Shown piece by piece: positions 1-64,000 of a stretch of 64,000 nucleotides of DNA (the first letter of the stretch is position 1; each line of letters begins with the position of its first letter). The stretch is taken from the NCBI GenBank assembly GCA_002025645.1, contig CP018783.1, forward strand, positions 2,976,001-3,040,000, given 5' to 3'. The notes beneath the pieces are model-generated. The model was not told the DNA's origin. It saw only the letters and a program-made list of their open reading frames with translations, and did not search any database. This DNA comes from Curtobacterium pusillum. GTDB taxonomy: Bacteria > Actinomycetota > Actinomycetes > Actinomycetales > Microbacteriaceae. The position numbers and the translations under genes were made by a program.

Positions 1-2
1 AC

Positions 3-167
3 CTGGGCGTGGCGACGATGGCGCTCGGGTGGAACTACGGGCCGGGGTGGGACGGGTTGTTCCACGAGGCGTACGGGCTGCCCGTCGACGAGGAGCGGAC
101 CGCCTGGTACCGGGCGCTGTGGAACCTCGACGACGACGGCGTCGAGTGGGCGGAGTCGACCGCTTAG
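3..167 (+). CDS. Aminoglycoside phosphotransferase-like protein, C-terminal end (partial)
   Basis: Only the last 54 codons lie in the window; the 5' part is upstream of base 1. The visible peptide contains the motif ALGWNYGPGW followed by an EAYG...ER..WYRALW segment, which resembles the C-terminal helical region of APH(3')-type aminoglycoside phosphotransferases and related kinases. The catalytic residues are outside the window, so an antibiotic-resistance role cannot be judged and a general small-molecule kinase is equally possible. Its TAG stop overlaps the TAA stop of the convergent M23 peptidase gene by three bases, leaving no intergenic terminator. Confidence 0.6.
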   Translation: MGVATMALGWNYGPGWDGLFHEAYGLPVDEERTAWYRALWNLDDDGVEWAESTA

Positions 168-1480
168 AAGGCCACGCCCCGCGCCTGCATGAACGGGATC
201 GGGTCGACGGTCGCGCCGCCGAGGTGGACCTCGAAGTGCGTGTGGCAGCCGGTCGAGGCGCCCGTGGAGCCGACGAGGGCGATGAGCTGGCCCGCTGACA
301 CCCGCTGGCCCGAGGCGACCCGGTACCCGCCGTTCACGATGTGGCCGTACGCGGTCTGGACACCACCACCGTGGCTGATCCGGACGTAGTTGCCGTAGCC
401 GCCGTACCAGCCCGCGTAGTCGACCGTGCCCGCCGCTGCGGCGACGATCGGCGTGTAGCAGCCGCTCGCGAGGTCGGCGCCGTCGTGCTTCGTGACGACG
501 CCGGTGATGGGGTGCACCCGGTAGCCGTACGGGCTGATGACGTACCCGCTCGCCGGACGGACCCAGCCGGTGCCCGAGCCGGATCCGGGCGAACCGCCGG
601 CTCCGGAGCCACTGCTGCCGGACCCGCCGCCGCCGGTGTTCGCCGCGGCGGCTGCTGCCGCCGCACGTGCTGCGGCTTCCCGTGCCGCCTTCGCCTCGGC
701 CGCCTTGCGGACCTTCTCGCCCTGCGCGAACTCGGCCTCGGTCCGGACGCGGCCGGAGGTCAGGGTCGCGAGCTGCGCGTCGAGCCGTGCCTTGTTGCTC
801 TGTTGTTCGTCGTAGGCCGTCTGGACCGCGTCCGCCGCGGCCTGGGCGGCCTGCATGCGCCGTTCGGCCTCGGCCGCGAGCTCGTCGAGCGCCTCGGACG
901 CACGGTCCGCCTGCGCCGTCAGGGACCGGGCGACGGCGGCGTCGGCGGTGGCAGCGGCCTCGACCCGTTCGGCCTGCTCGGAGAGCTTGCTGAGCGCGCC
1001 GAGGTTGTAGAGGAGGTCCGACGCGTCCTCGCCACCGGTGATGACGGACGCGGTGACGTCCGCGCCGCCGGAGCGGGCCATCTGCGCGGCGAACTGCCCG
1101 GCCTGGGCAGCGCTCTGCTCGGCGATCTCGGCGTGCTCCTCAGCGTCGGCGCGGAGCCGCTGTTCCTTCTCGGCGGCGTCCTGCGCGTCGCTCTGGGCCT
1201 CGAAGAACTCGGTGCCGAGCCGCTTCGCCTCGGCCTCGGCCGCCTTCACCTTGTCGGAGAGGCCGGAGATGATGCCCTTGATCTCGGTGATCTGGTCCTG
1301 CTTCGCGGACTCCTGCCCGCGGGCGGCCATGACCTCGTCCCACGAGGGGTACGTGGCCGCGCTCGCCGTCGGCGCGTCGAGCACCACCGTGCCGAGCAGA
1401 CCCGCGAGTGCGAGTCCGGTGGCGGCGAGGCGGAGGCGCACGGTCGCACGCGGGGAGCGGTGGCTGGTGGGGCGAGTCAC
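164..1480 (-). CDS. Secreted M23 (LytM-type) murein endopeptidase with coiled-coil N-terminal half
   Basis: About 438 residues. A signal peptide (LRLAATGLALAGLLGTVV...ASA) is followed by a long Ala/Glu-rich coiled coil (roughly residues 50-270), a Gly/Ser linker, and a C-terminal LytM domain. The zinc ligands are visible: His332 and Asp336 in HDGAD, and HTH at 413-415. This architecture matches PcsB/EnvC-like hydrolases or hydrolase activators acting on peptidoglycan at division. I chose the GTG at 1480 because a TAGGCT -10 hexamer (1493-1488) ends 7 nt before it, suggesting a leaderless mRNA; ATG at 1498 in the same frame would overlap the promoter. Family assignment is firm; substrate and timing are inferred. 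Confidence 0.9.
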   Translation of the reverse strand: MTRPTSHRSPRATVRLRLAATGLALAGLLGTVVLDAPTASAATYPSWDEVMAARGQESAKQDQITEIKGIISGLSDKVKAAEAEAKRLGTEFFEAQSDAQDAAEKEQRLRADAEEHAEIAEQSAAQAGQFAAQMARSGGADVTASVITGGEDASDLLYNLGALSKLSEQAERVEAAATADAAVARSLTAQADRASEALDELAAEAERRMQAAQAAADAVQTAYDEQQSNKARLDAQLATLTSGRVRTEAEFAQGEKVRKAAEAKAAREAAARAAAAAAAANTGGGGSGSSGSGAGGSPGSGSGTGWVRPASGYVISPYGYRVHPITGVVTKHDGADLASGCYTPIVAAAAGTVDYAGWYGGYGNYVRISHGGGVQTAYGHIVNGGYRVASGQRVSAGQLIALVGSTGASTGCHTHFEVHLGGATVDPIPFMQARGVAF

Positions 1481-1556
1481 GGGCACGAGCCTATACATCC
1501 GTACAGGCAGGAACGGGTGCCGCCGCGCGGCTGTGGACAACTTCCGGGGTGATCGC

Positions 1557-3224
1557 TCAGAAGCCGCGTTCGCGCCGGATGGCATCGGCGCTGCTCACCA
1601 CGTCGCGCTGCAGGACCGCGGCGCCCGACGTGCCGGCGTAGTCGTACACGTCGAAGCCGGTGCAGTGCGTGATCGTGGCCGGGGTGCCCAGTGAGTCCTC
1701 CACCGCGGTCGTCCAGAGGTCCCGCGTGCCGATCACGACGAACGTCGGCGCCGCGTTCCGGTACGCCCCGAGGTCGACGAGCCACGGGTACGTCTGGAAC
1801 GTGTCCCGGACCTGCAGGAGCTGCACGTTCGTCGACGCGTACGTGGCGAGCGGCCGGACGGTCCAGAACTGGCCCACCCCGACGACGTCCCTGCCGCCGG
1901 CCCACCGGTCGAGGCAGGACGCGGGGTCGTACCGTGCCGTGCTGACCGCGCGGGCGGTGCTCGGTGCGGTCGCGACCCCGGCCAGCAGCACCCCCGCGGC
2001 CGCCACCGCCAGGACCACCCGGACACCGCGGCGGGGTCGGTGCACCCGGGTCGTGCGGACGGCGGTGCGCGTGAGCTCGGCGACCGCGACGAGCGCCAGC
2101 AGCGGGGCCGTCACGATCGGCTCGAGGTAGCGCGGGGTCTCCGAACCGGCGACCACGACCCCGACGGACACCGCCACCACTGTGACCAGGGGGAGCGCGG
2201 CGGCGACGAGCACGGTCCGCGAGGTCCGCACCCGCCACGCCCAGACGGTGCCGCCCACGGACAGGAGCACCCCGACGAACAGGAGCAGGAGCCCGGCGTC
2301 CCCGGCGGCGGTCCCCGCGCGGTCGTCGGTGAGCGCCGCGAAGAACCGCAGGGTCTCGCCCGCGCGGGACGGCTGCACGTAGGTGGACGGGTCGAGCGAC
2401 ACGAACGGTCGCAGCGGGATCCGGAGCAGGTACCCGGCGACCGACCCAGCCGTCACCGTGCCGGCGAGCAGCACGACCGGACGCCACGGCAGGCGCCGGG
2501 CGAGCGCGAGCAGCAGCAGGGTCACGACCACCGGCGCGGCGGACCACGGCACGTACAGCGGGTTCGAGGCGGTGGTGCACGCGGCGACGAGTCCGAGCAC
2601 GACGAGCACGGTGACCGAGGCACGCCCGGTCCGGACCGCCCGCAGCACGAGGACCGCGGTGCCGAGCATCGCCAGCACCGCGCCGTAGTAGTAGGTCGTC
2701 GTGAGCAGGAGCGACGCCAGCTCGAGCGACGTCGCGGTGGCCGACGACTCCGTCAGCACCAGGAGCGTCACGAACCCGAGCGCCACCGCGGACACGGCGA
2801 TCCGGGCCGAGCCTCGGGCAGCGGGCATCAGCTCGTTGGCGGCCGCGCGCACCAGGGCGTACACGGCGAGCAGGACGAGCAGCCCGTTCAGCGCCAGGGC
2901 CTGCTGCGGGGTGGCGGTGACCACCGAGCAGAGCAGGTAGACCGGCAGCTCCGGGAAGAAGAACAGCGCGGGGGACATCGCCCACTCGAACGGCTGCCCG
3001 AGCTCCATCGAACGCCGGACGAGCGGCAGCAGCACCGAGTCGCCGTCGTACCAGAGCAGCTTGACGCGGGAGGTGGCGATGACGTGGCGCAGGGCGATGA
3101 CGGACAGGGCCAGCGCGACCAGGCCGCCCAGTGCCTCCCGGCCGGTCGCGGCGACCAGTCCGTGCCACCGCGGGCCGCCCGTCGGACACGCCACGACCGT
3201 CGTCGTGCGCGCGTCGGGAGCCAT
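1557..3224 (-). CDS. Polytopic membrane protein, possible GT-C type glycosyltransferase
   Basis: 555 residues with about ten or more hydrophobic segments. An early extracytoplasmic loop contains WYDGDSV and a following hydrophobic FFFPELPVY segment. This layout, with an acidic motif in the first loop, resembles GT39/ArnT-like GT-C glycosyltransferases that use lipid-phosphate sugars, but no family-specific motif proves it. The C-terminal third is largely soluble and probably extracytoplasmic, with three Cys. The ATG at 3224 follows TACGCT plus a 6-nt spacer, so a leaderless transcript is likely. It lies back to back with pyrE, separated by a 77-bp divergent promoter region. Confidence 0.65.
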   Translation of the reverse strand: MAPDARTTTVVACPTGGPRWHGLVAATGREALGGLVALALSVIALRHVIATSRVKLLWYDGDSVLLPLVRRSMELGQPFEWAMSPALFFFPELPVYLLCSVVTATPQQALALNGLLVLLAVYALVRAAANELMPAARGSARIAVSAVALGFVTLLVLTESSATATSLELASLLLTTTYYYGAVLAMLGTAVLVLRAVRTGRASVTVLVVLGLVAACTTASNPLYVPWSAAPVVVTLLLLALARRLPWRPVVLLAGTVTAGSVAGYLLRIPLRPFVSLDPSTYVQPSRAGETLRFFAALTDDRAGTAAGDAGLLLLFVGVLLSVGGTVWAWRVRTSRTVLVAAALPLVTVVAVSVGVVVAGSETPRYLEPIVTAPLLALVAVAELTRTAVRTTRVHRPRRGVRVVLAVAAAGVLLAGVATAPSTARAVSTARYDPASCLDRWAGGRDVVGVGQFWTVRPLATYASTNVQLLQVRDTFQTYPWLVDLGAYRNAAPTFVVIGTRDLWTTAVEDSLGTPATITHCTGFDVYDYAGTSGAAVLQRDVVSSADAIRRERGF

Positions 3225-3301
3225 GCCCGGAGCGTACCCAGCCCAGGCCCCCGCAGGCTGGGGGAGCGCGTCCCGAGCCCGACCGGCTACCCTTGTGGGC
3301 T

Positions 3302-3853
3302 GTGACCGACGCGCGCGACCAGCTCATCCAGTTCATCACGGACGAAGCGGTGTTCCACGGAGACTTCACCCTCACCAGCGGGAAGAAGGCGACGTACTAC
3401 ATCGACCTCCGCAAGGTGAGCCTGGACCACCGTGTCGCCCCGCTCATCGGCCAGGTCATGACGGACCTCGTCGGCCAGGTGCCGGACGTCGCCGCCGTCG
3501 GTGGTCTGACCATGGGCGCCGACCCGATCGCCAGCGCCGTGCTGCACCAGGCCGCCGCCCGCGGCCTCGCCTACGATGCGTTCGTCGTGCGCAAGGAGCC
3601 GAAGGACCACGGCCGCGGCAAGCAGGTCGAGGGGCCGGACCTCAACGGCAAGCGCGTCGTCGTCCTCGAGGACACCTCCACCACCGGCGGCTCGCCGCTG
3701 AAGGCCGCCGAGGCGCTCGAGCGCGAGGGCGCGATCATCGCCGCCGTGGCCGTCGTCGTCGACCGCGACACCGGTGCGAAGGAGAAGATCGAGGCCGCCG
3801 GGTACCCGTACTTCAGTGCGATCGGGCTGGCTGATCTGGGGCTGAGCGCGTGA
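3302..3853 (+). CDS. pyrE: Orotate phosphoribosyltransferase
   Basis: 183 residues, normal length for bacterial OPRT. It converts orotate plus PRPP to orotidine 5'-monophosphate in de novo pyrimidine synthesis. The PRPP-binding motif VVVLEDTSTTGGS is at about residues 119-131 and the flexible catalytic loop KDHGRGKQVEG at about 101-111. The N-terminal FTLTSGKKATYYID segment is typical. The GTG start is chosen because TACCCT (3288-3293) ends 8 nt upstream and no Shine-Dalgarno is visible; a longer reading with an upstream start would run through the promoter. Its TGA overlaps the GTG of the next gene (GTGA), so the two are translationally coupled. Confidence 0.95.
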   Translation: MTDARDQLIQFITDEAVFHGDFTLTSGKKATYYIDLRKVSLDHRVAPLIGQVMTDLVGQVPDVAAVGGLTMGADPIASAVLHQAAARGLAYDAFVVRKEPKDHGRGKQVEGPDLNGKRVVVLEDTSTTGGSPLKAAEALEREGAIIAAVAVVVDRDTGAKEKIEAAGYPYFSAIGLADLGLSA

Positions 3854-5985
3854 CCGGGGAGCGTCCGGAGGACGCGCACGAGCCCGACCAGACCGCCGGA
3901 CCCGCAGACGGGGACGACGGACTGGAGGCACGGCGCGAGTCCGCCCCGGACGCTCCGTTCCACGGTCTCCGCAGTGCTGCGGACATCTTCGGCGCTCCCC
4001 GCAGCGAGGACGAGTGGCCGTCCCGCCGCGAGCGTCGAGAGGCCGAGAAGACCGCGCGGGAGACCGGTGCGCCGCTCCCCGAACCCTTCGAGCCGGTGCC
4101 GTCCGCCCCGGAGGCCCCCGAGGCGTCTGCGACCCCGTCCGCCGATGACGACGGTGCCACCCAGGCGATCTCGATGCCCGAGCAGCTCACCGCACCGTCG
4201 GTGAACCCGCAGGCGAGCGCCGAGCACGAGCGCGAGACCCTCGGCGAGCGGATCCCGCCGGCCGCCCCGGTCCCGCCGACCTCGACCGCGCCGCACCCCT
4301 CGTCGATCTCGCTCCCGACCGCCCAGTCCCACCGCGACCAGCGCGCCGCCGAGAACCGGGCGATCGAGGACGAGCGCCGCCGCGTCGACCCGTTCGGCGA
4401 AGGACGCAGCGACGTCGACTGGCTCGGCCGGGCGACCGGTTCGCAGCCCACCCCGACGGGCCCTGTCGCGCAGCAGCCCCTCGGCGTCGAGAACGTGCTG
4501 CCCGCCTCCGACGAGCCGCCGAGCTTCACCGAGCTGCTCCGCATCGCCGACGCCGAGGCATCGGGCACCGGCGGACACGAGCGCCCGTTCGACTGGGCGA
4601 TCCGCGACGACGAGGCCGGCGAGGTTCCGGCGACCCTGACGACGAACGCGTTCAACACGACGGCGCTCGCGGGGCACTCGTGGACCCTCGCGGACGAGTC
4701 CGACGACGACGTCGTCTCGGGGGAGATCGAGACGCCGGTCTCCGGGACGCCCGTGGTGCCGACCGCGGCCCCCGAACCGGCGCCCGCGGCCGACGTGACC
4801 GACGAGGCGGAGGGCGAGTCGCGCCTCCAGGCCGAGCCCACCGAACCCGCCGATGCGGCGACCACCGCGCTGCCCGTCGCCGGGACGCCCTGGTGGGCCG
4901 AGCCGGAGGCGACCGTGCCCCCGACCGCCGCCCCGCCGCTCGTCGAGCCCGCCGCTGCCCAGCCGGACGCGCAGGCGTACCCGGCGCACCTGCCGCCCGC
5001 CGTCGGGCAGGACCTCGACGCCGTGATGGGCATCCGCGCCCACGCTCCGGTGGACGACGACGAGCCCGCGCCGCTGCCCGCCGCAGCGCCTGACGACCTC
5101 GACCAGTCCGAGTGGGACGGCCGCGAGACCAGCGACACGAGCGCGATCAAGGACCTGTTCGGCACCGAGGCCGTGGGCCAGCTCGGCGGCACCGGGTACG
5201 ACCCGCACGACAACAGCACGCGGATGATGCCGGCGGTCGGCGGTGCTCCGGCGCACGCTCCTGCTCCGGGCCGGACGCCCGTCGCGCCCGCTGCCCCGGC
5301 CGCGGCTGCCGGCGGTGGTGACCGTGACAACTTCATCAACGAGGGCTTCGCGAAGCTCCGGAACGAGGGACAGCGCGGCAAGCGACTGCTCATCTGGGGT
5401 TCGGTCGCGCTCATCGTGGTGCTGCTCGTCGCCGTGTTCGCCCTGACGCGCTGGATCCTCGGCAACACCATCGAGGACCACACGCCGGCACCGACGTCGA
5501 CGTCGACCTCGGCGGCGTCGGCAGCGGCGTCCAAGGCTGCGTCGCCGTCCGCCGCGCCGTCCGCGCCCGCGTCGTCCGACACGCTGCAGACGCTGCAGTT
5601 CGCGACGACCCCCGCCGCTCCCGGCGAGCACAGCTGGACCGAGCTGGCGGGCGGGGAGTGCCTGTCGCCGTTCACGAACGCGTGGGCGCAGACGTTCACG
5701 GTCGTGGACTGCTCGTCAGCGCACATCGCCCAGCTGACCGCACGGCTGCCGGTGTCGGCAAACCAGTGGCCCGGGCCGGACGCGCTCGCAGCGCAGGCTG
5801 CGGAGCAGTGCCAGACCTCGGCTGCGCTCGACACCTCGGCCGCTGCTGCCTACGGGGACGTCCAGGTGCAGGGGTCCTACGCGCCGGACCAGGCGACGTG
5901 GGACCAGGGGGACACGTTCATCTCGTGCTTCGTGACGCGGTCGTCGGGTGAGGCGCTGACGGGGTCGGTCGCGCCGGGAGCGTAG
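3850..5985 (+). CDS. Long disordered, single-pass membrane protein with septum-formation-like C-terminal domain
   Basis: 711 residues. Residues 1 to about 510 are acidic, Pro/Ala-rich and probably disordered and cytoplasmic. One transmembrane helix follows at about 513-536 (LLIWGSVALIVVLLVAVFAL), then a Ser/Ala/Pro linker and an outer domain of about 120 residues with four Cys (GECLSP, VVDCSS, EQCQTS, FISCFV). The domain resembles the actinobacterial 'septum formation' family, and the Cys are probably disulphide-bonded. The GTG start overlaps the pyrE stop. A link to envelope or division is inference from the domain; coupling to pyrE looks like genomic convenience. Residues about 22-28 are encoded by a copy of the GGACTGGAGGCACGG repeat found elsewhere in intergenic DNA. 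Confidence 0.75.
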   Translation: MTGERPEDAHEPDQTAGPADGDDGLEARRESAPDAPFHGLRSAADIFGAPRSEDEWPSRRERREAEKTARETGAPLPEPFEPVPSAPEAPEASATPSADDDGATQAISMPEQLTAPSVNPQASAEHERETLGERIPPAAPVPPTSTAPHPSSISLPTAQSHRDQRAAENRAIEDERRRVDPFGEGRSDVDWLGRATGSQPTPTGPVAQQPLGVENVLPASDEPPSFTELLRIADAEASGTGGHERPFDWAIRDDEAGEVPATLTTNAFNTTALAGHSWTLADESDDDVVSGEIETPVSGTPVVPTAAPEPAPAADVTDEAEGESRLQAEPTEPADAATTALPVAGTPWWAEPEATVPPTAAPPLVEPAAAQPDAQAYPAHLPPAVGQDLDAVMGIRAHAPVDDDEPAPLPAAAPDDLDQSEWDGRETSDTSAIKDLFGTEAVGQLGGTGYDPHDNSTRMMPAVGGAPAHAPAPGRTPVAPAAPAAAAGGGDRDNFINEGFAKLRNEGQRGKRLLIWGSVALIVVLLVAVFALTRWILGNTIEDHTPAPTSTSTSAASAAASKAASPSAAPSAPASSDTLQTLQFATTPAAPGEHSWTELAGGECLSPFTNAWAQTFTVVDCSSAHIAQLTARLPVSANQWPGPDALAAQAAEQCQTSAALDTSAAAAYGDVQVQGSYAPDQATWDQGDTFISCFVTRSSGEALTGSVAPGA

Positions 5986-5998
5986 TCCGGCGCGACCG
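5966..5998. terminator. Bidirectional hairpin between convergent genes
   Basis: Perfect 12-bp inverted repeat CGGTCGCGCCGG / CCGGCGCGACCG with a 9-nt loop. The loop contains the TAG stop codon of the membrane protein gene, so the left arm is coding. There is no T-tract, as is common in high-GC actinobacteria. It sits between the convergent membrane protein and aldo/keto reductase genes. Confidence 0.6.
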
Positions 5999-6010
5999 AG
6001 CCCGAACGGG

Positions 6011-6964
6011 TCAGGCCGTCGCGGGGACCTTCGACGACACGTCGGAGAGGGTCCGCAGCTCGTCGGCGCTGAGCTCGAGCTCCGCCGAGGCGATCAGCGC
6101 CGGGAGCTGCTCGGTGTTGCGTGCGCTCGCGATCGGGGCGACGACGTCCGGCTGGGCCTGCAACCACGCGAGGGCGACGCTGGCGAGCTCGGTGTCGTGG
6201 GCGTCCGCGATCGTGGCCAGTGCGTCCACCACGGCGAGCCCCTGGTCGGTGAAGTACCCGGAGACCTGTCCTTCGCGGTCCTTGCCCGCGAAGTCCTCCT
6301 TCGTGCGGTACTTCCCGGTGAGGAACCCGGCGGCCAGTGAGAAGTACGGCACGACGCCGAGGCCCTCGGCAGCGGCGAGCGGCGCGATGTCCGACTCGTA
6401 GGGCTCGCGGGTGACGAGGTTGTAGTGCGGCTGGATCGCGACGGGCAGCGCGAGGCCGTTGTCCTTCGCGATGCGGATCCACTCGTCGGCACGCGCACGC
6501 GAGTAGTTCGAGATCGCGGTGTACCGGACGAGGCCCTCCTGCACCAGCTGGTCGAAGGCGCGGACGGTCTCCTCGAGCGGGGTCGACTCGTCGTCGAAGT
6601 GCGCGTAGTACAGGTCGATCCGGTCGGTGCCGAGGCGCTCGAGGCTCGCACGCGCTGCTGCTGCGACGTTCGCGGCGCCGAGGCCGGAGAACTGCGGGTG
6701 CTGGGAGACCTTCGTGGCGATGACGACGTCGTCCCGCTTGCCGGACTTCGCGAACCACGAGCCGATGACCCGCTCGGACTCGCCGCCCTCGTTGCCGGGG
6801 GCCCAGGCGGAGTAGACGTCCGCAGTGTCGACGAAGTCCCCGCCGGCAGCGGTGTACGCGTCGAGCACCTGGTGGGAGGTCTGCTCGTCGGCGGTCCAGC
6901 CGAAGACGTTGCCGCCGAGGGCGAGGGGGAACACGGTGAGGTCGCTGGTTCCGATGCGGGGCAT
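6011..6964 (-). CDS. Aldo/keto reductase
   Basis: 317 residues, the usual AKR TIM-barrel length. The catalytic tetrad is recognisable: Asp and Tyr in DTADVYS, Lys in VIATKVS, and His in YYAHFDD. The N-terminus (RIGTSDLTVFPLALGGNVFG) is typical of the AKR11/YajO-like group of NADPH-dependent reductases. The ATG at 6964 is preferred over an in-frame upstream ATG because GAAAGGA lies 6 nt before it. It is convergent with the upstream membrane protein gene and monocistronic. The substrate cannot be predicted. Confidence 0.92.
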   Translation of the reverse strand: MPRIGTSDLTVFPLALGGNVFGWTADEQTSHQVLDAYTAAGGDFVDTADVYSAWAPGNEGGESERVIGSWFAKSGKRDDVVIATKVSQHPQFSGLGAANVAAAARASLERLGTDRIDLYYAHFDDESTPLEETVRAFDQLVQEGLVRYTAISNYSRARADEWIRIAKDNGLALPVAIQPHYNLVTREPYESDIAPLAAAEGLGVVPYFSLAAGFLTGKYRTKEDFAGKDREGQVSGYFTDQGLAVVDALATIADAHDTELASVALAWLQAQPDVVAPIASARNTEQLPALIASAELELSADELRTLSDVSSKVPATA

Positions 6965-7071
6965 GGGGGTCCTTTCGTGCACGGGGTTGGAGCGGTCCGT
7001 CCCACGCTATGCCTCGACCCTTGGTGCGACGTCTCCGGACGTCACGCAGCGCGGTGCGCTTCCATGGACCC

Positions 7072-7716
7072 ATGTCCGCGCTCACCACCGCCCTCGCCGA
7101 CCCGCGTTCCTCCGTCCGCCTGCGCGCCGTCATGGACGCCGGGACCCACCCGGACCCGGCGGACCTCGACGTGCTCGTGGAGCAGTGCGCGGTGGAGCCG
7201 GACTTCTTCGTCCGCGACATGCTCACGTGGGCGCTCATCCGGCAGCCCGCCGACGAGGTGGTCCGACGGGTGCTGCCGGAGCTCGAACGACCGGTGCCGC
7301 AGGCCAGGAGCCAGGCGCTGCACACCTTGTCGAAGATCGGCGACCCGAGCGTCTGGCCGTCGGTCCGTCCGCTGCTCCGTGACCCGGACGTCGAGGTCCT
7401 GCGGGCCGCCTGGCGCACCGCCGCCGCGATCGTGCCGGACGCCGAGTCCGCTGCACTCGCACGGACGCTCGCGACGCACCTCGGGCAGGGGGACCGTGAG
7501 ACGCGCCTGAGCCTCAGCCGGGCGGTCGTCGCCCTCGGCGAGGACACGGTCCGCCCCGTCCTCGACGACGCTGGCGGCAGCTCGGACGCCGAGGTCCGGG
7601 CGCACGTCGCTGAGATCGACCGGATGCTCCACGACCCGGACGCCGCGAGTGCGCTCGCCGTCGAGCGTGCCCGCCGCGAGGTCGCGCTCGGCCGCACGCG
7701 GTCCGCGAAGGGTTGA
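7072..7716 (+). CDS. HEAT-repeat protein
   Basis: 214 residues, nearly all helical, with repeated HEAT-like units (DPRSSVRLRAVMDAG, QARSQALHTLSKIGDPSVW, DPDVEVLRAAWRTAAAI, DAEVRAHVAEIDRML). Such scaffolds bind proteins or nucleic acids or act as lyase subunits, but no catalytic motif is visible. The ATG at 7072 is preferred over an upstream in-frame start because the 21 extra residues are Arg-rich and overlap the likely promoter. It is divergent from the aldo/keto reductase gene. The next 400 bases hold only repeats and a riboswitch. Confidence 0.8.
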   Translation: MSALTTALADPRSSVRLRAVMDAGTHPDPADLDVLVEQCAVEPDFFVRDMLTWALIRQPADEVVRRVLPELERPVPQARSQALHTLSKIGDPSVWPSVRPLLRDPDVEVLRAAWRTAAAIVPDAESAALARTLATHLGQGDRETRLSLSRAVVALGEDTVRPVLDDAGGSSDAEVRAHVAEIDRMLHDPDAASALAVERARREVALGRTRSAKG

Positions 7717-7743
7717 TCGCCGAGCTCGCGCCGCTCGCGGCGA

Positions 7744-7806
7744 CGTTTCGTGAGCAGAAATGGTCGGGTTCGCGGACGTGACCCGACCATTTCTGCTCAC
7801 GAAACG
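7744..7806. repeat. Dispersed palindrome family A, copy 1
   Basis: Perfect 26-bp inverted repeat with arms 7744-7769 and 7781-7806 and an 11-nt loop. The arm core is GTGAGCAGAAATGGTCGGGT. Further copies lie at 36947, 38808 and 53199. This copy lies between a HEAT gene and a riboswitch-controlled gene on the same strand, so it might also stop transcription from upstream. Confidence 0.9.
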
Positions 7807-7830
7807 CAGTGGGCGCGACCCGTCGACGGA

Positions 7831-7866
7831 CTGGAGGCGCGTGGCGGCCCCGCCACGCGCCTCCAG
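7831..7866. repeat. Dispersed palindrome family B, copy 1
   Basis: Inverted repeat CTGGAGGCGCGTGGCG / CGCCACGCGCCTCCAG (16 bp, 4-nt loop), preceded by CGGA. The outer CTGGAGGCGCG is shared with the palindrome at 46491 and with single-arm copies elsewhere, while the inner part of the stem differs. It is terminator-like in shape but has no T-tract. Confidence 0.75.
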
Positions 7867-7962
7867 GCAGGTACGGGGCGGGTCGGGGAACACCGGAATT
7901 CGGGATGCCGAACAGGGCCGATCGGCTTGCGCACGCGGATCGGAGCGCGCCAAGGTGGGTGT

Positions 7963-8077
7963 CGAAGGGGAGTAGCTCCCAGCGCGTGCATCGACACACT
8001 GGCCATCACGACGATCGGCCCGGTGCACGTGGCCCTCGAGGCGAGCGAGACCTTCGGCCGTTCCGCCATGGCCGAAG
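7963..8077 (+). promoter_or_regulatory. yybP-ykoY (manganese) riboswitch and expression platform
   Basis: The two conserved loops of the yybP-ykoY aptamer are present in order and spacing: CGAAGGGGAGTAGC at 7963-7976 and GCGAGACCTTCG at 8045-8056. The closing P1 helix pairs CGAAGG (7963-7968) with CCTTCG (8051-8056). Immediately downstream, CTTCGGCC (8052-8059) can instead pair with GGCCGAAG (8070-8077). That 8-bp hairpin excludes P1, so it is the likely expression platform: Mn2+ would stabilise P1 and permit expression. The class senses Mn2+ and usually controls Mn export or Mn-linked membrane proteins, which fits the exchanger gene that starts 46 nt later. Confidence 0.85.
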
Positions 8078-8122
8078 CCGCTCGAGTGTGTGCAGCGTCA
8101 TGGCTCGACCACGAGGACCACC

Positions 8123-9412
8123 ATGACGAACACCCTGTCCCACGCACCGGCGCCCGCCGCGGCGGTGTCCCGGATGGGCGCCAGCGCCTGGGGTCGCATC
8201 GCGATCTGCATTGCCATCGCCCTGCCCGCCGTCGTCTTCCGGATCGGCGGGTTCGCCCCGAACGCCCTCGTCGACCTGCTCGTCTTCGGCGGGGCCGTCG
8301 TCGCCGCGTCGTTCCTGCTCGCGTGGGCTGCCGAGGCCGCCCAGAAGGACATCGCCGGCGCCCTCGCGATCGCGATCCTCGCGCTCATCGCCGTGCTGCC
8401 CGAGTACGCCGTCGACCTCTACTACGCGTTCCGCTCCGGGTACGACCCCGCGTACGAGCAGTTCGCCGCCGCCAACATGACCGGCTCGAACCGGCTGCTG
8501 CTCGGGTTCGGGTGGCCGCTCGTCGTGATCATCTCGCTGCTCGTGGCCCGGCGGTTCGTGAAGACCGGCTCGCTCCCCGCGTCGGCGACCCGGGTGCTCG
8601 AACTCGAACGCTCGTCCAGGCTCGACATCGGGTTCCTGGCGCTCCTCGCCCTCGTCGCGTTCCTCATCCCGCTGATGGGGTCGATCCCGATGTGGTTCGG
8701 GTTCGTGCTGCTCGCGGCGTTCGTCTGGTACCTCTGGCGGGCCTCGAAGGTGACCGACGACGATGACGACGAGGAGCTCGTCGGCATGGCGGGCAACATC
8801 GCGTCGATGCCGCAGCGGGCGCGACGCTGGACGATCGTGGCCCTCTTCGTGGTGGCCGCCGCGGTGATCCTGTCCTCGGCGGAGCCGTTCGCCGACGCCC
8901 TCGTGGACTCCGGCAGCGCCCTCGGCATCGACAGCTACTTCCTGGTGCAGTGGCTCGCGCCGCTCGCCACCGAGGCGCCCGAGTTCATCGTCGCCGCGCT
9001 CTTCGCGCTGCGCGGCATGGGCGGTGCGGCCATCGGGACGCTCATCGCGTCGAAGGTCAACCAGTGGTCGCTGCTCGTCGGGTCGTTGCCGATCGCGCAC
9101 GTCCTCGGTGGCGGGACAACGGGCGGGCTGCCGCTGGACTCCCGGCAGGTCGAGGAGTTCATGCTGACCGCGTCGCAGACCGTGCTCGGTGTGGCGATCA
9201 TCATCGCGCTGCGGTTCCACCGGTGGTCGGCGATCGCGCTCGCGGCGTTGTTCGCGGTGCAGTTCTTCGTGACGGACACGAACGGGCGCTGGGTGCTCAG
9301 CATCGTGCACATCGTGGCCGCGCTCGTGGTGTTCTGGATCAACCGCCGGGACATCCTGCCGACGATCACGGCGCCGTTCCGCCGGCCGTCGTCCCCCGCG
9401 TTCCGCGACTGA
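8123..9412 (+). CDS. CaCA-family cation exchanger, likely Mn2+/Ca2+ export
   Basis: 429 residues with about 11 membrane segments. Two inverted alpha-repeat signatures of the Ca2+/cation antiporter family are visible: VLPEYAVDLYYA...TGSNRLLLG near residue 95, and ATEAPEFIVAALFALRG...GTLIASKVNQW near 285. The Glu in each repeat would bind the cation. A short acidic loop, TDDDDDEE, near residue 212 could be a regulatory metal site. The ATG at 8123 follows GAGG with suitable spacing. The upstream yybP-ykoY riboswitch and the convergent DtxR/MntR-type gene point to manganese as the physiological substrate; that is inference, since the family also carries Ca2+/H+ and Ca2+/Na+ exchangers. Confidence 0.88.
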   Translation: MTNTLSHAPAPAAAVSRMGASAWGRIAICIAIALPAVVFRIGGFAPNALVDLLVFGGAVVAASFLLAWAAEAAQKDIAGALAIAILALIAVLPEYAVDLYYAFRSGYDPAYEQFAAANMTGSNRLLLGFGWPLVVIISLLVARRFVKTGSLPASATRVLELERSSRLDIGFLALLALVAFLIPLMGSIPMWFGFVLLAAFVWYLWRASKVTDDDDDEELVGMAGNIASMPQRARRWTIVALFVVAAAVILSSAEPFADALVDSGSALGIDSYFLVQWLAPLATEAPEFIVAALFALRGMGGAAIGTLIASKVNQWSLLVGSLPIAHVLGGGTTGGLPLDSRQVEEFMLTASQTVLGVAIIIALRFHRWSAIALAALFAVQFFVTDTNGRWVLSIVHIVAALVVFWINRRDILPTITAPFRRPSSPAFRD

Positions 9413-9477
9413 CGCGGGGGCGGTTCGAGGGGTCGGCCTCGAGGTCGCGTTTCCTGCCGGGTTGCCGGGGTTCGGGT

Positions 9478-9528
9478 GGCACTTCGTGCGACCTCGCCGC
9501 ACGCGAGCGGCATGTCGTGCGACCTCGC
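9478..9528. repeat. Pair of 20-bp direct repeats
   Basis: GGCACTTCGTGCGACCTCGC (9478-9497) and GGCATGTCGTGCGACCTCGC (9509-9528) differ at two positions and start 31 bp apart, in the 137-bp gap between convergent genes. The remainder of this gap shows nothing recognisable. Confidence 0.7.
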
Positions 9529-9549
9529 GGGCGGGCGGGCCGCGGCGCG

Positions 9550-10239
9550 TCAGTCGGCGTCGGGAGCGAGCCAGATCGCGGACGCCGCCGCTGCCGGCAG
9601 GTCGACGAGGGACTCCTCGCCCGACGGACCCCGGCGCGACACCGCGATCACGCCCGCGTAGTCCCGCACCTGCTCCACCCGCAGGTGCGTCCCGAGCCCG
9701 ACCCCGAGCTCGTCGAAGTACCGCAGCAACGAGGGGTCGTCGTCGGAGACCCGGTCGACGGTGCCGCACGCGCCGGGCTCGACGCGTGCGAGCAGGGTGC
9801 CGGGGGAGTCCGGCACGCTGCCGTCCGCACGCGGGATCGGGTCGCCGTGCGGGTCGTGCGTCGGGTGGCCGAGGTCGGCGTCCACCCGGTCGAGGAACGT
9901 CTCCGACACCGCGTGCTCGAGCGACTCGGCCTCGGTGTGGACCTCGTCCCACGAGTACCCGAGCCGCTGCACGAGGAACGTCTCGATGAGCCGGTGCCGC
10001 CGGACCATGGCCACGGCGACCTGCTGCCCGAGCGGGGTGAGCACGACGCCGTAGTACGGGGTGTGCTCGATGAGGCCGTCCCGGTCGAGCTTCCGGAGGT
10101 TGCCCGACACCGTCGACGCCGAGACCTTGAGCGTCGCGGCGATGTCCCGCGTCGCGAGTCCGGGGCCACCGCGCTCGCTCGCCTTCCAGACGAGCTTGAC
10201 GTAGTCCTCCGCCATGGTGGACAGGGAGGGCAGGCGCAT
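9550..10239 (-). CDS. DtxR/MntR-family metal-dependent transcriptional regulator
   Basis: 229 residues. The N-terminal winged helix includes LATRDIAATLKVSASTVSGN and RKLDRDGLIEHTPYYGVVLT. It is followed by the metal-binding dimerisation domain (RRHRLIETFLVQRLGYSWDEVHTEAE, then LEHAVSETFLDRVDADLGHP). The C-terminal region resembles the FeoA/SH3-like third domain of the longer DtxR/IdeR group. The ATG at 10239 follows TACCAT by 6 nt, so the mRNA is probably leaderless. Its position next to the riboswitch-controlled exchanger suggests a Mn2+ sensor, but iron cannot be excluded from sequence; a DtxR-box gene lies at 55.1 kb. Confidence 0.9.
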   Translation of the reverse strand: MRLPSLSTMAEDYVKLVWKASERGGPGLATRDIAATLKVSASTVSGNLRKLDRDGLIEHTPYYGVVLTPLGQQVAVAMVRRHRLIETFLVQRLGYSWDEVHTEAESLEHAVSETFLDRVDADLGHPTHDPHGDPIPRADGSVPDSPGTLLARVEPGACGTVDRVSDDDPSLLRYFDELGVGLGTHLRVEQVRDYAGVIAVSRRGPSGEESLVDLPAAAASAIWLAPDAD

Positions 10240-10261
10240 GCCCCAATGGTACAAACAGCGG

Positions 10262-11149
10262 GTGACCACAGCCGCCCCCGCCCGTCGCCGCCGTTGGCCG
10301 GTCCCGCCGTCGTTGCTGGTGGGCCTCGCGCCCCTCGCGGTGTTCGCCGCGATCAGTGCGTGGCGTGCCCGTCCGAGCGACGACTACCCGACGCTCGGCC
10401 AGACGGTCGACAGCGTCGTCCGGTCGCTCGTGATCCCGGAGGGCATCGCCGCCGTCGCTCTCTGCCTGGTCGTCACGGGGCTCGGCTGGTGGCGGATCGC
10501 GACGGGCGACCCGACCCGCACGAGGCTGAGGTGGACCTGGCTCGCTCCGGCCCTCATCGCGGTGGTCTGCCTGGTGCGGCTGCCCCTGGTCGACTGGTCC
10601 GCGCTGCCCGGGCACTACTTCCTGCTGTTGGCCGTGGGCGTGGTGTTCGTCGGGGTGTTCGAGGAGCTGATGACCCGCGGCGTGCTGCTCGTGGGGCTCC
10701 GCCGGCGGCTGCCCGAGTTCGGCGTGTGGATCGCGTCGTGCGTGCTGTTCGGCCTGCTGCACCTGCTCAACGCGCTCGCCGGGGCCGGTCTCGGTGCGAC
10801 GCTCGTGCAGGTCGTGTTCGCGGCGTCCTTCGGCTCGACCCTGTACGTCGCGCGGCGGCTGACCGGGAACCTGCTCCTGCCGGTGCTGCTGCACGCGTTC
10901 TGGGACTTCGGGTCGATCGCGCTCTCGGCGACGAGCGACGTGCACGACCCGTCGACGCTCGCGCTCGTCGGTGTGGTCGGGCTGTTCTCGTTCGTGGTGC
11001 TCGCGTTCGGCATCGTCGCCGGCGGCGTGATCGCGTGGCGGGACGACCGGCCGCGCCGCCTGCGGCGCCGGTGGCGGACGGTACCGCCCATGGCGGCGTA
11101 CGCGGTGCTGGGGGACGAGCCGCGCCTCTCCCCACTCGGCACGGCCTGA
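10262..11149 (+). CDS. CPBP-family intramembrane metalloprotease
   Basis: 295 residues with about eight membrane segments. The CPBP/Abi (Rce1-like) motifs are present: EELMTRG near residue 137 (EExxxR type), FGLLHLLN (His) and HAFWDF (His). Family members cleave prenylated or other membrane-embedded substrates, or serve in bacteriocin self-immunity; the role here is unknown. The GTG start lies 22 bp from the divergent DtxR gene, so the two promoters overlap. The C-terminus is Arg-rich and cytoplasmic. Confidence 0.85.
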   Translation: MTTAAPARRRRWPVPPSLLVGLAPLAVFAAISAWRARPSDDYPTLGQTVDSVVRSLVIPEGIAAVALCLVVTGLGWWRIATGDPTRTRLRWTWLAPALIAVVCLVRLPLVDWSALPGHYFLLLAVGVVFVGVFEELMTRGVLLVGLRRRLPEFGVWIASCVLFGLLHLLNALAGAGLGATLVQVVFAASFGSTLYVARRLTGNLLLPVLLHAFWDFGSIALSATSDVHDPSTLALVGVVGLFSFVVLAFGIVAGGVIAWRDDRPRRLRRRWRTVPPMAAYAVLGDEPRLSPLGTA

Positions 11150-11258
11150 CCGTCGCTGGCGCGTCGGTCAGGAACCGGCGAGCGTGGGCCCAGTCCGCCG
11201 TGTGGTGACGACAGCCGGACTGGAGGCACGGGGCTGCGAGTGCGCACAGGCTGCGGTC

Positions 11259-11283
11259 CGGTTCACCTCGGCTTGGTGAACCG
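11259..11283. promoter_or_regulatory. Palindromic operator candidate upstream of the phosphatase gene
   Basis: Perfect inverted repeat CGGTTCACC (11259-11267) / GGTGAACCG (11275-11283) with a 7-nt spacer. It is located 30-55 bp upstream of the -10 hexamer TAGCGT (11310-11315), where a repressor or activator would act. The GTTCACC core also resembles the direct-repeat unit of actinobacterial PHO boxes, with GTTCCCC 22 bp further on, but the dominant symmetry is inverted, so PhoP control is only a possibility. Confidence 0.55.
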
Positions 11284-11322
11284 TTCCCCACTCGGCAACC
11301 ACCCGTCCTTAGCGTTCGGCGC

Positions 11323-13107
11323 ATGCACAGATCAGCACTCCGCGGGGTGACCGTCGCCGCCGTCGCGACCGCCCTCGTCGTCGGCTCGCCCCTCGTCGCC
11401 ACCGCGGCGGGGTACCCGAGCGACACCGCCAAGCCCGACCTCGTCTCCCTGCTGAGCGGGTACGACCAGTACTGGAAGTCGAGCGGGACCAACGACCTGC
11501 ACGGCACCGTCCTCGACGCCGGGACGCTCGCGAAGAACGACGAGCTTACCTCGTGGATCAACCAGCACGCCACGAAGGCGCAGCAGCTCAAGGCGCTGCA
11601 GGACTCCGAGTACCAGAACGCCACGAACACCGCCTACGACCAGTCGATGACCGTGTCGCAGGGCCTCGGACCGGCGCTCGAGAAGATCTACGTCGAGGGT
11701 CGGAACTCCGGGAAGCTGCCGCTCACCTCGGCGCTCGTGAACTCGTCGAACGGCACGAGTGGTGCCTACGTCAGCACGGGTGACGCGAAGGCGCACTACA
11801 GCTACCCGCGGCCCTACTTGCCTGCGACCACCACCGCCACACTGCCCGCGACCGACGACCAGACCGGGTGCGCGCCCACGAAGGTCAACGCGTCGTCGCT
11901 CACCGCGAACCGCACCGGCGAGGCGTACGCGTCGGCCGACGGGACGCTCGACATCACCCGCGTGCCGGTCGCCACCGACACCACGCACGAGTTCTCACCG
12001 AACGACGTCGTCCTCGACCCCGGGTACGGCACCGTCGGCATCTGCACGGGCGGCTCGTACCCGAGCGGCCACACCACCACGGCGTACCAGGCGGGCATCA
12101 CCCTCGCGACGCTCGTGCCCGAGCTGGCGCCCGAGCTCCTCGCCCGCGCCTCGGAGGCCGGCAACGACCGCATCGTCCTCGGCGTGCACTACCCGCTCGA
12201 CATCATGGGCGGGCGCATCGACGGTGAGGCCGCGCTCGCCGCCCGCTGGTCGGACACCCAGTACCGCACCGACGTCCTCGAGCCGGCGCGGAAGGAACTC
12301 GTCTCCTACCTGGAGGCACAGTGCGGCGACACCCTCGCGAACTGCATCGCCCACTCGAAGGCGTACTCGGACGACCCGTACGGCGGCGCCGCGATCCCCG
12401 GCGGCACCGCCCAGGTCGTCACCGACCGTGCCTCGGCCGCCGCGGTGTACCGCGAGCGGATGACCTACGGCTTCGCGGCGACCGGCACCACCGGGCTCGC
12501 CCCCTCGGTGCCGACCGGTGCGTCGAACCTGCTCCTCACGGCGTTCCCGACCCTGACCGACGCGCAGCGCACCTCGGTGCTCGCGCAGACCGAGATCGCG
12601 TCCGGCTTCCCGCTCGACCAGTCCGGGACGGCCGCGGGCTCGTGGGAGCGCCTCGACCTCGCCGCCGCGACGAGCGCCACGGTCGCGGTCTCCGCCGACG
12701 GCACCGCGAAGGTCCTCGCCACCGGCGGCACCGCACGCGTCGTGACCGGTGTGCTGACGGCGCCGAAGGGCACCTCGGTGGCCGCTGGCGGTTCGCTCGC
12801 GCTCGCCGGCACCGGCTTCACCGCGGGTGCGTCGCTGCACGTCGTGCTGCACTCCGACCCGGTCACGGTGGGCACGCTCACCGTCGCCGCCGACGGCACG
12901 GTGTCCGGCAGCGTGACGATCCCGGCGGGCACCGCCACGGGAGCGCACACGATCGACGTGGTCGACGCCTCGGGTGCCTCGGCGCTCGTCGCACCGCTCG
13001 CGATCACGGTGACCCCGGCCGCTGCCGGCACGGGCACCGGTGGCGGCACCGGGACCGCGATCGTCGTCCCGGGCACTGGTGTCCACCTGCCGGTCGTCTC
13101 CGGCTGA
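11323..13107 (+). CDS. Secreted PAP2-type acid phosphatase with C-terminal Ig-like extension
   Basis: 594 residues. Signal peptide at 1-28 (cleavage near ATAA). The class A non-specific acid phosphatase / PAP2 motifs are complete: Lys156-x6-Arg163-Pro164 (KAHYSYPRP), PSGH at 247-250, and Arg283-x5-His289-x3-Asp293 (RIVLGVHYPLD). The nucleophile is the last His. After about residue 470 a Thr/Ala/Gly-rich beta-sandwich-like region (VTAPKGTSVAAGGSLALAG...) forms an Ig-like module, then a Gly-rich tail without a membrane anchor. Secretion plus phosphomonoesterase activity suggests phosphate scavenging. TAGCGT ends 7 nt before the ATG, indicating a leaderless mRNA. Confidence 0.88.
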   Translation: MHRSALRGVTVAAVATALVVGSPLVATAAGYPSDTAKPDLVSLLSGYDQYWKSSGTNDLHGTVLDAGTLAKNDELTSWINQHATKAQQLKALQDSEYQNATNTAYDQSMTVSQGLGPALEKIYVEGRNSGKLPLTSALVNSSNGTSGAYVSTGDAKAHYSYPRPYLPATTTATLPATDDQTGCAPTKVNASSLTANRTGEAYASADGTLDITRVPVATDTTHEFSPNDVVLDPGYGTVGICTGGSYPSGHTTTAYQAGITLATLVPELAPELLARASEAGNDRIVLGVHYPLDIMGGRIDGEAALAARWSDTQYRTDVLEPARKELVSYLEAQCGDTLANCIAHSKAYSDDPYGGAAIPGGTAQVVTDRASAAAVYRERMTYGFAATGTTGLAPSVPTGASNLLLTAFPTLTDAQRTSVLAQTEIASGFPLDQSGTAAGSWERLDLAAATSATVAVSADGTAKVLATGGTARVVTGVLTAPKGTSVAAGGSLALAGTGFTAGASLHVVLHSDPVTVGTLTVAADGTVSGSVTIPAGTATGAHTIDVVDASGASALVAPLAITVTPAAAGTGTGGGTGTAIVVPGTGVHLPVVSG

Positions 13108-13150
13108 TCCGGGCTGACCCGGGCTGATCCGGGCTGATCCGGGCTGATCC
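13101..13150. repeat. Five 10-bp tandem repeats at the phosphatase stop codon
   Basis: Five consecutive units of GGGCTGATCC: the first has an initial C and the second reads GACC. The first unit contains the TGA stop of the phosphatase gene. The 10-bp period is close to one DNA turn. It is followed by the hairpin at 13161. Confidence 0.9.
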
Positions 13151-13160
13151 ACCCCACCCC

Positions 13161-13190
13161 GACCGGTCGGCGCCCGCGCGCCGACCGGTC
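13161..13190 (+). terminator. Hairpin terminator after the phosphatase gene
   Basis: Perfect 13-bp stem GACCGGTCGGCGC / GCGCCGACCGGTC with a CCGC loop, 19 nt before the L,D-transpeptidase start. It has no T-tract. It probably separates transcription of the two secreted-protein genes, although it could also be part of the leader of the downstream gene. Confidence 0.6.
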
Positions 13191-13209
13191 TCCCCATCCA
13201 GGAGTCCCC

Positions 13210-14088
13210 ATGCGCAAGCGCACCCTCTGGGCCGGCGTGGCCGTCGCCGGCGCGGTCGTCCTCGCCGGAGCCGTCGTGGTCCCGCTCGTCGTCGGTCCAC
13301 CATCGGCCGTCTCGGCGGCACCCGGACCGACCACGACGCCCGCCACGACCTCCGCGTCGCCGGTGCCCGCCGTGCCGCACGTCGACGCCGCGGCGCTCGC
13401 CGCGCTGCCGGAGGCGCAGTACTCGGCCGTCATCGGCGGGCTGATGCCCTTCGACCGGACGGTCACCTCGGACACCGTGTTCCAGCTCCGCGCCGACGCG
13501 CCCCTGTTCGGCGCCGCGCGGACCACCCCCGTCGCCCGGTTCGCCGCCTCGGACTTCCTCGGGCAGCCCACCACGGTCGTCGGACTCGAGCGCGAGGGGG
13601 ACTGGGAGCGCGTCCTCACCCCGGCGCGCCAGCAGCTGCCCTCGGCCGCCGGGGGATCCGCTGCGGCGCAGACCTCGGCATGGGTGCCGGCGGCGTCGCT
13701 CCGGAAGGTCTCGACGCCGACCTCCCGCGTCGTCATCTCGACGAAGGACCAGACCGTGTCGATCGTCTCGTCGGACGGTGCGGCGGTCCAGCGGTTCCGC
13801 GCGGGGGTCGGCACCGCGGACACCCCGACGCCGACCGGGGTCACCGGGTACCTGGAGCAGCGCTACGTCGACCCCGCGCAGGGCACCGGCGACCACCCGA
13901 TCCAGCTGACCTCCCTGCACTCGAGCGCGGCCGACGAACCGTACGGCGGGCACGACGGCGGGCTGATCGGCCTGCACTGGAACGCGACGACCTCGGGTGC
14001 GGTGTCGCACGGGTGCGTGCGGCTCGACGCCGAAGCCGTGGCGGCGGTGAACGCCCTGCCGCTCGGCACCCTCGTGACGGTCGAGTAG
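13210..14088 (+). CDS. L,D-transpeptidase (YkuD domain), membrane-anchored or secreted
   Basis: 292 residues. The N-terminal hydrophobic segment at about 7-36 is a signal peptide or anchor, then a Pro/Thr linker and an unassigned domain. The C-terminal YkuD domain (about 175-292) has the catalytic motif SHGCVRLD with Cys269 and an upstream GLHWNATTSGAV. Such enzymes make 3-3 peptidoglycan cross-links or attach proteins to the wall. The ATG is preceded by AGGAG with good spacing. The partner gene upstream is also a secreted protein, but the hairpin at 13161 argues against a simple operon. Confidence 0.9.
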   Translation: MRKRTLWAGVAVAGAVVLAGAVVVPLVVGPPSAVSAAPGPTTTPATTSASPVPAVPHVDAAALAALPEAQYSAVIGGLMPFDRTVTSDTVFQLRADAPLFGAARTTPVARFAASDFLGQPTTVVGLEREGDWERVLTPARQQLPSAAGGSAAAQTSAWVPAASLRKVSTPTSRVVISTKDQTVSIVSSDGAAVQRFRAGVGTADTPTPTGVTGYLEQRYVDPAQGTGDHPIQLTSLHSSAADEPYGGHDGGLIGLHWNATTSGAVSHGCVRLDAEAVAAVNALPLGTLVTVE

Positions 14089-14133
14089 CGGCAGCGGCGG
14101 CGCGCGGCTGCCGATGACCGCCGTGCCGGTGGG

Positions 14134-14910
14134 TCAGGGCTTGCGGCCGACGGCGAAGACCCGACGGAACGGGTACACCGTCCCGTGTGGTCCCGTCGGG
14201 TACGCCTCGCGCAGGGCTGCGGCGTAGCGAGCCTCGTACGCCGCCGTCAGTTCGCCGGACGGGTCCGCCGCATCGAGCGCCTGCAGTGCCGGCCGGAGTC
14301 CGGTCCCACGCACCCACGCCAACACCGGGTCCTCGCCGGGCAGGCGCTGCGCGTACGTGGTCTCCCACGCGCGTGCCTCGAACCCGGCGTCGAGCATGAT
14401 GCCGAGGTAGCCCGCCGGGTCGAGCACCGGGTCCGCGCGGAGCACCCCGTCGAGCGCGGACGCCCACGGGCCCTCGGCGGCGACCGACCGCATGAGCGCG
14501 TGCGACGGTGACCCGAAGTTGCCCGGCACCTGCATCGCGAACCACGACCCGGACGGCATCGCGTCGAGCCACCGGGGCAGCAGGGACACGTGCGACGGCA
14601 CCCACTGCAGCGCCGCGTTCGTCACGACGACGTCGTCCGTGGGGCCGGGCGTCCAGTCCTCGATCGAGCCCAGCTCGAACGACAACCCCGGGCCGACCGG
14701 TGCCGAGTCCAACATCTCCGCCGAGCTGTCGAGCCCGACGACCGACGCGGAGGGCCACCGCGTTGCCAACGTGGCGGTGAGGGTCCCGGGACCGCAGCCG
14801 AGGTCGACGACGCGACGTGGCGCCTCCAGGCCGACCTGGGCGACCAGGTCGTGGAACGGCCGCGACCGCTCGTCACGGAAGGCCGCGTAGCGGGCCGGGT
14901 CCCACCGCAC
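14134..14910 (-). CDS. tam: SAM-dependent methyltransferase, trans-aconitate 2-methyltransferase-like
   Basis: 258 residues, the length of Tam. Class I SAM-binding motif VVDLGCGPGTLTATL is near residue 33. RWDPARYAAFRDERSRPFHDL at the N-terminus and ALQWVPSH with QVPGNFGSPSH are characteristic of Tam proteins, which methylate trans-aconitate formed spontaneously from the citrate-cycle intermediate. I use the GTG at 14910 as start; the HAD gene stop is only two bases upstream, so translation is coupled. The 3' end is convergent with the L,D-transpeptidase gene across a 45-bp gap. Symbol is by family resemblance only. Confidence 0.82.
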   Translation of the reverse strand: MRWDPARYAAFRDERSRPFHDLVAQVGLEAPRRVVDLGCGPGTLTATLATRWPSASVVGLDSSAEMLDSAPVGPGLSFELGSIEDWTPGPTDDVVVTNAALQWVPSHVSLLPRWLDAMPSGSWFAMQVPGNFGSPSHALMRSVAAEGPWASALDGVLRADPVLDPAGYLGIMLDAGFEARAWETTYAQRLPGEDPVLAWVRGTGLRPALQALDAADPSGELTAAYEARYAAALREAYPTGPHGTVYPFRRVFAVGRKP

Positions 14911-14912
14911 GG

Positions 14913-15710
14913 CTACATCTCGACTTCGATGGGCTCCGTGCGGACGAGTTCGTGCACGCCGGAGATGACCTCGCTCGGGCGGAAGGGGTAGCGGTCGATC
15001 TCGGCCTGGTCGCTGATGCCGGTCATGACGAGGACGGTGTGGAGCCCTGCTTCGATGCCGGCCTGCACGTCGGTGTCCATGCGGTCGCCGATCATGCCGG
15101 TGTTCTCGGAGTGCGCACCGATCCGGTTCATCGCCGAGCGGAACATCATCGGGTTCGGCTTGCCGACCACGTACGGCTGCTTGCCGGTGGCCTTCTCGAT
15201 CATCGCGGCGATGGCACCGGTCGCCGGGAGGACGCCCTCGGCACTCGGGCCGGTCGCGTCCGGGTTGGTGACGATGAAGCGGGCGCCGTCGCGGATGAGG
15301 CGGACGGCCTTGGTGATCGCTTCGAACGAGTAGTTGCGGGTCTCGCCGACGACCACGTAGTCGGGTGCGGTCTCGGTCATGACGAAGCCGGCCTCGTGCA
15401 GCGCGGTGGTCATGCCGGCTTCGCCGATCACGAACGCGGAGCCGCCGGGCATCTGGGACTTGCAGAAGTCCGCCGTGGCGAGGGCGCTCGTCCAGATGCG
15501 GTCCTCGGGCACGTCGATGCCGGACCAGCGGAGTCGAGCGCTGAGGTCGCGCGGGGTGAAGATCGAGTTGTTCGTCAGGACGAGGAACTCCGTGCCCTCG
15601 TCGAGCCACTGCTGGATCAGCTCGGGCGCCCCGGGGAGCGCCTGGTTCTCGTGCACGAGCACGCCGTCCATGTCGGTCAGCCAGCACTCGACCTCGTCGC
15701 GGGTTGCCAT
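14913..15710 (-). CDS. HAD-superfamily phosphatase, NagD/AraL-like
   Basis: 265 residues. HAD motifs in order: DMDGVLV (nucleophile and acid/base Asp), LTNNS, the Lys in VVGKPNPMMF, and MIGDRMDTDV. The C2-type cap and overall similarity place it in the NagD/phosphoglycolate-phosphatase-like group, likely a housekeeping sugar-phosphate or nucleotide phosphatase. TAGGGT ends 7 nt before the ATG, suggesting a leaderless transcript that continues into the methyltransferase gene. Confidence 0.92.
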   Translation of the reverse strand: MATRDEVECWLTDMDGVLVHENQALPGAPELIQQWLDEGTEFLVLTNNSIFTPRDLSARLRWSGIDVPEDRIWTSALATADFCKSQMPGGSAFVIGEAGMTTALHEAGFVMTETAPDYVVVGETRNYSFEAITKAVRLIRDGARFIVTNPDATGPSAEGVLPATGAIAAMIEKATGKQPYVVGKPNPMMFRSAMNRIGAHSENTGMIGDRMDTDVQAGIEAGLHTVLVMTGISDQAEIDRYPFRPSEVISGVHELVRTEPIEVEM

Positions 15711-15887
15711 GCCCCTCACCCTAGTGCGCGCCCGTGACGGCCCGGCTCGGTGCTGGCTACGAGAAGGCCGGGAGGCACGGATCGGCTCTTGCGCGCCGGT
15801 CGCGGACCCGAGATGGTCGAGACACCGAACGCCGGTCGGCTTTGCCCTAGGCTTTTCGGGACACGTACTGAAACAAGGAGACCCACC

Positions 15888-16565
15888 GTGCTCGTCGAAC
15901 CCGGAACCCCGACCGTCACACCCCGGCCCACCGCGGCGCCGGAGCAGGCCGAGGTGACCCCGCGACGACGCCGTGGTCGACCGAACGTGCTCAGCCGCGA
16001 CCAGGTCATCGACGCAGCGACGGCCATCGCGAACGAGGACGGCCTCGACCGGCTGTCGTTCCGCGCGCTCGGTGTCCGGCTCGGCGTCGCGCCCATGACC
16101 GTGCACCGGACCATCGGCGGCCTCGACGACCTGCACGCCGAACTCGTGCGGCGCACCGTCGACGAGTTCACCGCGACGTTCGTGTGGCCGGACGAGTGGC
16201 ACGCCGTGGTGCGGGTCTTCGCGACGACCTTCCGCGACCTCATGCTGACCCACCCCCTCGTGCTCGAGTCGCACAGTCGCCGGGGTGCCCTGGTGTCCAC
16301 CGAGTCCGATGCCGTCGTGGCGAAGGTCGTCGGGGCGCTCCGGTCCGCCGGGCTGCCCGACGCCGAGGCGATGTACGCGTTCTTCGTCGTGTACGACTTC
16401 GTGGTCGGGCACACGGGTGTGCAGGTCGGCCGGGGCTCGGCCGAGGCCGGGCGTCCGGAGCGGCACGCGCTCGTGGGGGAGCTCCTCGGTGAGCACTCGT
16501 ACGACGCGCGCTTCGACCTCGGGCTCGACGTGCTCATCGCGGGGATCGAGTCCCGCATCCGCTGA
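15888..16565 (+). CDS. TetR-family transcriptional regulator
   Basis: 225 residues. After a disordered Pro-rich N-terminus of about 30 residues and a basic RRRRGRP patch comes the TetR helix-turn-helix (VIDAATAIANEDGLDRLSFR, then LGVRLGVAPMTVHRTIGGLD). The rest is an all-helical ligand domain. GTG start is supported by AAGGAG 7 nt upstream. A TAGGCT -10 hexamer lies at 15848-15853. There is no adjacent transporter or enzyme on the same strand that would suggest a target. Confidence 0.88.
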   Translation: MLVEPGTPTVTPRPTAAPEQAEVTPRRRRGRPNVLSRDQVIDAATAIANEDGLDRLSFRALGVRLGVAPMTVHRTIGGLDDLHAELVRRTVDEFTATFVWPDEWHAVVRVFATTFRDLMLTHPLVLESHSRRGALVSTESDAVVAKVVGALRSAGLPDAEAMYAFFVVYDFVVGHTGVQVGRGSAEAGRPERHALVGELLGEHSYDARFDLGLDVLIAGIESRIR

Positions 16566-16582
16566 CCGGGCGGCCGACCCTC

Positions 16583-16711
16583 GCACGGTGCGAGGTCTCG
16601 CCGACCCCGCACGGTGCGAGGTCCCACCGGCGCCGCACGGTTCGGTGCGAGGTCTCCCGCAGTGTGCGAGGGCCGCGGCGCCGCACCGTGCACGGAACCT
16701 CGCACGCTGCG
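16583..16711. repeat. Cluster of short GTGCGAGG repeats (palindrome family C, copy 1)
   Basis: CGCACGGTGCGAGGTC occurs twice (near 16582 and 16608) with a variant near 16636. It is followed by an inverted pair CGCAGTGTGCGAGG (16658-16671) / CCTCGCACGCTGCG (16698-16711). The same inverted module recurs at 48522-48594. The cluster fills most of the 195-bp gap before the SpoU gene. Confidence 0.75.
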
Positions 16712-16760
16712 GCCCGGGCGCCGGACGGGGCGCGTGGCGGGCGGGACGTACGCTGGGGAC

Positions 16761-17426
16761 GTGACCCAGCGCCTCCCGTCCGCCCCCGGTGACGCGCCGG
16801 AGCCGCAGCCGACGCACGAGGCGACCACCCACGGGGTGGGGCCGCACCCGGAGCCGTGGCCGGACGACCCGCGGCTCGACCCGGAGCTCCTGGCGAACGG
16901 GGACACCCGCAACGTCGTCGACCGGTTCCGGTACTGGTCGATGGACGCGATCGTCGCCGAGCTCGACACGCACCGGCACGCGTTCGACGTGGCGATCGAG
17001 AACTGGCAGCACGACCTCAACATCGGCTCGATCGTCCGGAGCGCCAACGCGTTCCTCGCGGGGACGGTGCACATCATCGGGCGTCGACGGTGGAACAAGC
17101 GCGGCGCGATGGTCACCGACCGGTACCAGCACGTGCGGTACCACCCGGACGTGTCGTCGTTCCTCGAGGCCATGCGTGCGGAGGGCCGCCCGGTGATCGC
17201 GATCGACAACACCCCCGGGGCGTCGCGCATCGAGACGGCGCCGATCCCCGAGCGGTGCGTGTTCCTGTTCGGGCAGGAGGGCCCCGGACTCACCGACGAG
17301 GCCGTCGCCGGTGCCGACGGACACCTCGAGATCACGCAGTTCGGGTCGACGCGGAGCATCAACGCCTCGGCCGCCGCGGCGATCGTGATGCACAGCTGGG
17401 TCGTCCAGCACGCCGACCTGCCCTGA
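16761..17426 (+). CDS. SpoU/TrmH-family RNA ribose 2'-O-methyltransferase
   Basis: 221 residues. All three SPOUT motifs are visible: NIGSIVRSANAF, LFGQEGPGL, and SINASAAAAIVMHSW at the C-terminus. These form the trefoil-knot SAM site. The protein methylates tRNA or rRNA ribose, but the exact nucleotide is not readable from sequence. The GTG start is 6 nt after TACGCT, consistent with a leaderless mRNA. The N-terminal 40 residues are Pro-rich and not part of the fold. Confidence 0.9.
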   Translation: MTQRLPSAPGDAPEPQPTHEATTHGVGPHPEPWPDDPRLDPELLANGDTRNVVDRFRYWSMDAIVAELDTHRHAFDVAIENWQHDLNIGSIVRSANAFLAGTVHIIGRRRWNKRGAMVTDRYQHVRYHPDVSSFLEAMRAEGRPVIAIDNTPGASRIETAPIPERCVFLFGQEGPGLTDEAVAGADGHLEITQFGSTRSINASAAAAIVMHSWVVQHADLP

Positions 17427-17492
17427 CCCGTCGGCGGCGCGCCCGGGCTGTCCCCCGAACGGGGTGAACCGCAGGGTGAAAAACACTCGTTT

Positions 17493-17507
17493 GGACAACG
17501 CCTGTCC
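17493..17507. promoter_or_regulatory. Possible operator in the leader of the giant surface-protein gene
   Basis: Small inverted repeat GGACA-acgcc-TGTCC inside the AT-richer part of the 202-bp gap between the SpoU gene and the giant gene. TTGGAC at 17491 could be a -35 box, but no good -10 is seen at the right distance. It is a weak candidate; nothing else stands out in this gap. Confidence 0.25.
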
Positions 17508-17628
17508 ACAACACGACAGATGATCGACAGGACGACCTGTGAGGCGGTCGTCACATCCCTGATCCCACCCGGCAGCGTGGACCCGACCACTCCCAAGGGT
17601 CTGTTCGTCGTGCCCGGAAGGTCACTGC

Positions 17629-20600
17629 TTGCTGCTCGCACCCCGTCCCCGCCACCGCGCGGAGACCATCGCCCGTCCCCGTTGGTTCCGTGGGATCGCG
17701 ATGGCGCTCGCCGTGCTCATCCCCACCGCCGGCGTCGCGCTCGGCACCGAGGGCGTCGCCCAGGCCGCCGTCGTGCAGTGGGGCACCGGCTCGGACCAGT
17801 CGCCGAACTACCAGGCGACCGTCAACGGCGACTTCACGATGACGGGCAACGGTGTGCTCGCCTGCACCGGCTCCGCGCTCACCGCGACGAACACCAGCGG
17901 CAGCTGCACGGACCTGCACGCGAACAACCCGGGGACGGGTGTCTCCACGTCGTACAACGACTACTTCAAGATGGTGAACTCGAACACCGTCTCCGGCTTC
18001 ACGACGAACTCGTCGACCGGCGCGCTGACGATCCCGGCCGGTGCCACCGTCGCCAAGGCGTACCTCGACTGGAGCGCCAACACGGGTGTGTTCACCGGCG
18101 CCGGCAACGTGACCTGCTCGGGCAACTCGGCGAACGGCTCGCAGTGGTACGCCACCCGGCCGGACGCAGCCTCGGGCTACCGGACCCAGGGCGTGCAGTT
18201 CAAGGTGGGCTCCGGCGCGATCCAGACCGTCGCCCCGCAGGCGCTCCTCGAGGACCCGGCATCGCAGGCGAGTGCGCTGTACTACTCGGCCTCCGCCGAC
18301 GTCACGAGTGCGTTCGCGAACGCCACCACCGGCTCGGCGCTGAACATCAGCGCCGGCAACATCTGGGCCGCGGTCGGCGCCGGTTGCTACGCCGGCTGGT
18401 CGCTCACGGTCGTCTACGACTACGGCAAGTACATCCCCGGCAACGCCGCGAGCGCCCCGCACCGGGTCATCTACTACCAGGGCCACGTGCGCGAGGCCGC
18501 CTCGGACAGCCCGCTCACCGTCAACTTCACCGGGTTCTCGGCGCTGCAGGCCGGCGTGAAGTTCGGCTACACGCTGTACGAGGGGGACCGGGGCATCACC
18601 GGCGACTACATGCGGTACACCCCGCAGGGCGGCAGTCCCACCGAGGTGCTCAACACGAAGAACGCCTCCGGCAACATCGGTGTCGGGCAGGCGGACGGCT
18701 CGGTGCGGTACACGCAGACCAGCGACACGTCGACGTTCACGAACCAGAGCGTCGACGTGCACACCCAGACGCTCAGCGGCGTCGACAAGGGCGACACGTC
18801 GATGACGCTCACGGTCGGCACGAGTGGTGACTCCTACCTGCTGCAGAACGCCGTGCTGTCGGTGCCGACGGCGGCGCTCAGCGTCGTGAAGACCCTGGAC
18901 GGCTCGGCGAACGACCAGTACCGCACCGCTACGGAGAACACCGCGTTCACGATCACCGTGACGAACAACGGCTCGGTGTCGCTGTCGAACATCCAGCTGA
19001 CGTTCCCGGACACCGAGACCTGCACGCCGTCGACGACGATCGCCGGGCCACTGGCCTCCGGAGCGACCGCGACCGTCCGGTGCACGGGGCCGCCGCCCAC
19101 CGCCGCGTCCACCACGAGCTCGGTGACCGCGACCGGTCAGGTCACCAGCGACCCGACGATCACCGTCACCGACACGAACGCGACGAACACCTACCTGTCG
19201 TCGCTCGCCCTCACGAAGACCTCCGCCCTCGCCTCCGGTGCCACCGGCAAGGCGGGCGACACCGTGAACTACACGTTCACCGCCACGAACAACGGCACCT
19301 CCCCGCTCACCGGTGTCGCGATCACCGACCCGCTGTCCGGGCTCTCCGCGCTCACCTACGGCAGCTGGCCGTCCGGCACGAGCGGCACGCTCCAGCCCGG
19401 CCAGGCCGTCACCGCGACGGCGACCTACACGCTGACGCAGACCGACGTCGACGCCGGGTCCGTCGCGAACACCGCCACCGTCACCGGCACCGACCCCGAC
19501 GGCGGCCCGAAGCCCACCGCGACCGCGTCCCGCACCCAGCCGCTGACGGCCGCGAACGCCCTCACGCTGACGAAGGCCGGCTCCCTCGCGTCCGGGAGCA
19601 CCGGCCGGGTCGGCGACACCGTGAACTGGACGTTCCGCCTGACGAACTCCGGCGCGCAGACCATCACCGGTGCGGCGATCACCGACCAGCTCGCCGGCGT
19701 CTCGGCCATCACCTACGGCACCTGGCCGTCGGGCACCACCGGCCGGCTCACCCCCGGGCAGACCGTCACCGCGACCGCCACCTCGACGCTCACCCAGGCG
19801 CAGGTCGACGCCGGCACGCTGACGAACACCGCCACCGCCGCCGGCCGGAGCGCCACCGGCAGCACCGTCACGGCTCCCACCGCCACGGCAACCGTCGCGA
19901 TCCCCGCCGCGAACGCGCTCGTCCTGACCAAGAGCGGCGCCGTCGCCGCTGGGTCAGCGGGCAAGGCCGGCGACACCGTGAACTGGTCGTTCACCCTGCG
20001 CAACACCGGCAACCAGACCGTGACCACCGCGTCGATCACCGACCGGCTCACCGGCGTCTCGGCGCTCACCTACGGCACCTGGCCGTCCGGCACGAGCGGC
20101 ACGCTCGCGCCGGGGCAGACCGTGACCGCCACCGCGACGTACGCGCTCACGCAGACCGACGTCGACGCGGGCAGCGTCGTGAACACCGCCGGAGCCACAG
20201 CACGGGGCGCCACCGGCGGCACCGTCACCGCGCCGGACGCGACGGCGACCGTGGCGGTGACCGATGCCTCCAGTCTGACCATCGTCAAGGACGGGAGCCT
20301 GGCGTCCGGCGCGACCGGGCGGGCCGGGGACACCGTCAACTGGACCTTCACCGTGACGAACGCGGGCAACCGCACCCTCACGGGCGTGACCATCGCCGAC
20401 CCGCTCGCCGGGATCTCGGCGATCACGTACGGCAGCTGGGCCTCCGGCACGACCGGCAAGCTCGCGCCGGGCCAGTCCGTCACCGCGACGGCCACCTCGA
20501 CGCTCACGCAGGCACAGGTGAACGACGGGTCGATCACGAACACGGCGACCGCGAACGGCACGAACCCGTCCGGTACCGCCGTGACGAGCGGGCAGACCTC

Positions 20601-23600
20601 GAAGACCGTCAACATCGCCGCAGCGCAGAAGATCGCCGTGACGAAGACCGGCGCGCTCGCGACCGGTGCCACCGGCAAGGTCGGCGACACCGTGAACTGG
20701 CAGTTCAGCGCCACGAACACCGGCAACACCACGCTGTACGGCGTCGCGATCACCGACGGGCTGAGCGGGATCTCCGCGCTGACGTACAGCTGGCCGGGGA
20801 CCGCCGGGCAGCTCGACCCGAACCAGACCGTCACCGCGACGGCCACGTCCACCCTCACCCAGGCCGACGTCGACGCCGGCAGCGTCGTGAACACGGCGAC
20901 CGGTGCGGGCAACACCCGCGCCGACGGCTCCGGCCAGCCCGCGTCGTCGACGGCCTCCGCCACGGTCGCGGTGTCCCGCGCACCCGGCATCGCGATCGCC
21001 AAGACCGGCGCGCTGGCGTCCGCGGCGACCGGCGCCGTCGGGGACACCGTGAACTACACGTTCACGGTCCGGAACTCCGGCAACACCACCCTCACCGGCG
21101 TGACCGTCGCCGACCCGCTCACCGGGCTGTCGACGATCACGTACGCGTGGCCGGGCACCGCCGGGCGGCTCGCCCCCGGCCAGAGCGCCTCGGGGACGGC
21201 GACCTACAAGCTGACCCAGAAGGACGTCGACGCCGGGTTCGTCCAGAACACCGCGACGGCGACCGGCACCGCACCGAACGGCACCACCGCGACGAACGCC
21301 GCCACCGCGCGGACGACCGTGCCCGCGACGCCGGGGATCGCCGTGTCGAAGACCGGCGCGCTCGCGTCGGGAGCGACCGGTCGCGCCGGTGACACCGTGA
21401 ACTACACGTTCACCGCGCGGAACACCGGCAACCAGACCCTCACCGCCGTGAGCATCGGCGACGCGCTCACCGGCGTCTCCACGCCGGTGTACGGCACGTG
21501 GCCGTCCGGCACCGCAGGCACCCTCGCTCCGGGCCAGTCCGTCACGGCCACCGCGACGTACACGCTCACCCAGGCCGACGTCGACGCCGGCAGCGTGGTG
21601 AACACGGCGCGCGCGACCGCGACGACGCCCGCGCAGGGGTCCGTCTCGGCGACCAGTCCGAACACCCTGCCCGTGCCGTCGTCCGGAGCCCTGACGTTCA
21701 CGAAGACGGGTGCCGTGGCCGGGTCGGGTTCACCGGCGGCCGGCGGCACCGTGAACTGGACGTTCAGCGCCCGGAACACCGGCAACGTCACGCTCACGGG
21801 CGTCGCGATCACCGACCAGCTCGCGGGCCTGTCGGCGATCACGTACTCGTGGCCGGGGACGACGGGCCGCCTGGCACCGGGGCAGACCGTCACGGCCACC
21901 GCGACCTCGACGCTGACCCAGGCGCAGGTCGACGCCGGGACCGTCCGGAACACCGCGACCATCGCGGGCACCACGCCGGGCAACACCCTGGTGTCGCAGG
22001 CGACCGCGGCGTCGGTGTCCGTCGACCGGACCGTCGCGATCAGCGTCGCGAAGTCCGGCGCGCTCGACGCCGGGTCGACCGGCACCGCGGGCGACCGCAC
22101 CACCTGGACCCTCCGCATCACGAACACCGGGACCACCACCCTGACCTCGGTGGGGGCGACGGACTCGCTGGCCGGACTGTCCGGACTGACGTACTCGTGG
22201 CCGGGGACCGCCGGCACGCTCGCCCCGGGCCAGACCGCGACCGCGACGGCGACCGGCAGCGTGTCCCAGACCGACCTCGACGCCGGCTCGGTGACGAACA
22301 CCGCGACGGCGACCGGTTCCGGGCCGTCCGGCACCTCGACCGCCACGGCGCAGGGCTCCGGCACGATCCCGCTCACCGGGTCGCCGGCGCTCGGGTTCAC
22401 CAAGTCGGTCGCCACGGGCACCGGGTACACCGGCCGCGCGGGCGACACCCTGGCCTACACGTTCCGCGCCACGAACTCCGGCAACCAGACCCTGACCGGC
22501 GTCACGATCACCGACCCGCACGCGGGGCTCGGGACGCTGACGTACACGTGGCCGGGTGCCGCCGGACGACTCGCACCGGGACAGTCCGTGACGGCCACCG
22601 CGTCGTACACGGTGACCCAGGCCGACGTCGACGCGGGCACCGTGGCGAACCGTGCCACCGTGTCCGGCACCACGCCGCAGGGGACCGCTGTGTCCACCCC
22701 GGCCACTGCCACGCAGACGATCGCGCCGGCGCCGGGCATCGCCGTGTCGAAGAGCGCCGTCGTCGGTGGGACCGGCGCCGCGGGCGACACGGTCACCTAC
22801 CGCTTCGACGTCGCGAACACCGGCACCACCACGCTCACGGGCGTCGGCGTGAGCGACCAGCTCGCCGGGCTGTCCGGGATCAGCTTCGGCACGTGGCCGT
22901 CCGGCACCACCGGCACCCTCGCACCTGGACAGACCGTCCGCGGGACGGCCACATACGCCGTCACCCAGTCGGACATCGACGCGGGCAGCATCGTGAACAC
23001 CGCGACGTCGACGGCCACCACCCCGACCGGCGGCACCGTCCGGGCGACCGGCGCGGCCACGGTCACGCCGGCCTCCGGCGCACCGGCGATCTCGCTCGCG
23101 AAGACCGAGCGCCTCGCCACGAGTGCCACCGGTGTCGCGGGTGACACCGTCCGGCTCGGGTACACGATCACGAACAGCGGCAACCAGACCCTGACGAACG
23201 TGACCCTCACCGACGAGCAGTCCGGGCACTCCGCGTTCACCTACGGCACGTGGCCGTCCGGAACCGCGGGGACCCTCGGCGTGGGGCAGTCCGTCACCGT
23301 CACCGCGACCTACACGCTCACCCAGGCGGACGTCGACCGCGGCACCGTCTCGAGCGACGCCGCCACCACGGGTGTGTCTCCCGGTGGTGCCACGGTCCGC
23401 GCGACCGACACCGGCTCGGTGGGCACGAAGCGCACCCCGGCGGTCTCGCTCACCGAGACCGGTTCCGTCACGAGCGGTTCCGGCGGCGTCGGCTCCGTCG
23501 TCACGTGGACGTACCAGGCGACGAACACCGGCACCGTCACGCTGACGGTCCCCGAGGTCGTGCACGCCCTCGGGGGGACGGTGACGTACGCGTGGCCGAA

Positions 23601-26600
23601 CGCACCGAACACCCTCGCACCCGGCCAGACCGTCACCGCGACCACCACCTCCACCGTCACCCAGGCCGACGTCGACGCCGGCGCCCTGGTCGACACCTCC
23701 TCGGTCACCGGCACCGCACCGACCGGCACCGACCCGGCCACCGTGTCCGCCACGGCGGCCGCGACCGTCCCCACCTCGAGCGCAGCACCGGGGCTCGCCG
23801 TCACGAAGGCCGAGACCTTCGACGCCGACGGCTCGACGACCCGCGCAGCGACCGCGGGCGACCAGGTCGACATGCGCTACGTCGTCACGAACACCGGCAA
23901 CGTGACGCTCACCGTCGTCGGCGTGCAGGACGCCCAGCGTGGCATCTCGAGCGTCGTCTTCGCCGACGGCGACACCACCATCACGCTCGCCCCCGGCCGC
24001 TCGGCGACCGCCACCGCGACGTACACGCTCAGCCAGTCCGACGTCGACGCGGGCGGCATCCGCTCCGCGGCGACCGCGTTCGGCACCACCCCGGCCGGCA
24101 CCCGCGTCACCGCGACCGCGACCGACGGCGTCACGATCACGCCGACCCCGGCCGTGACGCTGACGAAGACCGCCCGGTACGGCCAGTCCGCCGACGGCGC
24201 CGTGCAGAGCGGCCGGGTCGGCGACACCGTCGTGTTCTCGTTCCTCGCGACGAACACCGGCTCCGTCACCCTGAGCGACCTCGCCCTCCGCGACCAGCTC
24301 ATCGGGCTCGGCGCCTCGACCCCGGTCGCCGACGCCGCGGCCGCCGGGCAGCTCCGGGACCTCGAGTGGTCCGGCGGCACGGCCGGGTCCCTCGCTCCCG
24401 GCGAGCGACTCCGGGCCACCGCTCAGTACACCGTGACGCAGGCCGACGTCGACGCCGGCGCGGTCACGAACACCGCGACCGCCACCGGCACGACGCCCGC
24501 CGGTTCCACGACGAGCCGCGACGCGACCGTCACGATCGCCACCGACGCCGACAACACCGCGGCGATCGGCATCGTGAAGGACGCGTCCGTCCGCGACACC
24601 GGCAGCGCGTCCCGGCCGGGTGACCCGGTCGACCTCGGGTACACGGTCACGAACACGGGCGACTTCACGCTCACCGGCGTGGGCGTCACCGATGCCGGTG
24701 CTGGCTCCGGCGCAGACTCCATCACGTACGGCACCTGGCCGTCCGGCACCACCGGCACGCTCACCCCGGGGCAGACCGTCACCGCCACCGCCGTGCACAC
24801 CCTGACCCAGGCGGACATCGACGCCGGGTACGTCACCAGCCCGGCGACGACCCGCGGCACCCCGTCGAACGGCGGTGCGGCGGTCACGGCGACGAGCTAC
24901 CGGACCGTCCCGGTGACCCAGGTGAACACGTTCGACTTCACGAAGTCCGGTGTGCCCGCGGGCAGCAGCGCGGGAGTCGGCGACGACCTCCGGTTCACCC
25001 TCACCGCACGGAACACCGGCAACACCACGCTCGACCTGCTGCAGATGACCGACCAGCTGCAGGGCGTCGGGGTGCTGTCGTACACGTGGCCGGACCCCTC
25101 CCGCCCCGGCGTGGTCGCACCCGGCGAGGTCGCCACGGCCACGGCGGCGTACACGATCAGCCAGGCGGACGTGGACTCCGGCAGCGTCGTGAACACCGCG
25201 AACGCCGTCGCCAGCCCGCCGGCCGGAGCCGCGATCACGAAGACCGCCACGAGCACCACCGCGGTCGACGCGAGCGCTCCGACGATCACGCTCGACAAGA
25301 CCGAGGCCGTCGCCGACGGTTCCGCTGGTGTCGCCGGTGACACCGTGCGCTTCGGGTACACGATCACGAACTCCGGGACGACGACGCTGACGGGCGTCGG
25401 GCTGACCGACGAGCAGCAGGGGTTGTCCGGCATCACGTTCGGTGCCTGGCCCTCCGGGACCACCGGCACGCTCGCCCCCGGCCAGTCGGTCACCGCCACG
25501 GCGAGCTACCGGCTCACCCAGGCGGACGTCGACCGCGCCGCCGCGGACACCGACGGTCACGTCGCACTGTCCAGCGGCGCCACCACCACCGCGACCGACC
25601 GGCGGAGCGGCGCCGCGGTCTCGGCGACCGACGACGGCAGCGTCGTGCTCGACCCGACCTCGGCCCTGTCGACGCGCAAGACGGCCGCGGTCGTCGGTGC
25701 CGGCGACATCGGTGCCGTGCGGGTCGGCGACGTCGTCCGGTACACCGTCACCGCGACGAACACCGGGCAGACGACCCTCACCGCCGTGACGGTTGACGAC
25801 CCGCTCGCCGGGCTCGGCGCCCCCACCACGACGTGGCCGAACGCCACCGCGGGAACGCTGTCGCCCGGCCAGGCGGTCGTCGTCACGGCGGACCGCACCG
25901 TCACGCAGGACGACGTGGACGCCGGATCGATCGCGAACACCGCGACCACCACGGGCACCACCCCGGCCGGCACGACCGTGTCCGGTTCGGGGACGCGCAC
26001 CGTCGTCACGACGACCGGGGCGCCCGGCATCGGGATCCAGAAGACCGAGACGAACCGGGGAGCGGGCGCCGCCGGCGACACCGTCGACCTCACGTTCACG
26101 GTCACGAACACCGGCGACGTCACGCTCACCGGTGTGGGGGTCACCGACTCGCAGCAGGGCCTGTCCGCCGTCCGGTTCGACGCCTGGCCCGGTGGCACCG
26201 CCGGACGACTCGCGCCCGGGCAGTCCGTCGTCGCCCACGCCACGTACACGCTCACGCAGCAGGACGTCGACCGCGGCAGCGTCGCGAGCACCGCGACGAC
26301 CACCGGCACCCCGCCCCGCGGCGCCGACGTCGCCGCGTCCGACGACGGCGGCGTGACCGTCGCGCCGCGCGGCGCCCTGTCGATCGACAAGACCGGCAGC
26401 CTCGGCGGCTCGACCGGGGCCGTCGGCGACACCGTCCGCTACACGTTCCGCGTCGCCAACACCGGCAACGTCACCGTCACCGGGGTGGCCGTCTCCGACG
26501 TCCTCGCCGGGGTGTCCGACGTCGAGGTCGCCGACTGGCCGGCCGCCGCCGGCCGCCTGGCCCCCGGGCAGGCCGTCACCGGCTCGGCGACGTACCGCGT

Positions 26601-29600
26601 CACCCAGGCCGACGTCGACGCCGGCAGCGTGCTGAACGACGCCACCGTCACCGGCAGCACGCCCACGGGTGACTCGGTCACGGCGTCCGACGCCGCGACC
26701 GTCGCACTCGCCACGGCCGTGCCCGGCATCCGGCTCGACAAGACCGAGCAGCTCGCCGGCGGTGCGACCGGGGTCGCGGGCGACACCGTGCGGTTCGGGT
26801 ACACGATCACGAACACCGGCACGGCGACGCTGTCCGCCGTCGAGCTCGCGGACGCACAGGCGGGGCTGTCGGACATCGCGTTCGGCACCTGGCCGACCGC
26901 CGTCGGCACCCTCGCGCCAGGCCAGTCGGTCACGGCCACGGCGTCGTACACGCTGACCCAGGCGGACGTGGACCGCGGCAGCGTCGCGAGCACCGCGACC
27001 GCCACGGGCACCGGTCCGACGGGCACCCGCGTCGGTGACACGGCGCAGGGTTCCGTCCCGCTGACCGCAGCGGCGAGCGTCGGCGTCACGAAGCGCGCCG
27101 CGTACGTCGACGGCGGCACCGGCCGCGTCGGCGACACCGTCCGCTACACCTTCACCGTCACGAACACCGGCCAGGTCACGCTCGGCTCGGCCCGCGTGAC
27201 GGACCGCCTCGCCGGACTCGGCACGATCACCGTGGCGGCCGGTCCGAACGGCGACGGCTCCCTCGCACCGGGTCAGGCACTCAGCGCGACGGCCGGCTAC
27301 ACGGTCACGCAGGCCGACGTCGACGCGGGCGCGATCGTCAACCAGGCGACCGTCACGGCGACGCCGGCACGTGGCGCGGACGTCACGGCGTCCGACAGCG
27401 CGACGATCCGCACGAGCGACGGCGCCCCGGCGATCGCGCTGACGAAGACCGAGCAGCTCGCCGCGACCGGCACGCCGGCCGTCGGTGACACGGTCCGGCT
27501 CGGCTACACGATCACGAACACGGGGAACCAGACGCTCCGGGGCGTCGTGGTCGCCGATGCCCAGACCGGCACGAGCGCCGTCACGTACGGCACGTGGCCG
27601 GGCACCGCGGGCACGCTCGCGCCCGGCCAGTCCGTCACGGCCACCGCGACGTACGCGCTCACCCAGGCTGACCTCGACGCTGGTCGCGTCGCGAGTGCCG
27701 CCACCGCCGCCGGCACGGCACCGACGGGAGGCACGGTGCGCGACACCGACACCGCCGGCGTCGACCTCGCCCAGGCTCCAGAGCTCACCCTGCTGAAGCA
27801 GGGCCGGCTCGCGCCCGGTGCGACCGGTTCCGCGGGTGAGGGCATCCGCTACACCTTCACCGCCACGAACACCGGCAACGTGACCGTCACGTTGCTCGAC
27901 CTGATCGACCGCATGCCCGGCCTCAGCGACCCGACCGTCGACGAGTGGCCGGGAGCCGTCGGCGTCCTCGCTCCGGGGCAGACCGTGACCGCCTCGGCGA
28001 CGTACACGATCACGCAGTCGGACGTCGATGCCGGCGCCGTCACCAACACCGCGACCGTCGTGGGGCGTGCGCCAGACGGCTCCGACGTGACCGGGACCGA
28101 CGGCACCACCGTCGAGACCGCCGCGTCCGGCCCGCGCATCGGGGTGGTGAAGACCGCGGCGCTCGCGAGCGGCTCCACCGGCGTGGCCGGCGACCGGGTC
28201 GAGTACACCTACGCGATCACGAACACCGGCAACGTCACCCTGACCGGCGTCACCGCCCGTGACGACCAGACCGACGTGTCCACCGTCGTGTACGGCACCT
28301 GGCCGGGCACCGTCGGGCGGCTCGCACCGGGGGAGACCGTCACCGCGACGGCGTCCCACGTGCTCACGCAGGCCGAGGTCGACCGGGGCACGCTGACGAG
28401 CACCGTCACGGCCACGGGGAACGCCCCCGGCGGCACCGGGGTCAGCGACGCCGACACCCGCTCCGTGACCATCGCTCCGTCGCCCTCGATCACGCTGTCG
28501 AAGACGGCCGCGTACACCGACGGGGGCACCGGACGCGTCGGCGACACCGTGCGCTACACGTTCCGCGCGCAGAACACCGGCACCGTCACCCTCACCGGGA
28601 TCACGGCGTCCGACCGGCTCGCCGGGCTCTCCGCGATCGACGCCGACTGGCCGGGCACGGCGGGCACGCTCGCCCCCGGGGCCGTCGTCACCGCGACGGC
28701 GACGTACACGGTCACCCAGGCCGACGTCGACGCCGGCAGCATCGTCAACCAGGCGACGGTCGTCGGCAACCCGCCGACCGGGGCACCGGTGACCGCGACC
28801 GACGGCGCGACGATCCGCACGGCGGACCCGTCCGACGCGATCGCGCTCGTGAAGGACGAGCGCGTGACCTCGGGCACGGGCGTCGCGGGCGACACCGTCA
28901 CGCTGACGTTCACCGTCTCGAACCCCGGGAACCGCACGCTCACCGGCATCACGCTCGACGACGACCAGGCGCGCCTCGGGACCGTCACCTACGGCACCTG
29001 GCCCGGTACGGTCGGCACGCTCGCGCCGGGGCAGTCCGTCACCGCGACCGCGACGTACACGCTCACCCAGGCGGACGTCGACCGCGGATCGATCGCCAGC
29101 ACCGCCACGACGACGGCGACCGTCCCCTCGGGCGAGGTCGTCACCGCCACGGCCGACGGCGGCGTGGACACCGTCCGCACCGGCTCGTGGACGTTCGACA
29201 AGTCGGGCGTGCTGGCCGACGGCGACCAGGGCGACCTGGGCGACCGCATCGACTGGACGTACCGGGTGACGAACACCGGCACCGTCACCCTCACGGGCGT
29301 CTCGGTCGCGGACGCCCTACCAGGGGTCTCCGCACTCGTCGTGGGGACGTGGCCGAACGGCACCGCCGGGCAGCTCCTGCCCGGGCAGTCGGTGACCGCC
29401 ACGGCACGCTCGACCGTCGCGCAGTCGGACGTCGACGCCGGCAGCGTCGTGAACACCGCGACCGCCGACGCCACCGTGCCGACCGGTGTGACCGACCCCG
29501 GTCCACAGCGGGACAGCGCCACGGTCGCACTGCGTGCCTCGACCCAGCAGGTCGCCGTCACGAAGACCGCGAGCCTGGCCGACGGCGCGACCGGGAAGGC

Positions 29601-32600
29601 CGGCGACACGGTCGACTTCGGCTACGTCGTGACGAACACCGGCACGTCGACCCTCCGCGGTGTGACGCTCGCCGACGCGCAGACCGGCACGTCCGCGATC
29701 ACCATCGCCTGGCCGGGGACCACCGGGGTGCTCGCACCCGGGGAGTCCGCACGCGCCTCCGCGGCCTACGTGCTCACGCAGGCCGACGTCGACAAGGGGA
29801 CCCAGACCTCCCGGGTCACCGCGACCGGCACCGCACCCGGTGGCGCGACCGTCGACGCAGCCGACACGGCCACCGTCACCATCACCGCCCGACCGGCTGT
29901 CGAACTGACGGAGGAGGGCGCGCTCGCACCCGGCGCGACCGGCGCCGTCGGCGACACCGTGCAGTGGACGTACACCGTGACGAACTCCGGCACCGTGTCG
30001 CTCGATGCGACCGCGATCGCCCAGCAGCTCCAGGGCAGCGGCGACGTGACGTTCGGCACCTGGCCGGGCACCCCCGGCGTGCTCGCCCCGGGGCAGACCG
30101 TCACCGCGACGGCGACCTCGACGATCACCCAGGCGCAGTTCGACGCCGGCCGGGTGACCAACCCGGCCACCGCGTCCGGCACGGCTCCGGACGGTGCCGT
30201 CGTCACCGCCGACGCCACCGCGACGGTCGAGACCGGCCCCGCCGACGCCCGCATCGGGATCACGAAGACCGCGGCACTGCCGGACGGCGACACCGCCCCG
30301 CGGGCCGGGGACGTCGTGACGTTCACCTACCGGGTGACGAACAGCGGCACCTCGACGCTCTCGGGTGTCACGGTCGCCGACGCGCAGGACGGCGTGGGTG
30401 CCGTGTCGTACGACTGGCCCGGGACCGCGGGCACGCTCGCACCGGAGCAGGTCGTCACCGCCACCGCGACGTACACGCTGACCCAGGCGGACGTCGACCG
30501 CGGGAGCATCGCCAGCGCCGCGACCACGAACGGCACCCCGCCGACCGGCACCGACGTCACGGCCGCCGCGGGCGCGACGCTCGTCCTACCCGGCGCCCCG
30601 GAGCTCAGCGTCACCAAGGACGGTGCGCTCGCGGATGGCGCGGCTGGTTCCGTCGGCGACACCGTCGACTACCGCGTGACGATCCGGAACACCGGCACCA
30701 CCACCCTGCGCGACGTCGCCGCGAGCGACCCGCTGCCGGGGCTCGGCGCGCTGACGTTCCCCGACGCCTTCGACGGCACGCTCGCCCCCGGGGCCGACGT
30801 CGTCGCCACCGCGGCGTACACGGTCACGCAGGACGACGTGGACGCCGGCAGCGTCGTGAACACCGCGACGGCGACCGCCAACCCGCCGACGGGCGGCCCG
30901 GTCTCGGCCGAGGGCAGCGCCACCGTGACCCTCGCGGCCGCGGACGCCGGCATCGACATCGTGAAGACCCAGCGCCTCGCCGACGGCGCAACCGGGCGTG
31001 CGGGCGACCAGGTCACGTACACGATCACGATCACGAACACCGGGGCCGCGACCCTCCGCGGCGTCACCGTCGCGGACGGGCAGCCTGGCCTGGGCGCGAT
31101 CTCGATCGACTGGCCGGCCGCGTCCGGAGTCCTCCGGCCCGGACAGACCGCCACGGCCACGGCGACCTACACGCTGACCCAGCAGGACGTCGACCGCGGT
31201 TCGGTCTCGAGCACGGCGACCACGACCGGCACGAGCCCGGCCGGGGCGACCGTGCGGGCCTCGGACGACGGGTCGACCACCGTCACCGGGACCCCCGGCC
31301 TGACCGTCACGAAGTCCGGCGCACCCGCGTCCGGGACGACCGCGGGCCGCGGCACCGAGCTCCGCTGGACGATCGACGTCCGGAACAGCGGCACCGTCAC
31401 GCTGACCGGGGTCGCGGTCACGGACGAGCTCGCCGGCTTCCGGACCACCGGCACCGCGTGGCCGGGTGCCGAGGGCGCCCTCGCACCGGGCGAGACCGTC
31501 CGGGTCACCGGCACGAGCACCGTCGGACAGGCGGACGTCGACGCCGGCGGGGTCGTGAACACCGCGCGGGCGACGGGCACGGCACCGGACGGTGTCGTGG
31601 TGGACGGCGGCGGCGCCGCGACGGTGCCGACGGACGCCGCACCCGCGGGGATCTCGATCGTGAAGACCGCGTCCCTGGCACCGGGCGCGACCGGCGCCGT
31701 GGGCGACACCGTCCGGTACCACTACGTCGTCACGAACGGCGGTGACACGACCCTGCGCGGCGTCACCGTGCGCGACGCCGGAGCGGGGGTCTCCGCGATG
31801 ACCTACGCCTGGCCGGGCGAACCGGGCGTGCTCCTGCCAGGGGAGACCGTCGAGGTCGACGCGACCGTCGTGGTCACCCAGGCGGACGTGGACGCCGGAT
31901 CGCTGTCCTCGTCGGCGACGGTCGTCGGCACCGCACCGGGCGGCACCACCGTCACCGACACGTCCGAGGCCGGGGTCTCCCTGCCGAACGCACCGCACCT
32001 GACCCTCGACAAGCGCGGGGTGCTCGCGCCCGGGGCAACCGGTGCCGTCGGGGACCGCGTGGACTACACCTTCACCGTGACGAACGACGGCTCCGCGCCG
32101 ATCACGGACGTCACCCTCGACGACGGCCTCGCCGGGCTCACCGACGTCAGCTGGACCTGGCCGGGCACCGTCGGCACGCTCGCCCCGGGCGAGCAGGCGA
32201 CCGGCACGGCCAGCTACCGCATCACGCAGGCGGACGTCGACGCCGGCGGCGTGGTGAACACCGCGACCGTCGGTGGCACCGGACCGGGCGGCACCGACGT
32301 CACGAGCGGCGCGTCCTCGGCCACCGCACCCGTCGCGGGCCGCGGCTCGCTGACGATCGACAAGACCGTGCAGTACGCCGCCGGCTCCGACGGCGCCGTG
32401 GGCCAGCAGTTGCAGTACGGCTTCACGCTCGTCAACACCGGCACCGTCACCCTGCGCGGCGTGCACGTCGACGACCGGCTCGCCGGACTCTCCGACGTCA
32501 CCTACGGCCAGTGGCCCGGCGCCGCGGGCGTCCTCGCCCCCGGACAGCGGGTGACGGCGACCGCCACCTACGTGGTCGGTCAGGCCGACGGTGCTTCCGG

Positions 32601-32847
32601 TAGCGTCGAGAACAGCGCGACGGCGATCGGGACGCCGCAGCCCGGGACCCTGCCCGGAGACGGCCCGATCACGTCAGCGCCCGACACCGTCCGGATCGCG
32701 GTCCACCCGGCCGCGGGGGTCCCTGCCCTCGCGTTCACCGGGTCCGACCCCGTGCCGGCAATCGCCGTGGCCGCACTCCTCGTGCTGCTCGGCATCGCAA
32801 CGGCGGCCATCGGGAGCCGCCGTCGCACCAGGAAGGAACACCGATGA
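17629..32847 (+). CDS. Giant cell-wall-anchored surface protein with 38 DUF11-like repeats and LAFTG sorting signal
   Basis: 5,072 residues. TTG start chosen because GGAAGG (17616-17621) lies 7 nt upstream. A long signal peptide ends near residue 46 (GVAQA). Residues 47 to about 415 form a unique head domain; 416-525 hold a divergent DUF11-like unit with two Cys. From residue 526 come 38 tandem beta-sandwich repeats of about 118 residues, each with consensus KTG..ASGATG..GDTVNYTF, then NTGN.TLTGV, W...G.L.PGQ, and TQADVDAGSV.NTAT. The tail has LAFTG (5034-5038), a membrane helix (about 5047-5066) and RRRTRKEHR, the class E (LAxTG) sortase arrangement of actinobacteria. It probably forms a long stalk presenting the head. 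Its TGA overlaps the ATG of the lipoprotein gene. Adhesin or fibril function is inference. Confidence 0.9.
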   Translation: MLLAPRPRHRAETIARPRWFRGIAMALAVLIPTAGVALGTEGVAQAAVVQWGTGSDQSPNYQATVNGDFTMTGNGVLACTGSALTATNTSGSCTDLHANNPGTGVSTSYNDYFKMVNSNTVSGFTTNSSTGALTIPAGATVAKAYLDWSANTGVFTGAGNVTCSGNSANGSQWYATRPDAASGYRTQGVQFKVGSGAIQTVAPQALLEDPASQASALYYSASADVTSAFANATTGSALNISAGNIWAAVGAGCYAGWSLTVVYDYGKYIPGNAASAPHRVIYYQGHVREAASDSPLTVNFTGFSALQAGVKFGYTLYEGDRGITGDYMRYTPQGGSPTEVLNTKNASGNIGVGQADGSVRYTQTSDTSTFTNQSVDVHTQTLSGVDKGDTSMTLTVGTSGDSYLLQNAVLSVPTAALSVVKTLDGSANDQYRTATENTAFTITVTNNGSVSLSNIQLTFPDTETCTPSTTIAGPLASGATATVRCTGPPPTAASTTSSVTATGQVTSDPTITVTDTNATNTYLSSLALTKTSALASGATGKAGDTVNYTFTATNNGTSPLTGVAITDPLSGLSALTYGSWPSGTSGTLQPGQAVTATATYTLTQTDVDAGSVANTATVTGTDPDGGPKPTATASRTQPLTAANALTLTKAGSLASGSTGRVGDTVNWTFRLTNSGAQTITGAAITDQLAGVSAITYGTWPSGTTGRLTPGQTVTATATSTLTQAQVDAGTLTNTATAAGRSATGSTVTAPTATATVAIPAANALVLTKSGAVAAGSAGKAGDTVNWSFTLRNTGNQTVTTASITDRLTGVSALTYGTWPSGTSGTLAPGQTVTATATYALTQTDVDAGSVVNTAGATARGATGGTVTAPDATATVAVTDASSLTIVKDGSLASGATGRAGDTVNWTFTVTNAGNRTLTGVTIADPLAGISAITYGSWASGTTGKLAPGQSVTATATSTLTQAQVNDGSITNTATANGTNPSGTAVTSGQTSKTVNIAAAQKIAVTKTGALATGATGKVGDTVNWQFSATNTGNTTLYGVAITDGLSGISALTYSWPGTAGQLDPNQTVTATATSTLTQADVDAGSVVNTATGAGNTRADGSGQPASSTASATVAVSRAPGIAIAKTGALASAATGAVGDTVNYTFTVRNSGNTTLTGVTVADPLTGLSTITYAWPGTAGRLAPGQSASGTATYKLTQKDVDAGFVQNTATATGTAPNGTTATNAATARTTVPATPGIAVSKTGALASGATGRAGDTVNYTFTARNTGNQTLTAVSIGDALTGVSTPVYGTWPSGTAGTLAPGQSVTATATYTLTQADVDAGSVVNTARATATTPAQGSVSATSPNTLPVPSSGALTFTKTGAVAGSGSPAAGGTVNWTFSARNTGNVTLTGVAITDQLAGLSAITYSWPGTTGRLAPGQTVTATATSTLTQAQVDAGTVRNTATIAGTTPGNTLVSQATAASVSVDRTVAISVAKSGALDAGSTGTAGDRTTWTLRITNTGTTTLTSVGATDSLAGLSGLTYSWPGTAGTLAPGQTATATATGSVSQTDLDAGSVTNTATATGSGPSGTSTATAQGSGTIPLTGSPALGFTKSVATGTGYTGRAGDTLAYTFRATNSGNQTLTGVTITDPHAGLGTLTYTWPGAAGRLAPGQSVTATASYTVTQADVDAGTVANRATVSGTTPQGTAVSTPATATQTIAPAPGIAVSKSAVVGGTGAAGDTVTYRFDVANTGTTTLTGVGVSDQLAGLSGISFGTWPSGTTGTLAPGQTVRGTATYAVTQSDIDAGSIVNTATSTATTPTGGTVRATGAATVTPASGAPAISLAKTERLATSATGVAGDTVRLGYTITNSGNQTLTNVTLTDEQSGHSAFTYGTWPSGTAGTLGVGQSVTVTATYTLTQADVDRGTVSSDAATTGVSPGGATVRATDTGSVGTKRTPAVSLTETGSVTSGSGGVGSVVTWTYQATNTGTVTLTVPEVVHALGGTVTYAWPNAPNTLAPGQTVTATTTSTVTQADVDAGALVDTSSVTGTAPTGTDPATVSATAAATVPTSSAAPGLAVTKAETFDADGSTTRAATAGDQVDMRYVVTNTGNVTLTVVGVQDAQRGISSVVFADGDTTITLAPGRSATATATYTLSQSDVDAGGIRSAATAFGTTPAGTRVTATATDGVTITPTPAVTLTKTARYGQSADGAVQSGRVGDTVVFSFLATNTGSVTLSDLALRDQLIGLGASTPVADAAAAGQLRDLEWSGGTAGSLAPGERLRATAQYTVTQADVDAGAVTNTATATGTTPAGSTTSRDATVTIATDADNTAAIGIVKDASVRDTGSASRPGDPVDLGYTVTNTGDFTLTGVGVTDAGAGSGADSITYGTWPSGTTGTLTPGQTVTATAVHTLTQADIDAGYVTSPATTRGTPSNGGAAVTATSYRTVPVTQVNTFDFTKSGVPAGSSAGVGDDLRFTLTARNTGNTTLDLLQMTDQLQGVGVLSYTWPDPSRPGVVAPGEVATATAAYTISQADVDSGSVVNTANAVASPPAGAAITKTATSTTAVDASAPTITLDKTEAVADGSAGVAGDTVRFGYTITNSGTTTLTGVGLTDEQQGLSGITFGAWPSGTTGTLAPGQSVTATASYRLTQADVDRAAADTDGHVALSSGATTTATDRRSGAAVSATDDGSVVLDPTSALSTRKTAAVVGAGDIGAVRVGDVVRYTVTATNTGQTTLTAVTVDDPLAGLGAPTTTWPNATAGTLSPGQAVVVTADRTVTQDDVDAGSIANTATTTGTTPAGTTVSGSGTRTVVTTTGAPGIGIQKTETNRGAGAAGDTVDLTFTVTNTGDVTLTGVGVTDSQQGLSAVRFDAWPGGTAGRLAPGQSVVAHATYTLTQQDVDRGSVASTATTTGTPPRGADVAASDDGGVTVAPRGALSIDKTGSLGGSTGAVGDTVRYTFRVANTGNVTVTGVAVSDVLAGVSDVEVADWPAAAGRLAPGQAVTGSATYRVTQADVDAGSVLNDATVTGSTPTGDSVTASDAATVALATAVPGIRLDKTEQLAGGATGVAGDTVRFGYTITNTGTATLSAVELADAQAGLSDIAFGTWPTAVGTLAPGQSVTATASYTLTQADVDRGSVASTATATGTGPTGTRVGDTAQGSVPLTAAASVGVTKRAAYVDGGTGRVGDTVRYTFTVTNTGQVTLGSARVTDRLAGLGTITVAAGPNGDGSLAPGQALSATAGYTVTQADVDAGAIVNQATVTATPARGADVTASDSATIRTSDGAPAIALTKTEQLAATGTPAVGDTVRLGYTITNTGNQTLRGVVVADAQTGTSAVTYGTWPGTAGTLAPGQSVTATATYALTQADLDAGRVASAATAAGTAPTGGTVRDTDTAGVDLAQAPELTLLKQGRLAPGATGSAGEGIRYTFTATNTGNVTVTLLDLIDRMPGLSDPTVDEWPGAVGVLAPGQTVTASATYTITQSDVDAGAVTNTATVVGRAPDGSDVTGTDGTTVETAASGPRIGVVKTAALASGSTGVAGDRVEYTYAITNTGNVTLTGVTARDDQTDVSTVVYGTWPGTVGRLAPGETVTATASHVLTQAEVDRGTLTSTVTATGNAPGGTGVSDADTRSVTIAPSPSITLSKTAAYTDGGTGRVGDTVRYTFRAQNTGTVTLTGITASDRLAGLSAIDADWPGTAGTLAPGAVVTATATYTVTQADVDAGSIVNQATVVGNPPTGAPVTATDGATIRTADPSDAIALVKDERVTSGTGVAGDTVTLTFTVSNPGNRTLTGITLDDDQARLGTVTYGTWPGTVGTLAPGQSVTATATYTLTQADVDRGSIASTATTTATVPSGEVVTATADGGVDTVRTGSWTFDKSGVLADGDQGDLGDRIDWTYRVTNTGTVTLTGVSVADALPGVSALVVGTWPNGTAGQLLPGQSVTATARSTVAQSDVDAGSVVNTATADATVPTGVTDPGPQRDSATVALRASTQQVAVTKTASLADGATGKAGDTVDFGYVVTNTGTSTLRGVTLADAQTGTSAITIAWPGTTGVLAPGESARASAAYVLTQADVDKGTQTSRVTATGTAPGGATVDAADTATVTITARPAVELTEEGALAPGATGAVGDTVQWTYTVTNSGTVSLDATAIAQQLQGSGDVTFGTWPGTPGVLAPGQTVTATATSTITQAQFDAGRVTNPATASGTAPDGAVVTADATATVETGPADARIGITKTAALPDGDTAPRAGDVVTFTYRVTNSGTSTLSGVTVADAQDGVGAVSYDWPGTAGTLAPEQVVTATATYTLTQADVDRGSIASAATTNGTPPTGTDVTAAAGATLVLPGAPELSVTKDGALADGAAGSVGDTVDYRVTIRNTGTTTLRDVAASDPLPGLGALTFPDAFDGTLAPGADVVATAAYTVTQDDVDAGSVVNTATATANPPTGGPVSAEGSATVTLAAADAGIDIVKTQRLADGATGRAGDQVTYTITITNTGAATLRGVTVADGQPGLGAISIDWPAASGVLRPGQTATATATYTLTQQDVDRGSVSSTATTTGTSPAGATVRASDDGSTTVTGTPGLTVTKSGAPASGTTAGRGTELRWTIDVRNSGTVTLTGVAVTDELAGFRTTGTAWPGAEGALAPGETVRVTGTSTVGQADVDAGGVVNTARATGTAPDGVVVDGGGAATVPTDAAPAGISIVKTASLAPGATGAVGDTVRYHYVVTNGGDTTLRGVTVRDAGAGVSAMTYAWPGEPGVLLPGETVEVDATVVVTQADVDAGSLSSSATVVGTAPGGTTVTDTSEAGVSLPNAPHLTLDKRGVLAPGATGAVGDRVDYTFTVTNDGSAPITDVTLDDGLAGLTDVSWTWPGTVGTLAPGEQATGTASYRITQADVDAGGVVNTATVGGTGPGGTDVTSGASSATAPVAGRGSLTIDKTVQYAAGSDGAVGQQLQYGFTLVNTGTVTLRGVHVDDRLAGLSDVTYGQWPGAAGVLAPGQRVTATATYVVGQADGASGSVENSATAIGTPQPGTLPGDGPITSAPDTVRIAVHPAAGVPALAFTGSDPVPAIAVAALLVLLGIATAAIGSRRRTRKEHR
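19204..32703 (+). repeat. Array of 38 coding tandem repeats (about 354 bp each)
   Basis: The repeat region of the giant surface protein. Unit starts include 19204 (first), 23086 (twelfth) and 32347 (last). Units vary in sequence but keep GDTV near the start and TQADVD near the end. Units 1-11 are one subtype; units 12-37 alternate strictly between two subtypes. Confidence 0.9.
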
Positions 32848-33311
32848 CCCTGCGCCCCACGCGCTCCCTGTCCGTCCGACTCCTGGCACTCGCCGGGGTC
32901 GCCGCGCTCGGCGTCGGCCTCGCCGGCTGCTCGGGTGGTGACAGCCCCGACGGGAAGGCCTCGGCGTCGTCCTCCGCGGCGGCCACCGAGCGTCCGGCGA
33001 TCACCGACGTGAAGACGCCGGCCGGCGGCACCGGGGACTTCGTCGGCGCGAAGTCGGACGTGCAGGTCACCTCGTGCAAGCGCTCCGGCTCGTCGTGGGC
33101 GGTCGTGGGGACGGTCAAGAACCCGGAGAAGACCGGTCAGGGCTACCGCATCTACGTCTCGCTGCTCAAGGGAGCGTCGGACACCCGCGCCGTCAAGGAG
33201 GTCGACGTCGCCTCCGTCGGCGCCGGCGCCTCGGCGGACTGGGACACCACGATCGACACGTCGGAGAGCGGGCTCTCCTGCGTGCTGCGCGTGGAGCGCT
33301 TCGCGGCCTGA
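32844..33311 (+). CDS. Lipoprotein with FxLYD-like domain
   Basis: 155 residues. Type II signal peptide with lipobox LAGC and Cys at about 30, then a Ser/Ala-rich linker and a compact domain (DVQVTSCKRSGSSWAVVGTV...YRIYVSLL...VERFAA) resembling FxLYD-type Ig-like folds. Two Cys (about 76 and 149) could form a disulphide. ATG overlaps the giant-gene stop (ATGA) and has AAGGAA upstream, so the two are translationally coupled. A role as membrane-anchored partner or assembly factor of the surface protein is inferred from this coupling only. Confidence 0.8.
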   Translation: MTLRPTRSLSVRLLALAGVAALGVGLAGCSGGDSPDGKASASSSAAATERPAITDVKTPAGGTGDFVGAKSDVQVTSCKRSGSSWAVVGTVKNPEKTGQGYRIYVSLLKGASDTRAVKEVDVASVGAGASADWDTTIDTSESGLSCVLRVERFAA

Positions 33312-33326
33312 CGGCCTCGCTCGCCG

Positions 33327-35780
33327 GTGGTGCCCCTCCCTCGCTCGCACGCGACCGCCCAGGTGGGCGGTGTCCGGCGAGCCGCCCCGCTGCTCCACCG
33401 CGCTCGGCTCGTCTCGACGATCGAGCAGGCCGTGCGCTCCGGCCGGGTGGTCGTCGTCGCCGGACCCCCGCGGTCCGGCGTGACGACGCTCGTCACCGAC
33501 TGGGCGGACCGGACGGCGCTGCTGGTCGACCACACCGTGACCGCCCCGGGTCGGCTCCGGCAGGTCGCTGACGACGACCCGGCCGGGAGGCACGTCCTCC
33601 TCGTCGACGACGCCCACCTCCTCGGGGCGGCCGGTACCAGGGCCCTGCTCGCGTCCGCCGCGGAGCGACCGGTCGTCCTCGCCGGACGGTCGGGCACCGT
33701 GCTCGACGCCGTCGCGGCCGAGGCACACGCCACCGTGGTCGGCGCCGGGGACCTCGCGTTCGACGCCGCCGAGACGGCCGCCCTGCTCGGCCGTGCGGTC
33801 GGCGTGGTGATCGCACCCGCGTTCGTCACCCGGACCACGGCCGACGTCGGCGGGCTCGCGGGGGTGCTGGCCGCAGCCGCGACCGCCGTGGCGGACGAGG
33901 ACCGGCCGCCCGTGGACCTGCCGTCGCGGTTCGACCACGCGACGGCGACGGCGACCCGGGCGTGGGTGCGCGAGACCGTGCAGGAGCCGGGGTTGCGGAG
34001 CTTCGGGGAACGCGCCGCCGTGGTGCCGTCCGCCCCGGTCGCGTTCCTCGCCGAGCTGGACGGGGACGCCGCGGTCGACCTCGTATCGGCACACCGGTCC
34101 GCCGCGGACGCCGGCCTCGGACGGCTCGACGGCGACGGGTTCGCCTGGTTCGAGGGCATCGCCCGTGCGCTCCGGGCCGCCGGTGCCGCGACGGACGCCG
34201 ACCGCCACCGCGAGGTCGTCCGCCGGGCCGCGGCGTGGGCGATCACCCACGACGACACCGTCACCGCCATCGACGCCGCCGTGCAGCTCGACGACCTCGA
34301 CCTGCTCTCCGACGTCCTCACCACCGCGTGGACACGGATCACCGGCCCCGGCGCCCCGGCCATCGCCCGGCTCCTCGACCCGATCCGCCCGAAGCGCGCC
34401 GCACGGCACCCCGTCGTCCTCGCCGCGATCGCTCGGTCCGAGTCCGCCGCCGACCGGCACCACGCCCGCGCCTCCCGCGTGAACGCCGCCGTCATCCCCG
34501 CGGTCGCCGCCGCGCTGCCGACCGCCCCGCCGGCCGACGCCGTGTTCCTCGCCGCGATCGACGCGCAGGCACGACGGATCGTCGGTGACGACGCGGGCGC
34601 CGTGGCGGCGGCGACCACGGCCCGGATCCGGCTCGACGCGCTCGACGCGACGGCCGCCGACCGACTCGCACCGCGCCTCCCGTTCGTCCTGCAGCAGATC
34701 GCGGCCACCGAACTGGCGGCCGGCGACGGCGAGGGAGCACTCGCCACCCTCGCCCGGATCGAACCCGTCGAGGGCGCCGACGGCGACCTGCAGCGCGCCG
34801 CTGCCGAGGGACTGACCGCGCTCGTCCACGCCCTCGGGGGCGAGGTCGACGTCGCCCGGCGGCTGCTCGACGGGGGCCGACCGCTCGACGTCCCCACGGG
34901 AGCGCTCGCGACCGCGATCGTCGCCCTCGAGCACGGCGACCCGGACGGCGTGCAGCAGATCCTCCGGCGTGTGGACCCGCTCTTCGGCGCGTTCGAGCAC
35001 TGGCCGATCGTCCTCGCCGTGCGCGCCCGCGCCAGCACCGTCGCCGGTCGCGTCCCACCCGAGGACCAGCTCACCGCGCACGACGCCGGGGTGCAGCGCT
35101 ACCGGCAGCGCAGCACCGCCGGTGGGGTCGGCGCGCGGATGCTCGCGCTCGCACGGGTGCGGCTCCAGCTCGCCGCGGGACAGCTGTCGCAGGCCGAGCG
35201 GGGACTCGAGGCGCTCGGTGCCGTGCAGGTGTGGAACGCCGCCGAGCACATGGGTCTCGCGCTGGCCCGGTCCGAACCGGAACGCGCGCTCGCGATCGTC
35301 AACGCGGTCGCCGTGCACGGGGTCTACCAGGCACGCACCACCGCGCTGCTCGTGCTGCTGCGGGCCGTGGCGCTCCGGCGGACCGGGGACGTCCTCGGTG
35401 CCGTCGCCGCCTTCCGCGAGGCGATGGACCTGTTCGACCGGCACGGCCTCGGCGGTGAGCTGCTCACCCCGCCGCGGGACGACGTTCGACAGCTCGTCGA
35501 CGCGTCGCGGGACGAGCGGGCACGGGCGCTGTGGGCGTCGCTGGGCGGGCTGCGGTCGGTGTTCCCGGGGCCGGACGTCGGGGTCGTGCTGTCCGAACGG
35601 GAGTCGGTGGTGCTCGGGCTGCTCGGGGAGCCGTTGAGCGTGCCGGGGATCGCGTCGGAGCTGCACGTGTCGGTGAACACCGTGAAGACCCAGGTGCGGA
35701 GCGTGTACCGGAAGCTCGGGGTGTCGACGCGGCGCGAGGCCGTGGAGCAGGGGAGGGCGCTCGGGCTGTCGGGCGCGTAG
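33327..35780 (+). CDS. Large LuxR-family (MalT/LAL-like) regulator with degenerate P-loop
   Basis: 817 residues. An N-terminal AAA/STAND-like ATPase region has GPPRSGVTT at 46-54 in the Walker A position and HVLLVDDAH as Walker B. The central part is helical, TPR-like. The C-terminus is a LuxR helix-turn-helix (LSERESVVLGLLGEPLSVPG, then IASELHVSVNTVKTQVRSVY). The Walker A Lys is replaced by Val, so nucleotide binding may be weak or lost. It starts 15 bp after the lipoprotein gene, suggesting one transcriptional unit with the giant gene, which it may regulate. The exact start is uncertain: no clear ribosome site precedes the GTG. Confidence 0.85.
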   Translation: MVPLPRSHATAQVGGVRRAAPLLHRARLVSTIEQAVRSGRVVVVAGPPRSGVTTLVTDWADRTALLVDHTVTAPGRLRQVADDDPAGRHVLLVDDAHLLGAAGTRALLASAAERPVVLAGRSGTVLDAVAAEAHATVVGAGDLAFDAAETAALLGRAVGVVIAPAFVTRTTADVGGLAGVLAAAATAVADEDRPPVDLPSRFDHATATATRAWVRETVQEPGLRSFGERAAVVPSAPVAFLAELDGDAAVDLVSAHRSAADAGLGRLDGDGFAWFEGIARALRAAGAATDADRHREVVRRAAAWAITHDDTVTAIDAAVQLDDLDLLSDVLTTAWTRITGPGAPAIARLLDPIRPKRAARHPVVLAAIARSESAADRHHARASRVNAAVIPAVAAALPTAPPADAVFLAAIDAQARRIVGDDAGAVAAATTARIRLDALDATAADRLAPRLPFVLQQIAATELAAGDGEGALATLARIEPVEGADGDLQRAAAEGLTALVHALGGEVDVARRLLDGGRPLDVPTGALATAIVALEHGDPDGVQQILRRVDPLFGAFEHWPIVLAVRARASTVAGRVPPEDQLTAHDAGVQRYRQRSTAGGVGARMLALARVRLQLAAGQLSQAERGLEALGAVQVWNAAEHMGLALARSEPERALAIVNAVAVHGVYQARTTALLVLLRAVALRRTGDVLGAVAAFREAMDLFDRHGLGGELLTPPRDDVRQLVDASRDERARALWASLGGLRSVFPGPDVGVVLSERESVVLGLLGEPLSVPGIASELHVSVNTVKTQVRSVYRKLGVSTRREAVEQGRALGLSGA

Positions 35781-35907
35781 GGGCGCGCGCCGCTGACCCG
35801 CGAGGTGTCTCGGGCGCTGGGCGGTGTCGGACGCGACCGAGACGCCGCCGCAGCCGGCGGGGCGGGGTCGAGCCGCGCCTCCAGTCCGGCCGTGTGCCAG
35901 CGCAGTG

Positions 35908-36906
35908 TCAGCGCGCCGCGGTCGTCCGCCGTGCCACCAACCGGGGCTCGACGAGCACCTCGGTCGCCGCCAGCCCCGGGTCGGCGATCCGGGCGAGCAG
36001 CCGCTCGCCGGCGCCGCGGCCGATCTCCACGCTGCGGTCGTCGATGCTCGTCAGGCCGACGTAGCGCGTCGCCGCGAGCGGGGTGTCGTCGTAGCCGATG
36101 ACCGAGACGTCCTCGGGGACGCGCAACCCACGCTCCGCGAGCTCGGACAGTGCTCCGAGCGCCATCACGTCGTTCGCCGCGAACACGGCTGTGACCCCGG
36201 GGTGCTCGTCGAGCAGCTGCGCGAGTGCCCGGGACCCGGCTTCCTCGGTGGGCTCGCCGGGGAGCACGATCATCGCGACCTCGGCCTTGCCGCCGACGCC
36301 GGCCGTGAACCCCGTGCGTCGCTCGTCGGACGCGGCCGAGGAAGCGCCGATGAACCCGAGGTGCGTGTGACCGAGGGCGAGCAGGTGTTCCGCGGCCATC
36401 GCCCCACCGGCACGGTCGTCGTTCGCCACCGTGTCCGCACGGGGGAGCGTGGCGCGGCCGCCGGCGACCACGACGGGCATGCTCGCCGGGATGGCGAGGT
36501 CGGTGTCGGGCTCGCCGGCGATGACGATGCCCTCGACCCGCATCGACAGGAAGCCCTCGACGGGGGAGACGTCGAGGCCGGTGTTGAGGAACCGGTCGGC
36601 GACGACGAGGCGGTGCCCCTGGTCCTGCAGTGCCTCGCGCAGCCCGGTGAGCAGGTCGACGAACCACTGGTTCCGGAAGTCGTCGAGCACCACGCCGATG
36701 GTCCGGGAACGGGTCCCCGCGAGCGACACCGCCGCCGTGGACGGACGGTAGTCGAGCTCCTGGATCGCCTTGAGCACCGCTTCGCGCCGTTGCTGGCTCA
36801 CCCGCGGGGAGCGCTGCAGCACGAGCGAGACGAGGGACTTCGAGACCCCGGCGCGCGCGGCGACGTCGTAGATGGTCGCGGGTTTGCCGGCTCCCATGAT
36901 CTGCAT
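35908..36906 (-). CDS. LacI-family transcriptional regulator
   Basis: 332 residues. Classic LacI N-terminus TIYDVAARAGVSKSLVSLVL with a hinge helix (DYRPSTAAVSLAGTRSRTIG), then a periplasmic-binding-protein-like sugar-sensing core ending in VISYGYDDTPLA-type sequence (VSVIGYDDTPLAATRY). ATG at 36906 lies 3 nt after GGAGG; the in-frame ATG at 36897, 12 nt after it, is an alternative. A TACGAT -10 lies at 36935-36930. No sugar operon is adjacent, except perhaps the uronate-dehydrogenase-like gene 1.1 kb away on the other strand. Confidence 0.92.
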   Translation of the reverse strand: MQIMGAGKPATIYDVAARAGVSKSLVSLVLQRSPRVSQQRREAVLKAIQELDYRPSTAAVSLAGTRSRTIGVVLDDFRNQWFVDLLTGLREALQDQGHRLVVADRFLNTGLDVSPVEGFLSMRVEGIVIAGEPDTDLAIPASMPVVVAGGRATLPRADTVANDDRAGGAMAAEHLLALGHTHLGFIGASSAASDERRTGFTAGVGGKAEVAMIVLPGEPTEEAGSRALAQLLDEHPGVTAVFAANDVMALGALSELAERGLRVPEDVSVIGYDDTPLAATRYVGLTSIDDRSVEIGRGAGERLLARIADPGLAATEVLVEPRLVARRTTAAR

Positions 36907-36946
36907 CGACCTCCGTGGCTCTCGCGTCGATCGTAGCGGGGGCGGC

Positions 36947-37002
36947 TTCGTGCGCAGAAATGGTCGGGTTCGCGGTCCCAACTCGACCATTTCCGCTCAC
37001 GA
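36947..37002. repeat. Dispersed palindrome family A, copy 2 (imperfect)
   Basis: Arms 36947-36969 (TTCGTGCGCAGAAATGGTCG...) and 36981-37002 with a few mismatches and an 11-nt loop. It lies between divergent genes (LacI and DUF559), where a terminator would make no sense. Confidence 0.85.
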
Positions 37003-37104
37003 TCTGCGGGTGGTCGCTCCTCCACACGGGAGGCACGGTGCGAGTTGTGCACGGGCGCTTCGGTGGGTGGGTGGATCGGGAGCGCGGGGCGCGAGGGTGG
37101 CGGC

Positions 37105-38001
37105 ATGCGACCACGCCCGCTTCCGCCCCCGCTCCGCAACCGCGCGTTCGACGTGCACGCCGCGGACCGCGCGGGGACCTCCCGACAGCGGCTCCGACGG
37201 AGCGACCTCGTCCGGCCCACCCGCTCGATCCGGTGGGCCCGCGATCGACCGCCCGACGCCGTCCGGCGGATCCGCGCACTGCGTCCGGTCCTGCTGCCCG
37301 GACAGTTCGTCAGCCACGTCTCCGCCGCCGTGCTCTGGGGGCTGCCCGTCCCGGTCGACGACGAAGCGCCAGTGCACATCACGAGTCCGATCCCGACCGC
37401 CCAACCGCGTCGCACGGGTGTGGTCGGACACCGGATCACGCCCGACCGGGCGAGGGTCACCGAGCGGTGGGGCGTGCCTGCGAGCACGCCGGCCGCACTG
37501 TGGATCGACTGCGGAGCGATGCTGACGATCGACGAGCTCGTCGTGCTCGGCGACGCGATCGTGACCGAACGGCGATGCCGCACGACGGTCGACGACCTCC
37601 GTGCAGCCCTCGCCCGGGCCGGAGCTCGAGCGGGCGTCCGGAAGCTGCGGACAGCGATCGAGCAGGTCCGGGTCGGTGCGGGCTCTCCCCAGGAGAGGCG
37701 GGCGCGGCTCGCGATCGTCCGCGCTGGCCTGCCCGAACCGGAACTGCAGGTCGAGATCCGTGACGAGGCAGGGTGGTTCGTCGGGCGGGTCGACATGGCC
37801 TACCCGCGGCACCGCGTCCTGATCGAGTACGAGGGAGACCACCACCGCACGGACGCCGAGCAGTGGGCCAGCGACCTCCGTCGGTATCGTGAGGCAGAAC
37901 GACTCGGGTGGGTCGTCGTCCGGTGGTCGCGCTCGGACCTCACCCGGCACCTCGGCGGCGCCATCGGACACCTGGAGTCGGTGCTCGCGCGCCGGGGGTA
38001 G
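37105..38001 (+). CDS. DUF559-domain protein (PD-(D/E)xK nuclease-like fold)
   Basis: 298 residues. The N-terminal half resembles the AbiEi-antitoxin-like winged region often found in actinobacterial proteins (QFVSHVSAAVLWGLPVP, then HITSPIP). The C-terminal DUF559 domain has GRVDMAYPRHRVLIEYEGDHHR and WVVVRWSRSDL, i.e. the Vsr/PD-(D/E)xK core with Asp and Glu, but the expected Lys is not evident. Such proteins are common singletons in actinobacteria with no established function. ATG start; no recognisable toxin partner next to it. Its TAG stop is the first half of the -10 hexamer of the next gene. Confidence 0.75.
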   Translation: MRPRPLPPPLRNRAFDVHAADRAGTSRQRLRRSDLVRPTRSIRWARDRPPDAVRRIRALRPVLLPGQFVSHVSAAVLWGLPVPVDDEAPVHITSPIPTAQPRRTGVVGHRITPDRARVTERWGVPASTPAALWIDCGAMLTIDELVVLGDAIVTERRCRTTVDDLRAALARAGARAGVRKLRTAIEQVRVGAGSPQERRARLAIVRAGLPEPELQVEIRDEAGWFVGRVDMAYPRHRVLIEYEGDHHRTDAEQWASDLRRYREAERLGWVVVRWSRSDLTRHLGGAIGHLESVLARRG

Positions 38002-38011
38002 CGTCCGGGGC

Positions 38012-38815
38012 ATGGCGACGCTGCTCATCACCGGGGCCGCAGGACGCATCGGGGCTGCCCTCCGGCCCCGACTCCTCGCGGCCGGTCACGACCTCGTGCT
38101 GCTCGACGAGCGCACCCCGGACGACCCGCCGACCGGTGGTGAGCGCTTCGTGCCCGGGTCGGTGCACGACGCCGATGCCCTCGACGACGCGTTGATCGGC
38201 GTCGACACGGTCGTCCACCTGGCGGGCATCCCGACCGAGGCCGCATGGGACGACCTCGTCGCCGCGAACCTCACCGGGACGAAGAACGTGCTCGAGCGAG
38301 CGGTTGCGGCCGGAGTGCTCCGAGTCGTCCAGGCGAGTTCGATCCACGCCGTCGGCCGCGTGCCCGAGCCGCTCGAGGAACCGGGGAGCGTGCCCGGGGA
38401 CCGCCTGGCCCGACCCGACACGTACTACGGGGTCACGAAGGCGGGGATGGAACTCCTCGGCAGCCTCTTCGCCGACCGGTTCGGCATGTCGATCGTGTCC
38501 GCGCGGATCGGGGCGTTCGGCGAGCAACCGTCGTCCGGGCGAGCGCTCCTGATGTGGAGCTCGCCGGACGACCTGGTGCGCTTGGTCCTGGCGACGGTCG
38601 ACCTCCGGGACCCCGGGCACCACCTCGTGTGGGCGCTGTCCCGGAACACCGGCTCCCCGGCCGACCTCACCGCGGGGGAGCGGATCGGGTTCGTCCCGGT
38701 CGACGACGCCTCCGTCGTGCTCGATGCCGACGCGCGTGCGGCCCTGCCCGCCGAGGACCTCCGCTACCTCGGTGGCGGGATGGTCGATCTGCCCCTCGGG
38801 CGGAGCACTTCGTGA
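38012..38815 (+). CDS. NAD-dependent epimerase/dehydratase-family protein, uronate dehydrogenase-like
   Basis: 267 residues, the short-SDR length of uronate dehydrogenases. NAD-binding GAAGRIG at residues 9-15, SSIHAVG, and the catalytic YGVTK (Tyr-x3-Lys). It would oxidise D-glucuronate or galacturonate to aldarolactone if the assignment holds; a general sugar epimerase is the alternative. TAGCGT (37999-38004) ends 7 nt before the ATG and includes the stop codon of the preceding gene. The last codons lie in the left arm of the palindrome at 38808. Confidence 0.8.
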   Translation: MATLLITGAAGRIGAALRPRLLAAGHDLVLLDERTPDDPPTGGERFVPGSVHDADALDDALIGVDTVVHLAGIPTEAAWDDLVAANLTGTKNVLERAVAAGVLRVVQASSIHAVGRVPEPLEEPGSVPGDRLARPDTYYGVTKAGMELLGSLFADRFGMSIVSARIGAFGEQPSSGRALLMWSSPDDLVRLVLATVDLRDPGHHLVWALSRNTGSPADLTAGERIGFVPVDDASVVLDADARAALPAEDLRYLGGGMVDLPLGRSTS

Positions 38816-38866
38816 GCAGAAATGGTCGGGTTCCCTGAGGTCACCCGACCATTTCTGCTCACGAAG
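38808..38866. repeat. Dispersed palindrome family A, copy 3
   Basis: Perfect 24-bp inverted repeat (38808-38831 and 38843-38866) with an 11-nt loop. The left arm contains the TGA stop of the epimerase gene. Located between convergent genes, so it could serve as a bidirectional terminator here. Confidence 0.9.
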
Positions 38867-38933
38867 CGTCGCGCGGAGCGGCCGGGCGGGCGGGCGGGAG
38901 CGCTGGGCGGGCGGGCGCCCGGCCCCCGCCCCG

Positions 38934-41003
38934 CTACCCGATCAGGCTCGGGCGCAGGTCGCGCAGCGTGCGGGAGCGGGTCTGCCGCGCCGTCACGACG
39001 AACGCCACGAGCAGCGAACCGAGCAACCAGCACGCGAGCACGCCCGCGTCCGACCACGCCGTACCGAGGTTCCCGCCGTACATCGTCTGCCGGATCGCGT
39101 CCACCGAGTACGTCATCGGCAGCGCGAAGTGCAGCGCCGCCAACGGTCCCGGGAGCGTCTGCCACGGGAACGTCCCACCGGCGGTGACGAGCTGCACGAG
39201 CATGAGCACCAGGCCGAGGAACTGCCCCACGGACCCGAGCAGCACGTTGAGCGCCATGATGATCGCCGCGAACGTCGCCGAGGCCAGCACCATGATCCCG
39301 ATCGTGGCTCCGGCGTGCACGACGTTGAGGTCGAGGGCGAACCGCACGATGAAGAACAACGCCACCATCTGCACGACGCCGAGCAACACGGGCGTCAGCC
39401 ACCCGCCGAGCACGACCCGCAGCGGCTTCCGCACGGCGGTGATCGCCCGCTTCGAGATCGGCTTGAGGATGAGGAACAGCGCGTACATGCCGATCCACGC
39501 GGCGAGCGAGATGAAGAACGGTGCGAGGCCGGCGCCGTAGTTCGCGGCCGCGGCGACGTTGTCGTCACCGACCTTCACCGGGTCGGAGATCACCGATGCC
39601 TGGTCCTCACGCTGCGAGGCGTCCGACGCGGGGATCTTCGTGCGGCCCTCGTCGAGCTTCGAGGCGAGCTCGGACGACCCGTCGCGGAGCGAGACCAGCC
39701 CGGACGCCAGTGACTTCGCGCCCTGGTCGGCCGACGCGGCTCCGGTGGCGAGCTGGGACGCGCCGGACGAGAGCGTCGGTGCGGCCGACGCCAGAGCCGA
39801 CGTGCCCGACGCCACCTGGGACGCCCCGCTCGACAGCTGGGACGCGCCGGACGCGGCGGAGGAGATCCCGCCGGCCAGGGTGGGGGCCGCCGTCGCCAGG
39901 GCGGACGTCCCCGCCGCGACCTGGGCGGACCCGTCGCGCAGCTGGTCGACGCCCTCGAGCGCGGTCTTGGCCTTCGCGAGGTCGGCCTTCGTCTGCTCGT
40001 CGCCGAGCTGCGCCTGGACGGTGGAGGTGATGACCGCCTGCACCTCCGGGGTCAGTTCCACCCCACGGTCTGCGGCGGCCTTCGTGATCGCCGCGGTCAC
40101 GGTGTCCGGGGAGAGGCCGTTCAGCGCTGCGAGGGCCGGGTCGGTCTGGTCCGCGAGCGCCTTGTTGCCCGCAGCGACCTTCTGCGCACCCTCGTTGAGC
40201 TTCGCGGTGTCCGCCGGCAGCGACGCGGTCTGCTGCTTCGCCGTCTGCAGCCCGGACGACAGCGTCGCTGCCCCCGAGGCCACCTGCTGCGCCCCGTCGT
40301 TCAGCGTCGCGGTCTGCGACGGCAGCGCGGCGGTGCCGTCCGCGAGCGTCGCCGCCCCGGACGAGAGCTTGCCGGTGCCGTCCGCGAGCGTCGCCGCGCC
40401 CGATGCCGCCGTGGAGGCGCCCGACGCGAGCTGCCCCGCCCCGTCGACGGCGTCGCCGAGGCTGTCACGCACGTCGGCGAGACCCACGAGCAGGGTCTTC
40501 GCCGCCTGCTTCCCGACGCGCTCGGCGACGGCGGTGCGCATGGTCTTGCCCGCCTGTTCGGCGATGGTCGAGGCGAGGTACGAGTTCGTGTCCGCCGTCG
40601 TCATGACCAGCTCCGCCCGCTTCGGGTCGTCGGACTGCGCCGACACCAGGGACTCGGAGAAGTCGTGCGGGATGGTGACCACGAAGTCGTAGGTGCCGTT
40701 GCGCACGCCGGAGCGCGCGTCGGCCGCCGAGGTCTTCGTCCACTTGAAGTCGGCGCCGTCGATGGCCTCCTTCGTGACGTCCTTGCCGTAGTCGACGTGG
40801 TCGCCGTCGAGCGTGGCCCCGGCGTCCTGGTCGACGATGGCGGCGGGGACCTGGTCGAGCTTGGCGTAGGGGTCGCGGTTCGCCCAGAGGTAGGCGCCGC
40901 CGTAGAGCAGCGGCACGACCATGAGCGCGATGAACGCGAGTCGTGCGAGCGGGGTCGCGGTGAGTCGCGCCAGTTCGGCGCGGACGAGCGAGGTGGTGGT
41001 CAC
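38934..41003 (-). CDS. YhgE/Pip-type ABC-2 membrane protein
   Basis: 689 residues. One N-terminal membrane helix (LAFIALMVVPLLYGGAYLWA), a long extracytoplasmic region (about 35-460), then five or six C-terminal helices. The outer region contains repeated Ala/Ser/Gly heptad-like motifs of the form GASQLSSGASQVASGTSALA, typical of YhgE/Pip (phage infection protein) and MmpL-like coiled stalks. The C-terminal TFPWQTLP...LPMTYSVDAIRQTMYGG is the family signature. GTG start overlaps the stop of the ABC-like gene (GTGA). Likely an exporter or secretion-associated protein; substrate unknown. Confidence 0.9.
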   Translation of the reverse strand: MTTTSLVRAELARLTATPLARLAFIALMVVPLLYGGAYLWANRDPYAKLDQVPAAIVDQDAGATLDGDHVDYGKDVTKEAIDGADFKWTKTSAADARSGVRNGTYDFVVTIPHDFSESLVSAQSDDPKRAELVMTTADTNSYLASTIAEQAGKTMRTAVAERVGKQAAKTLLVGLADVRDSLGDAVDGAGQLASGASTAASGAATLADGTGKLSSGAATLADGTAALPSQTATLNDGAQQVASGAATLSSGLQTAKQQTASLPADTAKLNEGAQKVAAGNKALADQTDPALAALNGLSPDTVTAAITKAAADRGVELTPEVQAVITSTVQAQLGDEQTKADLAKAKTALEGVDQLRDGSAQVAAGTSALATAAPTLAGGISSAASGASQLSSGASQVASGTSALASAAPTLSSGASQLATGAASADQGAKSLASGLVSLRDGSSELASKLDEGRTKIPASDASQREDQASVISDPVKVGDDNVAAAANYGAGLAPFFISLAAWIGMYALFLILKPISKRAITAVRKPLRVVLGGWLTPVLLGVVQMVALFFIVRFALDLNVVHAGATIGIMVLASATFAAIIMALNVLLGSVGQFLGLVLMLVQLVTAGGTFPWQTLPGPLAALHFALPMTYSVDAIRQTMYGGNLGTAWSDAGVLACWLLGSLLVAFVVTARQTRSRTLRDLRPSLIG

Positions 41004-41737
41004 GGGGTTGCCTCCGTCGGGACGGTTGCGGATTCTTCGGTGACGGTCGACGGGCCTGCCTGGAGGCGCGGCTCGGTTCCGTCGGTCCGGGTCGCGTCCT
41101 CGGGACCCTCGGTCTGGGTGGTGTCGATCGGCTCGATCGTGTCGAGCAGGTGCTCGACGGTCGCCGCTGCGGCCTTCGAGGTCACGAGCACGACGGTCAC
41201 ACCACGGCGGGCGACGTCGCGGACGACCGCGAACCACCCCTCGACGGCGCCCCCGTGCCGCTCGGGCGAGGTGATCACGAGCCCGGTCACGCCGTCCCGC
41301 AGCAGGGCGAGCTCGGCGAGCAACCGGACGCGCACGTCGGTCGGGACCCGCTGCACGTGGGTGTCGGCGTACCCGCGCAGCCCGAGCTCGTCGAGCACGG
41401 TGTCGACGTGCTGGCGGGAGGGTCGCCGTTCGGCGAACGCGAGCTCCTCGCGCACGATGCGCCGCACGCTCATCACCGGGAACGGCTCGGCGATGCCCGG
41501 GGTGTCGACGAGCGCGAACGCCTTCCGGATCGCCGCGGCGTCCTCGTGCCCGTCGAGCAGCACGCGGCCGGCCTCGGGCTGCATGCGGCCGCCGGCGACG
41601 AGCGACGCGAGCACCGGTGCCTGCTCGGTCTCGACGGCGATCACGCCCGGGCGTCCCGGTGCGGCGACGGCGGAGACGACGGGCAGGGCGGCGCCGGGCT
41701 CCTCGCCGATGCCGACGTGGTCGAGTTCGATGGTCAT
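41000..41737 (-). CDS. Degenerate ABC-ATPase-like protein encoded with YhgE
   Basis: 245 residues. The arrangement resembles an ABC ATPase: GRPGVIAVETEQAPVLASLV sits where Walker A should be, followed by GRVLLDGHE, FALVDTPGIAEPFPVMSVRR (Q-loop region), and GLVITSPERHGG in place of Walker B. The GxxGxGK[ST] P-loop and DE of Walker B are absent, so it is probably not an active ATPase. ATG at 41737 has GAAGGA upstream and overlaps the TetR gene stop (ATGA). It may be a regulatory or structural partner of the YhgE protein. Confidence 0.6.
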   Translation of the reverse strand: MTIELDHVGIGEEPGAALPVVSAVAAPGRPGVIAVETEQAPVLASLVAGGRMQPEAGRVLLDGHEDAAAIRKAFALVDTPGIAEPFPVMSVRRIVREELAFAERRPSRQHVDTVLDELGLRGYADTHVQRVPTDVRVRLLAELALLRDGVTGLVITSPERHGGAVEGWFAVVRDVARRGVTVVLVTSKAAAATVEHLLDTIEPIDTTQTEGPEDATRTDGTEPRLQAGPSTVTEESATVPTEATP

Positions 41738-42384
41738 GCGGGGTCCTTCGGTGTGGGAACGAGTGCGACCGGTTCGGAGAGCATCGCGGTGCGCCAGTCG
41801 ATGCCGGCCATGCCGAGTACCGAGAGGACCACCATGCGCCGGCCGTCCTCGTCGGACGTCCCGGAGCGGGTGGCCTCGTCGAGGACGGCGATGCACGCGC
41901 CCTCGACCAGCCGGCCGAGCGTGGCGGGGTCGACGTCGTCGCGCATGGCGCCGTCGGCGATGCCGAGTGCACAGGCATCCCGGACCTGCGTGCGCAGGGG
42001 TGCGAACACCTCGGCGACGGACTCGCTGAACGGGCTGCGGATCGCGACCCGGGCCATCGAGCGGACGTGCGAGACCTCGGACCAGAGCGTCACCGCGATG
42101 GCGGCGAGCCGCGCGGCCGGGGGCAGCGCGACGAGGTCGGAGGTGGTCGGCATGGCCGCGGCGACACGGGCGGCGCCGGCGGTCACGACCTCGCGCACGA
42201 GGTCGTCGCGTGACGGGAAGTGTCCGTAGACCGCACGCCGGGAGAGTCCGGCGGCGGACGCGATCGTCTCGAGCGAGGCATCGGGATCGCCCTGCAGGAC
42301 GGTCTTCGCCGCCTCGAGCAGCGCCGCGCGGTTCTCGGTCGCGTCGCGGCGCGGCGCACGGGTTTGCTGGTCAGGACTGGTCAC
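41734..42384 (-). CDS. TetR-family regulator, first gene of the YhgE operon
   Basis: 216 residues. The helix-turn-helix (LETIASAAGLSRRAVYGHFP) is at about 35-60, followed by a helical effector domain. GTG at 42384 is chosen because TACGAT (42396-42391) ends 6 nt upstream; the in-frame ATG at 42393 lies inside that hexamer. The gene overlaps the ABC-like gene by 4 bp, which in turn overlaps yhgE, so all three are co-translated. The palindrome at 42398 overlaps its promoter, so autoregulation of the operon is likely. Confidence 0.9.
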   Translation of the reverse strand: MTSPDQQTRAPRRDATENRAALLEAAKTVLQGDPDASLETIASAAGLSRRAVYGHFPSRDDLVREVVTAGAARVAAAMPTTSDLVALPPAARLAAIAVTLWSEVSHVRSMARVAIRSPFSESVAEVFAPLRTQVRDACALGIADGAMRDDVDPATLGRLVEGACIAVLDEATRSGTSDEDGRRMVVLSVLGMAGIDWRTAMLSEPVALVPTPKDPA

Positions 42385-42397
42385 GTTTCCCATCGTA

Positions 42398-42425
42398 ATA
42401 ACGTGCACACGTGTGTGCAAGTTAT
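42398..42425. promoter_or_regulatory. Palindromic TetR operator candidate
   Basis: A 28-bp near-perfect palindrome: ATAAC-g-TGCACAC-gt-GTGTGCA-a-GTTAT, with only the two single-base spacers asymmetric. It lies directly upstream of the -10 of the TetR operon and between it and the divergent subtilase gene. Its position and form are typical of a TetR dimer site. Confidence 0.75.
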
Positions 42426-42544
42426 CAGGCTGACCACCCCCGAACGAGGGACGTCCCCCAAAGTGCGGACTGTGCGACCTGAGAGGAAACGCATAACTTC
42501 ACAGCAATTCCTTGCGAAACACGGACGAACCGGGAGTGCGCCCT

Positions 42545-45500
42545 TTGAACCGTGCAACACCGAACAACGACCCGACCCCCACCCCGAACCGCATCGCGCG
42601 CGTCCTGACCGCCGGCATCGCCGCCGCGGCACTGGCGTGCGGCGGGCTCGCCCTCGGAGGGGGAGCCGCCTCGGCAGCCCCTGCCGGACCGGTGCCGGCC
42701 GACCTCAAGCTCTCGCAGCCGCTGCGGGACGCGAAGCCCTCGAAGACGATCGCCGCGTTCGTGCGGACGACCGGTCAGGGTGCGCTCGAGGTCGACGCCC
42801 AGGCGAAGGGCGGGGACCTGACGAAGTCGAAGACCCCGTCCTCGGCCGCCGAGCAGCGCGTCAAGGCGATCGGTTCGACGGTCGACGCCGTGCGCGCCGC
42901 CGTCAAGCAGTCCGACGCGGACGCGACCGAGCTCTACTCCACCGAGTACACCGTGCCGGGCGTGGCCGTCGTCGCCGACGTCGCCGCGCTCCGGAAGGTC
43001 GCGGCCCGCTCCGACGTCGAGAGCATCATCCCGCTCACGCCGAAGAAGATCGTCGACCCGACCGTGAACGCCGACTCCGGCGCGGCACCGTCCGGCGTCG
43101 ACCCGAGCCTCACGAAGCCCGGCGCGGACGGCGTCACACCGAAGAACGCGGCGAGCGACGTCTACACCCGCTCGCTCGACGCCTGGCAGCAGACGGGCCG
43201 CACGGGCAAGGGCGTGAACGTCGCCGTGCTCGACACCGGCCTCGACTACACGCAGGCGGACTTCGGCGGCCCGGGCACCACTGCCGCGTACCAGGCGGCG
43301 CTCGCCAACACCGGCGCACCGACCGCCGGGTCCTACGACGGCAAGAAGTTCCTCGGCGGCTACGACTTCGCCGGACCCACGTACAACGCGGACTCCACCG
43401 ACCCCGCGTACGACCCGACCCCGAAGCCGGACGACAACCCGATCGACGGCAAGGGCGGCGACCACGGCACCCACGTCTCCGGCACCATCGCCGGCTACGG
43501 CCTCGACGCCGACAAGAAGACCTACCGGGGCGACTACACGAAGCTCACCACGCAGCAGGTCCAGGACATGTGGGTCGGCCCGGGCACCGCGCCCCAGGCG
43601 GGTCTCTACGCCCTCAAGGTGTTCGGTGACGGCGGCGGCTCGACCGACCTCACCGGTGCCGCGCTCGACTGGGTCGGCCAGGCGCTGACCGAGGGCAAGG
43701 ACATCAACGTCCTCAACCTGTCGCTCGGCTCCGACTACGGTGCGCCGGACGACCCCGACAACGCCAAGATCGACGCGCTCACCGCCCGCGGTGTCCTGCC
43801 GGTGATCGCCTCCGGCAACGCCGACGACTTCACCGACATCGGTGGCTCGCCGGGCAACGCCGAGGGAGCCCTCACGGTCGCCGCGAGCGCCACCGGGCAG
43901 TCGCTGTACGACGGTGTCGAGGCGACCGCACCGGCGGACGTCGCGAAGACCTGGCGTGCCCAGTACTCGCAGAACTACCAGGGCACGCTGCCCGTCGAGG
44001 GTGACGTCGTCGTCCCGAGCACCAACGTCGACGGCTGCGCCGCGTTCAGCGCGGACGAGGCAGCGAAGATCGCCGGCAAGGTGGTCTGGCTCAAGTGGAC
44101 CGACGCCGCGCTCGAGTGCGGCTCCGGCGTGCGCTTCACCAACGTCGAGGCCGCCGGCGGCGTCGGCGTCCTGCTGGCGGGGACGATCAACACGTTCGAC
44201 TCCGGCATCGCGGGGAACGCGACCATCCCGGGAGCCGAGCTGACCGCGGACAGCGTCACGGGCCTCCAGGCCGCTGCCCAGGCCGGGACCCTGCACGTGC
44301 GCTTCGCCGACGAGCTCAAGGGCTTCGAACTCGCGACCGACCCGGAGACCGTGAACACGCTCGCGTCGTTCACCAGCCGTGGCGTGCACGGATCGTTCGA
44401 CGACATCGTCAAGCCGGACATCGCCGGACCCGGGGTCAACGTGATCTCCGCGGCCAACGGCACCGGTGACGGACGCCTCTCGATGAGCGGCACGTCGATG
44501 GCGACGCCGGACGTGGCGGGCATCGCCGCGCTGACCTTCCAGTCGCACCCGACGTGGTCGGCACCGCAGGTCAAGGCCGCGCTCATGAACACCGCGACGC
44601 ACGACGTCGAGGACGGCGACGGCACCGCCACCCTGCTCCGCCAGGGCACCGGTCGCGTCGACGCCCTGCAGGCGGTCACCGCAGGCACCACGGTCCGCAG
44701 CATCGAGAACGACCAGCTCGTCACCGCCTCGTACGGTGTCGTCGAGGTCGCCTCGAAGACCAGCGAGAACCGCACGCTGCAGATCGAGAACACCGACGGT
44801 CGGCCGCACACCTACGACGTGGCCTACCAGCCGCAGGTCTCGCAGCCGGGTGTGGCCTTCGCGCTCAGCGCGAAGCGCGTGACGGTCCGACCGCACGGCA
44901 CCGCGACGGTGAAGCTCACGTTCTCGATCGCCGACCCGACGAAGCTCCGCCGCGTCATCGACCCAACGCAGGAGTCGGTGCAGCAGGGCTACCAGCGGGA
45001 GTTCGTCGCCGCGGCCTCGGGCATCGTGACGTTCACGCCGACCGACGAGAAGCTCAACCCGCTGCGGCTCGGCACGTACGTCGCGCCGAAGCCGGTGAGC
45101 GCGGTGCACGGCTCCGACGTCGCGTTCCCCTCCACGAAGAACACGGCGGACCTCACGCTGACCGGCCGCTCGGTCGACCAGGGCGACGCGACGACCGGCT
45201 ACCACGCAGCCGTCGCACCGTTCGTGCTCGGCGGGACGGACGGCCAGGAGTCCTTCCCGGCCGGCTCGGCGAAGCAGTCCCTGCAGGCGGCGGACGTCCG
45301 GGCCTACGGCGCGAACTACGACAAGGCGTCGGACACCCTCGCGTTCGGCGTCCAGACGGCCGGTCCCGACGCCAACCCCGGCGCCGTGACCAACGTCGAG
45401 GTCCTCATCGACACCGACCGTGACGGCACGCCGGACTACCTGGTGTACGACGCCAAGTCGGCAGCGGTGGACGCCACGTTCGCCACGACCGTCGACCTCG

Positions 45501-46183
45501 CCACCGGGGAGACCGTGGACACGCAGCCGCTGAACGGCGGGGCCCCCGGGCAGGACGTGAACACGTTCGACAGCGCGGTCAAGGTCCTGACGGTCGACGC
45601 CTCGACGATCGGTGCCACCAAGGCGTTCACCTACTCGGTCCTCACCGAGTCGGCGTACGCCCCGGCCCTGGCCACGAGCGGCTCCTACGTCGTCGACGAG
45701 ACGGCGGAGGCGACCTACGACCCGACCAAGCCGGCGCTCACCTTCGCGCAGGGCACCTCCACGGGCGTGCTGTTCGCGGACTCCGGGTCGCTGCAGGTCA
45801 CCCGCGGCACGGGTGTCGCGAACGCGAAGGCACTGCTGCTGCACCTCGGCAACGCGGTCGGCGACCAGGCGGACACGGTCTCGGCGACGGTCGCCGCCCC
45901 GGTCGTGACGCTCCGCAAGGGCAGCGCCGTGACGGTCAGTGGCAACCCGACGGTGGGCAAGAAGCTCACGGCGCACCACGGCTCGTGGGACGCCAAGGGT
46001 GTGCGGTACTCCTACCAGTGGCTCCGTGACGGTGCCGCCGTGCAGGGTGCCACGAAGCAGACCTACACGCTGGGCTCGTCCGACGCCGGGCACCGCCTCC
46101 AGGTGCAGGTGACCGCGACGGCGAAGGGACACCAGGACGGATCGGCGACGTCGAAGCCGACCGCGAAGGTCTCCCGCCGCTAG
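42545..46183 (+). CDS. Secreted S8 (subtilisin-like) peptidase
   Basis: About 1,212 residues. Signal peptide (VLTAGIAAAALACGGLALGG...ASA), an inhibitor-I9-like propeptide, then the catalytic domain: Asp in VAVLDTGLDY, His in GDHGTHVSG, Ser in SGTSMATPDVAG. A PA (protease-associated) domain is inserted between His and Ser. After it come Fn3-like beta domains and a C-terminal Ig-like repeat (SYQWLRDGAAVQGATKQTYT). It is a lactocepin-like extracellular protease. The start is uncertain: TTG 42545 has GGGAG 8-9 nt upstream; GTG 42536 and TTG 42512 are in frame. No cell-wall anchor is visible. Confidence 0.92.
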   Translation: MNRATPNNDPTPTPNRIARVLTAGIAAAALACGGLALGGGAASAAPAGPVPADLKLSQPLRDAKPSKTIAAFVRTTGQGALEVDAQAKGGDLTKSKTPSSAAEQRVKAIGSTVDAVRAAVKQSDADATELYSTEYTVPGVAVVADVAALRKVAARSDVESIIPLTPKKIVDPTVNADSGAAPSGVDPSLTKPGADGVTPKNAASDVYTRSLDAWQQTGRTGKGVNVAVLDTGLDYTQADFGGPGTTAAYQAALANTGAPTAGSYDGKKFLGGYDFAGPTYNADSTDPAYDPTPKPDDNPIDGKGGDHGTHVSGTIAGYGLDADKKTYRGDYTKLTTQQVQDMWVGPGTAPQAGLYALKVFGDGGGSTDLTGAALDWVGQALTEGKDINVLNLSLGSDYGAPDDPDNAKIDALTARGVLPVIASGNADDFTDIGGSPGNAEGALTVAASATGQSLYDGVEATAPADVAKTWRAQYSQNYQGTLPVEGDVVVPSTNVDGCAAFSADEAAKIAGKVVWLKWTDAALECGSGVRFTNVEAAGGVGVLLAGTINTFDSGIAGNATIPGAELTADSVTGLQAAAQAGTLHVRFADELKGFELATDPETVNTLASFTSRGVHGSFDDIVKPDIAGPGVNVISAANGTGDGRLSMSGTSMATPDVAGIAALTFQSHPTWSAPQVKAALMNTATHDVEDGDGTATLLRQGTGRVDALQAVTAGTTVRSIENDQLVTASYGVVEVASKTSENRTLQIENTDGRPHTYDVAYQPQVSQPGVAFALSAKRVTVRPHGTATVKLTFSIADPTKLRRVIDPTQESVQQGYQREFVAAASGIVTFTPTDEKLNPLRLGTYVAPKPVSAVHGSDVAFPSTKNTADLTLTGRSVDQGDATTGYHAAVAPFVLGGTDGQESFPAGSAKQSLQAADVRAYGANYDKASDTLAFGVQTAGPDANPGAVTNVEVLIDTDRDGTPDYLVYDAKSAAVDATFATTVDLATGETVDTQPLNGGAPGQDVNTFDSAVKVLTVDASTIGATKAFTYSVLTESAYAPALATSGSYVVDETAEATYDPTKPALTFAQGTSTGVLFADSGSLQVTRGTGVANAKALLLHLGNAVGDQADTVSATVAAPVVTLRKGSAVTVSGNPTVGKKLTAHHGSWDAKGVRYSYQWLRDGAAVQGATKQTYTLGSSDAGHRLQVQVTATAKGHQDGSATSKPTAKVSRR

Positions 46184-46202
46184 TCGACGGCAGTCCGAAC
46201 AC

Positions 46203-46247
46203 CGCACTCCGGGCCCCGTCACCACGCGTGACGGGGCCCGGAGTGCG
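46203..46247 (+). terminator. Strong hairpin terminator after the subtilase gene
   Basis: A 19-bp perfect stem, beginning CGCACTCCGGGCCCCGTC, closed by a 7-nt loop. It lies 20 nt after the stop codon. There is no T-tract, but stem length and position make termination likely. Confidence 0.8.
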
Positions 46248-46260
46248 TTCCGAGGACATG

Positions 46261-46279
46261 TAGTTAGACAAACTAGTTA
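46261..46279. promoter_or_regulatory. AT-rich operator/promoter candidate upstream of the 56-residue ORF
   Basis: TAGTT-agaca-AACTA inverted repeat, with TAGTTA repeated directly at 46274. An AT-rich patch like this is conspicuous in such GC-rich DNA. Its form is like MarR-type operators. TAGTTAT may double as a -10 element. Confidence 0.5.
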
Positions 46280-46299
46280 TCGAGTGACAGGGTTGCCGC

Positions 46300-46470
46300 A
46301 TGCAGACGCAGAGCACCCTGAAGCAGCTCCGGGCCAACCCGATGGAGTGGCGGCGCCGTGGGCTCACCCCGCCGGACGTCATCCAGTCCATGATCGAACA
46401 GCGCCTCGCCGAGCCCGGCCACTCGCAGCCGGTCGGCGACCCCTCCTACCAGGACTTCTTCCGGAGCTGA
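46300..46470 (+). CDS. Small hypothetical protein, 56 residues
   Basis: ATG to TGA, 56 codons with strong third-position GC. The N-terminal half is basic (QLRANPMEWRRRGLTPPDVI), the C-terminal half polar, ending FFRS; no membrane segment or Cys. AGGG lies 8 nt upstream. It has its own AT-rich promoter-like region and is followed by a palindromic terminator-like repeat, which supports it being a real independent gene. No family recognised. Confidence 0.55.
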   Translation: MQTQSTLKQLRANPMEWRRRGLTPPDVIQSMIEQRLAEPGHSQPVGDPSYQDFFRS

Positions 46471-46490
46471 TCCGGAACGTCACCACCTGA

Positions 46491-47948
<1,458 letters not shown>

Positions 47949-47950
47949 CG

Positions 47951-48508
47951 ATGCGGGTCCTGTTCGTCTGCAGCGGCAACATCTGCCGCTCACCACTCGG
48001 CGCGCAGGTCCTGACCGCGCGGCTCGGCCGTGACGCTCCGGCGTTCACGGTCGAGTCGGCTGGAACCATCGCGCAGGACGGCGCCCCGATGGACGGCCCG
48101 GCGGCCGCGCAGTCGGAGCGGCTCGGCGGGGACCCGGCGTCGCACCGGTCCCGCTACCTGACGCCGGAGATCGCGGGGGCGGCCGACCTCGTGCTCACCG
48201 CCGAGCGCTCGCACCGTGCGGCCGTGGTGTCGCTCGCGCCGCGGGCTGCGAAGCGGGCGTTCACGATCAAGCAGTTCGCTCGAGTGCTCGACGCCCTCGA
48301 GCCCTCCGACCTGGACGGCGTGGAGACCGCGGAGCAGCTCGTGGAGCGTGTCGCCCGGCTCCGGGGGACCGTGCCGCAGCCGGTCGACCCCGCCGCGGAC
48401 GACGTCGACGACCCCTACCGGCGGTCGGCGGCGACGCACGAACGCGTGGCGGACGAGATCGCCGCCGCGCTCGGCGTCATCGCGGACGCGTTGCGCGCGG
48501 TGCGCTGA
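47951..48508 (+). CDS. Low-molecular-weight protein-tyrosine phosphatase
   Basis: 185 residues. The catalytic P-loop VCSGNICRS sits at the N-terminus, with Cys7-x5-Arg13. A C-terminal DDPYRRS supplies the general-acid Asp, as in LMW-PTPs such as Wzb/Etp. These dephosphorylate tyrosine kinases or related proteins, often in exopolysaccharide control. It starts 2 nt after the purA stop and shares its transcript; a functional link to purine synthesis is not implied. Confidence 0.9.
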   Translation: MRVLFVCSGNICRSPLGAQVLTARLGRDAPAFTVESAGTIAQDGAPMDGPAAAQSERLGGDPASHRSRYLTPEIAGAADLVLTAERSHRAAVVSLAPRAAKRAFTIKQFARVLDALEPSDLDGVETAEQLVERVARLRGTVPQPVDPAADDVDDPYRRSAATHERVADEIAAALGVIADALRAVR

Positions 48509-48521
48509 CGCGGACCCGCGC

Positions 48522-48594
48522 CGCAGTGTGCGAGGTTCCGACGAGTGTGCGGGGCACGCGGGCTCCCACCGTGTCCGGAACCTCGCACACTGCG
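48522..48594. repeat. Palindrome family C, copy 2
   Basis: Perfect 19-bp inverted arms CGCAGTGTGCGAGGTTCCG (48522-48540) and its complement at 48576-48594 with a 35-nt interior that contains TGCGGGGCACGCGGG. That interior 15-mer is found again near 53276. The element lies between convergent genes (phosphatase and MFS). Confidence 0.85.
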
Positions 48595-48625
48595 ACTCGC
48601 TCGGTGCACACTGCGACCCCGGCAC

Positions 48626-49873
48626 TCACCGAGGCGCGAGCACGTGCCGGTCACGGCTCGCGGCCACCCCGGCGACGAGCTGGACCACCAGGAGCGCCAG
48701 CAGCACCACGATCGGCACGATCCACCCGCCGGTCGCCGTGTGCAGCAGCCCGAGCCCGAGCGGTCCGAGCCCCGCGAGCAGGTACCCCGTGCCCTGCGAC
48801 ATCGTCGAGACGTGCGCGGTGTGCCGGGCGTCCGGGGAGCGCCAGACGATGTAGCTCAGCGACAGACTGATCGCGCCGCCCTGCCCGAGCCCGAGCAGGG
48901 TCATCCACACCCAGGCCCCGGCGCCCGGAGCGACGAGCAGCCCGACGAGCCCCGCGGCGCAGAGCACCACGACGACGAGGACCGGCAGCCACGTCGGCCG
49001 GAGTCGTCGAGCGATCGCCGGACCGGTCACGCCGGTGACGATCCCGGGCAGGCTCGAGTACGCCAGCATCAGGCCGGCCTCGTGCGCGGAGACCCCGGCG
49101 TCCTGCAGCACCGTCGGCACCCAGGTGAGGAACGCGTAGTACGACAGGCTCTGCAGTCCCATGAACCCCGTCACGGCGATCGCCACCGGGTCGCGGAACA
49201 GCCGTGCGAAGGTCGGCTCGTCGACGGCCGTCACCGGAGCGTCCGCGACCGCGCGTGTGCCCCGTGCGTGCCCCGGGTTCCGGAGGGCGCGCGGCAACCA
49301 GACCAGGAACGCCACGACGGCGGGCACGGCCCAGAACGCCAGGGCCGGACGCCACGACCCGAACGCGCCCATCAGCGGGACGACGGCGGCCGACGCGATC
49401 GCCGCGCTGAGGAAGAGTGCCGTCGAGTACAGCCCCATCATCAGGCCGACCCGGTGCGCGAAGTCGCTCTTGATCGCCGCCGGCATGAGCACGTTCGCCA
49501 CCGCGATGGCCGCACCAGCCAGCACGGTGCCGCCGTAGAGCGCCCAGCCGTGCGGTTCGAGGCGCAGGGCGATCCCGACGGCCAGCACCGCCATGGTGAG
49601 TCCCAGGAGCCGGTGCAGGCCGATCCGTCGGGTGAGCACGGGCGTCAGGAACGCGAACGCCCCGAAGGCGAACACCGGGATCGTGGTGAGCAGACTCGCC
49701 GCCGACGGGCTGAGGTGCAGTGACCGCTCGATCGCCCCGAGCACGGGGCCGACCGAGGCGACCCCCATCCGCAGGTTCAGCGCGACGAGCATGAGCCCCG
49801 CGCCGACGTACCAGGCGGCGAGGAGCCCGCGCCGCGGGGCAGCGGTCGGGACGGGGACGGAGGCGGTGGTCAT
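48626..49873 (-). CDS. MFS transporter, CynX/NimT-like
   Basis: 415 residues with 12 predicted membrane segments. The early ALNLRMGVASVGPVLG and the absence of the sugar-porter motif match the cyanate/nitroimidazole (CynX/NimT) branch. A central cytoplasmic loop (RALRNPGHARGTRAVADAPV) divides two six-helix halves. ATG at 49873 follows TGTGAT by 6 nt. It is divergent from the AraC gene with only 54 bp between starts, so the AraC protein is a plausible regulator of this transporter. Confidence 0.88.
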   Translation of the reverse strand: MTTASVPVPTAAPRRGLLAAWYVGAGLMLVALNLRMGVASVGPVLGAIERSLHLSPSAASLLTTIPVFAFGAFAFLTPVLTRRIGLHRLLGLTMAVLAVGIALRLEPHGWALYGGTVLAGAAIAVANVLMPAAIKSDFAHRVGLMMGLYSTALFLSAAIASAAVVPLMGAFGSWRPALAFWAVPAVVAFLVWLPRALRNPGHARGTRAVADAPVTAVDEPTFARLFRDPVAIAVTGFMGLQSLSYYAFLTWVPTVLQDAGVSAHEAGLMLAYSSLPGIVTGVTGPAIARRLRPTWLPVLVVVVLCAAGLVGLLVAPGAGAWVWMTLLGLGQGGAISLSLSYIVWRSPDARHTAHVSTMSQGTGYLLAGLGPLGLGLLHTATGGWIVPIVVLLALLVVQLVAGVAASRDRHVLAPR

Positions 49874-49927
49874 GCACCGATCACACCATCGAGCGGTGTC
49901 GGCGCGGAACACGTACGCTGCCCGGTG

Positions 49928-50707
49928 ATGTCGGATTCCAGCCAACCGGACAAGCTCTCGGAGGACGGCCGCACCGAGGCGGCGTTCTGGTTCGCGCACG
50001 CCGAGACCGTCCCGCCGCACGTGCACCCGCTCGGACACCTCGTGCACGCCGCGACGGGCGTGCTCTCGCTCATCACCGACGACGGCGCCTGGATCGCACC
50101 GCCGAACCGGGTCGCGTGGGTGCCGGCCGGTGCCGAGCACCGGCACCGGGCACACGGGGTGACCGACATGCGCGTCGTCTACCTGTCCGCGGATGCTGCC
50201 GCGGGCCTCCCGTCGGGTCCGGCGGTCCTGGCCGTCTCGTCGCTCGCCCGGGAGGCACTGCACGCCATCACGACGCCGGCACGGCGTTCCGACGTGGCCC
50301 GGTCCCACCTCCGTGCCGTCATCGTGGACGAGGTCGCGTCCGCCCCGGAGCAGCCGCTGCACCTGCCGGAACCCCGCGACGACCGGTTGCGGCGCGTGGT
50401 GCGACGGGTCGAGCGTGACCTGACGGAGCCGCTGTCGCTGGCGGGGCTCGCGGCGTGGGCCGGGGTCGGTGAGCGGACCCTGACGCGGCTGTTCCGGCAG
50501 GAGACCGGGATGGGGTACCGGCAGTGGCGGTTGCAGCTGCGGGTGCACCGTGCCCTGGTGCTCCTCGCCGGCGGGCAGTCGGTGACCGATGTGGCGGCGG
50601 CGTGCGGATGGGCGACGACGAGTCAGTTCATCGAGCAGTTCTCCCCACTCGTGGGGATGACGCCGGGCGCCTACCGGCGTGCCGCGACCGCCGTGCCGCG
50701 GGACTGA
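49928..50707 (+). CDS. AraC-family regulator with N-terminal cupin domain
   Basis: 259 residues. The N-terminal cupin-like sensor has HVHPLGHLVHAATG and a HRHRAHG strand. The C-terminal pair of helix-turn-helix motifs covers SLAGLAAWAGVGERTLTRLF and SVTDVAAACGWATTSQFIEQ, then PGAYRR. TACGCT (49914-49919) lies just upstream; start could be ATG 49928 (8-nt spacer) or GTG 49925 (5-nt). The shared promoter region with the MFS gene suggests a regulator/transporter pair. Confidence 0.88.
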   Translation: MSDSSQPDKLSEDGRTEAAFWFAHAETVPPHVHPLGHLVHAATGVLSLITDDGAWIAPPNRVAWVPAGAEHRHRAHGVTDMRVVYLSADAAAGLPSGPAVLAVSSLAREALHAITTPARRSDVARSHLRAVIVDEVASAPEQPLHLPEPRDDRLRRVVRRVERDLTEPLSLAGLAAWAGVGERTLTRLFRQETGMGYRQWRLQLRVHRALVLLAGGQSVTDVAAACGWATTSQFIEQFSPLVGMTPGAYRRAATAVPRD

Positions 50708-50758
50708 GGGCCGCGGACCGCCGGACTGGCCGCAGAACGAGTACCCCGATCTGTCCCC

Positions 50759-50903
50759 TGTACCCCGGAAATGCGTCACACGACCCCGGAAAGCCGGGGA
50801 TCACTGATGCGGGGGATTGACGGAACCCGTGAATGCGTGGGCATCGCTGGCGGTGGGAGGGGGTGGTCTCGTAGCGTTCTGGTGTCAGCAGTTGTACCCC
50901 GGA
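50759..50903 (+). promoter_or_regulatory. Direct repeats and -10 upstream of the NYGGY paralogue pair
   Basis: TGTACCCCGGA occurs at 50759-50769 and 50893-50903, with a partial match GTACCCCGAT at 50741. A TAGCGT -10 hexamer is at 50872-50877, between the two full copies. A small hairpin CCCCGG-aaag-CCGGGG lies near 50785. The 213-bp gap holds no other gene. Confidence 0.4.
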
Positions 50904-50920
50904 TCGCGAAGGAGAGCGAC

Positions 50921-51250
50921 ATGAGCACCACCGTCAGCACCGACACCCGAGCCGAGGTAACGCTCGACACCGACACCGTCGACACCATCGCGATCCTCGA
51001 GGCCCAGGCCGAGCCGCACTCCCGTCCGTCGCGCGCCAAGCTCAGCTGGACGCAGGAGGAAGACGGCGAGTGGGTCGCCAACTACGGCGGGTACTTCGGC
51101 GGCTCGATCGACAAGCGCGACGGCCGCTACGTCGCCTCGGACACGTTCGGCCTGGTCGTGGGCGACTTCGACTCGCTCGAGCAGGCGCAGGCACAGCTCG
51201 CGGACCAGCTGCACGTCATGCTGCCCTCCGTGATCCGTCCCGTCGACTGA
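50921..51250 (+). CDS. Small protein of unknown family, paralogue 1 (NYGGY type)
   Basis: 109 residues, soluble and acidic, no signal peptide or Cys. A disordered Thr/Asp/Val-rich N-terminus is followed by a compact segment: WVANYGGYFGGSIDKRDGRY, then SDTFGLVVGDFDSLEQAQAQ and LADQLHVMLP. ATG has GGAG about 7 nt upstream. It is the first of two tandem paralogues and lies in front of the SRAP gene (opposite strand). The core reads like a short beta-sheet plus helix. No function can be assigned. Confidence 0.8.
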   Translation: MSTTVSTDTRAEVTLDTDTVDTIAILEAQAEPHSRPSRAKLSWTQEEDGEWVANYGGYFGGSIDKRDGRYVASDTFGLVVGDFDSLEQAQAQLADQLHVMLPSVIRPVD

Positions 51251-51330
51251 GCAGCCCACCAGGCACCACCACCACCACCGGTACGCACCCGGCACGACCA
51301 GCACCGCAGCAGGACAGCACGAGGAGCACC

Positions 51331-51675
51331 ATGAGCACGGCCTTCGCCCACCCCCACCACGCCGAGGCGACGGCGCACGAGGCCATTCCGGACGAGGTCA
51401 CGGTCGACACCGCCACCATCGCCGCGATCACCGAGATCGAGGCCGAGGTCGTCGCTCCCGCGCAGCACGCTCGGATCACCTGGTCCCGCCCCGACACCGG
51501 GCTGTGGGCCGCGAACTACGGTGGGTACTACGGCGGCACGGTCGACCGCCAGGGCACGCACTTCTTCGTGTCCGACACGTTCGGCCAGTACGTCGGGGAC
51601 TTCCGGTCCCTCGAGGAAGCGCAGCAGCGTCTCGCCGAACGGCTCCACGTGCTCCTGCCCGACGTGCGTCGCTGA
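51331..51675 (+). CDS. Small protein of unknown family, paralogue 2 (NYGGY type)
   Basis: 114 residues. The core WAANYGGYYGGTVDRQGTHF, then VSDTFGQYVGDFRSLEEAQQ and RLAERLHVLLP, closely parallels the preceding protein; the N-termini differ, with several His here. GAGGAG lies 5 nt before the ATG. Tandem duplication with conserved core but divergent N-terminus suggests related but distinct roles, perhaps as a heteromeric pair. Confidence 0.8.
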   Translation: MSTAFAHPHHAEATAHEAIPDEVTVDTATIAAITEIEAEVVAPAQHARITWSRPDTGLWAANYGGYYGGTVDRQGTHFFVSDTFGQYVGDFRSLEEAQQRLAERLHVLLPDVRR

Positions 51676-51684
51676 CGGCTGTGG

Positions 51685-52425
51685 CTAGGCGACCCGCTCG
51701 ATCAGCTGCGGGCCGTCGTTCTTGACGCTGTTCACGGTGCGCGCGACCTCGTACTGCTCGAGGCCCGCCGCGACCGTCAGTGACTCGTGGTCGAGCAGGG
51801 CGAGGAGATCGTCCGTGCCGAGACCGCCGCGGTCAGCGTTCAGCCAGTCGTCGTAGCCGTCCGGCGTGAGGAACGCGGGCATCCGGTCGTGGACCTCACC
51901 CGGGGCCACGTGGGCGTCCCGCGTGATGATCGCCAGCGACAGACGCCACTTGTCCGGGTCGCCCTCGGGCTTCGTCGGGTCCGGCCAGGCACTGACCACC
52001 CCGGCCATCGCGAGCGCCCCGCCAGGCTCGTGGACGAAGTGGGGTTCCTTGCCGTCCTCGCGCACGACCCACTCGTAGTAGCCCTGAGCCGGCACGATGC
52101 ACCGGTTCGTGGCGAACGCCCGCTTGAACATGCCGCTCGTCGCGACCGTCTCGATGCGGGCGTTGATCGGCTTCGGGCGCTGCTTCTGGAAGTCCTTCGC
52201 CCAGCTCGGCACGAAGCCCCAGCTGATCCGGGGGAGTTCCCGTTCGCCGTGCCGCTGCCGGACCGCGAACACGGGGTCGGTCGGCGCGACGTTCCAGCTC
52301 GGGACGAGGCCGGTGCCGACCACGCCGGTGTCCTCATCCACGTGCTCGGTCCGATCGGCGAGTTCACCGATGAGTTCCGGCAGCAGATCGGCCGTGGTGT
52401 CGGAGACGACGAACCTTCCACACAT
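51685..52425 (-). CDS. SRAP (YedK/HMCES-type) abasic-site DNA-protein cross-link protein
   Basis: 246 residues starting MCGRF, where Cys2 becomes the N-terminal nucleophile that forms a thiazolidine with abasic sites in single-stranded DNA. Conserved N in PINARIET, E in GYYEW and H in HDRMPAFL are present in the expected order. It is a genome-maintenance protein. CACACT, 6 nt before the ATG, may act as a weak -10 for a leaderless mRNA. I looked for a clear SOS box and did not find one. Confidence 0.92.
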   Translation of the reverse strand: MCGRFVVSDTTADLLPELIGELADRTEHVDEDTGVVGTGLVPSWNVAPTDPVFAVRQRHGERELPRISWGFVPSWAKDFQKQRPKPINARIETVATSGMFKRAFATNRCIVPAQGYYEWVVREDGKEPHFVHEPGGALAMAGVVSAWPDPTKPEGDPDKWRLSLAIITRDAHVAPGEVHDRMPAFLTPDGYDDWLNADRGGLGTDDLLALLDHESLTVAAGLEQYEVARTVNSVKNDGPQLIERVA

Positions 52426-52466
52426 GCGCCCAGTGTGCTCGCGACCACCGACAGGCGCGCGCTCGA

Positions 52467-53141
52467 TCAGTCGCCGGGCAGGCCGAGCTTCGAACCCGTC
52501 GGGTCTCGTCTCCACTGCGGACCCTCGGAGTCGGGCGGCGGCGCGGTGGCGAGCGCGGCGATGCGGGCTCGTTCGGAACGACCGAGCCGGATCACCATTT
52601 CCGGGAGCAGTACGACGTACAGGACCATCCAGAGCGGGAACACACTGTGGGAGCCCATGGCGATGCTCCCTCCGAGAACGACGAGGGCGAGCCCGATCAT
52701 CGTCGGCCCGAGTCGTGACAGCCGTCGGATCAGCCCGCGCTGCAGCAGAGGCACATCGTTCAGGACCGCCGCACGGTCCTCCGGAGCGACAGGGCGTGCG
52801 TGTCGGTCGAGATATGGCTGGACCGACCACCGCACGGCCAGCTGCGCGTCCGGACGGACCTGCCGCCCGTTGATCGTCGCTGCTGGATCGACGTGACGCG
52901 CTGTGGGGAAGCAGCTGAAGAGCAGGAGCCCGAACCCCAGGGTCACCGTGGCCGTGGCCGTGGCGGCGACGGTGCCCAACACGGACGTCCCCGCCCAGGC
53001 GAACCGCACCTGCAGGACCACGGCTGCGATGAGCGCGAGGACGGCCACAGCGGCAGAGATCTGCGTCGCCCGACGGACGCGCGCGGGGTCGACGACGTCA
53101 CCGATCCGCTCCCGCAGCACCTGCCAACCGAGTCTGAACAC
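52467..53141 (-). CDS. Hypothetical membrane protein
   Basis: About 224 residues with four hydrophobic segments in two pairs (near 25-75 and 140-185), separated by a polar loop. No family recognised. The start is uncertain: GTG 53141 is preceded by a purine-rich AGAAGAAG, while an in-frame ATG at 53198 would overlap palindrome A copy 4. The gene ends 42 bp from the start of the SRAP gene and may be upstream of it in one transcript. A short C-terminal tail is hydrophilic. Confidence 0.55.
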   Translation of the reverse strand: MFRLGWQVLRERIGDVVDPARVRRATQISAAVAVLALIAAVVLQVRFAWAGTSVLGTVAATATATVTLGFGLLLFSCFPTARHVDPAATINGRQVRPDAQLAVRWSVQPYLDRHARPVAPEDRAAVLNDVPLLQRGLIRRLSRLGPTMIGLALVVLGGSIAMGSHSVFPLWMVLYVVLLPEMVIRLGRSERARIAALATAPPPDSEGPQWRRDPTGSKLGLPGD

Positions 53142-53198
53142 GGGACTTCTTCTACTCGGTCGATCTGGGAGCACGTCGCCGAGCGAAGTGGTGTGCAT

Positions 53199-53251
53199 GG
53201 TGAGCAGAAGATGTCGGGTCCACGGCGGCGACTCGACCTCTTCTGCTCACC
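53199..53251. repeat. Dispersed palindrome family A, copy 4 (divergent)
   Basis: Arms GGTGAGCAGAAGATGTCG... (53199-53220) and 53230-53251 with two mismatches and a 9-nt loop. It keeps the GTGAGCAGAA outer part but differs inside. Located between divergent genes. Downstream, 53270-53290 carries part of family C (TGCGGGGCACGCGGG). Confidence 0.8.
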
Positions 53252-53394
53252 GGACGTGGCCGACCTCGCACGGTGCGGGGCACGCGGGGACGCGGGGCCC
53301 GGACACGCCCGGGACGAGCGCCGCGCGGGCCGGGCGCCCGCACCAGGACGCCGCGCTCCAGCACTCGCTCAGGAACGCACGATGCCCTCGGTCC

Positions 53395-53820
53395 ATGAGT
53401 CTCGACATCGTCTACACCGCAGCTGCCCACGCCACCGGCGGAGGCCGCGACGGCCACGTGCGCAGCGAGGACGACCGCCTCGACCTCGACACCCGCCCGC
53501 CGAAGGAGATGGGCGGCAGCGGCGAGGGCACGAACCCGGAGCAGCTCTTCGCCGCCGGGTACGCCGCGTGCTTCCTCGGTGCGCTGCACGCCGCCGGCAA
53601 GGAGCTCGAGGTCGACACCACCGACGCCGAGGTCTCCGCCGAGGTCGGCATCGGCGGCACCGGGAACGGTGGCTTCGGCCTCGCGGTCGAGCTCGACGTG
53701 TACGCGCCGTCGGCCCGTCCGGAGCAGCGGCAGCGCCTCGCCGAGCGTGCCCACGAGATCTGCCCGTACTCGAACGCCACCCGCGGGAACATCACGGTCG
53801 CGATCTCGATCGTCGACTAG
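53395..53820 (+). CDS. Organic hydroperoxide resistance protein (Ohr/OsmC family)
   Basis: 141 residues, typical Ohr length. The two redox-active Cys are in NPEQLFAAGYAACF and CPYSNATRGN. Ohr reduces organic peroxides using lipoylated partners. ATG start is supported by family alignment; no OhrR-type MarR regulator gene is adjacent. Its TAG stop is part of the -10 hexamer of the next gene, so the two genes are packed without an untranslated gap. Confidence 0.94.
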   Translation: MSLDIVYTAAAHATGGGRDGHVRSEDDRLDLDTRPPKEMGGSGEGTNPEQLFAAGYAACFLGALHAAGKELEVDTTDAEVSAEVGIGGTGNGGFGLAVELDVYAPSARPEQRQRLAERAHEICPYSNATRGNITVAISIVD

Positions 53821-53829
53821 CGTTCGGGC

Positions 53830-54216
53830 GTGGTCACCGACGAGTCCCGCTGTCCCTGCCTGAGCGGCAACCCCTACGGCGAGTGCTGCGGGCCGCTGCA
53901 CGGCGGCGCCGCGGCACCGACCGCCGAGCGCCTGATGCGCTCGCGGTTCAGCGCGTTCGCGCTCGGCCTACCCGAGTACCTCCTGCTGACGTGGCACCCG
54001 CGGACGCGGCCGGAGGAGCTCGAGTTGGACGCGGATCAGCGCTGGACCCGGTTGGACGTGCTGTCGACGCGGTCTGGAGGCCCGTTCGACTCCCGGGGCA
54101 CGGTCGCGTTCCGCGCGTGGTGGCGTTCCGACACCGAGCGCGGCACGCTCGAGGAGACGAGCGAGTTCGTCCGCGAGGGCGGCCGTTGGTACTACGTCGA
54201 CGGCGTGGTCAGCTGA
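53830..54216 (+). CDS. YchJ-like (UPF0225) SEC-C motif protein
   Basis: 128 residues. The N-terminal zinc-binding SEC-C motif CPCLSGNPYGECCGPLH is followed by PTAERLMRSRFSAFALGLPEYLLLTWHP, the YchJ/UPF0225 core with an NTF2-like fold. The function of the family is not established. GTG at 53830 lies 6 nt after TAGCGT (53818-53823). The 3' end overlaps the convergent aroE gene by 8 bp. Confidence 0.9.
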   Translation: MVTDESRCPCLSGNPYGECCGPLHGGAAAPTAERLMRSRFSAFALGLPEYLLLTWHPRTRPEELELDADQRWTRLDVLSTRSGGPFDSRGTVAFRAWWRSDTERGTLEETSEFVREGGRWYYVDGVVS

Positions 54217-55075
54217 GCACGGTGGGCGGCAGCCCCACGGCGGTGCGCATCGCCCGCCGCACGTCGGCCTCGGCTGGCAGGAGCTCGTCCTGGTCCCCGG
54301 TGAGGAAGAACCGGATCTGCCCGAGTGCCTGCTCGGTGAGCATGTCGAGGCCGTTGAGCACGCGACCCCCGGCATCGGCCCAGCGGGACGCGACCGCGGT
54401 CGGCCATGGCTCGTAGGCGACGTCGAACAGCACCGCGTCGGGTCCGGACGGCAGCAGGTCGAGCGCATCGGCGGCGCCACCGGGCAGGGTCGAGACGACG
54501 AAGCCGTGTCGCGTGCCGGGGAGTTCCATGAGCGGCAGGACCTCCAGCGAGACGCCGAGCCGGACGGCCAGGTCGACGAGCGCGCCGGCCTTCGCGGTGT
54601 CGCGGAGGAACAGCCGGACGAACGTCGCACCGAGCCGGACGGCGGCCGTGAGGGCACTCGCGGCGGTCGCGCCGCCGCCGAGGATCGTCGCCTCGCCGGG
54701 CAGGTGGCCGAGGGCCTCGACGGGGCGGACCAGTCCCTCGACGTCGGTGTTCGCTCCGTACCGCAGCACGGTGTCGCCGGACGTCCGGAAGGCGATCGTG
54801 TTGGCGACCCCGAGCTCGTCGACCAGCGGGGTGGTGCGGTCGAGGAGCGGCAGCACGTCCCGCTTGAGCGGCATCGTGAGACTCAGCCCACGCCATTCGG
54901 GACCCAGCCCCGCGACGAACGTGTCGAGCCCGCCGGACGCGACCTCGTGCCTCCCGTACGACCACCGCAACCCCAGGACGTCGTAGGCCGCTGCGTGCAG
55001 CGTGGGGGAGAGCGAGTGCGCGATGGGGGAGCCGAGCACCGCGAGCCGGGTGCGGGCGGGATCGGTGACGGCCAC
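54209..55075 (-). CDS. aroE: Shikimate dehydrogenase
   Basis: 288 residues. It reduces 3-dehydroshikimate in the chorismate pathway. Family motifs: GSPIAHSLSPTLH (shikimate site), LTMPLKRD with the catalytic Lys, GVANTI, GANTDVEG with Asp, then GGGATAASAL as the dinucleotide-binding loop and GLDMLTEQA. In the cofactor loop, GGGATAAS replaces the usual GAGGAA/SRA. GTG 55075 is preferred since TAGGCT ends 8 nt upstream; TTG 55084 would overlap that hexamer. It lies 58 bp from the divergent iron transport gene. Confidence 0.9.
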   Translation of the reverse strand: MAVTDPARTRLAVLGSPIAHSLSPTLHAAAYDVLGLRWSYGRHEVASGGLDTFVAGLGPEWRGLSLTMPLKRDVLPLLDRTTPLVDELGVANTIAFRTSGDTVLRYGANTDVEGLVRPVEALGHLPGEATILGGGATAASALTAAVRLGATFVRLFLRDTAKAGALVDLAVRLGVSLEVLPLMELPGTRHGFVVSTLPGGAADALDLLPSGPDAVLFDVAYEPWPTAVASRWADAGGRVLNGLDMLTEQALGQIRFFLTGDQDELLPAEADVRRAMRTAVGLPPTVLS

Positions 55076-55114
55076 GGTGATCAAGCCTATCCAGAGGCAT
55101 TCCGTACCGGGCCG

Positions 55115-55133
55115 TTAGGTTAGGCTACCCTTC
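55115..55133 (+). promoter_or_regulatory. DtxR/IdeR-type iron box overlapping the promoter
   Basis: TTAGGTTAGGCTACCCTTC matches the DtxR/IdeR consensus TTAGGTTAGSCTAACCTAA at 14 of 19 positions, including the whole left half and centre. The -10 hexamer TAGGCT (55121-55126) is inside it, and the GTG start is the next base after the box. Iron-dependent repression of the siderophore-binding gene is the straightforward reading. Confidence 0.85.
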
Positions 55134-56144
55134 GTGATCCGTACTCCCCTCCGTCTCCGACGCGTGCTGGCCGCTGCCGGTGCCGTCGTCGCAGCGTCCC
55201 TCGTCCTCGCCGGGTGCGCCTCCGGCTCCGGTTCCGCCAGCGACGACTCGTCCTCTTCCTCCTCTGCCGGCGGCCAGTTCCCCGTGTCCATCACGACCGC
55301 GCTCGGCACGACGAAGATCGACTCGCAGCCGAAGCGCGTCGTCGCACTCGGCTGGGGTGACGCCGAGACGGCACTCGAGCTCGGCGTGCAGCCCGTCGGC
55401 GCGAGCGACTGGCTCGCCTTCGGTGGCGACGGTGTCGGACCCTGGCTGAAGGGTGCGTACACGAAGTCGCCGAAGATCATCCAGACGCTGGAGCCGAGCT
55501 ACGAGGACATCCTCAAGCTGAAGCCCGACGTGATCCTCGACGTGAAGTCCTCGGGCGACAAGGACCGCTACGCGAAGCTGTCCGCGATCGCGCCGACCGT
55601 CGCGATCCCGAAGGGCGGCGAGAACTACCTCGCGTCGACCGAGCAGCAGACCACGATGATCGCGAAGGCGCTCGGCAAGGAGTCGGAGGGCAAGAAGCTC
55701 CTCTCCGGGCTCGACGACGCCTACGCCGCGGCCCGCAAGGCCCACCCGGAGTTCGAGGGCAAGACCGCCGTCGTCGGGGCGTACAGCTCCGAGGGCTTCG
55801 GTGCCTACGCCTCCACGGACAGCCGCTCGACGTTCATGCGGAACCTCGGGTTCACGATCCCGAAGGCCATCGACGAGCAGGCCGGCAAGGCGTTCTCGGT
55901 GCACCTGTCGGACGAGAACCTCGACCTGCTGAACGCCGACCTGACGCTCATCCTGCCGATCTACGTCGACGCGTCGAAGGCCGAGGCGGACCCGCTGTTC
56001 CAGAAGGTGCCGTCGGTCGAGGCCGGGCACGCCATCGTGTTCGACGACGCCGACGTGTCCTCGGCGTTCTCGCTGGGGACCACCGCGGCGATCGAGTGGG
56101 CGCTCGAGAAGCTGCCGGACGAGTTCCAGGCGAAGCTCGGCTGA
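55134..56144 (+). CDS. Iron-siderophore ABC transporter substrate-binding lipoprotein
   Basis: 336 residues. Lipoprotein signal with lipobox VLAGC (Cys at about 25), a Ser-rich linker, then a FecB/PeriBP_2 fold: PKRVVALGWGDAETALELGV, EPSYEDILKLKPDVIL and a C-terminal FDDADVSSAFS. It would bind ferric siderophores outside the cell and deliver them to a permease that is not encoded next to it. GTG start is 7 nt after TAGGCT, implying a leaderless mRNA under direct DtxR-box control. Confidence 0.93.
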   Translation: MIRTPLRLRRVLAAAGAVVAASLVLAGCASGSGSASDDSSSSSSAGGQFPVSITTALGTTKIDSQPKRVVALGWGDAETALELGVQPVGASDWLAFGGDGVGPWLKGAYTKSPKIIQTLEPSYEDILKLKPDVILDVKSSGDKDRYAKLSAIAPTVAIPKGGENYLASTEQQTTMIAKALGKESEGKKLLSGLDDAYAAARKAHPEFEGKTAVVGAYSSEGFGAYASTDSRSTFMRNLGFTIPKAIDEQAGKAFSVHLSDENLDLLNADLTLILPIYVDASKAEADPLFQKVPSVEAGHAIVFDDADVSSAFSLGTTAAIEWALEKLPDEFQAKLG

Positions 56145-56165
56145 TCTCCCGGAGACTTCCGTCAC

Positions 56166-56206
56166 AGCGACAGTGTGCCGCCACTGTTCTGCGGCACACT
56201 GTCGCT
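56166..56206. terminator. Hairpin between convergent genes
   Basis: 16-bp perfect stem AGCGACAGTGTGCCGC / GCGGCACACTGTCGCT with a 9-nt loop, followed by TTCG. It sits between the siderophore-binding and DUF1304 genes and likely terminates both. Confidence 0.75.
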
Positions 56207-56231
56207 TTCGCGTGTGTGACGGTCGCGTCGG

Positions 56232-56636
56232 TCAGGAACCGAACGTCGACCCGAGGAACGCGAAGAGCAGGGCGATCAGCGGGAACGAGCCCTGCACGAA
56301 CGCCGAGTTCAGGTAGCGACGACCCGTGCCGAGCAGGACCACCGCGGCACCGAGCATCGACGCCGTCGAGAACACCACGAGCGTCCACCCGGTGGCACCG
56401 TTGCCCGTGACGGCGAGCACCACACCGAGGATCGCGCCGATCGCGAGGAACAGGTTGTAGAACCCCTGGTTGAACGCCATCGCGCGGGTCGCCTGCACCT
56501 CGGTCTCCGACGACAGGCCGAAGATCTTCCGTACCCGGGGACTCGTCCAGGCGACGGACTCGAGGAAGAAGATGTACACGTGCACGAGGCCAGCGAGGAC
56601 CGCAAACACGCTCGAGATCACGAGCAGGACCGACAT
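56232..56636 (-). CDS. DUF1304-family membrane protein
   Basis: 134 residues, four transmembrane helices. The family signature is present: VLAGLVHVYIFFLESVAW near the start and AFNQGFYNLFLAIGA in the second helix. Function of DUF1304 is unknown. ATG 56636 gives the usual family N-terminus; ATG 56645 is three codons upstream and also possible. GGAGG is very close to either start. Confidence 0.88.
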   Translation of the reverse strand: MSVLLVISSVFAVLAGLVHVYIFFLESVAWTSPRVRKIFGLSSETEVQATRAMAFNQGFYNLFLAIGAILGVVLAVTGNGATGWTLVVFSTASMLGAAVVLLGTGRRYLNSAFVQGSFPLIALLFAFLGSTFGS

Positions 56637-56696
56637 GGCCTCCATTCTCGCAGTTCCGAAGCCGTGCTCAGGTCCCGCTCAGGTTGCGACGGCGAA

Positions 56697-56760
56697 CACG
56701 CGCGCGACCGACAGCGAAAGCGCGCGTGACCGACGGCGGACGCGCGCGTAACCGACACCT
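56697..56760. repeat. Three degenerate 21-bp direct repeats
   Basis: Unit approximately ACGCGCGCGACCGACAGCGA, three times in succession with a few differences, just upstream of the chorismate mutase promoter (TAGGCT at 56780). The related GACAGTGTG/CGACAG words occur in the hairpin at 56166. Confidence 0.65.
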
Positions 56761-56791
56761 GGCGGCCAGCCCCGGCCGTTAGGCTCGCAGC

Positions 56792-57115
56792 ATGAGCGAC
56801 GACGACACCACGCCCGCGTACGACCAGGCGGCCGTCGCCGAACTGGGCAGCATCCGGCAGAGCATCGACAACATCGACGCCGCCGTGATCCACATGCTCG
56901 CCGAGCGCTTCAAGTACACGCAGCGGGTCGGGTACCTGAAGGCCGCCGCGGGCATGCCGGCCGCCGACCCCGGCCGCGAGCAGATCCAGGTCGCACGGCT
57001 CCGGTCGCTCGCCGCCGAGTCGCACCTCGACCCCGCCTTCGCCGAGAAGTTCCTGAACTTCATCGTCGCCGAGGTCATCCACCACCACGAGCAGATCGCC
57101 GGCGGCGACGAGTGA
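56792..57115 (+). CDS. Chorismate mutase (AroQ class)
   Basis: 107 residues, all helical. Core pattern LGSIRQSIDNIDAAVIHMLA, then ERFKYTQRVGYLKA, RLRSLAAESHLDPAFAEKFL and EVIHHHEQI is typical of monofunctional AroQ-type mutases, converting chorismate to prephenate. TAGGCT ends 6 nt before the ATG (leaderless). Its TGA overlaps the GTG of the lactonase gene (GTGA). The shikimate-pathway gene aroE lies 1.7 kb upstream on the other strand. Confidence 0.9.
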   Translation: MSDDDTTPAYDQAAVAELGSIRQSIDNIDAAVIHMLAERFKYTQRVGYLKAAAGMPAADPGREQIQVARLRSLAAESHLDPAFAEKFLNFIVAEVIHHHEQIAGGDE

Positions 57116-58185
57116 GCGAGACGCTCCCGACACTGCTCGTCGGCTCGTACACGGCGACGGGCGGTGGCAACGCCACGGGGATCTCGGTCGTCGCGGCGGG
57201 CCCTGTCGACGACGCGGACGTCCGTACCGTCGCGGTCATCGACGACCCGTCCTTCCTCGCGGTGTCCGGTGACCGGGTCTACGCCGTGTCGGAGACCGTG
57301 GACGGCGGCGTTTCGGCGTTCCGTCGCGACGGTGCTGCGCTCGAGCACCTCTGGGACGCGCCGGCCGGTGGTGACGCCCCGTGCCACGTGCGGGTCGACC
57401 CGTCCGGTTCGCTCGTCGTCACCAACTACGTCTCCGGCACGGTGACGGCGATCTCCCTCGCGGCGGCGGAGTCCCACGCCGCATCGCTGCTCGCGAGCGA
57501 CGGTGTCGTCGGGACACACGGCAGCGACGAGGTCGGCGTGCCCGCCGCAGCCGTGGTGACCGAGGTCCTGCCCGACACGACCGGACCGGTCGAGGACCGC
57601 CAGGAGGGGCCGCACGCCCACCAGTCCGTCGCCACCCCGGACGGCACGGTGCTGGTCGCGGACCTCGGCGGCGACGCCCTGCACGAGTTCAGGATCACGG
57701 CCGAACCCGCGATCTCGCTCGTCCGCGTGCACCACGTGGCACCGGGAGTGGGCCCGCGGCACATGGCCTGGTACGACGGCGACCTGATCGTCGCCGGTGA
57801 GCTCGACGGGCACGTGCACCGTCTGCGCCGTGACGACTCCGGCTCCTTCGTCACCATCGCGTCGACGGCGACCTTCGAGGGGTCGGTGGGGGAGTCCCTG
57901 CTCAGCCACATCGAGGTCGACGACGCCGGACGGGTGTACGTCGCCGTCCGTGGGCGGGATCTGATCGTGGTGCTCGATGCCTCGGGCGGGGAGCTGTCGC
58001 TCGTCGGGTCGGCATCATCTGGCGGGGTCTGGCCCCGCCACTTCGCGCGGGTGCCCGGCCACGTACTCGTCGCGAACCAGATGTCCGATGCGATCGCGGT
58101 CCTGCCGCTCGGCGACGACGGGGTCCCCGGCGACGCCGTCGCGCAGATCCCGGTCGGCACGCCGACCTGCATCGTCCCGGTCTGA
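57112..58185 (+). CDS. Lactonase-family beta-propeller protein (YbhE/6-phosphogluconolactonase-like)
   Basis: 357 residues with repeated beta-propeller blades. Motifs include LLVGSYTA at the start, CHVRVDPSGSLVVTNYVSGT, GPHAHQSVATPDG, GVGPRHMAWYDG and GGVWPRHFARVPGHVLVANQ, as in YbhE-type cycloisomerase-2 / lactonase proteins. The likely reaction is hydrolysis of a sugar lactone such as 6-phosphogluconolactone. The start codon overlaps the chorismate mutase stop, so expression is coupled. Confidence 0.9.
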   Translation: MSETLPTLLVGSYTATGGGNATGISVVAAGPVDDADVRTVAVIDDPSFLAVSGDRVYAVSETVDGGVSAFRRDGAALEHLWDAPAGGDAPCHVRVDPSGSLVVTNYVSGTVTAISLAAAESHAASLLASDGVVGTHGSDEVGVPAAAVVTEVLPDTTGPVEDRQEGPHAHQSVATPDGTVLVADLGGDALHEFRITAEPAISLVRVHHVAPGVGPRHMAWYDGDLIVAGELDGHVHRLRRDDSGSFVTIASTATFEGSVGESLLSHIEVDDAGRVYVAVRGRDLIVVLDASGGELSLVGSASSGGVWPRHFARVPGHVLVANQMSDAIAVLPLGDDGVPGDAVAQIPVGTPTCIVPV

Positions 58186-58271
58186 CGCCGCGGGGCGCGC
58201 GAGACGCCGCGATCCGGCCGGTCCGGCCTGGAGGCACGGTGCGTGTCACCGGTACCGGCCAGACTGGGGAG

Positions 58272-58682
58272 ATGGACGCGTCCTACACCCTCGTCTCCGG
58301 TCCGCCACCGCTCGCCGACTACCTCCGGCTGCGCCGGGACTCCGGCCTGACGCCGAAGAACGCCGAGCAGGGCGCCGGAGCGATCGCGGGCAGCTGGTCG
58401 GCGTGCCACGTCGTGGACGAGCACGGCACACCGGTCGCGATGGGGCGGACCATCGGCGACGGCGGGTGGTACTTCCACATCGCGGACATCGCCACGGATC
58501 CGGCCCACCAGCGTCGGGGAATCGGACGCCGGATCGTCGAGTGGCTCGTCGACGACGTCCGATCCCGGGCACCCGAGGGAGCGTACGTCACCCTCGTCGG
58601 CGACCCACCCGGGCAGCGGCTCTACCGGTCACTCGGGTTCGAGGACGTCGCGCCGAGCCTCGGCATGGCCCGACGCACCTGA
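58272..58682 (+). CDS. GNAT-family N-acetyltransferase
   Basis: 136 residues. The acetyl-CoA-binding motif ATDPAHQRRGIGRRIVEWLV is near residue 75, and the C-terminal LYRSLGFEDV is a typical GNAT ending. Substrate unknown. ATG 58272 is chosen over an upstream in-frame GTG because CAGACT lies 6 nt before it, resembling the local leaderless pattern; GGGGAG immediately before ATG is too close to be a normal ribosome site. Confidence 0.9.
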   Translation: MDASYTLVSGPPPLADYLRLRRDSGLTPKNAEQGAGAIAGSWSACHVVDEHGTPVAMGRTIGDGGWYFHIADIATDPAHQRRGIGRRIVEWLVDDVRSRAPEGAYVTLVGDPPGQRLYRSLGFEDVAPSLGMARRT

Positions 58683-58695
58683 GCGGCGACGGACG

Positions 58696-59616
58696 TCAGG
58701 CGTCGATGACGTTCTCGAACGAGCGACCCTCGGCCAGCGCGGCCACCTGTCGACGCATGAGCTCGATCGACCTCGGGATGCTCAGGTCGGTGTTCCCGCC
58801 GACGTGCGGGGTGAGGACCGTGTTCGGCGTCGTCCAGAGCGGGTGCCCCGCCGGGAGCGGCTCGGGATCGGTGACGTCGAGCGCCGCCGAGAGGCGTCCG
58901 GACTGCAGCTCGGCCACGAGGGCGTCGGTGTCGACGACCTTGCCACGCGCGACGTTCACCACGAGGGCGCCGTCGGGGAGCGCAGCGAGCAGGTCGGCGT
59001 CAACCAGGCGCTCGGTCTCGTCCGTCAGCGGCGCGATGAGGACGAGCACGTCGGTCTCGCGGACGATCGTCGGGAGCTCGCCGAACGCGTGCACCTGCCG
59101 GCCGTCCTGCTCGCGGGCGGTGCGCGCCACCACGGTGACCTCGGTGCGGAACGCCTCGAAGCGCGTGGCGATCGCCGACCCGATCGCGCCGTAGCCGACC
59201 ACCGTCACCCGGCGGTCGGCCAGGGAACGGGTGGTCCGGGCGTCCCAGACACCGTTCGCACGGTCGGCCTGGAACGCCCCGAGCTCGCGCAGGGACGTCA
59301 GCGCGAGGCCCACCGCGAGTTCGGCGGTCTCGTCGTCGTGGATCCCGCGGCCGTTCGCGAGCTGCGCGTGGCCGGGGACGTGCGGGACCGCGTGCTCGTA
59401 CCCGGCGCTCGGCAGCTGCAGGAGCTGCAGGTTCGGCAGGTCGTGCACGTACTGCCACCGGTGCCGCCCACCGAAGTAGAACGGCAGGAACGCGATGGCG
59501 ACGTCGTCGGGGCGCCCGTACGGTCCCTCGACGTCCCACACGTCCAGCTCGATGCCGTCCGGCACGGGGCCGAACCGGTCGACGAGCTCGGCGAACGGCA
59601 GCGTGACGATCGGCAT
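58696..59616 (-). CDS. D-isomer-specific 2-hydroxyacid dehydrogenase
   Basis: 306 residues. NAD-binding VVGYGAIGSAIATRF, catalytic Arg in NVARGKVVDTDAL, Glu in DVTDPEPLPAGHPLW and His in TPHVGGNT are all present, as in glyoxylate/hydroxypyruvate or phosphoglycerate dehydrogenases. The short form lacks an ACT domain. It starts 17 bp after the purL stop and could be read through from the purine operon, but a strong ribosome site is not visible. Convergent with the GNAT gene. Confidence 0.92.
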   Translation of the reverse strand: MPIVTLPFAELVDRFGPVPDGIELDVWDVEGPYGRPDDVAIAFLPFYFGGRHRWQYVHDLPNLQLLQLPSAGYEHAVPHVPGHAQLANGRGIHDDETAELAVGLALTSLRELGAFQADRANGVWDARTTRSLADRRVTVVGYGAIGSAIATRFEAFRTEVTVVARTAREQDGRQVHAFGELPTIVRETDVLVLIAPLTDETERLVDADLLAALPDGALVVNVARGKVVDTDALVAELQSGRLSAALDVTDPEPLPAGHPLWTTPNTVLTPHVGGNTDLSIPRSIELMRRQVAALAEGRSFENVIDA

Positions 59617-59633
59617 GCTGTCGGCGACCGCGG

Positions 59634-62015
59634 TCAGGAGTCGGTCCGCGGCGAGAACGCACCGTCGGAGTCGAGCGGTCCGCGGCCGACGTAGCCCTCG
59701 GTCACGTCCTCGACGATGACGTCCCCGAAGCGGCTCGGCAGCGTGGCGTTGTGGGTGCCGCGCAGCTCGTCGATCGTCGCCTCGAACGCACCCTGGACCT
59801 CGAGCGACCCGCTCGTGGCGTCCGTGACACCGATGCGGAGCACCGGGAAGCCGCGGCCGTCGCAGAGGCCCTGGAAGCGGACGTCGTCCTCGCGTCGGAC
59901 GGTCACGATGACGCGGCCGGTCGACTCCGAGAAGAGCGCGGTGGCCGTGTCGACGCCGTCGCGGGCCTCGAGCTCGTCGAGCACCACGCGGGCACCGAGA
60001 CCGAACCGGAGCACCGACTCGGCGAGGGACTGGCCGAGGCCGCCGTCCGCCAGGTCGTGGGCGCTGGTCAGCAGCTGCTCGCTCGCCGCGGCGTGCAAGA
60101 GGTCCGCGAGGGCTTTCTCACGCTCGAGGTCGACCGCCGGCGGGCGACCACCGAGGTGGTCGTGCACGGTGCCGGCCCAGGCAGAACCGTCCAGCTCGAG
60201 CGACGTGGTGCCGAGCAGGTAGATGTTGTGGCCGTCGTCCTGCCAGCCGGAGGGCACGCGGAGCGCGACGTCCTCGATCACACCGAGGACACCGACGACC
60301 GGCGTCGGGTGGATCGGGGTGGTGCCGGTCTGGTTGTAGAACGACACGTTGCCGCCGGTCACCGGGATCCCGAGCTCCATGCAGCCGTCCGCGAGACCCT
60401 CGACGGCCTCGGAGAACTGCCACATGACCTCGGGGTTCTCGGGGGAGCCGAAGTTCAGGCAGTCGGTCACGGCGGCGGGCACGGCACCGGTCACGGCGAC
60501 GTTGCGGTACGCCTCGGCGAGGGCCAGCCGTGCGCCCTGCTTCGGGTCGAGCTGGCAGTAGCGGCCGTTCGCGTCGGTCGCGATCGTGACGCCGAGCCCG
60601 GTTTCCTCGTCGACGCGGATCATGCCGCCGTCGTCGGGGAAGGAGAGCGCGGTGTTGCCGAGCACGTAGGTGTCGTACTGGTTCGTCACCCAGTTCTTCG
60701 AGGCGAGGTTCGGCGAGCCGAGCAGGCTGAGGAACTGCGCCTTGAGCGCGGGACCGTCGGCCGGGCGCTCGAGCGACGCGGCGCTGTCGGCCTGCAGGGC
60801 GTCGATCCAGGTCGGGTAGGCGACCGGACGGTCGTAGACCGGGCCGTCGACGGCGACGGTGCGCGGGTCGACGTTGACGATCTCCTGGCCCTGCCAGTCG
60901 ATGACGAGGCGGCCGGTGCCGGTGACCTCGCCGAGGACGCTGGTCTCGACCTCCCACTTGCCGACGACCGCGAGGAACGCGTCGAGCTTCTCGGGACGGA
61001 CGACCGCCATCATGCGCTCCTGGCTCTCCGACATGAGGATCTCCTCGGCGGTGAGCGTGGGGTCGCGCAGCAGGACGTCGTCGAGGGAGATGTGCATGCC
61101 GCCGTCACCGTTGGACGCGAGCTCCGAGGTGGCGCAGGAGATGCCGGCGGCACCGAGGTCCTGGATGCCCTCGACGAGTTCCTTCTGGAAGAGCTCGAGG
61201 CAGCACTCGATGAGGACCTTCTCGGCGAACGGGTCGCCGACCTGGACCGCCGGACGCTTGGTCGGGCCGCCCTCGGTGAAGGTGTCGGACGCCAGGATCG
61301 ACGCGCCGCCGATGCCGTCGCCGCCGGTCCGCGCGCCGAAGAGCACGACCTTGTTGCCGGCGCCCGAGGCGTTCGCGAGGTGCAGGTCCTCGTGCCGGAG
61401 GACACCGACCGCGAGGGCGTTGACCAGCGGGTTGCCCTGGTACACGGAGTCGAAGTAGGTCTCGCCGCCGATGTTCGGCAGGCCGAGGCAGTTGCCGTAG
61501 AACGAGATGCCACCGACGACGCCGTGCACGACGCGCTGGGTGTCCTCGTGGTCGATCGCGCCGAAGCGGAGCTGGTCCATCACGGCGACCGGACGAGCGC
61601 CCATCGAGATGATGTCGCGGACGATGCCGCCGACGCCCGTCGCGGCGCCCTGGTACGGCTCGACGTAGGAGGGGTGGTTGTGCGACTCGACCTTGAAGGT
61701 CACCGCCCAGCCGTTGCCGACGTCGACGACACCGGCGTTCTCGCCCATGCCGACCATGAGGTTCTTCGTCATCTCCGGCGTGACCTTCTTGCCGAACTGC
61801 CGGAGGTAGTTCTTCGACGACTTGTACGAGCAGTGCTCGGACCACATCACGGAGTACATCGCCAGCTCGCCCGAGGTGGGGCGGCGGCCGAGGATCTCGC
61901 GGATCTTCGCGTACTCGTCCGCCTTCAACCCGAGCGCCTCGTACGGCTGCTCCTTGTCGGGGGTCGCAGCGGCGTCCTGCACGGTGTCGGGCTTCGGGCG
62001 AACGAAAGTCGTCAC
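59634..62015 (-). CDS. purL: Phosphoribosylformylglycinamidine synthase, large subunit
   Basis: 793 residues, the small-type PurL of the PurS/PurQ/PurL complex. It uses ATP and ammonia from PurQ to convert FGAR to FGAM in purine synthesis. Motifs: [12 protein letters not shown] near residue 60, [16 protein letters not shown]-type [23 protein letters not shown] and [14 protein letters not shown] at 62015 is used as start; AGGGA lies about 11 nt upstream. It follows purQ by 47 bp. Confidence 0.96.
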
Positions 62016-62062
62016 GGTGTTGTCGTTCCCTGTCACTGGAGTTGCGGGCACTGGAGTCGCGG

Positions 62063-62758
62063 TCACTTGACCAGCGTCGACTCGATCACGGAGGTGAAGA
62101 AGGTGAGGCCGTCCGTGCCGGAGGCCATCGCCGCGGGGGTGTCCGGGCCGAAGCCGGGCTCCGTCGCGTGCTCGGGGTGCGGCATGAGGCCGACGACGTT
62201 GCCGCGCTCGTTCGAGACTCCGGCGATGTCGTCGATCGACCCGTTCGGGTTCACGCCGACGTAGCGGAACACGACCTGGCCGTTGTCCTCGATGCGCTTG
62301 ATCTCGTCGGGATCCGCCACGAAGCGGCCGTCGGCGTTCTTCAGCGGGATGGTGATCTCCTGCTGGGCGGTGAAGCCCGAGGTCCACGCGGTCGCGGTCG
62401 TCTCGACGCGGAGCTTCTGGTCGCGGCGGATGAACTGCTGGTGCGCGTTGCGGGTGTGCGCGCCGGGGACCAGACGGGCCTCGGCCAGCATCTGGAACCC
62501 GTTGCAGATGCCGAGCACGGGCATGCCCTTGCCGGCGGCGTCGATGACCTCGGCCATGATCGGAGCCTTCGCGGCGATCGCACCGGCACGCAGGTAGTCG
62601 CCGTAGGAGAACCCGCCGGGCAGGACGATGGCGTCGACACCCTGGAGGTCGTGGTCGCCGTGCCAGAGCGCGACGGGGTCGGCACCGGCGAGACGGACGG
62701 CGCGCTGGGCGTCGCGGTCGTCGAGCGAGCCCGGGAACGTGATGACGCCGATCCGCAT
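62063..62758 (-). CDS. purQ: Phosphoribosylformylglycinamidine synthase, glutaminase subunit
   Basis: 231 residues. A class I glutamine amidotransferase that supplies ammonia to PurL: the nucleophile Cys is in [11 protein letters not shown], with His and Glu in [10 protein letters not shown]. The N-terminus [20 protein letters not shown] is typical. ATG 62758 matches family starts; GTG 62767 would overlap the purS stop (GTGA) and is also possible. Confidence 0.96.
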
Positions 62759-62763
62759 CGAGG

Positions 62764-63015
62764 TCACTGGCCTTCGACCGTCACGGACACGACGTCCTCG
62801 ATGACGGCGTTGGAGAAGACGTCCGCGGCGATCGCGCGGACCTCGTCGAGCTTGGCGTCGTCGACCGGGCCGTCGACGGCCACCTCGAAGCGCTTGCCGA
62901 TGCGGACGTTGGTCAGGTCGGCCTTGCCGAGACGGGCCAGGGCGTTGCCCACGGCCTTTCCCTGCGGGTCGAGGATCTCGGCCTTGGGCATGACCTCGAC
63001 GACGATCGTTGGCAC
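62764..63015 (-). CDS. purS: Phosphoribosylformylglycinamidine synthase subunit PurS
   Basis: 83 residues, the usual size. It bridges PurQ and PurL. Sequence [20 protein letters not shown] with [12 protein letters not shown] and [10 protein letters not shown] is characteristic. GTG at 63015 has GGAGTG 5 nt upstream. First gene of the purS-purQ-purL run. Confidence 0.95.
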
Positions 63016-63055
63016 GTGTTCACTCCAGCGCTTCGGGGGTGGGTGGGACCCGACC

Positions 63056-63061
63056 AGTCTA
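63056..63061 (-). promoter_or_regulatory. -10 hexamer of the purSQL operon
   Basis: TAGACT on the minus strand, 40 nt upstream of the purS GTG, identical to the purA -10 hexamer. No PurR-type site was recognised. Confidence 0.5.
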
Positions 63062-63088
63062 AGCGGCGCGCGCGGCGCGCCGAACCGC

Positions 63089-63129
63089 TTGTGGAGAACA
63101 CATCCAAGGCGTATATTCCAAGTCGAATA
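63089..63129 (+). promoter_or_regulatory. PadR gene promoter and overlapping operator
   Basis: -35 TTGTGG (63089-63094) and -10 TATATT (63112-63117) with an exact 17-nt spacer. The inverted repeat TATTC-caagtc-GAATA (63114-63129) overlaps the -10, where the PadR product could bind to repress itself and the downstream transporter. Confidence 0.65.
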
Positions 63130-63160
63130 GTCCACACGGAACACTGACCTGGAGGCACGG

Positions 63161-63775
63161 ATGACGTCGATCACGCCGCTCGCGTTCGCCGCGCTGGGGC
63201 TCCTCGCCGAGGCGCCGATGCACCCGTACGAGATGTTCCAGACGATGCTCCAGCGGCGGGAGGACCAGAACGTCAAGGTCCGGCCGAGCACGCTCTACCA
63301 CCAGATCGGACGGCTGGTCGACCTCGGGTACGCCGAAGCGCTCGGCACCGCTCGCGAGGGCAACCGGCCGGAACGCACCACCTACGCGATCACCGACCAC
63401 GGCCGGACCGCGCTCGAGGACGGTCTCCGCCGCATGATCGCCGAGCCGGCGGACGAGTACCCGGAGTTCCAACTCGCCGTCTCGCACATCGACAACCTGA
63501 CCGCCGAGGACGCGGTGACCGCCCTGCGGGCACGCGCCGACGCGCTCCGGGGCGAACGCGAGGAGTACGACCGGGCCGCCACGGGCCTCCAGGCCAAACA
63601 GCTGGCGGGCCGCTTCTGGCTCGACGTGTCGTACGTCCGTGCCATGCTCACCGCGCAGATCGAGTGGCTCTCCGGGACCGCCGACCGGATCGCGCGCGGC
63701 GACGTCCCCTGGGACGGTCCGGCCGTCCCCACCGACTCAGCACCCCCCACGAACAGCAAGGAACACACCCGATGA
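63161..63775 (+). CDS. PadR-family transcriptional regulator
   Basis: 204 residues. The winged-helix domain contains [20 protein letters not shown], then [20 protein letters not shown] and TYAITDHGR; the C-terminal Vir/AphA-like helical part follows. ATG is preceded by GGAGG 5 nt upstream, which comes from a copy of the CTGGAGGCACGG repeat. Its stop overlaps the ATG of the MFS gene (ATGA). It probably senses a drug-like ligand and represses both genes. Confidence 0.92.
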
Positions 63776-64000
63776 CCACCGTCACGCCTCCGCGGACGAC
63801 CGAGAAGAAGCCCTGGCCCGCACTCTGGGCACTCGTCGTCGGCTTCTTCATGATCCTCGTCGACTCGACCATCGTGTCGGTCGCGACCCCCACCATCGCC
63901 GCGAAGCTCCACGCGGACATCAACTCGGTGATCTGGGTGACGAGCGCGTACCTGCTCGCCTACGCCGTGCCGCTGCTCATCACCGGCCGCCTGGGTGACC
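63772..64000 (+). CDS. MFS drug transporter, DHA2/EmrB type (partial)
   Basis: First 76 residues only; the gene runs off the window. Membrane helix 1 has [25 protein letters not shown], the DHA2 (14-helix EmrB/QacA) signature with an Asp in helix 1, then [24 protein letters not shown], matching motif A after helix 2. ATG overlaps the padR stop, with AAGGAA upstream. A multidrug efflux role under PadR control is likely. Confidence 0.9.

Follow-up and report, generated by a model that had tools for sequence, protein, structure and literature searches.

A giant predicted surface stalk of alternating DUF7507 repeats and its lipoprotein neighbour in Curtobacterium pusillum

The stretch of Curtobacterium pusillum DNA considered here, referred to as the window, is 64,000 nucleotides long. 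A single intact reading frame of 5,072 codons, without an internal stop or an N, runs from 17629 to 32847 on the forward (+) strand. Its parts, and the two genes that follow it, are:

17629..17766, + strand: signal peptide, residues 1-46 from a TTG start, with Arg in the n-region and a hydrophobic core, MALAVLIPTAGVALG
within the signal peptide, + strand: inferred cleavage site after VAQA and before AVVQW, judged by eye
17767..18876, + strand: N-terminal head, residues 47-416, tied to DUF3344 via homologues
18877..19203, + strand: D0, the first stalk domain, a CARDB-like Ig domain, residues 417-525 (CARDB 31.6 bits, cut-off 22.7)
19204..23088, + strand: repeats 1-11, DUF7507, with Lys/Asp/Asn in all (self-built profile and alignment); isopeptide bonds predicted
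23089..32349, + strand: repeats 12-37, thirteen B/A pairs, in which even repeats are type B and odd repeats type A
32350..32703, + strand: repeat 38, with Lys/Asp/Asn (profile and alignment)
32728..32847, + strand: sorting signal LAFTG (residue 5034), hydrophobic segment, RRRTRKEHR tail and stop, read by eye
32844..33311, + strand: small lipoprotein of 155 aa with an LAGC lipobox, its ATG overlapping the stalk stop as ATGA
33327..35780, + strand: large LuxR-type regulator of 817 aa with a GerE match, a possible regulator

The stalk frame has the marks of a genuine gene that is kept by purifying selection, because its GC3 stays at 0.91-0.98 (25 blocks of 600 bases) and its dN/dS against the congener G327 lies between 0.148 and 0.32. 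The lowest value among the parts compared is that of the head (0.148, over 268 aligned codons), followed by repeats 1-11 (0.215), the B repeats (0.28) and the proximal A repeats, including repeat 38 (0.32). G327 carries an in-frame stop inside the head. The putative start at the TTG is supported by a GGAAGG seven bases 5' of 17629, and with a start at this position the n-region of the signal peptide is charged. The repeats share on average 49% of their residues (34-66%) and 60% of their bases (maximum 74%). A collapsed repeat array is unlikely, because the longest exact internal repeat of the array DNA is only 32 bp and because five genomes from two genera have the same count.

The repeats belong to DUF7507 (CLIPPER_2, Pfam PF24346). 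A profile built from the repeats themselves finds exactly 38 of them, at residues 526-5007, and 38 of the 39 PF24346 matches in the stalk frame lie over the cut-off of 27, with D0 alone below it at 25.1. The tandem total is 39 domains, comprising 38 DUF7507 domains and the CARDB-like D0. The assigned DUF7507 domains extend over residues 526-5025. An earlier note on this DNA had described a 5,072-residue protein with 38 DUF11-like repeats of regular architecture. The size and the number are borne out by the open frame, the profile count and the Pfam matches. The family name was close: DUF11 (CLIPPER, PF01345), to which DUF7507 is a sister family, passes its cut-off in both halves of the protein, but it was rejected as the family because it scores far under DUF7507 (210.7 versus 1444.5 bits in one half and 241.5 versus 1936.1 in the other), and the array holds a 39th, CARDB-like domain besides. 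The regularity is there in the 38 tandem repeats, but the description missed the main point, which is that two repeat types alternate over repeats 12-37.

The structure of three adjacent repeats, 21-23 (A-B-A), was predicted with AlphaFold2 from 42 aligned triplets. The model has a pLDDT of 95.7 and consists of three Ig-like sandwiches in series. Its best structural matches include stalks of several Ig-like domains (integrin legs, the C-terminal domains of antigen I/II, cadherins, RTX-adhesin extenders) as well as ciliary proteins; the best VIA match (Z 12.2, 313 residues, rmsd 18.3) indicates chains of like domains that are bent differently. A search of PDB sequences with the triplet profile, up to E 0.01, gave one weak match that is probably due to chance.

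DUF7507 is among the families predicted to form intramolecular isopeptide bonds, with a Lys/Asp/Asn triad (Costa et al., Table 1 in the accessible text of PMC12617251). Alignment of the repeats to the published DUF7507 triad places a complete triad in 23 of the 38 repeats; the 15 incomplete ones are the thirteen B repeats and repeats 13 and 31. All of repeats 1-11 carry Lys/Asp/Asn (11/11). From there on, the array takes on a two-domain rhythm. The even repeats 12-36 (type B) have Lys/Asp/Ser in 13/13 cases, and at the position two residues after the Asp they have Gln (11/13) or Gly (2/13) where the A type has mostly Leu. The odd repeats 13-37 (type A) have the complete triad in 11/13 and keep the Asn in 12/13, the two altered members reading Glu/His/Asp (repeat 13) and Glu/Gln/Asn (repeat 31), so that Lys and Asp are gone in both. 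A strict alternation of Ser and non-Ser over 26 repeats corresponds to 2 of the C(26,13)=10,400,600 possible orders. The same period is visible in overall similarity, since among repeats 12-38, at lags 1-12, identity is higher at even than at odd lags.

The two types were compared site by site in four genomes, using 48 A and 52 B domains and leaving out four A rows with lost triads. Residues 91 and 46 separate the types best. Residue 91 is Asn in 48/48 A domains, and Ser (50) or Thr (2) in the B domains. Residue 46, the Asp+2 position, is Leu (39), Met (8) or Ile (1) in A, and Gln (46), Gly (3), Leu (2) or Arg (1) in B. Across 15 arrays, first domains excluded, Gln46 occurs in 0/414 Lys/Asp/Asn domains, 29/39 Lys/Asp/Ser domains and 6/77 other domains, counts that are not independent events because domain types share descent. 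Outside the 39-domain type of array, seven domains combine Lys/Asp/Ser with Gln: five proteins have one at domain 46, G218 at domain 35 and G048 at domain 34. A tree of six arrays places 25 of the 26 B domains of the window and the Frigoribacterium genome G167 in one group (support 0.72), together with one domain 29 and with domain 46 from each of the four 48-domain proteins included. This grouping suggests that the B type is old, that it is present in few copies in the 48-domain arrays, and that it was multiplied in alternation in the 39-domain array. An independent origin of the Gln/Ser pair is not supported by the same tree grouping and the distribution of Gln46.

The head was used to find relatives of the stalk. 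It occurs in 29 of 398 genomes of the family (the window's own included), in 3 of 10 genomes of the genus and, in a smaller sample of the family, in 12 of 150; a head profile search of the phylum recovered 16 of 396 genomes, again including the window's own. In the named genomes, 31 head loci were found. They include Curtobacterium, Microbacterium, Salinibacterium, Frigoribacterium, Schumannella, Arenivirga, Lacisediminihabitans, Mycetocola, Okibacterium and [Zimmermannella], as well as other Microbacteriaceae, marine actinobacteria, Brevibacterium and a Micropruina bin. The head in a C. pusillum record is 99% identical to that of the window. The SpoU methylase gene, which is the upstream neighbour in the window, is present in 14 of 26 stretches from relatives (one of them an end piece), and this speaks for a vertical descent of the stalk locus with losses. 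The LuxR-type gene has tblastn matches in five of these 26 stretches (G214, G327, G167, G260 and, more weakly, G002). The first four are all of the 39-domain type.

Arrays were read from 27 of the 29 genomes with a head, excluding the partial matches G261 and G264. With D0 counted, 39 domains are found in the window, G214, G327, G167 and G260, the last two being Frigoribacterium, and the alternation is present in all of them, nearly identical in the two Frigoribacterium genomes, with a few extra changed domains. Another 11 genomes from four other genera (g22, g37, g48 and g82) have 48 domains, and G218, a congener of G167 and G260, has 47. Other counts are 36 (G048), 34 (G174), 29 (G332), 9 (G002), 2 (G182) and 1 (G060). 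The array of G346 is split by a frame break, those of G136 and G056 run off the contig end, and G135 has 75 repeats spanning one frame change. The counts 39 and 48 dominate, each across more than one genus.

When the arrays of the window and G167 are slid along each other, the best register is offset 0 (0.545), against 0.488 at even and 0.447 at odd offsets. Because the layout is common to both genera and the match is best at offset 0, the 39-domain array is, to judge from these comparisons, older than the split between Curtobacterium and Frigoribacterium. The 48 positions of the longer arrays are likewise inherited, since among five of them (G111, G145, G082, G118 and G021) offset 0 is best in 10/10 pairs, with 0.465-0.747 at that offset versus a mean of 0.41-0.46 elsewhere. 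At lags 1-9 in the proximal part, identity peaks at six domains in 6/6 arrays (these five and G048). The 36-domain array of G048 fits the 48-domain arrays almost equally well at offsets 0, 6 and 12, a result that is clear with G118 and G021 and narrow with G111 and G145; this group seems to have gained or lost domains in whole blocks of six. The possibility that the window's array is simply a shortened 48-domain array was rejected, as the two are not collinear past the first repeats.

Loss of bond residues is more frequent in the proximal than in the distal half in 9 of the 11 proteins compared. Complete triads, distal versus proximal, number 22/23 versus 9/24 in G118 and 14/19 versus 9/19 in the window. 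No such contrast is seen in G174 (16/16 and 17/17) or G332 (13/14 and 13/14), both of which are without the lipoprotein. In G021 the losses have a period of three (domains 26, 29, 32, 35, 38, 41 and 44), besides domains 20, 30, 46 and 48. Unlike the B domains, many unbonded domains of the 48-domain proteins are without the Lys too.

The head had been said in the earlier note to have no recognised function, which still holds, although a link to DUF3344 now exists. Neither Pfam nor NCBIfam gives the head itself a match up to E 1; there is nothing similar among PDB sequences, and its only PDB profile match is an antibody chain at E 0.13. Two stand-alone homologues of the head, however, score 29.7 and 27.0 bits against PF11824 (DUF3344), over and just below the cut-off of 27.2. 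DUF3344 is described as being of ambiguous function and as occurring among the N-terminal regions of predicted fibrillar adhesins, in the accessible part of PMC9210967. For a model of the head with D0, query-normalised Foldseek TM-scores do not exceed 0.22 among the matches listed (the best 50), and VIA aligned mainly D0 (model residues 369-478) with Ig-like domains of transglutaminases and other proteins. The head family also occurs in frames of other lengths, including frames of about 400 codons in the large genomes of one other genus (g91). Its low dN/dS, the 57 invariant columns in an alignment of 28 sequences and its occurrence in other frames, including those of about 400 codons, suggest that the head has a function of its own.

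The C-terminus of the stalk ends in a sorting signal, and similar C-termini are found in relatives (for example LAFTG, LSYTG, LAHTG, LARTG, LASTG and LAWTG). Elsewhere the genome encodes a class E sortase (C1:3094275-3094697; NF033747, 222.7 bits, cut-off 160, E 4.6e-66) and a class F sortase (C1:3532195-3532608; 174.9 bits, cut-off 166). Class E sortases favour LAxTG-type signals, and the LAFTG stalk is probably anchored by the class E enzyme, an assignment that is less certain because a class F sortase is also encoded. The predicted wall-anchored stalk with a head, proposed for this locus, is supported by the signal peptide, the LAFTG motif with its hydrophobic segment and tail, the class E sortase gene and the confidently modelled Ig-like fold.

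A small lipoprotein gene is coupled to the stalk gene. The ATGA overlap (-4) and a homologous lipoprotein are present in the window and in 18 of the 24 relatives whose stretch passes the stalk stop (19 loci). Among these 24 relatives, G002, G060, G174, G182 and G332 have no lipoprotein homologue beside the stalk. In G135, another of the 24, the frame stops where it changes, and the lipoprotein is located past the array, at its far end. All 19 aligned lipoproteins share one cysteine in the middle region and the motif C-V-[LP]-R-V-E-R-[FY] near the C-terminus. Scans of the lipoprotein gave no match in Pfam up to E 1 and none over cut-off in NCBIfam. A search of 398 genomes gave 28 clear matches to it, spread over 27 genomes (E 1.1e-20 or better), and all of the 27 examined (those outside G264) lie directly 3' of DUF7507 repeats. 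Weaker matches were set aside as probable lipobox resemblance, 65 of 92 genomes having none better than E 1.5e-10. Six of the loci, in five genomes (G125, G291, G325, G360 twice and G208), have the lipoprotein after stalks of 8-15 repeats; these genomes are outside the 29 with a head. Because the lipoprotein also follows such shorter stalks in genomes without the head, the pair of stalk and lipoprotein is best read as a cassette of the DUF7507 stalk class, rather than of the head.

The order of parts, from signal peptide through N-terminal head and tandem stalk domains to a C-terminal sorting signal, is that of a Gram-positive fibrillar adhesin, with the two signals read by eye. The favoured interpretation, at a probability of about two in three, is a giant fibrillar adhesin with a stiff distal stalk and a proximal part in which bonded and unbonded domains alternate and which would yield under load. 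The gene, its architecture, the alternation with its conservation in another genus and the coupling are read directly from the sequences; the bonds, the mechanics, the adhesion and what the lipoprotein does are inferred. The single chain would be exported by its signal peptide and then fixed to peptidoglycan at LAFTG, probably by the class E sortase. The DUF3344-linked head might be held about 150 nm off the wall (39 domains of about 4 nm each), and the 100-150 nm estimated in the earlier note is reasonable as an extrapolation of this kind. Distal repeats 1-11 would each be locked by a Lys-Asn isopeptide bond. When pulled, an A domain would be largely clamped, as a bond from Lys 7 to Asn 91 would shunt about 84 of its 117 residues, while an unbonded B domain would unfold fully, with about 40 nm gained from each and about 0.5 um from all thirteen by contour-length arithmetic. 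The outcome would be a stiff tip atop a force-buffering base. The lipoprotein would be a partner dedicated to stalks of this class and may act in export, in folding or in the hand-over to the sortase at the membrane. The contrast between locked and yielding domains is weakened because CnaA-like bonded domains can partly unfold under tension (PMC12617251, accessible text, citing Echelman 2016). The stalk gene is also dispensable, because only 3 of the 10 sampled genomes of the genus carry it, and the lack of a distal-proximal contrast in G174 and G332 likewise counts against the mechanical reading.

The alternation may instead be a relic of the doubling of a two-domain unit, and this was counted against the mechanical reading. 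On such an account, the main rival, which is possible but unlikely, the proximal array arose by repeated copying of a B-A pair and the bond-deficient B was carried along with no mechanical role. The B domains do fall mostly in one clade (support 0.72), and relatives too lose bond residues, at various positions. The longest exact repeat of 32 bp and the mean DNA identity of 60% also agree with it, and the repeat counts would now be frozen, the DNA copies being too diverged to recombine. A pure relic is less easily reconciled with the B domains of the window and G167, which at about 51-52% identity between genera over this section of the array keep Lys in 26/26, Asp in 26/26, Ser in 25/26 and Gln in 23/26, or with the 48-domain proteins, in which many unbonded domains dropped the Lys as well. 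The conservation in B is suggestive only, because other B core positions are equally conserved. A still less probable view is that the stalks form a dense surface coat or steric spacer, which protects the cell or hides other adhesins, and for which the head is a mere cap. For fibrillar surface proteins, stalk-like N-termini have been discussed, as have steric regulators of the SasG kind (PMC9210967, in part), and no ligand is assigned to the head. Against a mere cap stand the lowest dN/dS of the parts compared (0.148), the 57 invariant columns in 28 sequences and the recurrence of the head in frames of other lengths and of about 400 codons.

The B domains might also carry a different autocatalytic cross-link, either an isopeptide between Lys7 and Gln46 or an ester between Ser91 and Gln46, and two bond chemistries would then alternate along the proximal stalk; this is rather doubtful. 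The amide, which in A belongs to the Asn at residue 91, would have moved to the Gln at residue 46 (Asp+2). It is in keeping with this idea that these two residues (Asn to Ser at 91, Leu to Gln at 46) separate A from B best, that Gln46 is confined in the way described (0/414 versus 29/39), and that Lys and Asp are invariant in B. The Mobiluncus adhesin likewise holds most of its Thr-Gln ester domains in the C-terminal half (PMC10619420, accessible text). The association of Gln with Ser is, however, largely inherited within a single domain type, the same residues could equally belong to a buried polar network, and no such bond appears among the titles and abstract openings listed by a literature search. 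It is tempting to go further and to see in B a second, undescribed self-cross-linking type in which Asp 44 would catalyse a bond from Gln 46 to Lys 7 or to Ser 91, its register predating the split of Curtobacterium and Frigoribacterium, and its domain count (39, or 48 in six-domain super-units) selected as a length ruler, but this is a long shot. That the array is an artefact of assembly or annotation, with repeats collapsed or expanded, is very improbable and was rejected. Frame breaks or contig ends do lie inside the array in G346, G135, G136 and G056, but the window's frame is open with uniform GC3, its array has no exact repeat over 32 bp, and the count is equal in five genomes.

The adhesin reading places the stalk among known systems. 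The giant Mobiluncus mulieris adhesin, with 7,651 aa and 51 cross-linked Ig-like domains (PMC10619420, accessible text), is likewise actinobacterial, wall-anchored, single-chain and provided with an N-terminal adhesin region. Besides 33 isopeptide domains it has 18 ester-bond domains, most of them in its C-terminal half, and is thus an earlier case of two bond types combined in a single giant adhesin from an actinobacterium. Its domains differ from DUF7507, being of Spy0128-like isopeptide and Thr-Gln ester types, and neither a strict alternation nor a coupled lipoprotein is noted for it in that part of the source. The CLIPPER_2/DUF7507 and CLIPPER/DUF11 stalks of PMC12617251 are closer, being long surface proteins with tandem repeats of the same family and the same Lys/Asp/Asn triad. 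As far as the accessible text goes, some DUF11 domains there are without bond residues and some arrays alternate DUF11 with DUF7507, whereas in the Curtobacterium stalk both alternating types are DUF7507, the difference lies at the bond site, and the register is common to two genera. The DUF3344 regions in cluster 23 of PMC9210967 (consulted in part) stand N-terminally before stalk domains, like the Curtobacterium head, whose tie to them runs through stand-alone homologues in place of a direct Pfam match. A further giant extender, from a Gram-negative bacterium, also has tandem Ig-like domains, but in the partial account available its repeats are identical and Ca-dependent. It is not known to be anchored by a sortase.

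In the literature searched (titles and abstract openings of the top results, with few subscription papers), an arrangement of alternating DUF7507 types was not found, and on DUF7507 itself a single paper was found. The stalk is real and conserved, and it belongs to a known kind of surface protein, in which its degree of order is unusual; its layout and partner gene were not found described in that literature. In it, bonded domains and apparently unbonded ones of the same fold lie adjacent to each other, thirteen times per chain, which makes for a natural comparison. The mechanical reading, if true, would mean that the bacterium uses single residues (Asn or Ser) to set how stiff its stalk is along its length; the cross-link reading, if true, would mean that the B domains represent a new chemistry of protein self-ligation. 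The conserved lipoprotein is a first handle on how giant stalks may be exported, folded and anchored.

The lipoprotein gene that overlaps the stop codon of the stalk gene is directly followed by a regulator gene, and the window holds further genes downstream:

33327-35780, +, LuxR-type regulator of 817 aa, directly 3' of the lipoprotein gene
42512-46183, +, large subtilase (Peptidase_S8), frame of 1,223 aa
50921-51250 and 51331-51675, +, two small proteins encoded side by side, whose ends resemble each other; they look like tandem paralogues

The regulator also adjoins the 39-domain stalks of four relatives (genomes G214, G327, G167 and G260), and there is a weak match near G002, also a relative. 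No match to it was found in the stretches with 48-domain stalks, some of which stop 1.4-1.7 kb past the stalk.

In the relative G135 (L025, L026 and L121) the stalk array has 75 DUF7507 repeats, which extend over ~28 kb, are broken by one frame change and are followed by the lipoprotein gene. Outside the window, the organism's own genome encodes two more DUF7507-domain proteins (C1:2826156-2829407 and C1:2160038-2162305, in frames of 1,568 and 2,908 aa, respectively), and it has only one lipoprotein match. The head domain occurs without any stalk in proteins of ~400 aa at two loci, L107 and L108, in large genomes of 8.6 and 9.2 Mb.

Opposite the repeat array runs an antisense open frame of 2,209 codons (21730-28359, -). 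Its openness is probably a by-product of high third-position GC, and it was not counted as a gene.

The subtilase carries a PA-like insert that scores just below its cut-off. Surface proteins might be processing targets of this enzyme.
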